Virus record (IMG/VR): IMGVR_UViG_3300044961_000507
Span: 1-52,114 of that record
Direction: 5' to 3' (one strand)
Length of the DNA stretch: 52,114 nt
Source: a virus
In this document: positions 1 through 52,114 of the stretch, one piece after another
How the letters are laid out: every line of letters begins with the position of its first letter
Position numbering within the stretch: position 1 is the first letter of the stretch
The notes under the pieces: model-generated
Databases searched by the model: none
What the model saw: the letters and a program-made list of their open reading frames with translations, nothing else
Told to the model about the DNA's origin: nothing
Position numbers and translations under genes: made by a program

Positions 1-174
1 TTTAACTTGCTTAATGAGGTCAAAGCAATCAATATTAGTTTTATTTCCAACATAAGCAGTAATTTTGGTCTCTAGACCAAAATTATATACAAATCTGGTT
101 TGTCCAAATATGTTGGCAAGAAGACCTTGCTGTTCTTCTGATGGGAATATTCTATATTTATATGCCTTTAACAC
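1..174 (-). CDS. tnpB: TnpB (IS200/IS605 accessory nuclease), N-terminal part, runs off the window
   Basis: Read leftwards from a GTG at 174-172, the frame stays open for 58 codons to the window edge. It begins VLKAYKYRIFPSEEQ and continues with RFVYNFGL, the standard opening of IS605 OrfB/TnpB (family form: LKAYKYRIYPNxEQ, then RFVYNxxL). TnpB is an RNA-guided, RuvC-type DNA nuclease encoded by the transposon; its catalytic residues lie outside this piece. The GTG start is chosen because it falls exactly where homologues begin (M/V-LKAYKYR). The start lies 9 bp after the stop of the preceding minus-strand gene, so the two are probably co-transcribed. The C-terminal part of a tnpB in the same orientation is at the other end of the window (52011-52114). 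Confidence 0.88.
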   Translation of the reverse strand, partial: MLKAYKYRIFPSEEQQGLLANIFGQTRFVYNFGLETKITAYVGNKTNIDCFDLIKQVK

Positions 175-183
175 TTATTTTTA

Positions 184-741
184 TTATATTTTATCTAAGG
201 AAATAATTTTTATTTTACTTGAAGAGTCATTTTTAAGTACAACTTCATTTTCTAACCAAACCATATCCCTTTGAAATAGGCTTCTTGGTATATCAATATT
301 ACTTTGTGGTGTCTTAGCTGTTATTAAATATAAGTTAGGTGTTTTAAGATGCCACATTTGTTGTTTAAAATCTGAATTATCTATTCTATCTGGATTTGTA
401 AACCAACTATAACCCAATTTGTTCTTATTGAAATCTTTTAGTTCATTTAAAACAACCATCCTGTATATTGTAACTTCATTTGGTATTCCATTAAAACCAT
501 CTGGAAATCTATCTTTTAATAATTTTTTAAATCCATCAACAACACACTTAGATGCTTCTTCTAAAGTATCACCGCAATCCCATGCACCACTTGAATCAAA
601 ATCATTCATCAAACCCCATTTAGCTATATCATACAAATCTTGTTCTGTTAAATCAGAAAAAGAATTATATTTATGAGGGTTAAAACTCAACTTAGAAAGT
701 TCCTCTTTAATTATTTGACTTATATACTTCTTTAAATCCAA
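184..741 (-). CDS. Putative mono-ADP-ribosyltransferase-like protein with a capsid-targeting-like N-terminus
   Basis: 185 aa, not firmly recognised. Three pieces match the R-S-E pattern of arginine-type ADP-ribosyltransferases in the right order: TIYRMV (Arg94), GYSWFTNP (residues 110-117, in the place of the STS strand) and WLENEVVL (Glu164-x-Glu166, the ExE turn). Phages such as T4 use such enzymes (Alt, ModA) to modify host RNA polymerase. The first 18 residues (LKKYISQIIKEEL) form an amphipathic helix with an IKE tripeptide, also seen in four other minus-strand proteins here. The start is a TTG at 741-739; no ATG is available. The gene sits between tnpB and tnpA of an IS605-type element, so it is either a passenger gene or was caught by the insertion. 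The fold call rests on motif order only. Confidence 0.5.
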   Translation of the reverse strand: MDLKKYISQIIKEELSKLSFNPHKYNSFSDLTEQDLYDIAKWGLMNDFDSSGAWDCGDTLEEASKCVVDGFKKLLKDRFPDGFNGIPNEVTIYRMVVLNELKDFNKNKLGYSWFTNPDRIDNSDFKQQMWHLKTPNLYLITAKTPQSNIDIPRSLFQRDMVWLENEVVLKNDSSSKIKIISLDKI

Positions 742-792
742 TTTGTTCGATTATAGATTAAATGTTATATCTGTAAATAGTCAAATTTTTTA

Positions 793-820
793 TAAAAGTT
801 TGTTTCTGTGAAAACTTTTA
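793..820. other. Hairpin upstream of tnpA
   Basis: A perfect 9-bp inverted repeat (TAAAAGTTT at 793-801 and AAACTTTTA at 812-820) with a 10-nt loop lies in the gap between the divergent ART-like and tnpA genes. It could be a regulatory structure or simply AT-rich chance; no run of T follows it directly. Confidence 0.35.
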
Positions 821-836
821 CAAAAAATTCTTAACT

Positions 837-1246
837 ATGCCAAAAAATCAAATTACACATCAACAAATCGCTCAAAGCATTATTTAAAGACACATATTAT
901 ATTTGCAGTAAAATATCGCAAACCACTATTGGTTGGTCATCTAAATGAAGATATGAAACAACTTCTTCAAAACATATCTGTTAATTCAGATTTTGAAATT
1001 GAGATAATGGAGTCGGATGTAAATCATATTCATTTTCTCATTCGCTATATCCCTCGTCTTTCAATTACTTCTATTGTTCGCAAGTTAAAACAAGAGTCAA
1101 CCTTTCACATTTGGCGTATGCATCGTACATTTTTATTAAATCAATTTTGGGTTGAAAAAACCTTTTGGTCTGATGGATATTTTGTTTGTTCAATTGGTGA
1201 GGCATCACCAGAAACCATTCGTCAATATATTTAAAATCAAGGTTAA
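837..1246 (+). pseudogene. tnpA: TnpA, Y1/HUH transposase of the IS200/IS605 family, two lesions
   Basis: The frame open from 812 encodes SNYTSTNRSKHYLKTHIIFAVKYRKPLL and onwards, the classic IS200-type TnpA start. The HUH motif is present (NHIHFLI, 1022-1042) and the C-terminus reads SPETIRQYI. Lesion 1: the natural ATG at 837-839 is out of frame; one more A in the run at 842-847 would give M-P-K-K-S-N-Y in frame. Lesion 2: the conserved Y-h-x-x-Q active-site motif is cut by TAA at 1232-1234, where GAA is expected. The next codons are N-Q-G then TAA (1235-1246), exactly the usual end (YIENQG). The protein would keep Tyr but lose Gln. The element is therefore probably immobile unless a TnpA is supplied in trans. 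Confidence 0.85.
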
Positions 1247-1272
1247 ATCATTACCATATTGGTCGCTTATAT

Positions 1273-1295
1273 CCCACAAGCTGAAGACTTGTGGG
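1273..1295. mobile_element. IS200/IS605 end hairpin (tnpA side, left end)
   Basis: Perfect 8-bp stem: CCCACAAG (1273-1280) and CTTGTGGG (1288-1295), loop CTGAAGA. It lies about 25 nt after the natural tnpA end, where TnpA of this family binds a subterminal hairpin. The hairpin at 51996-52018 has the same stem length, a near-identical loop and the same orientation, with compensatory changes in the stem. Similarity continues outside the stem (TTTTACG here, CTTCTACG there). The exact cleavage site cannot be fixed from one copy; it should lie within roughly 25 nt to the right. Confidence 0.8.
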
Positions 1296-1343
1296 TTTTA
1301 CGCTCCAAAATATAAAAACAAGAAGACATCATCAAGGGATTTG

Positions 1344-1475
1344 ATGAGCCCAGAACAAGCTAAGACAGCCCCTCAAAAACAAGAAGTAAAAAAAATAGGC
1401 TCTGGTAAGAATGATATTATAGAAAGAGCTGACCAAAAAGTTGTTGTTGAGGATGGAAGAGAGCTGTTAAAATAA
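1344..1475 (+). CDS. Small hydrophilic protein, or 3' remnant of a gene cut by the IS
   Basis: A 43-residue ORF starting MSPEQAKTAPQKQEV and ending DGRELLK. It is followed by the bidirectional terminator at 1493-1515, as expected for a real 3' end. The same frame is open further upstream (through YKNKKTSSRDL) towards the IS hairpin, so it could equally be the C-terminal tail of a longer phage gene whose front was separated by the insertion. No domain is recognised. Confidence 0.45.
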   Translation: MSPEQAKTAPQKQEVKKIGSGKNDIIERADQKVVVEDGRELLK

Positions 1476-1492
1476 AAAACTTTATAAAAAAG

Positions 1493-1515
1493 AAACCCGT
1501 CTTTATGACGGGTTT
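1493..1515. terminator. Bidirectional rho-independent terminator
   Basis: Stem AAACCCGTC (1493-1501) and GACGGGTTT (1507-1515) with loop TTTAT, T-rich on both outer sides. It separates the plus-strand ORF ending at 1475 from the minus-strand operon ending at 1503; the stop of the minus-strand gene lies in the loop. Confidence 0.85.
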
Positions 1516-2138
1516 TTTATTATTCCTTGTATATTTTTCATCTTCATCTTATTCAGCTCTTCATATTTATCTCCGAGCTTTCTATAAACAGTTACTATTG
1601 CATCTCCGCCTATTTTTATTTCAGCTGGTAATGCTATAATATCTCCGGGTTTTATTTCATTAATGCTTGTTCTTTGAACTTGAAACTGGTTGCCGTCTGC
1701 TATTTTCAATAAAACTGTTTCTGTGTTAGGAGTTTTTAGTTTTAAAGATTGATTTTTAGGAAACTCTTCATTTTTGAATTCTAATACTTCCTTATCTTTA
1801 AATACTGAATTTCCTTTACTTCCTAAATCTTGCAATTCCTTTTCAATACCATTTTTTATTTCTGATAGATACTCAGCTTTCTTTTTGTAAGCCTCTACCA
1901 ATTTAGATAAAGCGGATAATTGTTCTTCTTTTATTTGTTTTAATTGAACATAATCTTCTTTTTCTGTAGCAGTTTGTTCGTCTTTCTTTAATTTTTCCAG
2001 CCTCTTTTCATTAACTTGAATAAAACCTTCATCAATGTCTTTTATAACATTGTCTAAATGTTTGAAAGCCTGAGACTCGCTTAATAATCTCAGGCTTTCT
2101 TTTCTTATTAATTTTCTAAGTTCGCTGTAGTTTTCCAT
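1503..2138 (-). CDS. Coiled-coil, scaffold-like protein with a tagged N-terminus
   Basis: 211 aa from the ATG at 2138-2136, chosen because it follows the upstream stop directly (TAATATG), the usual coupling in this genome. A start five codons earlier is possible. Residues 1-23 (ELRKLIRKESLRLLSE) match the N-terminal tag shared with four other minus-strand proteins; LRKLIR is identical to the SprT-like protein at 51197. Residues 30-110 are a charged coiled coil, and the C-terminal third (IKPGDIIALPAEIKIGGDA) looks like a small beta domain. Last gene of the three-gene minus-strand operon. Function unknown; a head core, scaffold or internal head protein is plausible from the tag and neighbours. 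Confidence 0.75.
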   Translation of the reverse strand: MENYSELRKLIRKESLRLLSESQAFKHLDNVIKDIDEGFIQVNEKRLEKLKKDEQTATEKEDYVQLKQIKEEQLSALSKLVEAYKKKAEYLSEIKNGIEKELQDLGSKGNSVFKDKEVLEFKNEEFPKNQSLKLKTPNTETVLLKIADGNQFQVQRTSINEIKPGDIIALPAEIKIGGDAIVTVYRKLGDKYEELNKMKMKNIQGIIKNPS

Positions 2139-2139
2139 A

Positions 2140-2934
2140 TTATTCTTCGTCATCAGAAAGTCTAGCTAATCTCTTCATTCTGTTTAACTCTTCGTTAAGA
2201 GCTTGAACTCTTTTTGTTTCTAAGCCTTCAGATAATAGATTACCTTTATTTCTTTTTGATTCTGCTATAACTTCTTTAGAGGTTTTTTTACCTTCGTTAA
2301 CATGAGTATCTTTTTTCATGTTATCATTTACATCGTCTGCATCAGTCATTTGAGCAACGCTTTCACCTTCAAGTGGCTCTTCAACGCTTTCATGAACATC
2401 ATCAGCAGTTACAATATTTCCTTCTTCGTCTTGATGAGTTTCTTTGTATCCACCTTCTTCGATTTCTTCATCTTTTTCTTCTTCTTCACCTTCTTCGCCA
2501 CCTACTACAATTGAATCCTCTTCATCTTCTGGTTTGTCTTCAATGGTAACATCTTCAAATTCACCAGATTCATCTTCACCTTCTTCATCTTCTACTTCTC
2601 CAGCTAATTTCATATCAATAGCTTTTCCGATTTCAGCAAATTTAGCTTCAAATTCACCCATTTCTTCTTCCATTTCATCATCTTCTAAAAGATGTGAACC
2701 TTTCTTTTCAAATTTTGGTTTATGTTGAACACCTGGCTCTAATCCAGTTGCTGAACTGGTTTTCATTTCACCAGAAGCTTCTACTTCATCGAGTTTCTCT
2801 TCTTCTTCCATTTTTTGAAGTTCCTCGTTGATTTGGTTAATTCTGCTTTTGATAGCCATTTTCTTTTTCATTCTGGCATATTCTTCAGCAATAATTTCTT
2901 TAACCTGAGAAAGTTTTATTTCTTTTTTTTCCAT
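2140..2934 (-). CDS. Very acidic prohead-core/scaffold-like protein
   Basis: 264 aa. After an N-terminal tag (LSQVKEIIAEEYARM) and a short basic helix, residues 50-210 are extremely rich in Glu and Asp with low complexity, and the last 40 residues (ALNEELNRMKRLARL) are basic and helical. The layout of amphipathic start, acidic core and basic tail resembles prohead core and scaffold proteins such as T4 gp67/gp22 in character; homology is not claimed. It contains several L/I-x-E tripeptides (IAE at residues 14-16, VIAES, LLSEG), the cleavage pattern of T4 prohead protease. Middle gene of the operon. Plus-strand serine-rich frames opposite it are mirror artefacts of Glu/Asp codons. Confidence 0.75.
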   Translation of the reverse strand: MEKKEIKLSQVKEIIAEEYARMKKKMAIKSRINQINEELQKMEEEEKLDEVEASGEMKTSSATGLEPGVQHKPKFEKKGSHLLEDDEMEEEMGEFEAKFAEIGKAIDMKLAGEVEDEEGEDESGEFEDVTIEDKPEDEEDSIVVGGEEGEEEEKDEEIEEGGYKETHQDEEGNIVTADDVHESVEEPLEGESVAQMTDADDVNDNMKKDTHVNEGKKTSKEVIAESKRNKGNLLSEGLETKRVQALNEELNRMKRLARLSDDEE

Positions 2935-2954
2935 ATTATGGGTGTTTTTATTAG

Positions 2955-3317
2955 TTATTTAGATGGGTTATTTGTAAAAGATTCAAGTTGCTTTCTTAAA
3001 GCTTCATTTTCTGCTTTAAGACGATTGATTTCATTTTCCTCATTAAGCTTTTCAGCATCTTCTGTTGAAGCCATTTCTCTTTCTAGTTCTGCTATATGAG
3101 AAATGTTTTGGAAATCATTAACAAAACCAGTTTTTGTTTTGTTAGAAACATCATTTGGGCTTTGGAAGCCGAAACTGCCAATCATTCCAATGTGCTCATT
3201 AAGAGTTTTAAGCTCATTGTTGTATTTCTTTACTTCTTCGTAAATTTCTCTTTTTCTTTTGATTTTAAGAGCTTCTTCAACAATTGCCTTTTTTATTGCT
3301 TTTTTGCTAAGTTCCAT
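2955..3317 (-). CDS. Small coiled-coil protein with a tagged N-terminus
   Basis: 120 aa, first gene of the minus-strand operon. It starts MELSKKAIKKAIVEEALKIK, the shared tag with an I-x-E tripeptide. The middle segment (HIGMIGSFGFQSPNDVSNK) is glycine-rich. Residues 75-112 (LEREMASTEDAEKLNEENE and onwards) form a heptad-like coiled coil. A T tract plus TATTTAT signal lies 15 nt before the ATG. No family is recognised; by company it may be a head-assembly or internal protein. Confidence 0.75.
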   Translation of the reverse strand: MELSKKAIKKAIVEEALKIKRKREIYEEVKKYNNELKTLNEHIGMIGSFGFQSPNDVSNKTKTGFVNDFQNISHIAELEREMASTEDAEKLNEENEINRLKAENEALRKQLESFTNNPSK

Positions 3318-3330
3318 ACTATTATTTTTT

Positions 3331-3349
3331 TAATAAATATGTAAAAAAA
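3331..3349 (-). promoter_or_regulatory. Candidate phage late promoter (minus strand)
   Basis: On the minus strand: seven T, ACA, then TATTTATTAAAAAA, with TATTTAT ending 15 nt before the ATG at 3317. It matches the signal found before other virion transcription units; the spacer is shorter than usual (3 nt). Confidence 0.55.
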
Positions 3350-3425
3350 TTGATTTTCTTTTAACTTTTGATTATTTTTCAAAAGCTTATTTACTGTTAA
3401 TAAATAACCTAAAAAAAATAAAATT

Positions 3426-3509
3426 ATGGAAAATGTAATCAACGGAACTAAGGATAACGTAAAAGACCTTATTTCACAAGACAAAGTAACTATTTTAGAC
3501 TGGTGTTAG
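3426..3509 (+). pseudogene. 5' remnant of a thioredoxin-fold gene, stopped inside a CxxC motif
   Basis: A 27-codon ORF ends KVTILDWC and TAG (3507-3509). The same frame continues R-C-K-N-F-F, so the reading is W-C-stop-R-C-K, with the stop in the first x of a thioredoxin/glutaredoxin-like CxxC. The frame ends at the next stop (3543-3545), which overlaps the homing endonuclease start. No C-terminal half of this protein is visible after the endonuclease; the thioredoxin at 4261 is a separate, complete gene. Most likely a truncated paralogue whose 3' end was lost when the endonuclease arrived. A genuine 27-aa peptide with a chance resemblance is possible. Confidence 0.4.
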
Positions 3510-3520
3510 CGTTGTAAAAA

Positions 3521-3538
3521 TTTTTTTTTATATTTATA
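3521..3538 (+). promoter_or_regulatory. TATTTAT signal in front of the homing endonuclease
   Basis: Nine T, one A, then TATTTAT ending 4 nt before the ATG at 3542. The elements match the candidate late promoter but both spacings are unusual, so use as a promoter for this start is doubtful. Confidence 0.3.
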
Positions 3539-3541
3539 TAA

Positions 3542-4252
3542 ATGAAAAAAGAATTTATATACTGTTTAAAAGACCCAAGAGATTATTCGGTGAAATATAT
3601 AGGGAAAAGCAATAACCCTAAAAAAAGATTTAAAGAACACATTAAGGAGTCAAAAAATAAAAAGACAAAAAAAGAAAAGTGGATAAATAAGTTGATTATG
3701 TTGAACCTAGAACCAATTCTTGAAATACTTAAAGAAATAAACACAGGAGAATATGTTATATGGGAGCCATTTTATATAAAAAAGTTTAAGCAAGAAGGGC
3801 ATAAGTTGGTTAATGATGATGAAAATGGGTTTGGGACTATTAGTGGGAAGGGGAGAAAAATTTTAAAAAAAATACATGAAGACTCTAAAATAAGAATAAA
3901 TCAGTATGATACGGATGGAAAATTTATAAAATCATTTAATTCTATTAGGGAGGCGGCAAAAGAAATTAATATAAGTCACGCAAATATATCAAGATGTTGT
4001 AATGGTTTATATAAACATGCTAGTGGATTTATATTTAGAAAACAAACAGACGAAGAGCCCCCAAAAAAAATTATTCATATAAATGCTAAACCAAAAAATG
4101 TTATAGAATTTGATTTAAATGGAAATAAATTAAATGAGTATTTTTCTATATCACAAGCTTCTAAAGAAACTAAAATAGACGCTGGAAATATAAGTAAAGT
4201 ATGCAATAATAAATTAAAAAAAACAAAAAATAGAATCTTTAAATTTAAATAA
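3542..4252 (+). CDS. GIY-YIG homing endonuclease with two NUMOD1 domains
   Basis: 236 aa. The GIY-YIG nuclease domain spans residues 1-95: IYCLKDP at 6-12, VKYIGKSNNPKKRFKEH at 18-33 (Tyr19-Ile-Gly, Arg29) and Glu75 in IWEPFYI. Two NUMOD1-type DNA-binding repeats follow: 119-166 (INQYDTDGKFIKSFNSI to GFIFRK) and 187-236 (VIEFDLNGNKLNEYFSI to RIFKFK), each holding a short helix-turn-helix. This is the standard architecture of free-standing phage homing endonucleases, which cut DNA at a conserved site and spread by repair. It lies between a broken and an intact thioredoxin-fold gene, with only about 30 bp before and 8 bp after, which leaves no room for a group I intron core. Confidence 0.93.
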   Translation: MKKEFIYCLKDPRDYSVKYIGKSNNPKKRFKEHIKESKNKKTKKEKWINKLIMLNLEPILEILKEINTGEYVIWEPFYIKKFKQEGHKLVNDDENGFGTISGKGRKILKKIHEDSKIRINQYDTDGKFIKSFNSIREAAKEINISHANISRCCNGLYKHASGFIFRKQTDEEPPKKIIHINAKPKNVIEFDLNGNKLNEYFSISQASKETKIDAGNISKVCNNKLKKTKNRIFKFK

Positions 4253-4260
4253 AAATCAAT

Positions 4261-4575
4261 ATGGAAAAAATAACAAAAGAAGAGCTTAGCTCTATGATTG
4301 AAAAAACAAAAACAGAATCAAAGACTATTATAGTTGATTTTATGGCGAATTGGTGTGGCCCATGCAGAGCACTGGGTCCAATCTTAGACCAATTAGCTCA
4401 AGAACATCCAGACATTCAAGTTGTTAAAGTTAATGTGGATGAAAATTCAGAACTTTCTGCTGAATATGGAATCAGAAGCATTCCTTCTGTTTATGTATTC
4501 AAATCAAATGAGATGGTTGATAAGTTTGTGGGATTGAAAAGTAAAGAGGATATTTTAAAAATTATAAGCAAGTAA
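4261..4575 (+). CDS. trxA: Thioredoxin
   Basis: 104 aa, full thioredoxin length. The active site is W31-C-G-P-C35 in ANWCGPCRALGP, preceded by the beta strand TIIVDF. The cis-proline loop SIPSVYVF (Pro75) and the C-terminal helix are present. It should act as a cytoplasmic disulfide reductase; in T-odd phages thioredoxin is also a polymerase processivity factor, and phage thioredoxins often serve a ribonucleotide reductase, but neither partner is in the window. The gene ends TAATATG, coupling it to the glycosyltransferase at 4577, so it is the first intact gene of the glycan island transcript. Confidence 0.95.
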   Translation: MEKITKEELSSMIEKTKTESKTIIVDFMANWCGPCRALGPILDQLAQEHPDIQVVKVNVDENSELSAEYGIRSIPSVYVFKSNEMVDKFVGLKSKEDILKIISK

Positions 4576-4576
4576 T

Positions 4577-5407
4577 ATGATTAATGCAATAGCGTTCTCA
4601 AAAGATAGAGCATGTCAACTGGAATTACTTCTCTATACTATTAAAAAAAATGCTCCGGGTGTTTTTAATGTAAATGTTATATACACCTTTTCTAATGAAG
4701 AATTTAAAAAGGGTTATGATGTTGTTAAAGAAAAATATCCAGAATTCAACTTTGTTCAACAGACAGACAATTTTAAAGATGATACTTTAAAGCTTTTAAA
4801 TAGCAGTTATGAGTTTACTACATTCTTTACTGATGATGATATAATTTATAAACCTATAAAATCATCAGAAGAAATAGAAAACCTAATTAAGTCTGATGAG
4901 GACGTGTTTTGCTTTTCTTTGAGACTTGGTGAAAATGTAACATATTGTTATACAATGAACTGTGAAAACATTTTAAAGAATCAAGAGGTTATTGAGGAAA
5001 AATTTATAAAGTGGAATTGGGCTGTACATTATGTAGACTTTGGGTATCCACTTTCGGTGGATGGCCATATATTTAGAACAAAAGAAATATTAAAGCTAGT
5101 AAGAAATACACCATTTCATAGTCCAAATACTTTAGAAGGAAATCTTCAGACTTTTGACAACTTTCCAAGAGAGAAAATGGTTGCTTACAAAACTAATGTT
5201 CTTGTAAATACTCCTAATAATATTGTGAATAATACACACCCAAATTTAAATGGGCAAAAGTTTGCCATGAGCGCAAAAGCTCTTAATGATAAACTTTTGT
5301 CTGGGGAAACATTAGAATTTGAGGCGATGGATTTTTCTAACATAGTAGGATGTCACCAAGAACTAGAATTTAAGTTTAAAACGAGTACATTAATTAATAA
5401 TTTATGA
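4577..5407 (+). CDS. GT-A-type glycosyltransferase-like protein
   Basis: 276 aa. It opens MINAIAFSKDRACQLELLL, a nucleotide-sugar transferase beta-alpha-beta start. The DxD-type metal and sugar-nucleotide motif is FFTDDDIIY near residue 87. Later aromatic-rich stretches (KWNWAVHYVDFGYPLSVDG) fit an acceptor domain. The acceptor and sugar are unknown. Starts 2 nt after thioredoxin and overlaps the next ORF by 4 nt, so it belongs to the same operon. Confidence 0.7.
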   Translation: MINAIAFSKDRACQLELLLYTIKKNAPGVFNVNVIYTFSNEEFKKGYDVVKEKYPEFNFVQQTDNFKDDTLKLLNSSYEFTTFFTDDDIIYKPIKSSEEIENLIKSDEDVFCFSLRLGENVTYCYTMNCENILKNQEVIEEKFIKWNWAVHYVDFGYPLSVDGHIFRTKEILKLVRNTPFHSPNTLEGNLQTFDNFPREKMVAYKTNVLVNTPNNIVNNTHPNLNGQKFAMSAKALNDKLLSGETLEFEAMDFSNIVGCHQELEFKFKTSTLINNL

Positions 5408-6060
5408 TGACAAATTTTGAAAACATTGTTGAAAGAGCAATGGCCAAAGTTGGAAGTCCACCAATGGCATTTGAAATAGATTCCGATACTTTAGAGTTGC
5501 TTTATAAGGATGCTCAAAATAAGTATTACCTTTATAAGGAATTAAGTAAAAAGACAGAAGAAACTTTAACTAGATTAAAAGAAGATTGGATTGAATCTTA
5601 TTTTCAATCTAACGTAAAAGAAGCACTTGGTAATGTTCGTGGTAAGTTTTCTGGAGAAGCAAATATTCCCGGAGCAACATTAACAATAGAATATAAACAT
5701 CTTTTAAAAGATGCTAAGTCTGAAAAAAAAGCTTTAGTAAAAATGTTGTTAGATGATAATTTTACAGGAGAATCTGAGGAAGATAAAGAAGAATTAATCT
5801 TAATAGCAATCTATATTAATGTTGGTAATATGGATGGATATGATGTTGGTGAATTCATGAAAAAAGTTGCAAGTCAATTAAATGAAAATTATCCTTCATA
5901 TATAAAGCATTACATTTTTCCAGTTAGAAATCAGGATACTAAAGTAGATTTAATTTATCCTGTTTCTTTTGGCAAAAACAAAGAAAAGTTAATGGACATG
6001 TTAGATTCAATAAAGGATATGGACGAAAGAATAAAAAAATTCTACTCAGATGAAAAATAA
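5404..6060 (+). CDS. Unknown protein, possibly virion-associated (neck-like N-terminus)
   Basis: 218 aa. The start FENIVERAMAKVGSPPMAF and IDSDTLELLYKDAQNKYYLY is reminiscent of the N-terminal segment of T4-like neck and head-completion proteins (gene number plus 'alpha-beta-D..L...I.DAL..Y'); this resemblance is weak. A soluble helical middle follows, then a strand-rich end (SYIKHYIFPVRNQDTKVDLIYPVSFG). No enzyme motif is visible. It is embedded between glycosyltransferase genes and overlaps both neighbours (4 nt and 11 nt), so it is co-translated with them; it could be the glycosylated substrate or a chaperone for it, but this is only inference from position. Confidence 0.6.
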   Translation: MMTNFENIVERAMAKVGSPPMAFEIDSDTLELLYKDAQNKYYLYKELSKKTEETLTRLKEDWIESYFQSNVKEALGNVRGKFSGEANIPGATLTIEYKHLLKDAKSEKKALVKMLLDDNFTGESEEDKEELILIAIYINVGNMDGYDVGEFMKKVASQLNENYPSYIKHYIFPVRNQDTKVDLIYPVSFGKNKEKLMDMLDSIKDMDERIKKFYSDEK

Positions 6061-6793
6061 AATTAAAGTAATAACCCCATTTTATAATCCCGGAGAATTT
6101 TTAGAGAATTGCGTTTCTTCTTTAATTACTCAGCGTTATGATAACTTTCAGGTAATTTTTGTGGATGATTGTTCTACAGATGGTTCTTACGATAAATTAC
6201 CTAAGGATGATGATAGATTTAAAATAATTAGAAATGATATAAGAAAAACGGCTTTAGAAAATATACATGATGCAATAATGAATCATTGTGATAAAGATGA
6301 TATTGTTGTTCTTGTTGATGGGGATGATTGGTTACCCAACAAAGGAGTTTTAGGCTATATAAATGATTTTTTTAATCAGACAAATTGTTGGATAATGTAT
6401 GGCCAAGCTAGTTGGACTGATGGTAGAAAGGGTATAGCTAGACCATATGAAAACGAGCAAGAATTTAATAATATGAGAAAAAAACCTTTTTATATTTCTC
6501 ATATTAGATGTTTCAGAGCAGGACTATACCAAAAAATAAAAGAACAAGACCCTAATTTCTCTTGTCTAAAAGATAAACAGGGAGAGTTTTATAAAATGAC
6601 ATATGATGTTGCTATTATGTATCCAATTATGGAATTAGCAGGTTTTGAAAAAACTAAATATAATGATACTGTCTTATATATTTACAATAGACATAACCCT
6701 ATATCAGATGATAAAGTAAATTGGCAATTACAATATTCAATACACCAAGAAATAAATAACAAGACTAGTTTTAAAAAAATAGAAAATTACTAA
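6050..6793 (+). CDS. Family 2 glycosyltransferase
   Basis: 247 aa. Typical GT2 start: IKVITPFYNPGEFLENCVSS, then FQVIFVDDCSTDGSYDKL with the nucleotide-binding aspartates. The DxD equivalent is IVVLVDGDDWLPNKG near residue 86. A C-terminal acceptor segment follows. Transfers a sugar from a nucleotide donor; acceptor unknown. Overlaps the previous ORF by 11 nt and the next by 1 nt. Confidence 0.9.
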   Translation: MKNKIKVITPFYNPGEFLENCVSSLITQRYDNFQVIFVDDCSTDGSYDKLPKDDDRFKIIRNDIRKTALENIHDAIMNHCDKDDIVVLVDGDDWLPNKGVLGYINDFFNQTNCWIMYGQASWTDGRKGIARPYENEQEFNNMRKKPFYISHIRCFRAGLYQKIKEQDPNFSCLKDKQGEFYKMTYDVAIMYPIMELAGFEKTKYNDTVLYIYNRHNPISDDKVNWQLQYSIHQEINNKTSFKKIENY

Positions 6794-7713
6794 TGAGCTC
6801 ACATTCCTTTCAATTACTAAAAAATAAAATCGAATCAAGAAAAATTGATTATCAAAAGATAAAAGAAAATTCTATTGTTAGTCTTTTAAATGATGACGAG
6901 TATGATATTAATGTTATAATAGGTGTTCGTGGAAGAGGAGATTTTTTACAGCCAGTTATAAACTCTTTTCATAAAGCAGCTTTGTATTATAATAATAAGG
7001 ATTCTCAAAAGCATTTTACAATTACAATAGTAGAACATAGTGAAAATACAGAACACAAAGAAATGCTTGATGGAAAGGAAAATTATATGTGGACTCCCGG
7101 AAACATTGTAGAACAATATAGCAGGAGTTTTGCTTATAATTTTGGTGTAAAATACGGACCAAAAGCCAAATATTATATTCTTCATGATGTAGATATTTTA
7201 GTTAAAGAAAATTTCTATGAAGAGATTTATTTAAATCTAAAAGATAATAAATGTTTACAGACATATGGCGGAAGAAGAGTTTTATATATGTCTCAAGAAC
7301 TAACCTCAAAGGTTATTAAGGGAGAGGTTGATATAAACACTTTGAGTGAAAATTCACCAAACGTAACTCCCCCAATGTATAATGGAGCTCTTGCTTTAGG
7401 TTCAAAAGGTGGTTCAATTTTAGTTGAAAGAGATTTTTATTATGAAATCGGTGGTTTTGACCCAGAACTTTTTTGGGGATATGCAGCAGAAGACCAAATA
7501 TTTTGGGATAAAGCAATTACGCTTCTAGGTGAAGTGGCTTATGCAGATAGCCCGTCAATAGACATGTTTCATATGTGGCATCCCCCAACTCATACAACAA
7601 ATCCATTGTTATATGAAATGGAAAATTACATGCTTCAATTTAGAGGTATGAATAAGAAAAATAGAATGAATTTTATTAACATAAAAAAAGAGCTTTTTAA
7701 AGATGAACAATAA
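6793..7713 (+). CDS. Galactosyltransferase-type GT-A glycosyltransferase
   Basis: 306 aa. After a short leader, residues 37-130 form the donor domain (INVIIGVRGRGDFLQPVINS), with the DxD motif in YYILHDVDILVKENF near 128-134. Residues 195-235 (GGSILVERDFYYEIGGFDPE and WGYAAEDQIFW) match the Glyco_transf_7C acceptor domain of GalNAc/galactosyltransferases and chondroitin-type synthases. It is therefore likely to transfer Gal or GalNAc, or a similar sugar. Part of the overlapping glycan operon (1 nt before, 11 nt after). Confidence 0.85.
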   Translation: MSSHSFQLLKNKIESRKIDYQKIKENSIVSLLNDDEYDINVIIGVRGRGDFLQPVINSFHKAALYYNNKDSQKHFTITIVEHSENTEHKEMLDGKENYMWTPGNIVEQYSRSFAYNFGVKYGPKAKYYILHDVDILVKENFYEEIYLNLKDNKCLQTYGGRRVLYMSQELTSKVIKGEVDINTLSENSPNVTPPMYNGALALGSKGGSILVERDFYYEIGGFDPELFWGYAAEDQIFWDKAITLLGEVAYADSPSIDMFHMWHPPTHTTNPLLYEMENYMLQFRGMNKKNRMNFINIKKELFKDEQ

Positions 7714-8593
7714 AACATTTATATTTACAGAAGCTTTTAATTGTGGTCTAATATTAAAAAAATGTTTAGAATCATTTTTTAAATATCATCCAGATACTAT
7801 AGTTAATGTTTTTGGTACCTTTAAAGACTTTAAAGAATTAGGTAAGTTTAAAAATGTAGAGTATCATGAGTTAAGTGAAGACAGAGAATTAACAGAATGT
7901 TTTAAGCATGGACATTTAGGGACTGCACACATAGGTGCTAAAGTGATAAAAGAAATCTCCAAGGGATATGATTATATAATTCATTTCGATAGTGATGTTA
8001 TTTTTAGAAAAGAATCATTATCTTTGTTGACTAATAAAATAGATGAGGGCTATGATTTAATAGGTCCAAGAAGATGTTATAAAAATAATATGAATGGAAG
8101 AGCTGATTTATCTAATTTAAATGATGTTAGCCAAACATATTTTTATGCATTTAATAAAAATAAAATTGGAGATTATGATTTTACGACACTTAGAAATATG
8201 ATAGTCGGATTTCATAACCCATTAAACCACCCTATATTAGATTATTTTGACCCTGTTTCTTTTGATATTTTAAAAAATGGAGGTAAAATTTTCTTTTTAA
8301 ATGTTGACCAAGTTGGCGGGTTAACTGAAGATGGTAATAGAAAAAACAATTTTCCAGAGTTAAATTCAGATATGGATTTTGGAGAAAATATTATACATTT
8401 TGCTGGGGTAGGCTCTGGTATGAAATTTTATTTTAAGGGTACTGAAAATGCGGCAAAATCTTATGCTGATTGGGCTCTTAAAAGATTTGCTCTTTATTAT
8501 AAAACTTTTTATGATAAAGATGTAGAAAATGTGAGTGTAGATGAAAATATTTATAAACTATTAATAAACGAATTACAATATGAGTGTGTTTAA
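7703..8593 (+). CDS. GT-A-type glycosyltransferase
   Basis: 296 aa. TFIFTEAFNCGLILKKCLES opens a donor-binding fold, and the DxD motif appears as YIIHFDSDVIFRKESL near residue 93. The central part (LIGPRRCYKNNMNGRADL) and the end (IIHFAGVGSGMKFYFKG) fit an acceptor domain of the GT8/GT2-like group, but the exact family cannot be settled by eye. Overlaps the preceding and following genes. Confidence 0.75.
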   Translation: MNNKTFIFTEAFNCGLILKKCLESFFKYHPDTIVNVFGTFKDFKELGKFKNVEYHELSEDRELTECFKHGHLGTAHIGAKVIKEISKGYDYIIHFDSDVIFRKESLSLLTNKIDEGYDLIGPRRCYKNNMNGRADLSNLNDVSQTYFYAFNKNKIGDYDFTTLRNMIVGFHNPLNHPILDYFDPVSFDILKNGGKIFFLNVDQVGGLTEDGNRKNNFPELNSDMDFGENIIHFAGVGSGMKFYFKGTENAAKSYADWALKRFALYYKTFYDKDVENVSVDENIYKLLINELQYECV

Positions 8594-9239
8594 TCAAATA
8601 ATTCAATTTGGAGATTTGTGTTTCGACATAGGTGCCAACAATGGGAATAAAGCTCAAAAGATGATTAATCTTGGAGCTAAAGTTATATGTTTAGAGCCAC
8701 AAAACTCCTGCCAAGGGAATTTAAATAGTAAATTTAAAGACTCAGACTCTGTTATTATTATTCAAAAAGCTGTTGGGGCTGAAGTGGGTATAGGTAAGAT
8801 TTTTGTATCTGCTGCTCATACTTTATCAACAATGTCTGAAAATTTTATAGCAGAAACACAAAAAGAAAGATTTGCTGGAGTTAATTGGAACAACACAGAA
8901 CCAGTTGAAATTACAACTTTAGACATTTTGATTAATACTTATGGTCTTCCTAAATATTGTAAGATTGATGTTGAGGGATATGAGAAAGAAGTTTTAAAAG
9001 GATTAAGTCAACCTATACCATATTTAAGTGTAGAATTTACACCAGAGCTGAAAGCAAACACTTTTGAATGTATGGATATTTTAAAAAATTTAGGAAGTTA
9101 TAAATATAATTATTCTGAAGGAGAAACTCACGAATTTAGTTTTAATGAGTGGATTGGATATGATGAGATGAAAGAATTTCTTTCTAAAAATAATGATTTT
9201 AAAACCTCTTTTGGTGATTTATACGCAAAGCTAGACTAA
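8580..9239 (+). CDS. FkbM-family methyltransferase 1
   Basis: 219 aa. SAM-binding motif LCFDIGANNGNKAQKMINLG (residues 13-32), acidic loop VICLEPQNSC (about 36-45) and the FkbM core KIDVEGYEKEVLKGL (about 130). FkbM proteins O-methylate sugars or polyketides. Its place inside a glycosyltransferase operon indicates methylation of a glycan. Starts 14 nt before the upstream stop. Confidence 0.92.
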   Translation: MSVFNQIIQFGDLCFDIGANNGNKAQKMINLGAKVICLEPQNSCQGNLNSKFKDSDSVIIIQKAVGAEVGIGKIFVSAAHTLSTMSENFIAETQKERFAGVNWNNTEPVEITTLDILINTYGLPKYCKIDVEGYEKEVLKGLSQPIPYLSVEFTPELKANTFECMDILKNLGSYKYNYSEGETHEFSFNEWIGYDEMKEFLSKNNDFKTSFGDLYAKLD

Positions 9240-9240
9240 T

Positions 9241-9927
9241 ATGATTTCTATTGCTATACCTGTATATGAAATGAATTCTTCTGGGGTAGAGTTTTTAAAA
9301 CTCAGTCTTTCTAAAATTTGTCAACAAAATTTTAATGACGTAGAAGTTGTAATTTCTGACCATAGCAAAGATGATGAAATAAAAAATGTTTGTGACGCAT
9401 TTCAAGGTTTACTTAAAATTGTATATTTAAAAAACGAAGAAAAAAGAGGTAGTTCTTCAGCAAATTTAAATAATGCTTTAAAGCATTGTTCGGGTGAAAT
9501 AATAAAAATTTTAATGCAAGATGAATATTTGTATGATGAAGACGCATTAGAAAAAATAAAACAAATTTTTGATGAAGATATTAATACAAACTGGTTAATA
9601 ACAAGTTGTGTATTTGGCACTACACCAGATGTTATTAAAGGAAGCATGAACCCAAAATATACCGAAAAAATAGTTAACGGAATAAATACAATAGGAAGTC
9701 CAAGCGTTTTAACTATTAGGAACTCGAATATTGAATATTTCAACGAAGATTTATTGTGGGTTATGGATTGTGAATACTACAAAAGGTTATATGATAAATT
9801 TGGGTCACCTTCTGTTTTAGAGAAGAACTGTGTTTTTATTGTTCAACATCATAATCAAGTTAGCTCTATTTTATCAGAAGAATTCAAAAAGAATGAAGTA
9901 AAATTATTAGAAGAAAAATTTAAATAA
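9241..9927 (+). CDS. Family 2 glycosyltransferase
   Basis: 228 aa. ISIAIPVYEMNSSGVEFLKL, DVEVVISDHSKDDEIKNVC and SSSANLNNALKHCSGEIIKI form a GT2 donor domain. The place of DxD is taken by LMQDEYLYDEDAL (QDE form, also used in GT2 members). Shorter than the average GT2. Begins 1 nt after the FkbM stop and overlaps the next start (TAATGA). Confidence 0.88.
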   Translation: MISIAIPVYEMNSSGVEFLKLSLSKICQQNFNDVEVVISDHSKDDEIKNVCDAFQGLLKIVYLKNEEKRGSSSANLNNALKHCSGEIIKILMQDEYLYDEDALEKIKQIFDEDINTNWLITSCVFGTTPDVIKGSMNPKYTEKIVNGINTIGSPSVLTIRNSNIEYFNEDLLWVMDCEYYKRLYDKFGSPSVLEKNCVFIVQHHNQVSSILSEEFKKNEVKLLEEKFK

Positions 9928-10628
9928 TGAATTTAAAAGAATATATAGAAAAACCATTAGAGATTCAGAATGAGTTATTGCACTATCTTTCTGATATAAA
10001 TGACTTGGTAATATTTGATGTGGGGGCCTGCGAAGGAGAAGAAACAATAAAATATTCAAGACTCTTCCCAAATTCAAAAATTTATTCATTTGAGCCTATA
10101 CCAGGTAATTATAAAAAAGCAGTTCAAAACCTTTCTGAATATAATACAACAAATGCGTCTTTATATGAAATAGCTTTAAGTAATTCTACTGGAGAAGCTG
10201 ACATTTTTGTTTCAGAAGGACACCCAGATTATTTACAAAAAACATCTGAATGGGATTATGGAAACAAATCAAGCTCTTTATTACCAGCCCAAGAATTAAC
10301 AAATTACTATAAATGGTTAAATTTAAGTAATACAATAAAAATAAAAACATTAACTTTGCATGATTTCTGTACTATTAACGAGATTAAAAAAATAGATTTT
10401 ATGCACATGGATGTTCAAGGCGCTGAATTAATGGTACTAGAAGGGGCAAAAGATTTTTTAGATAAAATTAAAATGATTTGGCTAGAAGTTGAGATGGTAG
10501 AATTATATAAGGGTCAACCTTTGAAAAATTCTGTAGTACAATTTTTAAATAATAATAATTTTGAAATAATTAAAGATACATGTACAACTGTATCTGGAGA
10601 TATATTGTGTATTAAAAAAGATAAATAA
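9927..10628 (+). CDS. FkbM-family methyltransferase 2
   Basis: 233 aa. SAM motif VIFDVGACEGEETIKYSRLF (about 28-47), YSFEPIPGNYKKAVQNL and the FkbM core FMHMDVQGAELMVLEGAKDF (about 151-170). Likely a sugar O-methyltransferase in the same pathway. It differs strongly from the other two FkbM proteins of the island, so recent tandem duplication is unlikely. Confidence 0.92.
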   Translation: MNLKEYIEKPLEIQNELLHYLSDINDLVIFDVGACEGEETIKYSRLFPNSKIYSFEPIPGNYKKAVQNLSEYNTTNASLYEIALSNSTGEADIFVSEGHPDYLQKTSEWDYGNKSSSLLPAQELTNYYKWLNLSNTIKIKTLTLHDFCTINEIKKIDFMHMDVQGAELMVLEGAKDFLDKIKMIWLEVEMVELYKGQPLKNSVVQFLNNNNFEIIKDTCTTVSGDILCIKKDK

Positions 10629-10629
10629 A

Positions 10630-11202
10630 ATGGAACAAGTATTAAACAACTATCAAAGTCTGTGTAATCAACCATCAGACATTAATGAACATCTTCCAGT
10701 TTTAAAAAAATATGGAGAAGATTGTGAACATATAACAGAAATGGGCATAAGATACATAGTATCTTCTTGGGCATTTTTAGCTGCAAAACCAAAGAAAATG
10801 GTTTGTTATGATATTCTAACTGGATTAAATATGAACACTTTTAATTCTAGATTAGGAGAATTATTTGAAGCAGCAAAAAGAATAGGTGTTGATTTTACAT
10901 TTCATCATGCCGATGTTTTAAGTGTAGAAATAGAAGAGACTGACCTACTTTTCATAGATACATATCATGAATATAATCAAATAAAACAAGAGCTTGCTTT
11001 ACATGGAAATAAAGCTAGAAAATATCTTGTATTCCATGACACTACAACTTTCGGTGAACATGGAGAAACATTCAAGCAGCCAAACACAGTAGGCATTTGG
11101 CCTGCTATAGTTGAATTTATGTTGCAAAACCCTCATTGGGAAATTGCCGAAAAATTAACTAATAACAATGGTTTAACAGTTTTAAAAAGAAACAATGGAT
11201 AA
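10630..11202 (+). CDS. Class I SAM-dependent methyltransferase (CmcI-like)
   Basis: 190 aa. The SAM motif is replaced by HITEMGIRYIVSSWAFL. The later motif LLFIDTYHEYNQIKQEL (about 99-115) and YLVFHDTTTFGEHG match the CmcI/Methyltransf_24-like group, in which the Asp and His residues bind a metal or the acceptor. Starts 1 nt after the FkbM stop and overlaps the TylF-like gene by 8 nt. Substrate not known; a sugar is likely from context. Confidence 0.75.
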   Translation: MEQVLNNYQSLCNQPSDINEHLPVLKKYGEDCEHITEMGIRYIVSSWAFLAAKPKKMVCYDILTGLNMNTFNSRLGELFEAAKRIGVDFTFHHADVLSVEIEETDLLFIDTYHEYNQIKQELALHGNKARKYLVFHDTTTFGEHGETFKQPNTVGIWPAIVEFMLQNPHWEIAEKLTNNNGLTVLKRNNG

Positions 11203-11974
11203 TAAATTAAAATTAGAATTCTTAAAAAGAATTTTGACAGACACAGTTGGAGATGAAAAAATTAGAAATGATTTTTTCAATCAAGGTATTTTCCCAGATG
11301 AAAACACTATAGCAAATATTTTAAACACAGCAGTAGAACCAAAAAGGTTGGAAGGTTTGGATTGGCCTCAGAGAGCTCATACCATGATAGGATTAAAGCG
11401 TTTAAATAATTTACATGAATGTTTGGATTATGTAAGAGAAAATAATATTCCTGGTGATTTTATAGAAACTGGAGTATGGAGAGGTGGCGCTTGTATTTTT
11501 ATAAAGTATTATAACAATCTTTATAATATGAATAGAAAGGTTTTTGTATCTGATTCTTTTGAAGGATTACCTGCACCAGATGCTAATAAATATCCAGAAG
11601 ACGCTGGAGATATACATCATACTATTGCATTCTTAAAAGTATCCCTAGAAGAGGTTAAATCTAATTTTAGCCTTTATAAAGTTTTGGATGATAATGTAAT
11701 ATTCTTAAAAGGTTGGTTTAGTGATACTCTTAAAGATAATCAACAAATAGGTCCTATAAGTATATTAAGATTTGATGGAGATATGTATAGTTCTACTATG
11801 GATGTTTTAGAAAACATTTATAGTAAAGTTGTAAAAGATGGCGTTTTAATTGTTGACGATTACTGCTTGCCTAATTGCAAAAAAGCTATAGCTGACTTTA
11901 GAAGCAGTCATCAAATAACAGATGATATAAAAGTAGTAGACACCTGTGGAATTTATTGGTATAAAAGAAATTGA
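11195..11974 (+). CDS. TylF/MycF-family sugar O-methyltransferase
   Basis: 259 aa, usual TylF length. Motifs: RAHTMIGLKRLNNLHECLDY, GDFIETGVWRGGACIFI (SAM motif), FVSDSFEGLPAPDANKYPED, ILRFDGDMYSSTMDVLENIY and VLIVDDYCLPNCKKAIADFR with the metal-binding aspartates. The family methylates deoxysugar hydroxyls in a Mg-dependent way (tylosin, mycinamicin). This is the most specific hint that the island builds a methylated deoxyhexose-containing glycan. Confidence 0.93.
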   Translation: MDNKLKLEFLKRILTDTVGDEKIRNDFFNQGIFPDENTIANILNTAVEPKRLEGLDWPQRAHTMIGLKRLNNLHECLDYVRENNIPGDFIETGVWRGGACIFIKYYNNLYNMNRKVFVSDSFEGLPAPDANKYPEDAGDIHHTIAFLKVSLEEVKSNFSLYKVLDDNVIFLKGWFSDTLKDNQQIGPISILRFDGDMYSSTMDVLENIYSKVVKDGVLIVDDYCLPNCKKAIADFRSSHQITDDIKVVDTCGIYWYKRN

Positions 11975-11976
11975 TT

Positions 11977-12612
11977 ATGGACAAAAGAGTTTTGGTTTAT
12001 TGTGGCTTGCACAATGGTGATGGTTTAGAAACTGAAATTAATAAATCAAATTATGATTTGGTTTATGGTTTTGATGCAAATCCAGATAAAATTGAAATAT
12101 GTAAAAATAGATTTACAGATTCAGAAAAGTTTAAGTTCTTTAATAATGCATTAACTGATAAAGGTGGTGAAGATGTTACTTTTAATGTGTATGAAAAGTG
12201 GGATGCGTCTTCTTCATTGTCTGAACTTAATCCTGAATATGGTCATGTAAAAAACGATAATGGTGTTTTACATGGAACTACAACAAAAAAAGTTACTGTA
12301 AAATCTTTAAACCTTGGAGAGTTTCTAAAGAAAGAAGGAATTGAAAAGGTGGATATGTTGGTTACAGACCTACAAGGATTTGACTTAACAGTAATAAAAA
12401 CATTAGAAGATTATATAAGAAATCAGAAAGTTGGAAAAATACTATCTGAGGTAGAATGGGATGGAAAACCAGCTATTTACCAAAATGATAAATCAAACAA
12501 ATTTTCAGATTTCAATAAGTTTTTTGGTGGATTATATAGGCAGGTTTGGCATCTTCCGGGCTCTGAAGATTGGTGGGAAACAGACATGGTATTTTTACCT
12601 GTAAAAAAATAA
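11977..12612 (+). CDS. FkbM-family methyltransferase 3 (divergent)
   Basis: 211 aa from the ATG at 11977, 2 nt after the TylF stop; a TTG two codons earlier is less likely. The SAM motif is shortened to VYCGLHNGDGLETEI, followed by YGFDANPDKIEICKNRF and the FkbM core DMLVTDLQGFDLTVIKTLED. C-terminal residues 190-210 (VWHLPGSEDWWETDMVFLP) cap the fold. Likely methylates the same glycan. Confidence 0.85.
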   Translation: MDKRVLVYCGLHNGDGLETEINKSNYDLVYGFDANPDKIEICKNRFTDSEKFKFFNNALTDKGGEDVTFNVYEKWDASSSLSELNPEYGHVKNDNGVLHGTTTKKVTVKSLNLGEFLKKEGIEKVDMLVTDLQGFDLTVIKTLEDYIRNQKVGKILSEVEWDGKPAIYQNDKSNKFSDFNKFFGGLYRQVWHLPGSEDWWETDMVFLPVKK

Positions 12613-12614
12613 GC

Positions 12615-13409
12615 ATGAAACAAATCATTAAAAGCAATATAGAACCAGAGTGGCCTCTTATTGAGCTTGAATATGAAAAGCCTATCGAGCTTTTTATAGA
12701 TAGTTTTATGGGGTTTGATAGCAGAAGAGATACTTATAAAATACTTTATGTAAAAGAAGCTGAAGCTATTAGTGGTTTTAAAAAGCAAGTTTTAGAACAT
12801 TATGATAAAGTTGATTTAGTTTTAACTTACGATGAAGAAATTTTAGTAAAATGTCCAAATGCTAAATTTATGCCTTTTGGAACATCTTGGATTCATGATT
12901 ATAAATTTGAAAAAAAATATTTCATGGTATCACATCTTACTGGTCATAAAGAAATGACTGAAGGGCATGTTTTAAGGAAGAAGATACATTACAAGCAAGA
13001 TAGAATAAAAATTTTAAAAGACTTCTATATAAGCAAGTTTGGTGGAGTTGAGAATTTCAACGCCAATCCTATTTTAGGAGAATCAAAAGAGCCTTTGTTT
13101 AAATCTCAGTTTCATATCTGCATAGAAAACTCAAAGCAGAAAAATTACTTTACTGAAAAAGTAGTAGATTGTTTTATTACAAAAACAGTTCCGATTTACT
13201 GGGGATGTCCTAATATAGGAGATTTTTTTGATGTAAAAGGGATTATGATTGTTGATAATTTTGAAGACATTATTAAAGCATGCAACTCACTGAATCCTAA
13301 TTCTTATGAAAGCATGCGTGAGTCAATAGAAAGGAACTATGAAACTGCATTAAAATATGCAGACCTGAAAGAGAACCTAAAAAATAAACTAATAGAATGC
13401 CTAAAATAG
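12615..13409 (+). CDS. GT10-like (fucosyltransferase family) glycosyltransferase
   Basis: 264 aa from the ATG at 12615; upstream codons overlap the previous gene and are not protein-like. The C-terminal donor domain carries FHICIENSKQKNYFTEKVVD and ITKTVPIYWGCPNIGDFF, the alpha-1,3/4-fucosyltransferase signature (family: ENS..DYVTEKF..AL..G.VPVY.G.PN). Those enzymes use GDP-fucose. The next gene makes the GDP-fucose precursor, which supports the call. Ends in TAG, rare in this window. Confidence 0.88.
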   Translation: MKQIIKSNIEPEWPLIELEYEKPIELFIDSFMGFDSRRDTYKILYVKEAEAISGFKKQVLEHYDKVDLVLTYDEEILVKCPNAKFMPFGTSWIHDYKFEKKYFMVSHLTGHKEMTEGHVLRKKIHYKQDRIKILKDFYISKFGGVENFNANPILGESKEPLFKSQFHICIENSKQKNYFTEKVVDCFITKTVPIYWGCPNIGDFFDVKGIMIVDNFEDIIKACNSLNPNSYESMRESIERNYETALKYADLKENLKNKLIECLK

Positions 13410-13420
13410 GGTAAATAATA

Positions 13421-13451
13421 TTTTGTAATTCAAATTATATTATTAAATTTG
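13421..13451 (+). promoter_or_regulatory. Bacteroidetes-type promoter before gmd
   Basis: TTTTG at 13421-13425, 18 nt, then TAAATTTG at 13444-13451, followed by GTGC. This fits the Bacteroidetes -33 (TTTG) and -7 (TAnnTTTG) elements. The start codon is 22 nt downstream. It suggests transcription by host RNA polymerase with the host primary sigma factor. Confidence 0.6.
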
Positions 13452-13472
13452 TGCTTGCAAAATACTACCCTG

Positions 13473-14492
13473 ATGAAAACGGCACTTATTACTGGTATAA
13501 CCGGGCAAGATGGTTCTTACTTAGCAGAACTTCTTTTAGATAAAGGTTATATCGTTCATGGCATAATAAGAAGGTCCTCTTCTTTTAATACAAGCCGAAT
13601 AGACCATATTTATAACAATAAAAATCTTCATTTGCATTACGGTGATGTTGTAGACCCTTTAAATATTACCAATCTAATATCTACAATACAACCAGATGAA
13701 ATCTATAATCTAGCTGCTCAATCACACGTAAAAGTTTCTTTTGAACAACCTTATTATACTGGACTGGTAGACGCACTGGGTACAATTACAATACTAGAAG
13801 CAATTAGAACACATTGTCCTAAGGCTAGATTTTATCAAGCATCTACATCTGAATTATATGGCGGTATGAGGTATAATATGCCTAAAACTGGGTATACAGA
13901 AAAATCAGATTTCCATCCAAGAAGCCCATATGGTGTTGCTAAAATTTATGGTTTTTGGGCTGTTAAAAACTACCGAGAAGCCTATGGTTTATATGCTTGT
14001 AATGGTATATTATTTAACCACGAAAGTCCTAGAAGAGGAGGTACTTTTGTAACTAAAAAGGTTATTGATTTTTTTGTAAACAAATACAAAAACAATAAAG
14101 GCGATGTTCTTTATATAGGAAATTTAGATGCTAAAAGAGATTGGGGTTATGCTAAAGAATATGTAGAAGGAATGTGGTTAATGCTTCAGCAACAGGAGCC
14201 AGAAGACTTTGTTTTGGCTACAAATAAAGTTTATAGTGTTAGAGATTTAATAGAAACTACTCTTAAATACTTTGGCAAAGAAATTCACTGGGATGGTGAA
14301 GGTGAAAGTGAAGAGGGGTATGATAAAGAAACTGGGGAGCTAATTGTAAAAGTTGATAAAAAGTATTTTAGACCGTCAGAAGTTGAATTGTTACTTGGTG
14401 ATGCTTCAAAGGCTAGAAAAAAACTAAAATGGGAAGCTAAAGTAACATTTGAAGAATTAGTAAAAATAATGATTGAAGAGGAAAATGGATAA
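13473..14492 (+). CDS. gmd: GDP-mannose 4,6-dehydratase
   Basis: 339 aa from the ATG at 13473. Rossmann motif [20 protein letters not shown] (GxxGxxG), substrate and NADP loop [36 protein letters not shown], catalytic [20 protein letters not shown] (YxxxK) and [16 protein letters not shown] are all diagnostic of GMD. It converts GDP-mannose to GDP-4-keto-6-deoxymannose, the precursor of GDP-fucose and GDP-rhamnose. Slightly shorter than bacterial GMD (about 370 aa). No GDP-fucose synthase is present here, so the last step needs a host or distant phage enzyme. Preceded by a host-type promoter. Confidence 0.97.
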
Positions 14493-15537
14493 AAAAACAA
14501 TATTAGTTACTGGTGTTCTTGGTTATCTTGGTAGTCACACTGCTGTAAGGCTACTTGAAAAAGGATATAGGGTGATAGGAGTGGATAATGAATCAAGAGG
14601 AATGCGTTCAAATCTTGAAGGAATACAAAAAATATGTAATGGTTATAATTTCCAATGCATAATTGCTGATATAAGAAATCCAAATTTTCTTGAATATGTT
14701 GATGGAGAAAATATAGATGCTGTAATTCATTTTGCTGGCTATAAGAGTGTGAGTGAATCTCAGGACATGCCTCTTGAATATTATGATAACAATGTAGCTG
14801 GGACTATAAATCTTCTTTCTGAGATGCGTAATCATAATATTAACAAAATAGTTTTTTCATCATCTGCTACAATATATGGGGATGCAAAAGGAATTGTATC
14901 TGAAAATGATGATGTAAATTTATGTCCTGTAAGTGTTTATGGAGAAACTAAAAAAACATGTGAAGATATATTAAAGAACATTGCAAATTCAGACGTTCAC
15001 TCAGATTGCCCAAGTTTTCCAAGCTTTAAGGCTATTTCTCTTCGTTATTTTAATCCAATAGGTTTTCATGAAAGTGGATTGTTGTGTGAAAATATTCAAA
15101 TGGCTGAAAACATAATACCTTCTTTAATAAGGGTTTTAAAGAAAGAAAAGGAAATTTTTTCTGTTTTTGGAAATGATTATAATACTCCAGATGGTACTGC
15201 TATACGTGATTACATAGATATTGATGATTTGGTAGACGCTCACATTAAAGCTGTAGAAGAGCTTATTTATGGCAAGATTAAATATAGTGTGTTTAATATT
15301 GGTTCTGGTTCAGGATATTCTGTATTAGATGTTCTTAAGGCTTTTGAAAAGTCTGGTCATAAAATACCATATAACTTTTCTCCTAGAAGGGTTGGAGACA
15401 TAGAAATAATATGTGCAGACACTAATTTGGCTAAAAAATTATTGGCTTGGGAGCCTAAAAAAAATATAACAGATAGCGTATCTAGCATTATTAATTACCT
15501 AGAAAAAAATAAAATAATCAACAAAAATTTGTTTTAA
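14485..15537 (+). CDS. galE: UDP-glucose 4-epimerase (GalE-like)
   Basis: 350 aa from the ATG at 14485, overlapping gmd by 8 nt; a start four codons upstream is possible. NAD motif [20 protein letters not shown], substrate loop [46 protein letters not shown], catalytic [15 protein letters not shown] (YxxxK) and [15 protein letters not shown] are typical of GalE. Interconverts UDP-Glc and UDP-Gal (or the GlcNAc/GalNAc pair). It would feed the galactosyltransferase-type enzyme at 6793. Confidence 0.96.
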
Positions 15538-15559
15538 ATAAGCACATTTCATATATTTG
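15528..15559 (+). promoter_or_regulatory. Bacteroidetes-type promoter before the metallophosphoesterase
   Basis: TTTG at 15528-15531, 20 nt, TATATTTG at 15552-15559 followed by TGC. This is an excellent match to the -33/-7 pattern. The ATG is 20 nt downstream. With the gmd promoter it shares the extended TTTGTGC end. Confidence 0.7.
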
Positions 15560-15578
15560 TGCAAACTACTTAAAAGTT

Positions 15579-17279
15579 ATGGCATTTCTAAATGAGAATT
15601 ATCAACTGATTGCTTCTATTATCGAAGAATCAATTACAAGAAAATTACCAGTATCAACGCTTTGTCGTGAAAAAGGTCATTCTGATAGATTAGTCAGAGA
15701 CAAAATAAACTCTTTAAGGTCTAAAAAAAATAGGACCGAAGAAGAACAGAGACTTGTTGATTATTATGATGATTACCTTTTTCAAAAAGAAGGTTGGAGC
15801 GGTGTTGGACCTGTTGAAAAATCAAACCCTAATGAAGTCAAAGAAAAACCAATTGACTTTGACGACCTTTCAAAAGAAGAAAAAGAAGAGTTTGAATACG
15901 ATGCTTATAAAGACGATAAGTATGACGAAAGAAGTTCTGGAGAGTCTTTACGAGAAAACCCAAGTGATGTATTTGTAGAGCATAATACTGGTATGAAAAT
16001 ACCTAGAATTACTGGATATAAATATAGAATTTTAATTAGGGATGAACAACCTCTTGTTGGTTATTTCACAAGGGAAGAAATGGATATGGTTTACAGACTA
16101 TATTCAAGTTTAGATGGCGCAGGATTAACATTAAGAACTGTTTCAAGACACTTTCCGGGATTAACCTTTAGAGATTTCAAAAGAATTTTAAGAGCATTCA
16201 ATATTACAAAACAATCTATTCCTATTGCTCCACACGTCTTAGAAGAGCTTCATCAAGATAAGATTATAGAAATTATTTTTAGAAATAAAGAGAATAATTT
16301 ACTTAAAAAAATAGAGCTAGATAGAGGTAGGGCAGTTGAGAAATTATTGCATGAAACTCAAAAGGAATTAATCGAGTTAAGACATAGAAAAAATGACCTC
16401 ATGGAAGTTATTTCTAAACTAGAACTTGGTGACATTACTCCTTTCCATATTGAACAAAAACCAGTGAACTCCGAAAAGGCTTTATTGGTTTATTTATCAG
16501 ACCAGCATGTAGGTGCTTATACTGTTGAAAATAGTATATATCAAAACAAATATGATGAGAAAGAATTTTCAGATAGAATGAACAAAACTGTCATGAAAAT
16601 TCATGATTACTATAAAATCTATGGAAGATTTGATAAAATAATTGTTTGTAATCTAGGTGATGCTTTAGATGGATACAATGGTCAAACAACAAGAGGTGGT
16701 CATCATTTACCTCAAAACATGAATAACAAGGAACAGTTTAATACTTATATTAATGTTACTCTTAAGTTTTTTGAAACTCTTCATGACTTAGATATGGCAA
16801 ATAATATTGAATATTATTCTGTTGGTGATGATAATCATTCTGGAGATTTTGGCTATATAGCCAACAAAGCTTTGGAGCATATTTTTGGTATAAAATACCC
16901 AGATATGAAAATTAGAGTTTTTGAAAAATTCATAGAACATTTTGATTATGGTGTTCACACTTTCATCTTAACTCATGGTAAAGATAAAGAAGATAAAAAA
17001 CATGGTTTTCCGTTAGTTTTAGATGAAAAAACACAAAATTATTTTAATGAATACATTGATATAATGAAAGTGAGAAACCCACATGTACATATTGTTGTTG
17101 GAGATTTACATCAAACACTAACTCAATATGGCAAGCGTTTTAGATGGAGAAGAGTTTTATCAATGTATGGAAGCTCTAAGTGGATACATACAAATTTTGG
17201 ACACAGCAGAGCTGGTGTAGAATTTGAAATAGTAGACAAAACAAATGAAAGTGTAAAAGAAGAAAGGCTTTGGTTTTAA
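15579..17279 (+). CDS. Calcineurin-like metallophosphoesterase with N-terminal DNA-binding-like regions
   Basis: 566 aa. The phosphoesterase domain spans 300-566 with the canonical metal ligands: LSDQHVG (Asp308, His310), NLGDALDG (Asp361), GDDNH (417-420, in place of GNHD), LTHGKD (His466) and VVGDLHQT (His511). The first 300 residues are not catalytic: residues 10-50 (PVSTLCREKGHSDRLVRDKI) and 165-212 (GLTLRTVSRHFPGLTFRDF) look like helix-turn-helix units, joined by an acidic linker (90-125). It may be a nuclease or phosphatase directed to DNA. It has its own host-type promoter. Confidence 0.9.
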   Translation: MAFLNENYQLIASIIEESITRKLPVSTLCREKGHSDRLVRDKINSLRSKKNRTEEEQRLVDYYDDYLFQKEGWSGVGPVEKSNPNEVKEKPIDFDDLSKEEKEEFEYDAYKDDKYDERSSGESLRENPSDVFVEHNTGMKIPRITGYKYRILIRDEQPLVGYFTREEMDMVYRLYSSLDGAGLTLRTVSRHFPGLTFRDFKRILRAFNITKQSIPIAPHVLEELHQDKIIEIIFRNKENNLLKKIELDRGRAVEKLLHETQKELIELRHRKNDLMEVISKLELGDITPFHIEQKPVNSEKALLVYLSDQHVGAYTVENSIYQNKYDEKEFSDRMNKTVMKIHDYYKIYGRFDKIIVCNLGDALDGYNGQTTRGGHHLPQNMNNKEQFNTYINVTLKFFETLHDLDMANNIEYYSVGDDNHSGDFGYIANKALEHIFGIKYPDMKIRVFEKFIEHFDYGVHTFILTHGKDKEDKKHGFPLVLDEKTQNYFNEYIDIMKVRNPHVHIVVGDLHQTLTQYGKRFRWRRVLSMYGSSKWIHTNFGHSRAGVEFEIVDKTNESVKEERLWF

Positions 17280-17281
17280 TT

Positions 17282-18061
17282 ATGAAAACAATTGGTATAA
17301 ATATTGACGGAGTTCTTCGTGACTGGCTAGATAAGTTTGACAGACACTATAGAAAAGTTTTCATTCATAATCCGGGAATTGTGGCTATGAATGAAGAAAA
17401 TTTCACTTATAGAGAATTTACAAAAGAAGAAGAAAATGAAGAACAATCTAGAATAGAAAGACTAGAAAAAGAGCTCTTGACACTCCCCGTTGATTCTTTC
17501 GACTTATTAAACCACTATAAATTTGAGCCGAAAAAAATAGAGATGTTTGAGGCTTTAGAATTAGACAACAAAAGTCAAAAAGTGGAATTAAACACAGAGC
17601 CTATTTATATGACCCCAAAAGAACATTTGGAATATTTTATAAATGAGCAATATCCTTATCAAATATTTGCAGAAGCTCCAGAATTTAAAGGTGCAGTAGA
17701 GGCTGCTAATAAAATTCAGCACATTGGTGAAAAAAATGGTCTTTTTAAAGTGGTTTTATTTTCTACTTTAAAACACAAGGCAGTTCCTCCAACTTATGGA
17801 TTCTTAGGAAAATATCATTGTAGAGTTAAAAATGTTATGTTTTTAGAATCTGAAGAAGAGAAATGGAATCATGCCGATGTAATAATTGATGTACATCCGA
17901 AGGTTTTTCAGTCATGTCCATCTAATAAAAAATCAATTAAAATCAATCATTTGTTTAATCAATGGGATTCAGCAAATTACTCATTTGATTCTTTAAAAGA
18001 AATTGCAGACGAAGATTTTTTATTTAACTTATTTAATCACAACAAACAAATAAAACAATAA
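17282..18061 (+). CDS. HAD-like nucleotidase fold protein without the nucleophilic Asp
   Basis: 259 aa from the ATG at 17282, 2 nt after the phosphoesterase stop. Motif I is IGINIDGVLRDWLDKF; phage and bacterial 5'-nucleotidase/HAD proteins read IDxDGVLRD here, so the first catalytic Asp is Asn (codon AAT, 17297-17299) while the second Asp is kept. Later HAD-like pieces are VVLFSTLKHKAVPPTYGFL (motif II place) and HADVIIDVHPKVFQSCP (motif IV place). An insert of about 100 charged residues follows motif I. It may bind but not hydrolyse a phosphorylated ligand. Confidence 0.7.
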   Translation: MKTIGINIDGVLRDWLDKFDRHYRKVFIHNPGIVAMNEENFTYREFTKEEENEEQSRIERLEKELLTLPVDSFDLLNHYKFEPKKIEMFEALELDNKSQKVELNTEPIYMTPKEHLEYFINEQYPYQIFAEAPEFKGAVEAANKIQHIGEKNGLFKVVLFSTLKHKAVPPTYGFLGKYHCRVKNVMFLESEEEKWNHADVIIDVHPKVFQSCPSNKKSIKINHLFNQWDSANYSFDSLKEIADEDFLFNLFNHNKQIKQ

Positions 18062-18064
18062 ATT

Positions 18065-19027
18065 ATGAGCAAGAAAACAAATAAAAAGAAAGTATCTCCT
18101 AAGAAAGCTGCTAAAAAAGTAGCTCCTAAAAAAACAGCTAAAAAGGTTGTTAAAAAAGTAACTGCTAAAAAAGTGACTCCTAAAAAAGTGACTCCTAAAA
18201 AAGTAGTTAAAAAAACTTCAAAGAAAACAGTTAAGCCAGAATCTAAAAAAGTTATTAAAACAGTTACAACAACAACTGTAACAACTACTACGACTACAAC
18301 ACAAACAAAAGTTCCAAATGAAACTCATTATCTTTTAGTATTAGATAAGAGTGGTTCTATGGGTGTTGTAAGAGATACTACTTTAAAAGGTTTAAATGAA
18401 CAAATTCAAGAGATTAAAAACTTAGAGAAAAAGTTCCCTAATCAAAAGTACTATATTACACTTGTAACATTTGATTCTGCTGTTAAAACAGTTTATTCAG
18501 ATGTTCCAGCAAGTAAAATGAAAGAATTAACCAAGGAAGATTATGTTCCTGGTGGTATGACTGCTTTACATGATGCAATTGGTGTTGGTATTACAAATTT
18601 AAGAACAAGAATTCAAGGTAAACTTGATAGTGGAGATGCTTCTGCTTTGGTGGTAATTATGACTGATGGCGAAGAGAACAGTTCTAGTGAGTATAACTCT
18701 GAAAAGATTAAAAGTTTAATTACAGAATTAGAAAAAACAAATCTTTGGACAATTAGCTTCATTGGAGCTAATCAAGATTCTGTTTTAACTGCAAGAAGCT
18801 TTGGTATTTCAGCCTCAAACACTGTAAATTATGTGCCTTCTGTTGATGGAACAGCCACTGCTTATATGGCGATGACAAATGCTATTAAAACAAGAGCATA
18901 TAACATGTCAACTAATAATTATTCAACAGCAGACTTTATGTCTTCTGTAGTGGATGGTAATAATTTAGGTGAAGATAAGGATGCTCTTAAATCAAATACA
19001 GATACAGACAATTCCACAGCTAATTAA
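18065..19027 (+). CDS. Lysine-tailed von Willebrand factor A domain protein
   Basis: 320 aa. Residues 1-65 are a histone-H1-like tail of KKxTPKK-type repeats, followed by an almost pure Thr/Val linker (66-82). The vWA domain runs from 88 with a complete MIDAS: DKSGS at 94-98, Thr166 in GGMTALHDAIG and Asp201 in VVIMTDGEENSS. The end is low-complexity and acidic. vWA domains bind protein ligands through a metal ion; in bacteria they often pair with MoxR-type ATPases, but no such gene lies nearby. The basic tail suggests nucleic acid or lipopolysaccharide/polyanion binding. Last gene of the 15579 operon, followed by a terminator. Confidence 0.88.
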   Translation: MSKKTNKKKVSPKKAAKKVAPKKTAKKVVKKVTAKKVTPKKVTPKKVVKKTSKKTVKPESKKVIKTVTTTTVTTTTTTTQTKVPNETHYLLVLDKSGSMGVVRDTTLKGLNEQIQEIKNLEKKFPNQKYYITLVTFDSAVKTVYSDVPASKMKELTKEDYVPGGMTALHDAIGVGITNLRTRIQGKLDSGDASALVVIMTDGEENSSSEYNSEKIKSLITELEKTNLWTISFIGANQDSVLTARSFGISASNTVNYVPSVDGTATAYMAMTNAIKTRAYNMSTNNYSTADFMSSVVDGNNLGEDKDALKSNTDTDNSTAN

Positions 19028-19050
19028 GTAGTTTTAAATTTAGCTTTTTA

Positions 19051-19085
19051 AAAACCGAGGTAGTAAATATCTCGGTTTTTTTATT
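19051..19085 (+). terminator. Rho-independent terminator
   Basis: Stem AAAACCGAG (19051-19059) and CTCGGTTTT (19071-19079) with an 11-nt loop and a following T run. It ends the metallophosphoesterase-HAD-vWA operon. Confidence 0.88.
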
Positions 19086-19104
19086 TTTTAAAAAAAATAT
19101 TTAC

Positions 19105-19132
19105 TTTTTTTTTGGGCCCTCCTATATTTATT
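19105..19132 (+). promoter_or_regulatory. Candidate phage late promoter
   Basis: Nine T (19105-19113), an 11-nt spacer with GGGCCC, then TATTTAT at 19125-19131, about 30 nt before the ATG at 19161. The elements match the other copies; both spacings are longer. Confidence 0.4.
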
Positions 19133-19160
19133 CAAATTTATTACTATAAATTAATTGAAT

Positions 19161-20375
19161 ATGGAAAACCAAGAAAAAGCTGCAGAAGAAAAAGTTTTAA
19201 GTCATAATGAACTAATTGACTTAACTGTAGACAAGCTAAAAAACAACGACTTTTCAGTTATTTTTTATGCTCCCGGAATGAATTTCCCATCGGGGGGAAT
19301 AGGCGTTTTATTGAAGTTCGCTAAAATAATCAAAGATTCAGGTTTAAAGGTTAAAGTAGTATATGAGCCTAGATTAGACCAAAGAGCTTCTTATGAAGAG
19401 TCTGTAAGATTAAAAAAGCAAACAGATTTATTCGAAAGATTCAATCCAAATTGGTTAGATTTTTCAATTAAAGATTTAGAGTTTGTTCCACTTGGAGACA
19501 AGGAAATTTGTTTTACTGGAGAAAAAAATGATAAAGGTGAGTATATAAAACATAAAGCTCATCCTTTAACAGTAAACCCAGAAGATTTCTTAATTATCCC
19601 AGAAGGTTTCCCAGATGTTATGCAAAAAACAATGCAAGTTTCTTGTAAAAGAGTTGTTTTAGCACAAAGTTGGTTCTATGTTTTAAATAACATGCAGCCT
19701 GGTCAAAAATGGCAGCACTTTGGAATTCAAGATGTGATTTCTGTTTCAGATGCAATTACAGAATTCCTTAATTCAGTTATGCCGGGAGTTAGAATTAAAG
19801 AAATTAAGCAAGGTATTAATAGAGAAATTTTCAAGGTGCCAGCTAAATTATCTGAAAAATTCCCTATGGTTGCTTTTTCTGGTGGTAGAGGACAAGAAAG
19901 TAGAATGAAAACTTTCAATTTAATTAAAACTTTTTATGCTTTTTATCCTCACTTAAAATGGATTAGATTTATCGAGCTTGGTAATATGGATAGAGAAAAG
20001 TTTGCAGAAACTTTATCTTCTTGTGCTTTTGCTTTATATACAGATGAAATTGCAGGATTTGGTACATTACCTTTAGAAGCTATGGCTTGTGGTACTCACG
20101 TTGTAGGTTACGCTTCATTTGGAGGGAAAGAATATATCAATGAGAACAATGGTTTCTGGACAAACAACGGAGACTTATTCCAGGCTGCTGAAATATTAGG
20201 TATTGCAATTGATAAATGGTTAATGGGAGAATTAGACGATGCTAAAGTTCAAGAATCATATGAACAAACATTGGCTAATTATACCATTGAAAAAGAAAAA
20301 GAAAATTTGTTAAACATAATAAATGAATACAAAAATGAAAGAATCTCTGAACTTGAAGCAATCAAAACAAAGTAA
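19161..20375 (+). CDS. GT4-type (GT-B fold) glycosyltransferase
   Basis: 404 aa from the ATG at 19161 (a TTG two codons earlier is less likely). N-terminal domain: VIFYAPGMNFPSGGIGVLLK with the Gly-rich GT-B loop. C-terminal domain: IKQGINREIF, VAFSGGRGQESRMKTFNLI and IAGFGTLPLEAMACGTHVVG, the EX7E donor-binding signature. Retaining transferase of the GT4/GT1 group; substrate unknown. First gene of a unit that continues to the sigma-like gene, and overlaps the next ORF by up to 53 nt. Confidence 0.9.
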   Translation: MENQEKAAEEKVLSHNELIDLTVDKLKNNDFSVIFYAPGMNFPSGGIGVLLKFAKIIKDSGLKVKVVYEPRLDQRASYEESVRLKKQTDLFERFNPNWLDFSIKDLEFVPLGDKEICFTGEKNDKGEYIKHKAHPLTVNPEDFLIIPEGFPDVMQKTMQVSCKRVVLAQSWFYVLNNMQPGQKWQHFGIQDVISVSDAITEFLNSVMPGVRIKEIKQGINREIFKVPAKLSEKFPMVAFSGGRGQESRMKTFNLIKTFYAFYPHLKWIRFIELGNMDREKFAETLSSCAFALYTDEIAGFGTLPLEAMACGTHVVGYASFGGKEYINENNGFWTNNGDLFQAAEILGIAIDKWLMGELDDAKVQESYEQTLANYTIEKEKENLLNIINEYKNERISELEAIKTK

Positions 20376-21282
20376 TTGCTTATTAGGAATTTATTTGGAC
20401 CACACTCCAATTGGTAATATTGCAGCCGAGTGTTTTTATAGCATTGCTAATCAGAGCAATCCTGTTGACTTATTGTTAATCACTAAAGATTATAATGAAA
20501 GTCAAATTGAAAATATTAAAAACATTCTTGATAAGCCATATTATATCACTAGAAAAAGAAATGAAAAAGGTGAATTAATTGAAGAGATAATTAACTCTGA
20601 AAAAGGTGTTAATTATAGCATTGTAAATGTAACTGAAGATTACAATGTTTCTAAAATTTTTAACACTGTTTTCAATGCTGCAGTTATTAATGAATATGAA
20701 AATATTTCAATTGCAGAAATTGAAGATACATTCTCTTTAAAATGGTTTGAAACAGCGTCAAGATTTGAAAAAGAAAATCCAAATATTGCAATTTTCTTAC
20801 CTCTTGTAAGAAACACTTTAAATGGTACATTGATGGGATTTTTGAATGATGCTAGTTGGGCTGAAGGTTTTGCTGAGGAAGCTGGGAAGTTTGATGTTAA
20901 TTTGTTATTAAGATTTAACTGTGTTATTCCTTTAGGTGCTTTATATAGAGTTAATTCTATTAAAGATTATTCTGAAGAAGTTGATGGATGGTATCTCCCA
21001 ATGAAAGAAAGTTTAAAACTAAGTCATTATTATGAATTCTTTTTGAGAATGGTTTATAATGATTTAAAGGCGATGACGATTCCTAGAATGGGTTATGAAA
21101 TGAGAGTGGTTAGAAAGGATTTCTATAAAGATAGTACTTGTAAACTACCTCAGGATTTAACAGCATTCCCACCAGAAAAAGGTGGAGTATCTCAAGAGGA
21201 GGCAAGATGGTATTTTGAAATCGCTAAGAAAGAGTATTTTTTTGATTCTGACAGAAAAAAGGTTTATGAAAAAGCAAGCTAA
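20323..21282 (+). CDS. Glycosyltransferase-like protein
   Basis: 319 aa; a start at 20335 (MKESLNLK) is also possible and shortens the overlap. CLLGIYLDHTPIGNIAAECF and DLLLITKDYNESQIENIKNI resemble a GT2-like donor fold, and IAEIEDTFSLKWFETASRF takes the place of the DxD segment. The rest (GWYLPMKESLKLSHYYEFFL) is an acceptor-like region. Family assignment is tentative. It overlaps both neighbours. Confidence 0.6.
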   Translation: MNTKMKESLNLKQSKQSNCLLGIYLDHTPIGNIAAECFYSIANQSNPVDLLLITKDYNESQIENIKNILDKPYYITRKRNEKGELIEEIINSEKGVNYSIVNVTEDYNVSKIFNTVFNAAVINEYENISIAEIEDTFSLKWFETASRFEKENPNIAIFLPLVRNTLNGTLMGFLNDASWAEGFAEEAGKFDVNLLLRFNCVIPLGALYRVNSIKDYSEEVDGWYLPMKESLKLSHYYEFFLRMVYNDLKAMTIPRMGYEMRVVRKDFYKDSTCKLPQDLTAFPPEKGGVSQEEARWYFEIAKKEYFFDSDRKKVYEKAS

Positions 21283-22192
21283 AAAAAATAAAGATAAGCT
21301 TGTAGAAAATGAAGAAACCACGAAAAAAGAGTTGAAAAAAGAGCCTCAGACTGTAGAAGATTCGGATATTGCTGAATTAGAAAAAAAGAAGAAGACCTAT
21401 TGGCCTGATGAAGTTGAAGTTGCAGTGAAAGAATACTTAAGCTACGACTCCAACTATTATCAGGTCAAATTGGCCAAATACATTGAGAAATGTGAAAAAG
21501 AAAAGAAACAGCAAGATACCGAATATGTTCAGGCTTTAAAACAGGCAATAGAGTTCTCTGAAAGACCAGAAATAGTCTCAAAAAAGCATAAAATTTTCAG
21601 AGATAAAATACAAAAACCTCTTAATAAATTGGTTGAAAACATCATTTTCAACTTTAAGCTATTTAAGCCTGGTGAGGATGTTAAGACTACACATAACAAT
21701 TGTGTGTCTTTTGTGTATTGTAAGTTTGCAAATTTTGACGCAGACCAAAATACAAAATCATTTTCTTTTTTTGGAACCATAGCCAAACATTATTTGATGG
21801 GTGATATAAAAGACCAAGATAAACATCAAAAGACTAATGTTGATTATGATGACCATAAAGAAGAAGCTGACAGTATAAAAGTTTTTGAATTAGATGAAGT
21901 AACGCCTTTAGAAAGTTCTTATAAGCTTTTTAGTCATATAACAGATGAAATTGAAGCTGAATTAGAAAAAGGTGTGTGGTCTGAAAATGACATTAGAGTA
22001 GCTGATGCTATAATTTCTATTTTTAAAAACCATGAGATATTAGGAGCTTATAACAAAAATTATATATATCAGCTAATAAAAGAAAATACTGGTTTAGAAA
22101 CTAAAGATATTACATATTCTCTTCAAAGACTTAGAGTTTTTTATAGAATCATTAAAAAAGACTTCATGAAAAAAAATGAAGATGAAGATTGA
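21266..22192 (+). CDS. gp55-like late transcription sigma factor
   Basis: 308 aa from the ATG at 21266, inside the end of the previous gene. Residues 1-45 are charged and disordered. Residues 117-178 (KPLNKLVENIIFNFKLF, then SFVYCKFANFDADQNTKSF and FFGTIAKHYLM) follow the pattern of T4 gp55 and sigma region 2: helix, 'NFD', aromatic-rich helix entering the -10 binding surface. Residues 245-300 (NYIYQLIKENTGLETKDITY, SLQRLRVFY) look like a C-terminal helix-turn-helix, absent from T4 gp55. It would direct RNA polymerase to phage late promoters, possibly the T-tract/TATTTAT signal of this window. Homology is judged by pattern only. Confidence 0.65.
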   Translation: MKKQAKKNKDKLVENEETTKKELKKEPQTVEDSDIAELEKKKKTYWPDEVEVAVKEYLSYDSNYYQVKLAKYIEKCEKEKKQQDTEYVQALKQAIEFSERPEIVSKKHKIFRDKIQKPLNKLVENIIFNFKLFKPGEDVKTTHNNCVSFVYCKFANFDADQNTKSFSFFGTIAKHYLMGDIKDQDKHQKTNVDYDDHKEEADSIKVFELDEVTPLESSYKLFSHITDEIEAELEKGVWSENDIRVADAIISIFKNHEILGAYNKNYIYQLIKENTGLETKDITYSLQRLRVFYRIIKKDFMKKNEDED

Positions 22193-22559
22193 ACATAAAA
22201 AAAAAGTACTATTAAAGATATTTGAAAATCTATTTGAAGATGATTCTGAGGAAATAAATTATTTTAACTGTGTTGGTTTCTATAATTTTTTTTTAGACAA
22301 CTTGGAATTTGAAGCAAGGTTTTTGCCATTTTACGAAAAAGAATACTATTCATTTCTAAAAAATATTATAGATATTTTTTGCCATTTTGACCAATACATA
22401 GATTTGGACCCTAAAATGGAAGCCACTTTTACAGATAAACAATCCTTAAAAAAGTATATCTGTACCCATTCAGCCACCGAATATTTAAGCAATTATGACC
22501 ATCATTTAACCCAAGTTAAGCTTTTGTACATTTGGGTTAAGGATGATTATTTACTTTAA
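22176..22559 (+). CDS. Small acidic protein of unknown function
   Basis: 127 aa (or 125 from the second ATG at 22182), overlapping the sigma-like gene by 17 nt. Sequence is rich in Phe, Tyr and acidic residues (YFNCVGFYNFFLDNLEFEAR, KNIIDIFCHFDQYIDLD). No known domain is visible. The tight overlap suggests a role linked to the sigma-like protein, for example a co-activator, but this is only positional inference. Confidence 0.65.
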   Translation: MKMKIEHKKKVLLKIFENLFEDDSEEINYFNCVGFYNFFLDNLEFEARFLPFYEKEYYSFLKNIIDIFCHFDQYIDLDPKMEATFTDKQSLKKYICTHSATEYLSNYDHHLTQVKLLYIWVKDDYLL

Positions 22560-22584
22560 TTTTTTTTTGTACTAATATTTATTT
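22560..22584 (+). promoter_or_regulatory. Candidate phage late promoter for the baseplate block
   Basis: Nine T (22560-22568), 7-nt spacer, TATTTAT at 22576-22582 followed by TTAAAAA, 14 nt before the ATG at 22597. One of the best matches to the recurrent signal. Confidence 0.65.
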
Positions 22585-22596
22585 AAAAAGTGTCAT

Positions 22597-22986
22597 ATGA
22601 GTCAAGAAATAAAACTTACAGAACAATCTTATTTAGACCTTTTAAATAAGATTTTAAAGAACAAAGAAGAAGAAAGAGAATTAGCCTTAGATAGATATAG
22701 GAAGGTTGATGAGTCTATGGAAAGTAATGAACATTTTGTTGTGATGGGTAAAAATGCCGTAGCCTTTTTAAGGTTGGCATCCGATAACACAAATGATTTA
22801 ATGAACCTTTCTAAAGATATGAAGAGTATCATATTCAAAGATACAGAAAAGGGTATGATGGGTCCTGGAAATGCTGTGAGTGATGATATGATGAAAAAGA
22901 TTATTGATTCTATTGAAAGCGACAAAAAAGCTGGAAATCAAGGAAATTTACCAGAAACCAACATTGATAGTGAAGACAATAATTAA
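22597..22986 (+). CDS. Small helical protein of the baseplate operon
   Basis: 129 aa, predicted mainly helical (SYLDLLNKILKNKEEERELA; DRYRKVDESMESNEHFVVMG), with a polar, acidic end. No family is recognised. First gene after the late promoter, 2 nt before the next start, so it is likely a tail or baseplate component or an assembly chaperone. Confidence 0.7.
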   Translation: MSQEIKLTEQSYLDLLNKILKNKEEERELALDRYRKVDESMESNEHFVVMGKNAVAFLRLASDNTNDLMNLSKDMKSIIFKDTEKGMMGPGNAVSDDMMKKIIDSIESDKKAGNQGNLPETNIDSEDNN

Positions 22987-22988
22987 AC

Positions 22989-24281
22989 ATGGCCTTAAAT
23001 GTACCTCAATTTCCGCCTCTAACGGATGCTCAAGGTGAGCTAACCGCCAAGATAGGCTCTATGAAGAGCTTGTTGGCATTGCCATTTAGAGCAAAAAAGG
23101 ACATTCCAAAAGAAAGACAAATCTCTGCGTTTGATTATTTATTAAGACTCTTAAATGCTATGGGTCTTACACCAGAAACGGTGTTTAATGCATTTTTAAC
23201 AAAAGTATTTGACCAAGCCGGGACTTTTTTAGAAGACAAGGTGATTGCAGCCATAGCCGATTCTTTAGGGGAACAAGGTTTGCAATTAAGCCCTTTTATA
23301 GACAATAGGTCTAGCGCATCATCTTTAACCAAAGATTTAAAAAAACAGTATAAAAGCTCTAATAGACAATACTTAGCTAGTATTATCCCAAATACATTTT
23401 TACAAGCAGTAAAGCAAGATTTAGCAAAAAAACTTGTTCTTATGTTATTTGGTCCTAGAAGTGGCCCTGCAGCTTCTGCTTTAGTGGCAAGTCAAGCTGA
23501 AAGAGATAGATTAATATCAAATGCAGTATGTGGTTCATTTAATTTCTCTTTGTCAAATGATTATATAGTAAATAACAATGACATAGAATACAATAAACTG
23601 AAACTACAAGAACAGCTTGAAAAAGGTGAAGTTGTTTATGAAATATCTTGTCAAAGTGTAAAAGTAAAGCTGCCAGCTAACCCAGATAGTTTTTTTACTG
23701 GTGGTGGTCAATTTACAGCATCAAGCTCAAACGTTCCTCCAGCGCAATCTCTAAATGCTGTTATTCAACATGTAAATAATCAAACACAGAGAATAAACAA
23801 TGAAACAAATGCAAATCAAGCAGGAAAAAGATTTGGACAAATATTAATTGAAAAATTAATAACGTTTATAGCGACATTAGTTGAACCTTATTTACCTACT
23901 GTTTTTGCACAAATACAAGCTGATTTAACTTCAAAAAGTATAACTGCAACAGTTCCTATGAATACAGTCATTTTCTCTTCTTGTGATATTGCTAACAATA
24001 CAAGTGGAGCGAATAGTGATGTTCAAAAAGAATTTCAAAGAAGTCTTTTAAATGCACTTTTAAAAGATTTATTGAAACTGCTTTTATTATTTGCAATTAA
24101 AAAATTCAAACAATTAGTGGCAAATTATTTTGCCAGAACTGCATTAGAAAGACAACAAAGAAAGGTTGAAAAACTTAGAAAAAAATATGAAGTATTCTAC
24201 GCCCAAGGCGTAGACGCTGCCAATAAAATACAAAGGTATCAAGCAGCTCTTAGTACTTTAAATTCAATAATACAAGGATAA
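22989..24281 (+). CDS. Baseplate-operon structural protein, unknown family
   Basis: 430 aa. N-terminal helical part (AFDYLLRLLNAMGLTPETVF, FLTKVFDQAGTFLEDKVIAA), a strand-rich middle (YEISCQSVKVKLPANPDSFF), a hydrophobic helical stretch near 285-315 (IEKLITFIATLVEPYLPTVF) and a long C-terminal helix or coiled coil (LLKDLLKLLLLFAIKKFKQL, RKVEKLRKKYEVFYAQGV). The Leu-rich stretches look more like packing surfaces than membrane segments. Upstream position relative to the gp5-like gene suggests a baseplate or hub-associated protein; not identified. Confidence 0.75.
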   Translation: MALNVPQFPPLTDAQGELTAKIGSMKSLLALPFRAKKDIPKERQISAFDYLLRLLNAMGLTPETVFNAFLTKVFDQAGTFLEDKVIAAIADSLGEQGLQLSPFIDNRSSASSLTKDLKKQYKSSNRQYLASIIPNTFLQAVKQDLAKKLVLMLFGPRSGPAASALVASQAERDRLISNAVCGSFNFSLSNDYIVNNNDIEYNKLKLQEQLEKGEVVYEISCQSVKVKLPANPDSFFTGGGQFTASSSNVPPAQSLNAVIQHVNNQTQRINNETNANQAGKRFGQILIEKLITFIATLVEPYLPTVFAQIQADLTSKSITATVPMNTVIFSSCDIANNTSGANSDVQKEFQRSLLNALLKDLLKLLLLFAIKKFKQLVANYFARTALERQQRKVEKLRKKYEVFYAQGVDAANKIQRYQAALSTLNSIIQG

Positions 24282-24284
24282 TAT

Positions 24285-24704
24285 ATGGCAAGTACAATAC
24301 CAATAGATGAAAATTTAAATATTTCTGAGGAAATAGCAGACTTCTTTTTGTTTTTATTAAATGAAGATAGGATACCTGTACCTAAACTAGGTTTATTGCA
24401 AATATTAGCAGCAAAGGCTAGGCCGGGATTGAATGCTGAAATTTTATCATCATCAATAATTTCAAGATTTGATGAGGTTGGAATACCTACTGGCCCATTA
24501 GAAGGAAATGCTCCTAATGTAATGGAAAATTTTGTAAAAATATTGTGTGAGGAATTTGTAGATGCTATACAGTCTGATATGAGAGTTGATTTAGCTTATG
24601 ATGCTGGAGCAACCGTTTCTGCAACAGGTGCAAACTCTGGTGGTCCAGTTCAGGTTGTTGGAGCTACTGTTGTTCCACATACTGGAGTTGGTATTGCAAG
24701 ATAA
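24285..24704 (+). CDS. Small baseplate-operon protein, unknown
   Basis: 139 aa. N-terminal helical half (NISEEIADFFLFLLNEDRIP) and a Gly/Val/Ala-rich, strand-like end (GGPVQVVGATVVPHTGVGIA). No domain is recognised. Follows the preceding gene by 3 nt; likely a virion component. Confidence 0.7.
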   Translation: MASTIPIDENLNISEEIADFFLFLLNEDRIPVPKLGLLQILAAKARPGLNAEILSSSIISRFDEVGIPTGPLEGNAPNVMENFVKILCEEFVDAIQSDMRVDLAYDAGATVSATGANSGGPVQVVGATVVPHTGVGIAR

Positions 24705-24710
24705 TATATT

Positions 24711-24935
24711 ATGAAAAAGACAAAAAAAGAATTGATGGAAGAGGCCTGTAAATTAGCTGATGAATATGAGCTAAAAAAACAGGTTGTTCAAAAAATCTTA
24801 GAAGATTTAGATAATATAAAAGAGTTTGGTGAAAAACATATTGCTGGCATGGCAACTGTTGAAGAAATAAAAAATGAAATGACAGAAATTGAAAAAAAAC
24901 ACGAATCAATTTTAGAAGAAATAAAAAAGGGATAA
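24711..24935 (+). CDS. Short coiled-coil protein
   Basis: 74 aa, highly charged and almost entirely helical (KKTKKELMEEACKLADEYEL; VVQKILEDLDNIKEFGEK). Coupled to the next gene by TAATATG. Could be a small tail or hub accessory or a chaperone. Confidence 0.7.
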   Translation: MKKTKKELMEEACKLADEYELKKQVVQKILEDLDNIKEFGEKHIAGMATVEEIKNEMTEIEKKHESILEEIKKG

Positions 24936-24936
24936 T

Positions 24937-25905
24937 ATGAGTTTAGATGCATTAGCAAAATCTCTGCTTGACACGAATGGGCAAAGTACTCATCGCTCAG
25001 AGCAACAATCTACTGGGAATAGATTGTTGTATCCTGCTATTGTTGTAAACACAAATGATTATACAGAACAAAATAGGATTACAGCTAGAATTATAAATTT
25101 AGACCAAGATGAAAATGTTGCTGGTGGTAAAGATAGAGATACTACAGATGATAACTTGAAAATGTGCATTCCTTTAATGCCTCAATTTATGTTTGTTAAA
25201 CCACAGGTTGGTGAAATGGTTTTTATTATAATGGAAAATCCTCGTGATGAATCTGCCGCTAGATATTATATAGGGCCTATAATAAACACGAAAACAAAGT
25301 TAAGATTCCAAAGTTATGCAGATGCTGTAAAAATATTTGATTATACAGAATTTAGTGTAAATGCACAAACTCAAAAAGACCCCAGAATTTCATCTTTATT
25401 TCCTACAGATGCTGACGTAGCAATTCAAGGAAGAAATGATTCTGACTTAGTTTTAAGACCAAGAGAAGTTTATTTGGTAGCAGGTAAGTTTAAATTAAAT
25501 ACTTTAGAAGCAAACACAGACTCACCTTCTTATTTGCAATTAATTCAGAGAGATAATGCAAACCCAGAAAACTTTGGACTATTAACTTCTTATTCGCAAA
25601 CAAATTTAGTATCAACTAATATAAACATTTACTCTCCTAAAGGAAAATTTAGAGGTAGAGAGTTAGAAGCTTATGAAGTAAATAATGACCTAAAGTCTTT
25701 TGGAGATTTAGCCAAATCACTACACCCTACTGTGTTTGGTGATGAACTTGTTAAATTATTGGATTTGATAATTAGAACAATGTTAACTCATATACATACA
25801 CCACAAGCACCATTAACACCAAATCAATTTTCTACTGAATTGACTCAATATACAGTTCAAGGTAAATTGCAAAATTTACTTTCTCAATACGTAAGAATTA
25901 ATTAA
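24937..25905 (+). CDS. gp5-like baseplate hub/spike protein (OB-fold)
   Basis: 322 aa. The N-terminal OB-fold region contains NRLLYPAIVVNTNDYTEQNR, TARIINLDQDENV and the strand pair VGEMVFIIMENPRDESAARY, YYIGPII, characteristic of T4 gp5-type hub proteins that cap the tail tube. No lysozyme domain or triple-stranded spike repeat follows; instead residues 130-250 are strand-rich and the last 60 residues (LLDLIIRTMLTHIHTPQAPL) are helical. Probable central hub of the baseplate. It meets the minus-strand gene tail to tail (4-nt overlap of stops). Confidence 0.75.
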   Translation: MSLDALAKSLLDTNGQSTHRSEQQSTGNRLLYPAIVVNTNDYTEQNRITARIINLDQDENVAGGKDRDTTDDNLKMCIPLMPQFMFVKPQVGEMVFIIMENPRDESAARYYIGPIINTKTKLRFQSYADAVKIFDYTEFSVNAQTQKDPRISSLFPTDADVAIQGRNDSDLVLRPREVYLVAGKFKLNTLEANTDSPSYLQLIQRDNANPENFGLLTSYSQTNLVSTNINIYSPKGKFRGRELEAYEVNNDLKSFGDLAKSLHPTVFGDELVKLLDLIIRTMLTHIHTPQAPLTPNQFSTELTQYTVQGKLQNLLSQYVRIN

Positions 25906-27326
25906 AAAGGTCTAGCTACTTTGAATTTTATTTTTTCTGGAGCTATTCTAGACGTACCAAGTTCATTTATTTTAAACTGTATTTCATAAGTTTGATTTTC
26001 CAACAACCAACTTGTCTCTAATACAAAATAATTACTTTGGCATTTATTCATCACAGCTTGGTTAATAGAAGTCCAAGGTATACATTCAATTTGATTATTC
26101 ATTATCAATCTATACTGTAAATCATAAGGAGTTTTAGGAACATTAGTAGAGAAGTTAACTCTTAAATCGCAATAAACTCTTATGCTTTCATTGTTCCAAA
26201 CAGTTCCTCCATTTTCTAAACCGTATGTTACTATTGAATAATGATTAACTTGCGGTGCATTACTTAAATAATAGTTGTCTTGTACAACAAATGTTTGAGT
26301 TATATCTTGTTGGTCGTATCCAGGATTAAAAGTAACACCATTCCAAATATCTTTAAACTGCTGTCCTTTTGATGCTCCGCTCATCCATACTTCAACATAA
26401 TAAACACCTCTTTCTACTTGTACAGGAGTTAAACCAGTATAAACATCTACATTAGAAGAGTTTTTAATTGTTACAGTTGAAGAAGAGAAGAAATTTGCAG
26501 AGTTATTTCCACTGAATGTATATAAAAATAACTTACATGGCCTGTTGTTAGAAACAGATAGTCTATCATCAACATAACTTTGATTATATTTAACTTCTAA
26601 ATATGGTTTAAATGCTGTATTGGTTTTTTCTGTGAAAAAAGAAGCTACGTATCTTGTGTCTGTACTTAAAAGTTCATAGTCTCTTCTGAAAGCTACTGCA
26701 ACACCAAAGTTAGAAGAGCCACCACTCAACCAATTATTTACTATTGGTGTAATGTCCATTTCTATATTCTCATTGCCTATATCAAAGTGTTGTGTAGCAT
26801 AATAAGTGACAGCTGTTGAAGCTGTTGGGTTGTTATAAATTCCAGGCTCATCCCAAGAATTCATTAAGGTGGCAGAATCCCAATTTGAATATCCTGTTAA
26901 ATAAGGGTTTCCGATTTGTTTTGCAACATAAAAATCTTTAACCATATCATAACCTCTACCCTCATCCCAATCTTTGTTTATTGGAAAGCAAATTAAATCA
27001 TAAGAAGCAGCTATTTGTTTTTCAAGAACATCAAACTCAAACTCTCTTTCTAAAACTTTGTCTCTTGGTGCTGTATTGGTCATTTTTAACTTATAAGAAA
27101 CCACGTTATTTTCGTTAATATCTTTAGCTAAAAACTTATTTTGAAGGTCCTCAAGGTCAAAATAAACTATAAAACGGGATATTGAATTTCTTTTCTCTAA
27201 AGAAGAGTCTCCACCACCACCGCCATACCATAATTCTGTAACGGCATTTTGGCCAGAGTTGTATCTTTTGTAGTAACCACTGGCGATAGTGTTGCTTTTG
27301 CTAGGATATATTCTAAAAATTCCCAT
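25902..27326 (-). CDS. DNRLRE-domain-like virion protein, encoded on the opposite strand
   Basis: 474 aa. The N-terminal 250 residues match the DNRLRE pattern: ISRFIVYFDLEDLQNKFLAK, SYKLKMTNTAPRDKVLEREF, ICFPINKDWDEGRGYDM and MDITPIVNNWLSGGSSNFGV ('D.T..V..W..G...N.G'). DNRLRE domains occur in carbohydrate-acting surface proteins. The C-terminal half holds two or more Ig-like strand-rich modules (GVYYVEVWMSGASKG; NQTYEIQFKINELGTS). Probably a fibre or adhesin component. It reads against the surrounding baseplate genes and has its own TATTTAT signal 15 nt upstream of the ATG. Confidence 0.75.
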   Translation of the reverse strand: MGIFRIYPSKSNTIASGYYKRYNSGQNAVTELWYGGGGGDSSLEKRNSISRFIVYFDLEDLQNKFLAKDINENNVVSYKLKMTNTAPRDKVLEREFEFDVLEKQIAASYDLICFPINKDWDEGRGYDMVKDFYVAKQIGNPYLTGYSNWDSATLMNSWDEPGIYNNPTASTAVTYYATQHFDIGNENIEMDITPIVNNWLSGGSSNFGVAVAFRRDYELLSTDTRYVASFFTEKTNTAFKPYLEVKYNQSYVDDRLSVSNNRPCKLFLYTFSGNNSANFFSSSTVTIKNSSNVDVYTGLTPVQVERGVYYVEVWMSGASKGQQFKDIWNGVTFNPGYDQQDITQTFVVQDNYYLSNAPQVNHYSIVTYGLENGGTVWNNESIRVYCDLRVNFSTNVPKTPYDLQYRLIMNNQIECIPWTSINQAVMNKCQSNYFVLETSWLLENQTYEIQFKINELGTSRIAPEKIKFKVARPF

Positions 27327-27340
27327 CTTTTGATTTTACT

Positions 27341-27350
27341 TATAAATATC
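27341..27350 (-). promoter_or_regulatory. Candidate phage late promoter (minus strand)
   Basis: On the minus strand GATATTTATA, TATTTAT at 27348-27342, 15 nt before the ATG at 27326. No T tract precedes it. It stands back to back with the plus-strand copy at 27361-27383. Confidence 0.5.
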
Positions 27351-27360
27351 TATTTATTTA

Positions 27361-27383
27361 TTTTTTTTGGTTACCTATTTATA
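27361..27383 (+). promoter_or_regulatory. Candidate phage late promoter (plus strand)
   Basis: Eight T (27361-27368), 7-nt spacer, TATTTAT at 27376-27382 followed by ATTTAAA, 18 nt before the ATG of the gp25-like gene. Confidence 0.65.
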
Positions 27384-27400
27384 TTTAAATCACTAGAAGA

Positions 27401-27787
27401 ATGTCAATTAGTATTAGATTTCCTTTTCAGGACAGTTTTGAAGGTGGAATGTTTAGGTCCACAAAAACTACTGCAGAAACAGTAAGGAGTAATCTTATTG
27501 CCCTTCTCACTCTAAAAAAGAGACAAAGGCCTATGGATATAAACCTTTATTCTCCTTTATATGATTATATCATGGAGCCTTGGGATGAGATTTCTTCTTC
27601 TGAATTAAAAAGCGCTTTGATTCTGAAAATACAAACTTATATTCCAGAAATAAACGTTCAAGATATTGTGTTTTCTTTTGATGAAGGTACTTTGGTTTTA
27701 ACTACAAAAATAGTATATGAAATTCCTGATTTAGGAGACATGCAGGATGAAATAGTTATAGATTTACAAACTGAACAAATTGATTAA
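27401..27787 (+). CDS. gp25-like baseplate wedge protein
   Basis: 128 aa, the usual size of the GPW/gp25 family. Diagnostic region: SNLIALLTLKKRQRPMDINL and YSPLYDYIMEPWDEIS (family form RPMxPxFGxxLxxLIFEP), followed by IPEINVQDIVFSFDEGTLVL. In T4 and all contractile systems (TssE) gp25 joins sheath to baseplate and triggers sheath assembly. First gene of a wedge operon; 2 nt before the gp6-like gene. Confidence 0.93.
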   Translation: MSISIRFPFQDSFEGGMFRSTKTTAETVRSNLIALLTLKKRQRPMDINLYSPLYDYIMEPWDEISSSELKSALILKIQTYIPEINVQDIVFSFDEGTLVLTTKIVYEIPDLGDMQDEIVIDLQTEQID

Positions 27788-27789
27788 AT

Positions 27790-29649
27790 ATGGCCCAAAA
27801 ACCGCAAATAAATTATTTAAATAGGGATTATACAACTATACGTGAAGATTTAATAACCTATTTGAAAGCTTTTTACCCAGACCAGTGGCAAGATTTTAAT
27901 GTAGCTTCTCCGGGTATGGCATTACTAGACTTAAATGCCTATGTTGGTGACTTATTATCTTATGCTACAGACAAGAGGTATAATGAGCTGTTTTTAGATG
28001 GTTTGGCTGAAAGGAAATCGGCTTATAGAATGGCAAAAACTTTTGGTTATAAAATACCTGGTTTTAGACCTGCAATCACAGTTGCAGATATTATTATAGA
28101 GGTTCCAGCTACAGCTGACGGACCAAATCCAGCTTACTTACCAATCATAAGACCGGGAATGCAAATTAAAGGAGCAGGGCAAATTTTTGAAACAACAGCA
28201 GAAGTAGATTTTTCAAAAGATTTTAGCGAAGATGGAATTGCAAACAGAATTATAGAGCCAGTTTTAAATGGTAATCAAGATATTATTAGATACAGACTCA
28301 TAAAAAGAGAAAAAATAAAAGCTGGAGTAACAAAAATTTTTAAGAAAGAAATATCTGCAGATGAAGCTATTCCGTTTTTTGAATTAACACTACCAGATAC
28401 TAATGTTTTAGAGATTTCTAATGCTATAATTTTTACAGGGCAATTAGGGATTACAAGAACTCCAACCTATCAAGAGTTTAATGATTTTGATTTAAGATAT
28501 TGGGAGGTTGATGATTTGCCAGATGACAAGATTTTTATGGAAGATGATACTACATTGTCTTCAACAGATTCTGTTGTAGTTGGTAGATATGTTGAAGTAG
28601 AACAAAGATTTACTAAAGAATTTATGGCTGATGGAACATGTAAGCTAATGTTTGGGGGTGGTTCACCAGATTATAATGCTTATGAATCTTACATAACATC
28701 TTTAGAAGGAGAAAAATGCCCACCAAATGATTTAGATATTTCAAATATTTTATTGAATACATCTTTAGGTAAGACAGTTCCAGCTAACTCTACTTTGTTT
28801 ATTAAATATAGGGTTGGAGGTGGTCCATCCAGTAATGTAGGGGCTAATACTTTACAGGAGGTTTCAAATGTTGATGCTGTAATGGAAGGTCCAGACGCTG
28901 CATTAGCTCAAAGAGTAATTTCTTCAATTAGAGCGAACAACCCAATACCAGCTATAGGAGGTGTAGGATTGCCAAGTGTTGAAGAAATTAAAAATCATAT
29001 TGCAGCTAATTTCGCCACTCAAAAAAGATGTGTTACTCTTGAAGATTATATTGCTAGGTCATATCAAATGCCTGGAAAATATGGTGCTCCTTTTAGAATC
29101 TATGGAATGGTAGAGGATAATAAGGTTAAAATGTATATACTTACGAGAGATGGAAATGGAAATCTTCTTTCAATTTCAACATCTGAAATTAAAAATAACC
29201 TTTTAAGATTTCTTACTCCATATAGAATGATTAATGATTTTGTTGAAATAAATGATGGTAAAGTCGTGAATCTTCAAATAGAAATAGACTTATTCATTGA
29301 TAGAAACTACAATCCAAGTGAAATAAAATCAAATGCTATAAAAGTAGTAACAGATTTTTTTAATATTGAAAAATGGGAAATGAATCAAAATATATATGTT
29401 TCACAAGTTGTTGATATTTTAAGAGAGGTTCCGGGAGTAATAAATGTTGTGGATATTAGATTTTTCAATATGGAAGGCGGAGGTTATTCTAATACAATAT
29501 GTTCACAGGTTGGAAATAATAAAACTCAGACTTTAAATGGTGGATATAGAACAAATATTGTTTTAGTTGATAATACCATTATAGGAACCCCAATTTCTAT
29601 GTTTGAAATAAAATACCCAGAAAAAGATATTTTATGTCGTGTAGGATAA
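27790..29649 (+). CDS. gp6-like baseplate wedge protein
   Basis: 619 aa, close to T4 gp6 length. N-terminus: YLNRDYTTIREDLITYLKAF, DFNVASPGMALLDLNAYVGD, LLSYATDKRYNELFLDGLAE and RKSAYRMAKTFGYKIPGFRP, a hallmark of gp6/J-type wedge proteins. The C-terminal part (KRCVTLEDYIARSYQMPGKY, VVDILREVPGVINVVDI) is the conserved gp6 beta and Baseplate_J region. gp6 dimers form the iris ring of the baseplate. Gene order gp25-gp6 is the same as in T4. Confidence 0.95.
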   Translation: MAQKPQINYLNRDYTTIREDLITYLKAFYPDQWQDFNVASPGMALLDLNAYVGDLLSYATDKRYNELFLDGLAERKSAYRMAKTFGYKIPGFRPAITVADIIIEVPATADGPNPAYLPIIRPGMQIKGAGQIFETTAEVDFSKDFSEDGIANRIIEPVLNGNQDIIRYRLIKREKIKAGVTKIFKKEISADEAIPFFELTLPDTNVLEISNAIIFTGQLGITRTPTYQEFNDFDLRYWEVDDLPDDKIFMEDDTTLSSTDSVVVGRYVEVEQRFTKEFMADGTCKLMFGGGSPDYNAYESYITSLEGEKCPPNDLDISNILLNTSLGKTVPANSTLFIKYRVGGGPSSNVGANTLQEVSNVDAVMEGPDAALAQRVISSIRANNPIPAIGGVGLPSVEEIKNHIAANFATQKRCVTLEDYIARSYQMPGKYGAPFRIYGMVEDNKVKMYILTRDGNGNLLSISTSEIKNNLLRFLTPYRMINDFVEINDGKVVNLQIEIDLFIDRNYNPSEIKSNAIKVVTDFFNIEKWEMNQNIYVSQVVDILREVPGVINVVDIRFFNMEGGGYSNTICSQVGNNKTQTLNGGYRTNIVLVDNTIIGTPISMFEIKYPEKDILCRVG

Positions 29650-29708
29650 TTTACTAATAATCAAATAATTAATTGTTATTATTTTTTCTGGAAAATTTAT
29701 TTTTTACA

Positions 29709-30183
29709 TGTATTTATCTGTGTGTTAACAAAAAATTTTCCACTACACAGGTTGCTTCAGTTATTGGAATTAGTTCTGCAGGTGTTTCTAAGGTAATAAA
29801 AAGAAATAATATTAATTTAAGGAATAACAAAAAAAGAACAAGGTGTATATGACCATATATATTTAAAACGTACTGGATTTACTTATCAAGAATTTCAAAA
29901 GCGTCTCCCTGAATTTAAAAAGTATTATCAAAAAGTTAGGTATATAACCAACAAACAACCATTACATACGTTAAAAAATTTTAATAAAAGAGGTAAAGCT
30001 GGTAAAATTGGTGCATACCATCTTGACCATAAATTTTCTATAATTGAAGGATTTAAAAAAAACATAAGTCCAGATATAATAGGCAACATTGCCAACCTTC
30101 ATATGATTCCCTGGGAAATAAATGTAATGAAACAAGGAGATTGTTGTATTGAATTAGAAGAGCTTATTAATTCTATCAACTAA
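29709..30183 (+). pseudogene. Frameshifted HNH homing endonuclease
   Basis: Two open pieces in different frames make one protein. Piece 1 (to about 29828): NKKFSTTQVASVIGISSAGV, SKVIKRNNINLRNN, a helix-turn-helix. Piece 2 (from about 29830 to TAA at 30181-30183): EQGVYDHIYLKRTGFTYQEF, KRGKAGKIGAYHLDHKFSII, GNIANLHMIPWEINVMKQG, the HNH core (H-x-D-H, then N-L-x-M-I-P-W). Removing one A from the seven-A run at 29829-29835 joins them in frame (N-K-K-E-Q-G). The front is also damaged: the ATG at 29708 is out of frame with piece 1. The element sits between the gp6-like stop and its terminator; the 610-bp gap holds nothing else. Confidence 0.82.
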
Positions 30184-30190
30184 ATAAGTT

Positions 30191-30220
30191 AAAGGCTCCT
30201 TTTGGAGCCTTTATTTTTTT
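30191..30220 (+). terminator. Rho-independent terminator of the wedge operon
   Basis: Perfect stem AAAGGCTCC (30191-30199) and GGAGCCTTT (30204-30212), loop TTTT, followed by a T run. It presumably terminated the gp25-gp6 unit before the HNH element entered. Confidence 0.92.
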
Positions 30221-30236
30221 ATGTACTCTATTTATA
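30214..30236 (+). promoter_or_regulatory. Candidate phage late promoter
   Basis: Seven T (30214-30220, shared with the terminator tail), 8-nt spacer, TATTTAT at 30229-30235 followed by ATTTTAAA, 24 nt before the ATG at 30260. Confidence 0.6.
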
Positions 30237-30259
30237 TTTTAAAGGATTATTTCTTATAA

Positions 30260-33217
30260 ATGAATAAAAAAGAGCAAATATTTTTAAAGAATTTTAGAAC
30301 AGGTACAACCATGTATTTGTTCTCAGATAGGTTAATTGATTTAAAACCCAATTTCCCAAGAACAGAAATATACCCTTCTTATGTTACATTGAACACATTA
30401 AACCAACCAACTGGTTTATATTTTGAAAGTGGAGAAACACTTTATCATTTAGTTCAAAATGGAACAAATAGTTTATATTACAACGTTCCACTTAGTGCTG
30501 TAGTTGGTACAAATTATGTTACTGGAGGAACAATAATTGCTGTAAGTAATGTTTCATTAACTTCAGAAAATATTCAATTAAAACAAAATATTTTTGAACA
30601 ATCTATTAGTGCTTTAACTAATGGGGCATATACAAATTATTATTTCAATAAAACTGAAGAAATTGATGATTTTTATGTTGATATTGGTATAAAAAGAACT
30701 TTTGGCACTTTAGATACTTTAAAGATTTATAATACACCCGTAAACAGTGTACCTACACAAGAAGCTAGAACTGGAGTAGTATTTGGTAGATTAGTAGCTG
30801 TTCAAAATCTTAAAAATGATAATGGTGATTTTATAAAAATTCCACTAAAAAACGTACCTATTGGTATATTTAATCCTAGTGAAACATACCCTACATCTTT
30901 CTCTGTAAATGAGAATGGAGAAAGGATAACTTTAAATTTAAAGGAAAGTGCTATTCCTTCTGAATATTTTAACATTGATAGTTATACTGATGATGTTAAT
31001 AACTATTTAAGAAGTGGTTCTGGATTTACAACTGTTCCTCCAGAATTTAAATACATTACAAAAACAAATGATAATGGTGAGTTTATAATTTACAATGCAC
31101 CTACTGGTTCTCAAAATATTATTTTTGAAGTAGATTTATTTAAGCAAGGCTTAACGAAAGATGAAATTGCTTTAAACAATTTCCCTTTCCCTGTAAATAA
31201 TGATGAAAATATTGACAAAATCCCAAGCTTCTTTTTTAGACAAGTTCCTGTAGAAGTTGTTCCAGCTTGGGGGTTAGGACAAACTGGATATACAGAAGTA
31301 AATATTAATGCTAATATCGACCTTAGAAAATGGGCTACATATATTTTCCCTCCAGTCGGATTTTATGGAAGAAAGCTTGAACAGGCAGTAGCGGCAAACG
31401 CAGCCAATTCTCTTAAAATAGAAATAAGAGATATGACTCAGCCATTAAATAAAATAAGAAAACCTTCAAGAGTTGCAGTCGTTCCAAATGATTTAGATAG
31501 ACAAGAAGGGGCTGAATACTTATGGTTTAATGAGCTTTCTCAAAGTAGAAATAAATTAGAGTTTTATCAATTTGGTTGTCATGTAATAAAATTACAAGCT
31601 AATTTATATGACCCAGAGGGTTATCAAACAGATAAAAATGGTAATGCTACAACAAATAAAGGTGTTTGGCTTGCTGCTTATCAGTTTAACATGTACATTA
31701 AAAAAGATGTTTCTACAAGGAAAACTGGTGCAATCAGAGAATGGGTTGGTGCAATAAATGGAGTTCATACTCTTTCTCATTTTGATTTAAATTATGCAGC
31801 ATCAAATGCAAATGTTCCAGATGATGCTTTAGAAAAAATAGGAGAATTTCCTTATGAAAAACCCTGGACTATCAATTATCCAACAAGATATAATATACCA
31901 GCAAGACCAACTTCTGTAAGAATATCTGGAGTCTCAGGTAGAGCTGTTTATGGTACAGTTGGAAGTGATATGATTTACTATACAGAAGACCCAAATTATG
32001 CTGATGGAGATTTGGTAGGAACTCAAGTTTGGGGTCTTGGTGTTGGAGGTTTTGGTGTACAACAATATAATGGTGTATGGTTCCCAAATAGAATTTCTCA
32101 CGTAGCCACAAAGGGTTATATGTATAAATACGAAAGAGGAGTAGCTTATAATGAAAGTTATGCAAATGGATATGAACCTTTTTGGGGTCCTTCTACAAAT
32201 AGGCCTTTTGGTGGTTCATCTAACGTGTTAAATGGAGAGAAATATCAAAGGTTGGAATGTGGTTATGGTTATTTTATGAAACCACAAGGGTGGCCAAGAT
32301 TAATACAAGAATTGTGGTATAGTGATACACCCTATTACCCAGATTATGAAATTGGATTTGGTTCAAATACTTATGGCGACCCAAATAATCCAGGGCCTGG
32401 GGTTTCTGCTGCTGGAGTGAGATATGGGTTTTATTCACCATACTCACATCCTAATGATATTTACAATTTTGATAACCAAAATTTTGCTTTGTCATTAGAT
32501 ACTAGAAACAATATTAAAAATGGAACAATAGATATTTATAGAATTATAGATTCTGGTACCGATAATATTACTACTCCAGAAAGCTTTGTAATTCCTACTT
32601 ATGTAAGGTTAGAGTGTAAACAAACATCAAGATGCTATACTAATACTTATGGAGTACCTGCTTGGAAATTGATACATCAAGGAACTTTTAAAGTAAAAGT
32701 ACAATTTTATTTTGGGGGCTCTAATCCATCTGTTGTATGTAATGATGGAAATGGTAATGTGTATAGTCCTTATATAAATGGGCAAGTTATAGATTTTTAT
32801 CCGGGTGGATTTTTTCAATCAAGTGATGCTTCATCACTTGCTTATGTTGGTTTAAATTTACCTGGGAATTCTAGTTTTGATTTTTTAACCAATAAATATA
32901 CTGCAGCTGTTTATAGATTAGAGGCAAATATTGTAAGAAGAAATCATACTTCACAAGGTGGTAATAGTACTCAACAATGGTATTATGGAAATACTTTTTC
33001 CCTTCCAGCGCAATCAAGTGGTTGGGGAACTTGGTATGTAAACATGGAAGGAACAGGTTCAAGTAATGGTGTAGTACATAGAGGTTTGAGTGATGATTTT
33101 AATTACGGAGGTTCAACATATGACTGGGATAGTAGCTTTTTAGGTGATAAAGAAAATCCTTGGGCTATTAGAATAGATACGATAGACCCGTCAACTTATA
33201 ATGGTTATTATTTATAA
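30260..33217 (+). CDS. Large virion structural protein (baseplate/fibre), 985 aa
   Basis: 985 aa following the gp6-like gene, the position of gp7 in T4, but sequence similarity to gp7 was not seen. The N-terminal 120 residues are strand-rich (TTMYLFSDRLIDLKPNFPRT). A prealbumin-like module sits near 270-310 (TNDNGEFIIYNAPTGSQNII). Residues 480-700 are rich in Gly, Tyr, Trp and Asn (GVGGFGVQQYNGVWFPNR; GYGYFMKPQGWPRLIQELWY), typical of adhesins. No signal peptide or enzymatic motif. Probably part of the baseplate periphery or a fibre; it begins a 30260-35922 unit. Confidence 0.75.
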   Translation: MNKKEQIFLKNFRTGTTMYLFSDRLIDLKPNFPRTEIYPSYVTLNTLNQPTGLYFESGETLYHLVQNGTNSLYYNVPLSAVVGTNYVTGGTIIAVSNVSLTSENIQLKQNIFEQSISALTNGAYTNYYFNKTEEIDDFYVDIGIKRTFGTLDTLKIYNTPVNSVPTQEARTGVVFGRLVAVQNLKNDNGDFIKIPLKNVPIGIFNPSETYPTSFSVNENGERITLNLKESAIPSEYFNIDSYTDDVNNYLRSGSGFTTVPPEFKYITKTNDNGEFIIYNAPTGSQNIIFEVDLFKQGLTKDEIALNNFPFPVNNDENIDKIPSFFFRQVPVEVVPAWGLGQTGYTEVNINANIDLRKWATYIFPPVGFYGRKLEQAVAANAANSLKIEIRDMTQPLNKIRKPSRVAVVPNDLDRQEGAEYLWFNELSQSRNKLEFYQFGCHVIKLQANLYDPEGYQTDKNGNATTNKGVWLAAYQFNMYIKKDVSTRKTGAIREWVGAINGVHTLSHFDLNYAASNANVPDDALEKIGEFPYEKPWTINYPTRYNIPARPTSVRISGVSGRAVYGTVGSDMIYYTEDPNYADGDLVGTQVWGLGVGGFGVQQYNGVWFPNRISHVATKGYMYKYERGVAYNESYANGYEPFWGPSTNRPFGGSSNVLNGEKYQRLECGYGYFMKPQGWPRLIQELWYSDTPYYPDYEIGFGSNTYGDPNNPGPGVSAAGVRYGFYSPYSHPNDIYNFDNQNFALSLDTRNNIKNGTIDIYRIIDSGTDNITTPESFVIPTYVRLECKQTSRCYTNTYGVPAWKLIHQGTFKVKVQFYFGGSNPSVVCNDGNGNVYSPYINGQVIDFYPGGFFQSSDASSLAYVGLNLPGNSSFDFLTNKYTAAVYRLEANIVRRNHTSQGGNSTQQWYYGNTFSLPAQSSGWGTWYVNMEGTGSSNGVVHRGLSDDFNYGGSTYDWDSSFLGDKENPWAIRIDTIDPSTYNGYYL

Positions 33218-33219
33218 AA

Positions 33220-35922
33220 ATGGATAGAATAGAAAAAATATTATTAGGTTCTGAAGATGTAATCAACAAAGGATTGCCAGATATTTTTTTGACTGTTGAT
33301 TTAAATAAAACATTTAAAGAAATAAAAAAAGAATTTCACGAAAATACATTTGATGTAAGAAAGCAATTTGAAGAAGAAAGAAATACAAGCAGAAATTTTA
33401 GAATATATGGAATAGTTAATTCCACAATTGCAAATTGTGATAATCTTTCAATAAGAGTATATAGAGATTCTGGTTACACACAATTAATTACAACATTAAC
33501 TACAATGCCTTTAGAGTTTCAAAAAGGTAATGTGTTTAATAAAAAAATGGGGAAATATTATCTTGAATTAGATAATTATTTGCAAAACTCGGTATATTTT
33601 GTAATACCTGGAAATGGAGTTAATTATAGCAATCAAAATTACGAACAAAAATTAGTTTTTTTTGATGCTGACAATCAATTTGTTCCTTATGGAACAGAAA
33701 CTGTTGATATTAATGAAGATGGAACTACTATTGAATTAAATAATAACTTCCCATTTTTTTACAATAAACATTGGGTTAAAAAAGATTTAGACATTATAGA
33801 AATAAAGCCAACGTATGTTCAATTCTCTTCAACTGGACAAACAGTTACAGAAGGGGGAAATGTATTGGCTACAATAGAATTAGGGAGACCAAGTATTTTT
33901 GGTAATGAAACAGTGAGTCTTGTTTTAAACACAAACTTAACTACATTAAATCCAACAAATGATTTTTCTATTTTAATAAATAATACTCCAGTCAGCAATA
34001 CAAATGCTACTATTTCTTTTTCTGCTGGAGAACAATATAAAACCTTAAGGTTTATTGCCAATTCAGATTTCCCTGTAGAATTTGAGGAGTATGCTTTTTA
34101 TGATTTAAAAAATCATGTTAATGTAACTCAAGGAGTTTTTAATAGTAATAATTTCACTGTAAAAGATAATACTACAAGAACTTATGCTGAGTTTGATTTA
34201 GGAACAATGTGGGCAAACAGGCTTGGGTTTTCTGGTAGAGGCTATTATCCTTCATGGTCACCAACAGTATATCAATCTGGATATTATTCTTCTCCTTCTA
34301 TATTTAGAAATGGTCATTTTCACGAAGGAAGAAATGAAGAGTTTTGGCCAGTTGATTATTTTTATGTTGATATTTTTAATCAAGGTGAAGACACAATAAT
34401 ACCACCAAATCCTATTTTTAATATTACTACAGATACATTATTTAAAGCAGGAACCAGTCAAACATTTAAAGTATTTCCAATTTACACTTCATCTACTTAT
34501 TCTGAAGTTAAAATACACATACCACCAACAGCTTATTTTCCTTTTTATAGTTCAGCAGGTGAAATATCAATAAACGGATTAAGAATAACTCCAGATATTG
34601 CTCCTATGTATGGACAGGCATTTAAGGCTTTTTTAAATTCTATTGATGGAGGTTCTGGAGATTTTTATATAAATAGAGGTTTGGAAAAACCCTTTACTAT
34701 AGTTTCAATAGATAATACTGGTAATACAGTAACTCTTAGGTCTGTTAGTAATGGTGTAGAATTGAAAATAAGTCCAAATTTAAATAATTACCCAACACCT
34801 AGTGACTATGCTACAGTAACAGTAGTAACGCCATTTATTTACTCTGACCAATTACCTTTAAAATTCACTTTACTAGGAAATGATTCGGGTAATAATATGG
34901 CAAAATATGATTTTGTTTTTAGAAAGCCCGGATATGCTACAGGTGGAGTTTATGGAAATAGTTTTGCTTCTGGTCTATCTGCCATTACTCACTATCTTAT
35001 AACATCTTATAGAGATGCTTTGGTGCCTTATGACCCAGTTAATAACGCTTGTGTTTTACCTAGTGTAATTCCAGATAACACAAATAGTACATTAACATAT
35101 GCAATGCCATATACAAATCAATACACAAGTATAAATAAAAACGGTGTTTATACTCACGGTATTTGTTTTTTAGCTGTAAGAACCTCTCATTCATCAATAT
35201 TAAATTATACTGCTTATGGAGATAATGTGCCAGGCTCACCATATAATGTAACAACAGGAGAAAGAATGAGATTTGTACAAAATCCTTTATCTCCTATACC
35301 TTGTACTTATACAAATTTATCTTTTAATAGTGTTTCTCAAAAAGGTGTTTTAGTTATAAATTCAAATTACGTCAACCCATCCAATGTAAATGTTGGTTTA
35401 ATAAACTCTCAAACTAGAGGTATACGTTTTATTAATAATTCTGGTCAAACACAACATTATTATAAATTGTATAATAACGTATCTTTTGGAAATAATGCAT
35501 TGTATTGGTGGAATAGTATGTCTTGGCCTGTTTATTGGAGCTCTTCTACTGTTTCCGCAGTAAATACTCCAGGATTGCAACAGTTGTTAGATGTTGGAAA
35601 TACTGGGTTTACAACACCTATACCAATTGGCCCTGTTTATGCAACATTTCCGGGTCCTATAATAACTTCTACAGGTCCTAATTATGCTTATATGAGTAAT
35701 CAAAGTGCCATTTCTCTGCAAGCTAAAGTTCCTGGAGTTCCTTTTGAAATACAACCTATTGATATAGTTTGGCAGGATATAATTGGAAATTATAACACAG
35801 GTAATACACTTGGCCAAATGACAATTTATTACATACCAGTTGTACCTAATGAAATAGCTGGAGTTACTGTAAATCCATATAATTCAAAAATGGGTGGATT
35901 TACAATGACTCCTCCTTTATAA
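33220..35922 (+). CDS. Large virion protein with a Calx-beta-like domain, 900 aa
   Basis: 900 aa, 2 nt after the preceding gene. Residues 1-60 are helical (TFKEIKKEFHENTFDVRKQF), possibly an attachment segment. Residues 198-310 form a Calx-beta-like module: VQFSSTGQTVTEGGNVLATI, NDFSILINNTPV, ISFSAGEQYKTLRFIANSD, EFEEYAFYDL. The remainder is strand-rich with many Asn, Tyr and Pro and has no recognised family. Calx-beta modules mediate calcium-dependent adhesion. Likely a receptor-binding or fibre component of the same complex as its neighbours. Confidence 0.75.
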   Translation: MDRIEKILLGSEDVINKGLPDIFLTVDLNKTFKEIKKEFHENTFDVRKQFEEERNTSRNFRIYGIVNSTIANCDNLSIRVYRDSGYTQLITTLTTMPLEFQKGNVFNKKMGKYYLELDNYLQNSVYFVIPGNGVNYSNQNYEQKLVFFDADNQFVPYGTETVDINEDGTTIELNNNFPFFYNKHWVKKDLDIIEIKPTYVQFSSTGQTVTEGGNVLATIELGRPSIFGNETVSLVLNTNLTTLNPTNDFSILINNTPVSNTNATISFSAGEQYKTLRFIANSDFPVEFEEYAFYDLKNHVNVTQGVFNSNNFTVKDNTTRTYAEFDLGTMWANRLGFSGRGYYPSWSPTVYQSGYYSSPSIFRNGHFHEGRNEEFWPVDYFYVDIFNQGEDTIIPPNPIFNITTDTLFKAGTSQTFKVFPIYTSSTYSEVKIHIPPTAYFPFYSSAGEISINGLRITPDIAPMYGQAFKAFLNSIDGGSGDFYINRGLEKPFTIVSIDNTGNTVTLRSVSNGVELKISPNLNNYPTPSDYATVTVVTPFIYSDQLPLKFTLLGNDSGNNMAKYDFVFRKPGYATGGVYGNSFASGLSAITHYLITSYRDALVPYDPVNNACVLPSVIPDNTNSTLTYAMPYTNQYTSINKNGVYTHGICFLAVRTSHSSILNYTAYGDNVPGSPYNVTTGERMRFVQNPLSPIPCTYTNLSFNSVSQKGVLVINSNYVNPSNVNVGLINSQTRGIRFINNSGQTQHYYKLYNNVSFGNNALYWWNSMSWPVYWSSSTVSAVNTPGLQQLLDVGNTGFTTPIPIGPVYATFPGPIITSTGPNYAYMSNQSAISLQAKVPGVPFEIQPIDIVWQDIIGNYNTGNTLGQMTIYYIPVVPNEIAGVTVNPYNSKMGGFTMTPPL

Positions 35923-35924
35923 AA

Positions 35925-35949
35925 TTTTTCTCTGTTTATTTATTTATAT
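35925..35949 (+). promoter_or_regulatory. Candidate phage late promoter
   Basis: Five T (35925-35929), 7-nt spacer, TATTTAT at 35937-35943 and a second overlapping TATTTATA to 35948, just before the ATG at 35951. Confidence 0.45.
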
Positions 35950-35950
35950 A

Positions 35951-36481
35951 ATGGAAAACGCAGATAATAAATATACTTTTGATGTTTATAGAAATATAAG
36001 AACTGATTCTGGAAACACAAACAACCTTGGTTATGGTTATTTTAACCCAACAGACCCAGAAAATTTATCTCCAGTTCCAGTTAGTGATACATGGATTACT
36101 GTTTTACTAACAAGAACCTATGATATATATGAATATGTAGACACAGCAAAGGATGATACAATATACACAATAAAAAGACAAGAGGTTAATCCTTATTTTA
36201 TAGAATTTTCTTTTTTTGATGATGTAGAAAGAATTAAAGTAACAAATGGACAGGATTTAACAGCTGGAATGATAAGTTTTATTAAAACAAGAAGACCAGA
36301 TGTTGCCACTCTCACAGATACGCAAATTAAAGAGTGGTTTAATTTATATGGCAGAAATCAATTGCCTTGGAATAAAGGGACTTCAACAGAAACTACATTA
36401 GATGATATAACTTTATCTGTAACAGTAACATCAAATGTAATTTCAAAGGCCAGATATTTTGATATTAAAGTAAATAAATAA
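35951..36481 (+). CDS. Small virion-associated protein, unknown
   Basis: 176 aa. Strand-rich start (KYTFDVYRNIRTDSGNTNNL), a helix near 105-125 (GMISFIKTRRPDVATL) and a Thr/Val strand end (LDDITLSVTVTSNVISKARY). No family is recognised. 1 nt before the Calx-beta protein at 36483, so probably its partner or attachment unit. Confidence 0.7.
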   Translation: MENADNKYTFDVYRNIRTDSGNTNNLGYGYFNPTDPENLSPVPVSDTWITVLLTRTYDIYEYVDTAKDDTIYTIKRQEVNPYFIEFSFFDDVERIKVTNGQDLTAGMISFIKTRRPDVATLTDTQIKEWFNLYGRNQLPWNKGTSTETTLDDITLSVTVTSNVISKARYFDIKVNK

Positions 36482-36482
36482 A

Positions 36483-39026
36483 ATGCAAAGTCATAAGCTA
36501 TTATTAAATCAATTTTTTTCCAAAACTGGACAAACTGTAACTTCTACATTACAGCTTGATAATGATTACTATGCTTATGATTTAGAAGTAAACGGTGGAG
36601 GTATTGTAAATGAATTTAATGTAAGAGCATTTTTAAATGATTCAAGAAATGAAAATGTAATAAATAATTTTTTTGGTTATCTTACAGCAAACACTACTGT
36701 TTCAGAGTTTAGAGAAATTTATTATTCTGACAAAAAACTTGCTTCTGTATTTAATCAATTTTATAATCAAACAATAGTCTCTGGAGTAACAGTAACAACT
36801 TCTGTTATAGATGAAAATTTAGTGGATTCTGTTCCTATTATAGATTATGAATTTTATCGTAGCTGGAATGGTTATTCTCCATTTAAAATGTCTGGTGCTA
36901 CACAGGATATTTACGGTGGAACCATGCAGACATATCCATATCCAGAAATGGATACTTATACAAAAGAAGATAGTTATTACCTTCCTGTTTTTATAAAAAG
37001 AAAAACCGAACAGTTGAGTAGGAATATTTTTGAATCATGTAGTAATTCAGTAAATAAAGCATTGTATGACCAGTTAACTAATTATAGTGGAATAACAATT
37101 ATTCCTCCGTCTTTCTTAACAATACCAATAATTAACGTTCCTCAAAGCTTTACATCATTAAACCCTAATATAACTTTTATAGATGGTGCAACATTGACTA
37201 ATCATGGAGTTATTCCTTTTGAAGGCGGACCAAGCGGTTATATGTGTGCAACAACTGTATTTACAAATACCACTAAAGTAACTCAACAAAGTTCTAGAAT
37301 AAATTCTATATTAGATTGTTTTGTTGATTTAAATTTAGAAACCAATGAAAATGCAAATTGGACATTTGAACCTTTGCCAGTTTCTTTTACAAGTAGTACG
37401 TATTATAGCGAAGAAGGAAAAAGTGTTTTAGTAACTGTTGGATTACACTATGTTTCAGAAAAAGGAATTGAAGAAGTAGATGTTATATTTTCACCTGGAC
37501 CATATGTAAACTCTGCAGATTATTATTCCTCAGTACCAACACCAATCTCTCTTACTTGGAGTGCAGGACAGCAATATAAATATTTTACTGTAAATTTAAA
37601 TAATGATTACTTAGAAGAAAGCGCTGAGACTATTGATATGACCTTTCAAAACTATGCCAATACAATACCGGGTGCCATATCAAGCTCAAAGATTGTTTTT
37701 TCAGATAAGACAGATTTGGCTGAAGTCGCTCTATCAGGATTATCATTGCAGCAAAATATCCCTATAACAATATTTGGACCTGGAAATACATTTTTTAATT
37801 TAATAGCCTCAAATTTGGTAACTTTACCAGAAGGTGCTGTATATAATGTTGATGTATTTTTAAATAAACCAGCAATAGGTATAGAGACTATTGACTTAAA
37901 TATTAATGCAGGATTTCAAAATAGTGCATCGACATTTCTTGATTATACAGTATCGCCAATAATACCTTCACCACAAAATAAAGTTACAATAAGTTTTACT
38001 CCGGGACAAACTCAAGCAACATATTCTTTTATTGTAAATACTGATAATTTCCCAGAGCAGACAGAATATATAAATTTATCTTTAACCAACCCTCAATATT
38101 GCAATTTAGACTTACCTAATTCTAATTTAACAATACAGATATTAGATAATTTCCCTCAATCTAAATTTGTTGCTTTAAATATACCAGAATTTTTTGTGGG
38201 TTTTGGCTATAATGGCTATATAGGTGCACAATTAAGATATTCTCCTGGAGATAATACATTGGCTCAATTTAATATGGCTCTTAAATATGGTACACAGGTT
38301 AGAGGTGGCCATATAAACTATACACCAACGCCAAATAGAACCCCAGTAAATTCAACTTATGATTTATTTAATTGGGGTAATCTTGGCGATTTGATTTTTT
38401 ATGCAAAAAACACAACTCCAAATACAGCTTTTTATGGAACTACGATTGTTGGAAGTGGGCAAACAATTGCAATAGATGTTTATACAGCAATGACTTCTAG
38501 TGGTTTTACTGTATTATTACCTACAAATACCACTCTTAATACATCTACTAATAGATATGAGGATGCACAATGGGAAGTTTCTTTTTATGTAAGATATGCA
38601 GAAAATCAATTTGCTTTAAGGGATTTTAATAATACTGCAGCTACTGGTAAGATAGTAAATTTAGGAAATTTAAATTTTACAGGAGGATACAGTGCTCAAA
38701 CATTGGCACTACTTCCACAGAACACATGGGTTCTTGAAACAAATTATAGTGGCATGACTACTGGAAAAAATAACGCAAACTATGCAAGTTCAAGCTGCCC
38801 AAATTATTCATATAATGGCTATAATTGGAGTTTTGATTCTATAGATGAAAATGCTAAAATAAGAGGTATTTACTTTTTAGACAATGTGTCAAAAACTAAA
38901 TATTGGTATGCTAATTTGAAAAAAGGCGCTTTTCCTATGACTGGTACATGTGGTAGCTTTTCTTATAATAGTATTTATATATCTCAACCTTCTTGGATTT
39001 CAATTCCTTTTAGTGGAATGCCTTAA
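36483..39026 (+). CDS. Large adhesin-like virion protein with two Calx-beta-like domains, 847 aa
   Basis: 847 aa. Module 1 (about residues 298-400): VSFTSSTYYSEEGKSVLVTV, ISLTWSAGQQYKYFTVNLNN, DYLEESAETIDMTF. Module 2 (about 443-560): LVTLPEGAVYNVDVFLNKPA, KVTISFTPGQTQATYSFIVN, DNFPEQTEYINLSL. Both keep the Calx-beta pattern 'EG....V.V.L' and 'F..G.......I..D...E..E'. The last third is Asn/Thr/Tyr-rich. Likely a distal fibre or adhesin related in design to the 900-aa protein at 33220. Confidence 0.78.
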   Translation: MQSHKLLLNQFFSKTGQTVTSTLQLDNDYYAYDLEVNGGGIVNEFNVRAFLNDSRNENVINNFFGYLTANTTVSEFREIYYSDKKLASVFNQFYNQTIVSGVTVTTSVIDENLVDSVPIIDYEFYRSWNGYSPFKMSGATQDIYGGTMQTYPYPEMDTYTKEDSYYLPVFIKRKTEQLSRNIFESCSNSVNKALYDQLTNYSGITIIPPSFLTIPIINVPQSFTSLNPNITFIDGATLTNHGVIPFEGGPSGYMCATTVFTNTTKVTQQSSRINSILDCFVDLNLETNENANWTFEPLPVSFTSSTYYSEEGKSVLVTVGLHYVSEKGIEEVDVIFSPGPYVNSADYYSSVPTPISLTWSAGQQYKYFTVNLNNDYLEESAETIDMTFQNYANTIPGAISSSKIVFSDKTDLAEVALSGLSLQQNIPITIFGPGNTFFNLIASNLVTLPEGAVYNVDVFLNKPAIGIETIDLNINAGFQNSASTFLDYTVSPIIPSPQNKVTISFTPGQTQATYSFIVNTDNFPEQTEYINLSLTNPQYCNLDLPNSNLTIQILDNFPQSKFVALNIPEFFVGFGYNGYIGAQLRYSPGDNTLAQFNMALKYGTQVRGGHINYTPTPNRTPVNSTYDLFNWGNLGDLIFYAKNTTPNTAFYGTTIVGSGQTIAIDVYTAMTSSGFTVLLPTNTTLNTSTNRYEDAQWEVSFYVRYAENQFALRDFNNTAATGKIVNLGNLNFTGGYSAQTLALLPQNTWVLETNYSGMTTGKNNANYASSSCPNYSYNGYNWSFDSIDENAKIRGIYFLDNVSKTKYWYANLKKGAFPMTGTCGSFSYNSIYISQPSWISIPFSGMP

Positions 39027-39032
39027 TATTTA

Positions 39033-39055
39033 TTTTTTTTTGGAATATATTTATA
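39033..39055 (+). promoter_or_regulatory. Candidate phage late promoter
   Basis: Nine T (39033-39041), 6-nt spacer, TATTTAT at 39048-39054 followed by AATTAAAA, 15 nt before the ATG at 39070. A second TATTTAT lies at 39027-39033 directly before the T tract. Confidence 0.62.
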
Positions 39056-39069
39056 ATTAAAATAAAAAA

Positions 39070-39945
39070 ATGGCAGTAGGAATATACGGTAGTAAAAAGT
39101 TGGCAGACGTTGATTTTAATGACGTTGATATTTTTTATGCCTACTCGGAAAGTAGAGATGTTTTAGGTGAAACTCAAATGGTTCCACTTTTCAACTCTAT
39201 TACAAATAATGAATTTAGAAAACTTTTAGGGGCAGATGGTGTATATAAACTAAGACTCCCGGCTAGTATTTTTAATAAACTTGGATTTTTTGTGGTTTTA
39301 ATTAAACCTAAGTCTTTTGAAACTACTATTGTTGATTGTTCTTTTGTTGTAACAAACACAGATGAAGAAATACAGATTTCTAAAAAAGGAATAGTTATAC
39401 CAAAATTACAATTTCAAGGGAGAGGCGGATTGATAGGTTATCAAATTGAATATTTTGATGACAATGGAATTAAAATAAAAAACTTTCATAGAATAGTAAC
39501 GAGTAGTGATTTAGTATCAATAAGCTCTAATAGCAATTCTTCAAACCCAAGCGCCACTTCATATGTTTTAGATGATAATGGTAATCAATTATTCCTTACT
39601 CTTACTCCAGATGAATTGAGTCTTATAACTTCTGAGCAAAAACCAGACCTAGGAAAAGCAGGACAAAAAATTCTTATATCTAATACTTTCTTTGACCCAG
39701 TTATGATTGAGGTTGAAATGGTAGACCAAACAATTAAAACTTTAAGTTATGGTATATTTGGTAATGCTATTAGAGATATGGAAACTGGTGTTTACTCTAT
39801 ATTTGATGAAGCTGGAAATCTTTACAAGCAATATAATTTAATGCAAAGAAAAAAACAGTTTACAACTGGTATTTTAGAGATAAAAGAAGAAAGAGCAAAT
39901 TTAAATCTACAACAAAACTTTTTCAATCTTTCACAGGGATTATAA
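39070..39945 (+). CDS. Virion structural protein, unknown, 291 aa
   Basis: 291 aa, soluble and strand-rich: MAVGIYGSKKLADVDFNDVD, YKLRLPASIFNKLGFFVVLI, LQFQGRGGLIGYQIEYFDD, ISNTFFDPVMIEVEMVDQTI. The C-terminal 50 residues (LYKQYNLMQRKKQFTTGILE) are helical. No known family. It is a single-gene unit with its own late-promoter signal and terminator, which suggests a component needed in its own stoichiometry. Confidence 0.72.
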   Translation: MAVGIYGSKKLADVDFNDVDIFYAYSESRDVLGETQMVPLFNSITNNEFRKLLGADGVYKLRLPASIFNKLGFFVVLIKPKSFETTIVDCSFVVTNTDEEIQISKKGIVIPKLQFQGRGGLIGYQIEYFDDNGIKIKNFHRIVTSSDLVSISSNSNSSNPSATSYVLDDNGNQLFLTLTPDELSLITSEQKPDLGKAGQKILISNTFFDPVMIEVEMVDQTIKTLSYGIFGNAIRDMETGVYSIFDEAGNLYKQYNLMQRKKQFTTGILEIKEERANLNLQQNFFNLSQGL

Positions 39946-39947
39946 AA

Positions 39948-39970
39948 AAAGGCCTCTTATTGAGGCCTTT
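39948..39970. terminator. Bidirectional rho-independent terminator
   Basis: Perfect stem AAAGGCCTC (39948-39956) and GAGGCCTTT (39962-39970), loop TTATT, with A-rich and T-rich flanks. It lies between the convergent genes ending at 39945 and 39977. Confidence 0.92.
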
Positions 39971-39976
39971 CTTATT

Positions 39977-41278
39977 TTAATTAAGTACCATCCAGTCGGA
40001 TAAAGTGTTGCCTGTAAATAATATCAGTCTATTTAGTGTGCCTGCACTGTAAAACATTCTACCAGCTTTAGCTTTTGGGAAAGTTGCTTGTGGTTCTAAA
40101 TCTGCATATCCTTGTATATATGCATTTGCCATGTGTGTTGTATCTATAGCTGCGTCTACAAAACTAGTCATACCTAAAACTACAGCCGATGTTGCTGAAG
40201 AAGGAATTATATTACCAGTTCCACCTATTATTACTGAATAATCAGCATCAATTTTATTATATGTTCCACCTAAAACAGAGGCATATATTGTAGAGGCTGT
40301 ATTATTAATACCATTAGAAATAAAAGAATAAGAGCCAGAAGCTAAATTTACAGCACCACCAACAATTGAAGAATGAATACCAGATGCTCTATTGTTTAAA
40401 CCTCCTATTGTAGATGCATATGTGCCATCAGCTATATTACCTGAACCATTTCCTATAAAAGAATAAATTCCAGATGATAAATTTATATATCCATTTATAA
40501 CTGTAGAAGAAGAGGTTGTTGCTGAGTTTGAATCTCCACCAACAATTGTAAATTCTCCAGAAGCTAAGTTTGTACCATTGTTAGCAACTATAGAATTAGT
40601 TCCAGTAGAAGATGTCCAAACATTAGCTGTAGTAGCAGTTCCTATTTGAATATTTACCCACTCAACGTCTGGTAAACTCCTTATAGTATAATTAGAATGA
40701 TAATTTGAAGCATAAAAAGCACCTACATTCCCTACTGTGTCTGAAATTTCTACACCACCAGCTTCAACATTAACCTGAACAGCAGTTCCAGCGCTATTAT
40801 ATTCTAAATAAGCACCACCTACTGTTGTTGTTACAGTATTTGTTATGTTTGCCCCATCACTACCTATCATTTCAACTCCTATTATAGGAGTTGTTTTAAT
40901 TTCATAATAAGAAGAACCTATAAAACCTTTTTGATAAATTGTATTTCCTCCAGATGCAGTACTACTACTGCTAATGTAATAAGTATATCCAGGATTAACC
41001 ACAGTAGTGGAGCCAGTTAGGTCACCACCAAGTGTTACATTATAACCTCCAAGAGTTAAACCATTTGAAGCTGTTGTTAAATCAGAACCAGCTGTTGTAG
41101 CAAAAATATTATATAAATCTGTACCAGCTGACATAATTGCACCAACGCCACTTGTACAAGCTGATAAACCTTCTGTTATGATTACAGCATTAAAATCTGC
41201 CAATGCACTATAAGAATAATTTATAGCAGTTCTTCCTTGGTCGTAGGTATAAGATGTAAGTATTAATTCGCCAGTCAT
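39977..41278 (-). CDS. Tail fibre/adhesin with YadA-head-like repeats
   Basis: 433 aa. Residues 1-230 are Gly/Ser/Thr-rich strands. Residues 230-375 carry repeated motifs of about 14-16 residues, such as SGIYSFIGNGSGNIADGTYA, STIGGLNNRASGIHSSIVGG, and AVNLASGSYSFISNGINNTA. This NxASGxYSxIxGG pattern is that of the beta-roll of trimeric autotransporter heads (YadA/Hep_Hag). The end (ATFPKAKAGRMFYSAGTLNR) resembles fibre tips common in phages of Flavobacteria. Probably a trimeric receptor-binding fibre. It is transcribed alone from a TATTTAT signal at 41291. Confidence 0.82.
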   Translation of the reverse strand: MTGELILTSYTYDQGRTAINYSYSALADFNAVIITEGLSACTSGVGAIMSAGTDLYNIFATTAGSDLTTASNGLTLGGYNVTLGGDLTGSTTVVNPGYTYYISSSSTASGGNTIYQKGFIGSSYYEIKTTPIIGVEMIGSDGANITNTVTTTVGGAYLEYNSAGTAVQVNVEAGGVEISDTVGNVGAFYASNYHSNYTIRSLPDVEWVNIQIGTATTANVWTSSTGTNSIVANNGTNLASGEFTIVGGDSNSATTSSSTVINGYINLSSGIYSFIGNGSGNIADGTYASTIGGLNNRASGIHSSIVGGAVNLASGSYSFISNGINNTASTIYASVLGGTYNKIDADYSVIIGGTGNIIPSSATSAVVLGMTSFVDAAIDTTHMANAYIQGYADLEPQATFPKAKAGRMFYSAGTLNRLILFTGNTLSDWMVLN

Positions 41279-41290
41279 TTTTTGCTTTTA

Positions 41291-41311
41291 CAAATAAATA
41301 GTAATCAAAAA
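41291..41311 (-). promoter_or_regulatory. Candidate phage late promoter (minus strand)
   Basis: On the minus strand five T, 6-nt spacer, TATTTATTTGTAAAA, TATTTAT ending 15 nt before the ATG at 41278. Confidence 0.6.
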
Positions 41312-41312
41312 T

Positions 41313-42956
41313 TTATACATAATAGTTTTCACCGCCTAAATCACCCCAAGTATCCACATTATTACCCCATAGTAATTTAAGTTTGAAATTTTCTGTTGTA
41401 TTAGAATTTATATTTATAATTCTAGTATCTTGTTGGTAACCTCTATAATTTGTTATTAAAGTATAAGTTCCAGCTTCAAGACCTGTAAAGTAATAATATC
41501 CATAAGCATCTGTCGTAGTATTAACAAAACTACTATTTGGATATATTAATGTCATAGAAGCAGAGTTTACAACTGAGCCAGACACCACACCACTTAACAT
41601 ATATTCTTCAACCGGGGATTCAGATTCTAAAGAAGGTGGTTCTAAAAATTCAGAAATTTCAGAAACATATGGACTATCGCTTTGAACTTTTACAAATAAT
41701 TTAACTGCCTCTGGTTGTGTACAAGCTACATATGAATCAGAGAAAGTTGCAACAAACTGTTTAACTCCAAATATGTTTACTATCTGTTTGACATTACCAA
41801 GTCTCCACCTAAAGCATTTATTTGATTTTAGAGGTATTTGATATTTTCTAATTGCTTTATTTGTTGAAAATTCTTCACTTCCCCCTTTAGTTGTACTTCT
41901 AGCGTCTTGTAATTCTGCATCATCTTTTGTAACCGGGTAGTTAAATACAGAACCAGTAAAACCAGTATTTCCAGTTGTATAGGTTATTTGAACAAGATAT
42001 TCGTCAGCATCTTCTCCATTTGACCACACAAATTGCGGAGAAAAAGTGGTTAATTGACCTTCAGGAATAGGATATTCCATTTTAGGTTTATCTGGAACAA
42101 CAAAATAGCTAAAAAAATTACCTTTTACTGTAAGACCATTAAACTCTCCCGTTTGTATTGTGTGTTCTGGTGAAGAAGATTTAAAGAATAAATAAGAAGG
42201 TACTGAAGAACTATAAACTTTGTTATCTGAGTCTATTGTAAAAAACTCTAAATCAGAATTAGGAACATTATATTTAAAATTAAAAGTCGTTTCTACAAAG
42301 TATTGTGCTTTATCTAGAAATAAGTTTGTTTTAAACGAACCTAAATTTTTTACATACTGGCTTATTTGAAAGTCATAAATACTAGAAGTAATACTGCTTG
42401 TACTTGTAGTTAATGTAACTATTGGAACACTTAATTTTGTTTGAAAATAATCCAAATCATTTCCTGCAAGACCATCTCCAGTAATATATCCACTAGGCTG
42501 TCTTACTTCATATTCACCACCACCTTTTCTAGAATAATTAAAACTATTAACTCTTTTGAATTTATTATCAGAACTGCTAGTGCTATTGTTTTTGTCGTCT
42601 TCTACTTGATTATTTGTGTCAATTTTATTGTCAACTTGATTTAAACTATACAATTTAAAAATATCATATTCAACTCTATAAATTTTATGTTCTATATAAG
42701 AATCTCCAGATAAACTTTCTGTACCTCCACAAAACTTAAATCTTATGAAAGGTGCACTTAAATTTGTAAATATTGATTCTGCATCTTGTGAATAATAATT
42801 TACAGTACCACCATTTGTTGTGTAGGTTGGTATTTGATAAGAAAAAGGAGTTACATTTCCATTATTTATGAAAACATACTCATTATTATAAAAAGCTCTA
42901 AGTGGAGAATTTTTATCTCCAGAACTAACAAATATTTTATTCTTATCTATAGACAT
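41313..42956 (-). CDS. Tail/baseplate protein with C-terminal carboxypeptidase-regulatory-like Ig domain
   Basis: 547 aa. Strand-rich N-terminal part (APFIRFKFCGGTESLSGDSY), an internal Fn3/Ig-like part (YPIPEGQLTTFSPQFVWSNG, DEYLVQITYTTGNTGFTG) and a clear C-terminal CarboxypepD_reg-like domain at about 445-530 (LSGVVSGSVVNSASMTLIYP, TTDAYGYYYFTGLEAGTYTL). Such domains are surface attachment modules in Bacteroidetes proteins, so it may have been recruited from a host. 11 nt downstream of the gp7/P2-I-like gene in the same minus-strand unit. Confidence 0.78.
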   Translation of the reverse strand: MSIDKNKIFVSSGDKNSPLRAFYNNEYVFINNGNVTPFSYQIPTYTTNGGTVNYYSQDAESIFTNLSAPFIRFKFCGGTESLSGDSYIEHKIYRVEYDIFKLYSLNQVDNKIDTNNQVEDDKNNSTSSSDNKFKRVNSFNYSRKGGGEYEVRQPSGYITGDGLAGNDLDYFQTKLSVPIVTLTTSTSSITSSIYDFQISQYVKNLGSFKTNLFLDKAQYFVETTFNFKYNVPNSDLEFFTIDSDNKVYSSSVPSYLFFKSSSPEHTIQTGEFNGLTVKGNFFSYFVVPDKPKMEYPIPEGQLTTFSPQFVWSNGEDADEYLVQITYTTGNTGFTGSVFNYPVTKDDAELQDARSTTKGGSEEFSTNKAIRKYQIPLKSNKCFRWRLGNVKQIVNIFGVKQFVATFSDSYVACTQPEAVKLFVKVQSDSPYVSEISEFLEPPSLESESPVEEYMLSGVVSGSVVNSASMTLIYPNSSFVNTTTDAYGYYYFTGLEAGTYTLITNYRGYQQDTRIININSNTTENFKLKLLWGNNVDTWGDLGGENYYV

Positions 42957-42967
42957 TTCAAATTATT

Positions 42968-45394
42968 TTATGGTCCTAAAAATGGCACAACAACTGGAGC
43001 TACAATTGTTGCAGGAGGGAAAATCTCAGCAGTGGTATCCCAAGAATCTACATCTGATGCAAAGTTGTTTACATTTATTTGCGCCACCAATTCTATTGAA
43101 CTAATAGAAGCAGAATAACTAGGATTTAGTGTTCCTATTATTGTAATAGGCGTTAATCCAGTTTTTATATAATCATTAACTACACTGTTTACTGTTATTG
43201 GATTTAAACTAGGGTTTAATACTTCATATTTCCACTGAAATTCTGAACCGTCATTTATACCATCTTTATAAACAAACTTCTGTCTATTAAATACTGTGTT
43301 TCTTATTGTGGTACCAGCATGTTCTAAAATAGTTGTAGCTGGTATCAACTGTTCTATATAATTACTAAAATTAAGTTCAAGTAAATCAACAAAAGATTGT
43401 AATTTATGGAACGTTAATCTATTTGATTGAGGGTTACTCCATAAATAATAATTTAAATAAATGTTTCTTAATTCAGGATAATAAAAAGAAGTGTGTACCT
43501 GAGATAATGTTTTTCTATTTCTTGGATTTGGCGCTGTTTTATAAATGTAATCTAAATATTGAGCAAATGTCATTCCAGTTATAGCTTCTGGAGATGCTAC
43601 AGAACAATCTGGAGCATACTCAAAAGGGACTGTTAAAGAACTGAAAGGTGGATATAAACTACCCCAAACCCAACAAGTTCCACTTTGCTGATAGAATGAA
43701 AATACATCACATTCAATAGCTGCAGCAGGGTCTAATGATATAGAAACTTCCTTTGTATTTAAAATATTTTCACTACCATAAACAGTATCATCACCAACTA
43801 CAATTTTTATATTATCCACCCTTTTCAAAGGGTCAAACTCTGGTCTCCATTGATTTATATATCTTTGACCATTACCTCTCCCAAGACCTCCTTCTTGGAA
43901 AATATATTCACTACCCGGAATACTTACATAACCATTTTCATTTATTTTAACAAGAGAAGTATTGGCTGTAAAGCTATTTGCAACAACTTTATTTATATCG
44001 TAAACAAATTCATCAAAAACAACCATACAGTCTGGAGCGCCCATCAATTTAAATAAAAATTGAATAGCATCTCTTGTACCTTTCTTTTTGTAAAGCCAAA
44101 CTATATTAACAAGAATTCTTTTCCAAATTTCTATATTAAAATATGAAAAAGAATCATTGTTGCCAGTTACATCTGAAGCTAGGTATTCAAATAAGTCTAA
44201 ATCACTAAAGCTATCAGAAAGCTTCCAACCAAGTAAGTTACTCAATTTACCCATGAATTTAGTTGGAACAGATTCATGCCCGTTATAGGTAACACTATGT
44301 GCGTATGCTATGTTATCAATGTATTGTTTTATTTCATCAAACTGATTTGCATAAGACTGTGTAATGGTTCTATAAATTCTATTGTCTGAATCAAGCTCGA
44401 TATAGTTTTCTGGCAATACTGTTTTTAATAAAATATTAGTTTTTGCTTCATCTATAGTTTGAGCCGCTTTTAATATGTTTGTTTTATAAGTTTCAAAATC
44501 ATTCCCATAAGTATCAGGGTTAAAACCATCTATATTTTTAGGCCATATAAATTCTTTTTCAGTACTTGTTTCATCATCATTTATATTTGGAACAAGTAAT
44601 TTTTCTCCATAAAGCAAATTATATTCAAGCCTATCAATGTTTAATATATAATTTGCATACCTTTTTTCATTCGGTCTTATTAAAATAGGTAAAACAGAAG
44701 TACTTGCAGTTACATTTTCTAAAAATCCATTTATAGTGAATTCAAGATAGTAGTTATTAAATGTATCTGAGGAGAAATTATAATACAAAATATCGTAAAC
44801 ACCAGTTTGAGCACTGCTTGAATCTGCCCTCATTTGTATAGCAAATTCTTTGTAATCTGTCAATAGATTATAATTTCCTATAGGACTACCAGTACCAACT
44901 AAAATATTACCCTGATTTATAAGTGTGTTATAAGGTATTTTAAATGTAGAAGTTTTTAGATGTGTAAAGTTATTGTAGTTCTGGCTGTAATCATATATTG
45001 TAGTTCCGCTGCCACCATTATAAGACAAAATAGCATAAGGGAAATTTTGAATAATGTCGTTTATAGACATTGCTACATCCGAATAAAAAGAACCAAAATA
45101 AGTGTATGAATTTGGTTCGTTTAACGGTGATGTTAATTCAGATGGAGAAACGTAAACACTTGATGGCGGTGTAAAGTTAACACCACTTAAGCTTTCTAAA
45201 GTAGAAAATCCATCAAAACTTAAGTTAAAAGGAGTCCCAGTAAGAACTTGGCTGGTTGTATCTGCATAAACTCTAAAATCACCAAATGTAAAAATAGAAT
45301 CTGAATTAGATACCCCAAGTCTTATGTCCTCTCCGGGTCTTGTAAAAACGGAAAGTGTCTGAGCACTATTAGGTCCTGGTAGTTGGTCTGCCAC
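42968..45394 (-). CDS. gp7/P2-gpI-like baseplate wedge protein, 808 aa
   Basis: 808 aa from a GTG at 45394. The conserved core at about 385-450 reads FMGKLSNLLGWKLSDSFSDL, EIWKRILVNIVWLYKKKGTR and DAIQFLFKLMGAPDCMVVFD, matching the tail protein I / Afp12-type wedge proteins ('W...l..i..LY+.KGT..gi..ll.l.G'). These clamp gp6-like proteins at the baseplate periphery. The last 250 residues (YIYKTAPNPRNRKTLSQVHT; NLNFSNYIEQLIPATTILEH) are typical of the C-terminal part of the same family. First gene of a minus-strand unit, with a TATTTAT signal 19 nt upstream. Confidence 0.7.
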   Translation of the reverse strand: MADQLPGPNSAQTLSVFTRPGEDIRLGVSNSDSIFTFGDFRVYADTTSQVLTGTPFNLSFDGFSTLESLSGVNFTPPSSVYVSPSELTSPLNEPNSYTYFGSFYSDVAMSINDIIQNFPYAILSYNGGSGTTIYDYSQNYNNFTHLKTSTFKIPYNTLINQGNILVGTGSPIGNYNLLTDYKEFAIQMRADSSSAQTGVYDILYYNFSSDTFNNYYLEFTINGFLENVTASTSVLPILIRPNEKRYANYILNIDRLEYNLLYGEKLLVPNINDDETSTEKEFIWPKNIDGFNPDTYGNDFETYKTNILKAAQTIDEAKTNILLKTVLPENYIELDSDNRIYRTITQSYANQFDEIKQYIDNIAYAHSVTYNGHESVPTKFMGKLSNLLGWKLSDSFSDLDLFEYLASDVTGNNDSFSYFNIEIWKRILVNIVWLYKKKGTRDAIQFLFKLMGAPDCMVVFDEFVYDINKVVANSFTANTSLVKINENGYVSIPGSEYIFQEGGLGRGNGQRYINQWRPEFDPLKRVDNIKIVVGDDTVYGSENILNTKEVSISLDPAAAIECDVFSFYQQSGTCWVWGSLYPPFSSLTVPFEYAPDCSVASPEAITGMTFAQYLDYIYKTAPNPRNRKTLSQVHTSFYYPELRNIYLNYYLWSNPQSNRLTFHKLQSFVDLLELNFSNYIEQLIPATTILEHAGTTIRNTVFNRQKFVYKDGINDGSEFQWKYEVLNPSLNPITVNSVVNDYIKTGLTPITIIGTLNPSYSASISSIELVAQINVNNFASDVDSWDTTAEIFPPATIVAPVVVPFLGP

Positions 45395-45410
45395 TTTAAA
45401 AGTTATTTTT

Positions 45411-45431
45411 TTAATAAATATTACTAAAAAA
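45411..45431 (-). promoter_or_regulatory. Candidate phage late promoter (minus strand)
   Basis: On the minus strand six T, AGTAA, then TATTTATTAAAAAAAT; TATTTAT at 45420-45414, 19 nt before the GTG at 45394. It is divergent to the plus-strand copy at 45492. Confidence 0.6.
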
Positions 45432-45491
45432 GATTTCGATTCTAAACAAATAAAACAAAAATGCTATTTATTTTCTTTTAAAGTTTAAATA

Positions 45492-45514
45492 TTTTTTTGT
45501 TTGATATTTATTAG
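45492..45514 (+). promoter_or_regulatory. Candidate phage late promoter
   Basis: Seven T (45492-45498), 6-nt spacer, TATTTAT at 45505-45511 followed by TAGAAAAAA, 15 nt before the ATG at 45527. A textbook copy of the signal. Confidence 0.65.
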
Positions 45515-45526
45515 AAAAAAACAACC

Positions 45527-47557
45527 ATGAGCGGATATTTGCCACAAGAACCACAGACGTTTATAAATATAAAACTTACTGATGAAGGTAGGAAATTACT
45601 TTCTTTGGGGCAGTTAACTTTTGCTACTGCTGTTTTATCTGACAGAGAGATAAAATATAATATAGATATAACTAATCAGTATGATATTTCTTGTAGCAAT
45701 AGAATATTAGCACCAAAAGATGCACAACCTTTTATAAGTGTAAATTTAGATGGAAGTGCACCCGTTCCTTTGGCTACTGTTGGTTCTTTAAAACAAATAA
45801 TTACTGCAGATACTGAGACTACTGGATTTTTCACAGGAACTACAAATGCTTGGGGTATTTATACACCAAGGTCTATGGGGTATTCTGTAATTTCTTATTC
45901 AGCATACACTCCAAATGGAACTAATGTAGTTCAAATGTCTGGCGGTACTTATTTCCCTAAGGCTGGAGAACTTGTTTATATTCCTTGGCAAACTATTCAA
46001 AGTAGTGGTTTTTCTTACTCTACTTCAAGTGCGCTTCTTTCAGCAAGTCCATCTGTAAATTTATTTTATAGAGTTTTAAGTGCTAGTACTGGAACCTCTT
46101 CTGTTTATTTAGATAGAAATGTCCCTAATTTTGGTTCTATAGAACCTGCTTCTACACAGGCTGTTAATGCATATTTTTATCCTTTTAATGGTATAGAAAC
46201 TTACTATGGCTCTGCATCTTCTGTTGATACAAGGGTTTGGAATTTAAACATAGTAAGAACAAGTTCTGAAATAGGCACAAATGCAGGTATTAGTGGTTAT
46301 ACAACATATGGCTCAATAGAATACAATGGAACAAAACAATATTTAGGTTTTTCTTCTGAAACAAGACAAATTGGTATTATACATTATACCAATAATTATT
46401 CTGGGAATAGTTATGCTGAACAATTAGTAGAAGGAACTGTAGAAGTTGATATGCCTTGGCTTATGTGGCACAGAACAGCTGCAAGCGCTGGACAAGGTAC
46501 TACATATGGCTTAAAACTAACTGATTTAGCAGGTCCTACTTATTTTGATGCTCTATCTCAAACTACATGGAGACCTTTAAGAGATGGTAATTCAACCACT
46601 TCAAACATATTAGGTATGGTTTATCATAAATTAAAAATTATGGTAATCACAGACCCTGAGCTTTTAACTGCTTTAACATTTAAATCAAATAGAAACTACA
46701 CTTTACCAAGCTTAGCCCCTTTAGAAAGCACACAAACTCCAAAATATCCTTTAGATAATAATACAGCGACAGGTTTACTAGAAACTGGATATACTTATTA
46801 TGTAACTTATTTAGTTGACAGCGATAGACCATATACATCTGGCACTACTTATGGCTACCAAACCCCTTTACATTGTGGTTATATACAAAAAATTGATGGA
46901 GTTCTTGATATTAATGGAGACCCACAATTTTTGAAAGTAACATTCCCAACTAGCTCTTTCCCTTATATGAGAAATTCAGCTGGTCTACAATCTTATTCAG
47001 GTACTGGTTGGAATGCAAACAAAATTCAATTATTAGTTAATAAAGTAAGTAACACAACATACCCATATCAAAATATTGACAATATTCCAACGGATACTTG
47101 GAGATTGATGTCCACTGGTATAGGTAATGGTATATTAAGCGGAAGTCCTTTGGACCCTCTAACAGTTTTAGGCTATACTTTTATTGTGTCTCAAGAGGAT
47201 TATAATTCAGGTAGCACTTATTCACTTGATGGTTATTATTCTGCATTTACAATGAATAATAATTCTTTAACACAAAGTGGTTTAACATTTGGAGATGAGT
47301 ATATTTTCTTTGGAAATGTTAAGACAGGAATTATGGCCACAACATTTAAAACTACAATGACTGTTTTAGCCCCAAATACATCATTTAATTCAACTACTAA
47401 TCCGACTTTCAATGGGACATATAATACAGATACTTACATAACAGAAGTTGGCGTTTTAAGCCAAGGAGGTGTTTTGGTGGCTGTAGGAAAACCAACTTAT
47501 CCTATACCAAAGAACTCTTCTAAGTATTTGGCATTCCAGTTAGAAATTGATTTTTAA
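45527..47557 (+). CDS. Tail fibre-like protein with shared N- and C-terminal modules, 676 aa
   Basis: 676 aa. The N-terminus (TFINIKLTDEGRKLLSLGQL, TFATAVLSDREIKYNI) is of the same type as that of the 155-aa protein at 47593. The C-terminus (YITEVGVLSQGGVLVAVGKP, KYLAFQLEIDF) matches that of the 366-aa protein at 48660, and recalls the end of phage tail-collar/fibre domains (ITEIGLY....LLAVA). The centre is a Tyr/Thr/Ser-rich receptor-binding-like region. Likely a fibre protomer that assembles with the next three genes. Confidence 0.75.
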   Translation: MSGYLPQEPQTFINIKLTDEGRKLLSLGQLTFATAVLSDREIKYNIDITNQYDISCSNRILAPKDAQPFISVNLDGSAPVPLATVGSLKQIITADTETTGFFTGTTNAWGIYTPRSMGYSVISYSAYTPNGTNVVQMSGGTYFPKAGELVYIPWQTIQSSGFSYSTSSALLSASPSVNLFYRVLSASTGTSSVYLDRNVPNFGSIEPASTQAVNAYFYPFNGIETYYGSASSVDTRVWNLNIVRTSSEIGTNAGISGYTTYGSIEYNGTKQYLGFSSETRQIGIIHYTNNYSGNSYAEQLVEGTVEVDMPWLMWHRTAASAGQGTTYGLKLTDLAGPTYFDALSQTTWRPLRDGNSTTSNILGMVYHKLKIMVITDPELLTALTFKSNRNYTLPSLAPLESTQTPKYPLDNNTATGLLETGYTYYVTYLVDSDRPYTSGTTYGYQTPLHCGYIQKIDGVLDINGDPQFLKVTFPTSSFPYMRNSAGLQSYSGTGWNANKIQLLVNKVSNTTYPYQNIDNIPTDTWRLMSTGIGNGILSGSPLDPLTVLGYTFIVSQEDYNSGSTYSLDGYYSAFTMNNNSLTQSGLTFGDEYIFFGNVKTGIMATTFKTTMTVLAPNTSFNSTTNPTFNGTYNTDTYITEVGVLSQGGVLVAVGKPTYPIPKNSSKYLAFQLEIDF

Positions 47558-47561
47558 AAAA

Positions 47562-47580
47562 TTTTTGTAATTATTTATTT
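47562..47580 (+). promoter_or_regulatory. Candidate phage late promoter
   Basis: Five T (47562-47566), 5-nt spacer, TATTTAT at 47572-47578 followed by TTAAAAAA, 15 nt before the ATG at 47593. Confidence 0.6.
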
Positions 47581-47592
47581 AAAAAATAGAAA

Positions 47593-48060
47593 ATGGGTAA
47601 ATTAGCTTCAGCAACAACGGTATATGCAACTGCTTACTTGACAGAAAAAGGCAGACAATATCTTTTTAATCAAAATAACATAAGATTTGATAGTAGTGGT
47701 AATGACTATTTTAAAATAGAAACATTCACTCTTTCAGATATTGATACGAATTATAAAACAACTTTTAGACTAGAGAGTGGAGATGTTCCTGATATTACTG
47801 GTAAAGGAGAAGGTTGTTTGAAAGCTACTGCAGACGTAAAACAAACTATTCTTACTTATTTTACTGTAAGTGCAATATCATTTATCAACCCACTTTATTT
47901 AACAAGTATACAGGTTGGTAACATTATAACACAGTCTAGTGAATTGTTGTTGGATGTTGATAGTGCAGCTGAATTCCCGGTAAATATAAGTACTGATGCA
48001 CCTCCTGTTACAGCAGGACCTTCAACTGTAGTAATAGGACCTTTATCAACATTAGGATAA
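47593..48060 (+). CDS. Short fibre-family protein (N-terminal module only)
   Basis: 155 aa. It consists of the N-terminal module also found at 45527 (VYATAYLTEKGRQYLFNQNN, FKIETFTLSDIDTNYKT), then a strand-rich half ending in a Pro/Val/Thr tail (APPVTAGPSTVVIGPLSTLG). It may be a truncated or dedicated connector form of the fibre family. First gene of its late unit. Confidence 0.7.
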   Translation: MGKLASATTVYATAYLTEKGRQYLFNQNNIRFDSSGNDYFKIETFTLSDIDTNYKTTFRLESGDVPDITGKGEGCLKATADVKQTILTYFTVSAISFINPLYLTSIQVGNIITQSSELLLDVDSAAEFPVNISTDAPPVTAGPSTVVIGPLSTLG

Positions 48061-48079
48061 TAAATTAATATAAAAAACT

Positions 48080-48637
48080 ATGGCAATACAAAACTCAAAT
48101 CCAGCAACAATATTTAGTAAAAAAGTTATTATTTCTACTATAAACGAAGACACAAACGCTTCTGTTACAGAAGGGTATTTTGTTTCTAATCCTCAGGGAG
48201 CTGGAATACAATTTACAACACTTGCAAATGGTAATAAAGTTGTTATACCTCTTACAAATACAAGTGGAAGTGGTGCACCAGTTTTGAAAATACACTATCC
48301 AGGTCAAGGAAATACATTATATGTAACATTTGCTGTTCAAAATTCATTGATGGCAGATGGTTATTATGATTACAAAACAGGAATTCCTGCTTCTTATAAA
48401 ACAGCATTAAGAAACTGGATAAATACAAATCCGACAACTGGCTTACAATACGCAATACCAACTGCACCAGTTACAAGAATCAGAAAAATACAATTTAGTG
48501 CATATGGTTTAGATACAAATAAACCACAAGAGGCGGTTACTTTCTATGTTTCATTTAAATCTGTTTTTGGAAGTCTGGTTACCGTTAGTTCTGGGCCTTC
48601 AGCAGTTGTTAGTAGTACAGAAACAGTTTCAAGATAA
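48080..48637 (+). CDS. Virion-associated protein of the fibre operon, unknown
   Basis: 185 aa. Strand-rich with a short helix near 118-135 (ASYKTALRNWINTNPTTGLQ); FSKKVIISTINEDTNASVTE at the start and FYVSFKSVFGSLVTVSSGPS near the end. No family is recognised. Lies between two members of the fibre family, 19 nt after one and 22 nt before the other, without its own TATTTAT signal, so it belongs to their transcript. Confidence 0.7.
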   Translation: MAIQNSNPATIFSKKVIISTINEDTNASVTEGYFVSNPQGAGIQFTTLANGNKVVIPLTNTSGSGAPVLKIHYPGQGNTLYVTFAVQNSLMADGYYDYKTGIPASYKTALRNWINTNPTTGLQYAIPTAPVTRIRKIQFSAYGLDTNKPQEAVTFYVSFKSVFGSLVTVSSGPSAVVSSTETVSR

Positions 48638-48659
48638 TTTAAAATAATAAATATAAAAT

Positions 48660-49760
48660 ATGGCAACAGCAACAAATAAACCAGTTACAAGCACAATATC
48701 AACAAGGCAAGAAACATCTTATTACCATACTCTTAATTTGAGTGGTTTGCCTTTTACTTTGTGCGATAGAACTGATTTAAACAGTAAAAGTACAAACTAT
48801 TTTGTTTCATTTGGTGTGCCTTATGAATCAGCTGCGTTTTCTCAAAACTCTGCTCTTTCATTATCTAGACCAGAATTGCAGCAATTAAATGTTGACAAAA
48901 TTGTAATAGCACCAATACCAAGAGAAGATTACAATGAAATTTTAGATGGTAGAAGTATTACTATAACAGTTCCGCAATTTAGTGGTGCTACTGATATGAG
49001 TGCTAAAACAGTAGTTTCAAGTACTTATTCTACATTTCAGAAAAAAGAAAATAACGTATTATTAGGAAATAATATAGCTTTCTTATTTTGCGATGAAATA
49101 AATTTACCATATACTGGTAAAACTGGAGGAGGAGCTTTAAGTCACTCGTCAAATACGACATGGAATACTACAAGCTATACAACTAGACCAGCAGCAGTTT
49201 CTTACACAGACTTAGCGGCTATTGATATTAATACAGATTCAAGGCCTTGGTCTGGTGTTAATTTAGCTGTATCTGTAACTCAAAATTATCCAACAAATAC
49301 AAATCAGGGTTATAACTATGATATTCCAGTAGGATTCGCTGTATTAGATAAAGGATTTATTGTTTTAACACATCCAGATATTGTTGATAATGTACCTTGG
49401 AATTTAGGTTATGAATTATACACTAATACTTTAAATACAACTTCTGGAACAACAGACATCTATTTCAATGATGCTACAGTATCTGAATTAAAGTATTGGG
49501 AGTTAAATATTAATTTCAAAACTTCAGTTGTATGTTTAGCTTTGCCAGGTGAATTTTTCTTTACAAATAATCCTACTTGGGATTTGGCTAAAAACGTTAC
49601 AGAATTAAATAACAACACAAACAACTTCGACCCATTGTATATTACAGAAATCGGTTTGTACAACAGGTCAAATGAAATGATTGCTGTTGCTAAATTAAGT
49701 GAACCAGTAGAAAAACAATATACTAACTTAATCACTTTTAATTTAGATATTAACATATAA
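48660..49760 (+). CDS. Fibre-family virion protein with conserved C-terminal module, 366 aa
   Basis: 366 aa. The N-terminus carries a different module (YYHTLNLSGLPFTLCDRTDL; YFVSFGVPYESAAFSQNSAL). The C-terminus (LYITEIGLYNRSNEMIAVAK, TNLITFNLDINI) is the module also ending the 676-aa protein at 45527. Probably a tail fibre or collar component. It ends the operon; a terminator follows. Confidence 0.75.
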   Translation: MATATNKPVTSTISTRQETSYYHTLNLSGLPFTLCDRTDLNSKSTNYFVSFGVPYESAAFSQNSALSLSRPELQQLNVDKIVIAPIPREDYNEILDGRSITITVPQFSGATDMSAKTVVSSTYSTFQKKENNVLLGNNIAFLFCDEINLPYTGKTGGGALSHSSNTTWNTTSYTTRPAAVSYTDLAAIDINTDSRPWSGVNLAVSVTQNYPTNTNQGYNYDIPVGFAVLDKGFIVLTHPDIVDNVPWNLGYELYTNTLNTTSGTTDIYFNDATVSELKYWELNINFKTSVVCLALPGEFFFTNNPTWDLAKNVTELNNNTNNFDPLYITEIGLYNRSNEMIAVAKLSEPVEKQYTNLITFNLDINI

Positions 49761-49774
49761 TCCATTATGTATTT

Positions 49775-49808
49775 TAAAAGGAGCCTTGATATTCATCGGG
49801 GCTTTTTT
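49775..49808 (+). terminator. Rho-independent terminator with G-U pairs
   Basis: AAGGAGCC (49778-49785) pairs with GGCTTTTT (49799-49806) through two G-U wobbles, followed by more T. It closes the fibre operon and precedes the gene at 49820 by about 12 nt. Confidence 0.7.
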
Positions 49809-49819
49809 TATTTTTATAA

Positions 49820-50617
49820 ATGAGACATTTTGTTGATTTAAAGACCATTTATAAAAATGAAGTATTAGATAGTGAAAATTATCAAATACTTTATTCTTCT
49901 ATTACGGAACAACAGGTAGAAGAAATGAAACAAAAAAACTTTTCTAAACCTTGGTATTATGAAGGTATACAAGCTAATTATCCATATGTAACTTTGTATA
50001 AAAAAGGAGAAAAAGTAATGATGTCAGACGTTCCAATGGAACAGAGTACAAATCAAAATTTTATAAATAGGGCAAATGGAGATGTTTTAATTTTTGGTTT
50101 AGGTCTTGGCTTGATAGTTTTACCTCTTCTAAAAGATAAAGATATAAAATCAATTACAGTTGTAGAGATTGATGAAGGTTTAATTAAAATAGTAAAACCT
50201 ATATTAGAGAAATATGATTCTGAAAACAAATTGAAAATTGTACAAGATAATGCTTTTGGTTTTCATTATAATCTAAAAAGTGAGGAAAAGTATGATTCTA
50301 TTTATTTTGATATTTGGATTTCTATAACAGCAGATAATTTTAATGAAATGCTACACTTTAATAGTGTGTATGAAAATTTTTTGAACAAAAAAAACAAAGA
50401 ATCTTTTATTGACCACTGGTGTTATGATTACTGCAGAAAGTTATTTGTAAACACTCGTGAGTTAATTGAAAATCTTACAAAAGAATGTCCAGATAAGAAA
50501 TTTGATGTTATAAATGAGATTCTTTATGTAGATAATAAACCAGTTGAAAATATCCGGGTAAATGGTGAATTTTTTGCTATGAAACATAGGTATTACCTTA
50601 AAGACTTGATATTGTAA
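49820..50617 (+). CDS. SpeE-like (spermidine synthase fold) methyltransferase-type protein
   Basis: 265 aa. The nucleotide-binding core GDVLIFGLGLGLIVLPLLKD (87-106) and SITVVEIDEGLIKIVKPILE (110-130) match the spermidine synthase group: GGGxG-like loop and the acidic end of strand 2. A later strand YDSIYFDIWISITADNF supplies the DxW-like motif. The N-terminal 75 residues are not a typical SpeE tetramerisation domain. It could make polyamines, which neutralise packaged DNA, or be a methyltransferase. Just after the terminator, with a weak T-rich region upstream. Confidence 0.75.
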   Translation: MRHFVDLKTIYKNEVLDSENYQILYSSITEQQVEEMKQKNFSKPWYYEGIQANYPYVTLYKKGEKVMMSDVPMEQSTNQNFINRANGDVLIFGLGLGLIVLPLLKDKDIKSITVVEIDEGLIKIVKPILEKYDSENKLKIVQDNAFGFHYNLKSEEKYDSIYFDIWISITADNFNEMLHFNSVYENFLNKKNKESFIDHWCYDYCRKLFVNTRELIENLTKECPDKKFDVINEILYVDNKPVENIRVNGEFFAMKHRYYLKDLIL

Positions 50618-50650
50618 AGACAATTGATTACATTTTAAAAAATTAATTTT

Positions 50651-51196
50651 ATGATACTATCATTAGACATATCTTCTTCTTGCGTTGGATATTCCGTTTT
50701 CAATAATGAAAATGAGCTTATTGAAATGAATTACGTTAAATTTAACAGCAAGCTCTCTAAGTTTGAAAGACTCCAAGAATTTATTAACCACACTAAACAC
50801 TTGGTTGGAATGCCTATTAAACATATTGCAATAGAAGAGCCTTTAAAAAAATTCCAAGGTAAATTTTCTTCTGCAGATACAATTGCTATTTTGAATTTCT
50901 TTAATGGTCTTATAAGTTCTTATTTATATACCACTTTTGGAGTAGAGCCAATTTATTATAATGTTAGAACAGTTAGAGCAACTGCTTTTCCTGGGTTTAA
51001 AGTTGAGGATAAAGAAAGCAGTAACTCAACAAAACATGAAGTTTGGAAAAGAGTTATGGAATTGGAGCCACAAATTAATTGGAAGTATGGTTTGAAATCC
51101 AGAAAACTTTTAGAAGAAAATTATGATATGGCTGATAGCTATGCAGTCGGTAGGGCACATATTATTTTAATAGAAAAACAGACAGATGCCAAATAA
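50651..51196 (+). CDS. RuvC-like Holliday junction resolvase
   Basis: 181 aa. RNase H-fold start MILSLDISSSCVGYSVF with catalytic Asp6, second acidic motif IAIEEPLKKF (Glu62/Glu63) and C-terminal NYDMADSYAVGRAH (Asp159, Asp162), the four-carboxylate pattern of RuvC-like resolvases used by phages and poxviruses. It would resolve branched DNA before packaging, the role of T4 gp49. The gene meets the SprT-like gene tail to tail with no gap. Confidence 0.85.
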   Translation: MILSLDISSSCVGYSVFNNENELIEMNYVKFNSKLSKFERLQEFINHTKHLVGMPIKHIAIEEPLKKFQGKFSSADTIAILNFFNGLISSYLYTTFGVEPIYYNVRTVRATAFPGFKVEDKESSNSTKHEVWKRVMELEPQINWKYGLKSRKLLEENYDMADSYAVGRAHIILIEKQTDAK

Positions 51197-51964
51197 CTAT
51201 TGAGGCTTTATTTCAATAGTTCTTATTATTTCCCCTGAGGTTATTAGTCTATCTATAAATTCATCTGACGCTTGAGCATATGAAATTGATGAAACAGCTT
51301 TTTTCTTAGAAGGAAACCTCATTAATTCAGGGTCATTACTTTTTATATAGGTCAGATTTACAAATCTATATTTACCCCTGTTGGTAATATTTTGAAACAT
51401 TCTTTCAACATTACTATGTACACGGTCAAACATGTTAGGACTCATAACATTTATCATGTTTTTATATCTGTTAGTATTCATAACTAAGGCTATTACAGTT
51501 GGTGAGTTTGTTGTAAATTTAGGATTTATATCAGCCTCTTTAAAGTTAGCAGTTATAGTCACATCAAACCCAAGACCCATGCTATTTATCCTGTTCATTT
51601 CTTTTTGGAATTGCCAGCCATGACCCACATTCATATTTTGTTGAATAAGCTTTACGTGAATCATTTCATGCGCTAATACATCTTTGAAGTTTTTATATGT
51701 TATGTTTAGGAATTGTGACATAGCCAAATGTACAACACGCCAGTCGTCAAAAGGTGAGTTTCTGTATGCTCTCACAACTCCGTGAGCACTTTTTCTTTTA
51801 TTCCATTTCATAGGGACATACTTGAGTTGACCACCAAAAAGCAGTTTATTTAATTTATCAAATTCATGCTGAAGGTCAATATCATCAAAGTTAACGATTT
51901 CATCATCTGTGTGCTCTTTGATTTCATTCATCAATGTTTCCCTTATCAGTTTTCTTAGGTTCAT
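51197..51964 (-). CDS. SprT-like zinc metalloprotease with a capsid-targeting-like N-terminus
   Basis: 255 aa from the ATG at 51964-51962. The frame stays open upstream for 12 more codons, but these read IS-derived sequence. The SprT signature is complete: DVLAHEMIHVKLIQQ (His99-Glu100-x-x-His103) and GHGWQFQKEMNRI (His115, third zinc ligand), after DDIDLQHEFDKLNKLLFGGQ. SprT/Spartan proteases cleave DNA-bound proteins. The first 15 residues (NLRKLIRETLMNEI) carry the shared tag with an I-R-E tripeptide. C-terminal residues 150-255 are unrecognised. Stop is TAG. The insertion of an IS605 element just upstream has probably replaced its promoter. Confidence 0.85.
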   Translation of the reverse strand: MNLRKLIRETLMNEIKEHTDDEIVNFDDIDLQHEFDKLNKLLFGGQLKYVPMKWNKRKSAHGVVRAYRNSPFDDWRVVHLAMSQFLNITYKNFKDVLAHEMIHVKLIQQNMNVGHGWQFQKEMNRINSMGLGFDVTITANFKEADINPKFTTNSPTVIALVMNTNRYKNMINVMSPNMFDRVHSNVERMFQNITNRGKYRFVNLTYIKSNDPELMRFPSKKKAVSSISYAQASDEFIDRLITSGEIIRTIEIKPQ

Positions 51965-51995
51965 CTTGTAGAAGTTGTGTTTTACATGTGAACTA

Positions 51996-52018
51996 CCCAT
52001 TAGCTAAAGACTAATGGG
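51996..52018. mobile_element. IS200/IS605 end hairpin (tnpB side, right end)
   Basis: Perfect 8-bp stem CCCATTAG (51996-52003) and CTAATGGG (52011-52018), loop CTAAAGA. On the minus strand the tnpB stop codon TAG lies in the first stem arm, then TAGTTCAC follows the hairpin, a common ending in this family. Loop and flanks match the hairpin at 1273-1295. In TnpB systems the guide RNA (omega/reRNA) is made from this end and continues into the flank, here the start of the SprT-like gene. Confidence 0.82.
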
Positions 52019-52114
52019 CTTCTACGTTGCAAGCACATGGTATCCCATCACTTTGTGCAACGCTGGACTGGTTCCTCAATCCAAATTTCTTTATATTTAT
52101 TGCTGCATTAACAT
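52011..52114 (-). CDS. tnpB: TnpB, C-terminal part, enters from the window edge
   Basis: 33 complete codons plus TAG on the minus strand: VNAAINIKKFGLRNQ, ending DGIPCACNVEAH. (D)xNAAxNI is the last conserved RuvC motif of TnpB; the codon before Val is cut by the window edge (xAT, consistent with Asp). The zinc-finger and the other RuvC motifs are outside. Direct joining to the tnpB start at 1-174 would be out of frame and lack about three quarters of the protein, so a middle part is missing. Confidence 0.85.
   Translation of the reverse strand, partial: VNAAINIKKFGLRNQSSVAQSDGIPCACNVEAH

Follow-up and report, generated by a model that had tools for sequence, protein, structure and literature searches.

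What does a common N-terminus do on proteins that share nothing else? The question is raised by five minus-strand proteins in a 52,114-nt stretch of uncultured phage DNA, hereafter the window (IMG/VR record IMGVR_UViG_3300044961_000507, positions 1 to 52,114; GC content 30%). A sequence-only reading of this DNA had aligned their starts and taken them for a head-loading code. The five starts are as it described them, and the shared N-terminal tag is confirmed: it spans ~18-22 residues, is predicted to be helical and amphipathic, and reads roughly [L/I][R/K]x[I/L]I[R/K]EE[I/L]xx[I/V]LxE. The carriers and their tags are the following.

184..741, minus strand: 185-aa protein with a tag, carried as cargo by an IS200/IS605 element and ART-like by eye only
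688..741, minus strand: tag 1, residues 1-18 (MDLKKYISQIIKEELSKL) of ORF 184-741, with a TTG start
1503..2138, minus strand: tagged 211-aa protein, a long helical part and then beta strands in an AF2 model (mean pLDDT 52)
2076..2138, minus strand: tag 2, residues 1-21 (MENYSELRKLIRKESLRLLSE) of ORF 1503-2138, ending in L-S-E
2140..2934, minus strand: strongly acidic, scaffold/prohead-core-like protein of 264 aa
2869..2934, minus strand: tag 3, residues 1-22 (MEKKEIKLSQVKEIIAEEYARM) of the acidic protein
2955..3317, minus strand: tagged 120-aa helical protein, adjoining the acidic protein in the window and in the relatives G003 and G005
3258..3317, minus strand: tag 4, residues 1-20 (MELSKKAIKKAIVEEALKIK) of ORF 2955-3317, whose start reads MELSKKAIKKAIVEEALKI
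51197..51964, minus strand: tagged SprT-like metallopeptidase (Pfam PF10263, E=2.5e-12, 47.1 bits, above the curated threshold of 25.6)
51923..51964, minus strand: tag 5, residues 1-14 (MNLRKLIRETLMNE) of the SprT-like protein

In phage T4, internal proteins carry a capsid-targeting peptide (CTS) and the protease gp21 cuts at L/I-X-E (PMC9026906). An I-x-E lies near the start of four of the five tagged proteins, as had been claimed, and in the fifth (1503-2138) residues 19-21 are L-S-E, so that the T4 form is present in all five tags. The bodies behind the tags are mutually unrelated, as body-family clustering bears out.

When a motif model was trained on other phages alone, with the window and its near relatives left out, it placed the five ORFs at ranks 1-5 among the 53 of the window (scores 19.0-8.6, with a hit threshold of 8; the next ORF scored 6.0), tag 2 being the highest at 19.0, tag 1 the second and tag 5 the third. 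Among internal segments of the window, 1/363 reached a score of at least 8 (Fisher p=1.5e-4 versus N-termini), and composition-preserving shuffles of the window N-termini gave a mean of 0.33 hits versus the 5 observed. Shuffling reduced the hits roughly 13- to 26-fold across the window, Flavobacterium phage immuto, LR756508, G003, G004, G005 and G006. Two of the tag's regularities lie outside the trained columns, namely a hydrophobic residue at column 15 (p=5e-11) and E at position 17 (p=4e-6); together with an enriched hydrophobic residue at column 14 (p=3e-6), they show that a second hydrophobic-hydrophobic-x-E site is enriched at tag positions 14-17.

The tag is widespread in relatives of the phage. 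It occurs at 32/691 N-termini of the 484-kb phage LR756508 versus 6/2765 internal segments (p=2e-17), and at 24/470 N-termini of G003 versus 9/2235 internal segments (p=3e-12). The 82 tag carriers belong to 68 unrelated body families, which rules out a family of tandem paralogues that kept a conserved N-terminus. The model match begins mostly at residues 1-8 of the carriers, and the core-position E is present in 64 of 84; one protein has a strong tag copy at its C-terminus instead, an arrangement not expected if the tag worked at the N-terminus only. By functional class, the tag was found on 2/6 scaffold orthologues, 0/35 head shell/packaging proteins, 0/91 annotated tail orthologues and 0/24 glycan proteins. 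According to the sequence-only reading, the motif should not be common on replication proteins; among 78 replication and nucleotide proteins, a single one bears it, and the start of that one is mis-called (the annotated start lies after the match). Searches by tblastn with short tag consensus peptides gave matches only in immuto and LR756508 and are therefore unfit to survey all phages. A description of the tag was not found in the literature accessible without subscription.

How does this tag compare with known packaging signals? Like the CTS of T4 IPI-III and Alt, it is a short peptide at the extreme N-terminus of unrelated bodies and contains L/I-x-E. Unlike the T4 CTS (about 10 residues, MKTYQEFIAE), it is 18-22 residues long, has another sequence and is carried by as many as ~30 proteins in one genome. 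Identity with the T4 CTS at the sequence level is in fact rejected by the strongly negative model scores of T4 ipI, ipII, ipIII, alt, gp22, gp24, gp67 and gp68 (-3.6 to -22, versus the threshold of 8; -6 to -22 for the internal proteins). The plain N-terminal hydrophobic-hydrophobic-x-E pattern has 8 hits in T4, including ipII, ipIII, gp2, gp68, gp21, gp22 and gp24, and this recovery of T4 head proteins supports the approach. The phages phiKZ, 201phi2-1 and SPN3US also have packaged ejection proteins, with propeptides that each contain several candidate sites and are cut by gp175/gp245 after E; however, the specificity in phiKZ is S/A-x-E, the SPN3US propeptides are mostly long, and the propeptides of these phages are not described as a single tag common to dozens of unrelated proteins. 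P1 DarA/Ddr and the 'polyvalent' effectors offer a parallel in effector, ART and metallopeptidase domains that are head-loaded and injected, but these are different proteins, and a common ~20-residue N-terminal tag was not found in the descriptions consulted.

Capsid, portal and protease genes were not found in the window fragment. As in T4, homologues of gp20, gp21 and gp23 are encoded by every tag-bearing relative for which the head module is available, and a gp21-type protease plus a gp22/gp23-type core and shell are present in G003, LR756508, G004, G006, G007 and immuto. In the relatives' major capsid proteins (MCPs), the predicted cleavage sites (QIVSE^A, HMLNE^V, QLLKE^A, QLITE^S, QLVKE^A, YLLSE^A and QLISE^A) have the same hydrophobic-hydrophobic-x-E form as the tags. 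Tagged genes are grouped near head genes (odds ratio 3.7, p=2e-6), with LR756508 as the main driver; in G003, G006 and G004, each taken alone, they are not significantly near the head module.

One of the tagged proteins, 2140-2934, has scaffold-type ends, which supports the acidic scaffold-like label that it had been given.

2140..2190, minus strand: C-terminal motif ELNRMKRLARLSDDEE, matching the T4-head scaffold C-terminus R[MWF][KQ]KLAG[IL]

Scored with a model derived from the C-termini of seven scaffolds from other phages, this end reaches 20.0 and is the sole C-terminal hit in the window. The same ending characterizes the immuto_204-family scaffolds, some orthologues of which begin with a tag-like helix. 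The likeness does not extend to full-length homology, as phmmer, queried with the immuto scaffold, retrieves G003:165440-166804 and none of the window ORFs, and the window protein pairs with G003:176610-177374, a gene distinct from that G003 scaffold. Tag 3 is kept in this homologue, which lies on the same strand as protease, scaffold and MCP and 9-13 kb from them, and also in G005:2980-3678. The adjoining protein, 2955-3317, likewise has homologues (E=1e-8 and 4e-10), and the one in G003 retains I-hydrophobic-x-E-A (QAILNEALTIKRK).

We consider it probable that the shared N-terminus is a T4-CTS-like head-loading tag cleaved by the prohead protease. The amphipathic helix would let a protein dock on the scaffold or the core of the prohead during head assembly, perhaps by mimicking the start of core proteins with the same helix; a gp21-type protease would then cut after hydrophobic-hydrophobic-x-E (I-I-K/R-E and/or I/V-L-x-E), and the untagged body would stay in the head and enter the host cell along with the DNA. 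We infer docking, cleavage, packaging and injection from the sequence features described above. The proposed head-loading code is partly supported, by a tag with L/I-x-E-type sites on unrelated and on acidic core/scaffold proteins in gp21-type phages and by its absence from replication and tail proteins; its sequence is not that of the T4 CTS. The further claim that it marks virion-packaged proteins genome-wide agrees with the distribution in relatives but is too strong, because N-terminal enrichment is absent from the T4-headed Mel-JY01, G007 and RM378, other N-terminal motifs occur beside the tag in immuto, and a similar helix is carried by a baseplate-adjacent family. T4 itself is not enriched either, and a tag general to all T4-headed phages is rejected.

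This baseplate-adjacent helix is the main caveat to the head-tag reading. In about 50 of 73 independent loci, the protein encoded directly upstream of baseplate gp25 starts with a tag-like helix, and its family also occurs in immuto, G006, G007 and G011; head cargo may thus not be the only carrier of the helix. The helix could instead be a general docking or oligomerization helix for a shared partner (baseplate, assembly complex or other), uncleaved and carrying no head address, with L/I-x-E as a mere part of an amphipathic helix. We regard this as unlikely, given the untagged tail orthologues, the tag on scaffold-type proteins, the clustering of tagged genes with head genes, the second L-x-E enriched beyond the trained columns and the shared form of the MCP sites. 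Amphipathic basic N-terminal helices can also serve membrane, chaperone or similar targeting, and immuto does have its other N-terminal motifs; still, a signal for such a destination (or for host machinery), or an N-terminus with a regulatory role in late translation, seems very improbable, since it would leave the scaffold link, the head clustering and the match in capsid-protein cleavage form unexplained, and since tag 1 differs from its L002 homologue by 9 synonymous and 4 non-synonymous changes (the start codon among the latter), which indicates conservation of the peptide and not of the RNA. Finally, that AT-rich genomes merely yield look-alike Lys/Ile/Glu-rich N-termini, a concern in a window of such low GC whose starts were picked by eye, is ruled out for practical purposes by the shuffles, the internal-segment counts, the independently trained model and the strong enrichment persisting in LR756508 at 39.6% GC.

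In large uncultured phages, most genes are without an assigned role. A head-packaging tag would list the proteins delivered at the onset of infection (proteases, kinases, possible ADP-ribosyltransferases) and would supply a loading signal for phages beyond T4; for immuto, a cultured phage, the prediction is concrete and testable. We advance more tentatively the broader idea that a large group of uncultured T4-headed phages, among them many huge ones, might package up to 20-30 unrelated effectors per virion type by a degenerate helical code mimicking the ends of their own scaffold/core proteins, the effectors being swapped from phage to phage, including as IS605 cargo; in that case, the injected effector set of never-grown phages could be read from sequence alone.

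Several bodies have an effector-like character, which also favours the head-loading reading. The metalloprotease label of 51197-51964 is upheld by its Pfam match, and the protein contains an HExxH motif (AHEMIH); such motifs are enriched among the carriers (7/83 versus 22/2142, p=6e-5). A zeta-toxin/AAA_33 kinase body and a weak KptA-like match (E=0.008) also occur among the carriers. The ART-like label of 184-741, for which IYRM, YSWFT and ENEVV can be seen by eye, found no confirmation in Pfam, PHROGs, the sequences of the PDB or an AF2 model of low confidence (pLDDT 38); this model and that of 1503-2138 were too weak for fold search. Searches for relatives of 184-741 in bacterial genomes and annotated phages, and for close relatives of 1503-2138 and of the SprT-like protein, gave nothing usable.

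Two tagged genes are associated with insertion sequences, whose parts are as follows.

1..1318, no strand assigned: IS200/IS605-type element with tnpA, cargo and tnpB start (86% DNA identity to L002, 1322 bp)
1-174, minus strand: N-terminal part of tnpB, within this element
about 812-1234, plus strand: tnpA-like frame, within this element
about 1273-1295: left-end hairpin of this element
51996..52114, minus strand: C-terminal part of tnpB (residues 350-382; 91% amino acid identity; 93% DNA identity, 127 bp) and right-end hairpin, directly upstream of the SprT-like gene

The homologue of 184-741 (L002:8986-9543, 87% identical) likewise lies between tnpA and tnpB. At the SprT-like gene, a longer ORF starts from 52000, and its first 12 residues correspond to the adjacent IS right end.

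Five minus-strand proteins were proposed from sequence alone to share an N-terminal stretch built on a hydrophobic-I-x-E core, and all five starts were found in the window:

184-741 (-), cargo protein
1503-2138 (-), tagged ORF
2140-2934 (-), acidic, scaffold/prohead-core-like protein
2955-3317 (-), tagged ORF
51197-51964 (-), SprT-like peptidase

The proposed I-x-E core was present in four starts, 1503-2138 having L-S-E (residues 19-21) instead; all five contain a T4-type L/I-x-E. Our models of this tag were seeded by eye from proteins of the window, contig L002 and Flavobacterium phage immuto. For the window, this concern is met by a strict position-specific model trained on the immuto seeds and their matches in LR756508 (a 484-kb phage) and the related contigs G004 and G006, the window being left out to avoid circularity. 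The five ORFs ranked 1-5 among 53 window ORFs (scores 19.0, 16.4, 11.8, 10.9 and 8.6; next 6.0), and a single one of 363 internal segments reached a score of 8 (Fisher p=1.5e-4). Leave-one-genome-out models matched 5/53 window N-termini versus 0/363 internal segments, and window N-termini shuffled with their composition kept gave a mean of 0.33 matches. The tag on these five proteins is a real feature; some start codons may be wrong because the ORF caller was simple.

The window is a 52-kb fragment whose baseplate gp6 has relatives in G003 (a 372-kb contig, 62% identity) and contigs G005 (62%) and G002 (65%), and more distant ones in LR756508 and immuto. Searched genome-wide in relatives, the tag was enriched at N-termini in six genomes.

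Tag matches at N-termini versus internal segments
LR756508: 32/691 versus 6/2765, p=2e-17
G003: 24/470 versus 9/2235, p=3e-12
G006: 10/267 versus 1/1158, p=4e-7
G005: 6/80 versus 1/523, p=3e-5
immuto: 8/218 versus 3/981, p=1e-4
G004: 7/174 versus 3/621, p=1e-3

Its consensus is K-x-x-L-[RK]-x-[IL]-I-[KR]-E-E-[IL]-x-x-[ILV]-[LF]-x-E, and the trailing hydrophobic-x-E is enriched although its columns lay outside the training model. The tag is missing from some T4-headed relatives: no N-terminal enrichment was found in Mel-JY01, G007, RM378 and T4, or in the fragment G002.

The tag is a module: once it was cut off, the bodies of 82 carriers formed 68 families, 58 of them singletons. Between the window and L002, the tag of 184-741 shows 9 synonymous and 4 non-synonymous differences, the start codon among the latter. 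Among orthologues of annotated immuto proteins, the tag occurred in 2/6 scaffold proteins, 0/35 head shell and packaging, 0/91 tail and 0/24 glycan proteins. Its presence on many replication proteins would have spoken against a head signal; only 1/78 in replication, nucleotide metabolism and related classes was tagged, a thymidylate-kinase ORF in which the tag match precedes the annotated start (35569). Domains were recognisable in some carriers, among them the SprT-like peptidase of the window and, in LR756508, a zeta-toxin/AAA_33 kinase (E=8e-9); G003 adds several proteins with HExxH. HExxH was found in 7/83 tagged versus 22/2142 untagged proteins (p=6e-5), a count that includes paralogues, orthologues and one 98-aa protein. 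The related protein 58173-58925 of G003 matches KptA-like sequence weakly (E=0.008), and its tag-resembling start scores under threshold. The carriers with recognisable domains, a minority, are closer in kind to injected effectors than to replication enzymes. For 184-741, ADP-ribosyltransferase is a tentative assignment based on motifs picked out by eye. L002:2888-3673 (-) encodes a protein with a putative N-terminal stretch of similar general kind, LIISEEEQKEIKKLYNLSEQ.

Every relative with a head module among the sequences analysed encodes homologues of T4 gp20, gp21 (E=1e-17 to 1e-24) and gp23. Their major capsid proteins (MCPs) carry, 46-63 residues from the start, a hydrophobic-hydrophobic-x-E site with A, S or V as the next residue, the form found in tags, and would be cleaved there by analogy with T4 gp23. 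The scaffold gene lies between those for protease and MCP, and the scaffold C-terminus is R[MWF][KQ]KLAG[IL]-like in 7/7 relatives examined; a model of this end gives 2140-2934 a score of 20.0, the sole C-terminal match in the window. The G003 homologues of 2140-2934 and 2955-3317 are adjacent and share the strand of the head module, with protease, scaffold and MCP 9-15 kb away; as in the window, a plus-strand sugar-gene cluster comes next. Read from sequence, this cluster appears in the window (6050-15537, +) as a long series of genes resembling those for glycosyltransferases, methyltransferases and sugar epimerases, its G003 counterpart extending from 178570 onwards, downstream of the homologous pair. 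Tagged genes lie closer to the head module than untagged ones when the six genomes are pooled (odds ratio 3.7, p=2e-6), LR756508 being dominant, immuto nominally significant and the other four not significant individually.

In a handful of small proteins from immuto and certain other phages, the scaffold-type C-terminal motif also lies close to the start; this hints at, but does not establish, imitation of scaffold ends by cargo.

Small proteins with a second N-terminal motif, R-M-Q-K-L-A-G-I, matching the scaffold C-terminus
immuto: 25061, 111675
G003: 37308, 250293
G005: 54639
G004: 69808, 109785
G011 (related contig): 47341

Four small immuto proteins (1803, 103806, 117631, 118632) have a third N-terminal motif, F-D-L-K-K-F-L-V-E-N-K-L-T-x-N-S, which includes L-x-E.

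In T4, internal proteins enter the core through propeptide affinity, for which 10 residues are enough, and gp21 cleaves after L/I-X-E (PMC9026906). A generic N-terminal search of T4 for hydrophobic-hydrophobic-x-E returned known head proteins in 7/8 matches, a result in favour of treating such sites as a clue. We infer docking, cleavage, packaging and injection of tagged proteins by the logic of the T4 capsid-targeting sequence (CTS): the tag would dock the protein onto the core and be cut at one or both of its hydrophobic-hydrophobic-x-E sites, and the body would stay in the head. The likeness to the CTS lies in this proposed mode of working, whereas the tag differs in sequence and in its greater helix length. 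Membership of the CTS family by sequence was rejected, T4 internal and core proteins scoring -3.6 to -22. The head-loading role proposed by the sequence-only reading, as a capsid-targeting and prohead-protease signal, is well supported comparatively, though not proven; the best reading is a CTS-type logic that uses a helix of another sequence.

Two observations fit less easily with a tag confined to N-termini of head-loaded proteins. In about 50/73 independent loci, the protein encoded directly before baseplate gp25 begins with a helix like that of the tag, and either this family is also head-loaded or the helix has other uses too; the protein is a small, conserved one of the baseplate operon (IMG/VR loci L016-L091, about 50 contigs). 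The AAA_33 P-loop protein G003:308384-309085 carries a strong tag copy, LKKFAGLKEVRRIIRKTINELFD, at its C-terminus and not at its N-terminus.

The cargo ORF 184-741 is flanked by tnpA and tnpB of a mobile element:

1-1318 and 51996-52114, IS200/IS605-type element with tagged 184-741 as cargo

The window opens with the N-terminal part of tnpB and closes with its C-terminal part, the latter adjoining the tagged SprT-like gene; since both ends fall inside tnpB, the assembly broke at the IS repeat. The G003 contig also starts inside a tnpB. The window tnpA frame (about 812-1234, +) has no ATG, GTG or TTG from the upstream stop to 929 and may therefore be inactive; the L002 copy differs. L002 has the identical tnpA-cargo-tnpB order (86% DNA identity over 1322 bp), and a tagged protein can therefore move between phages inside a transposable element.
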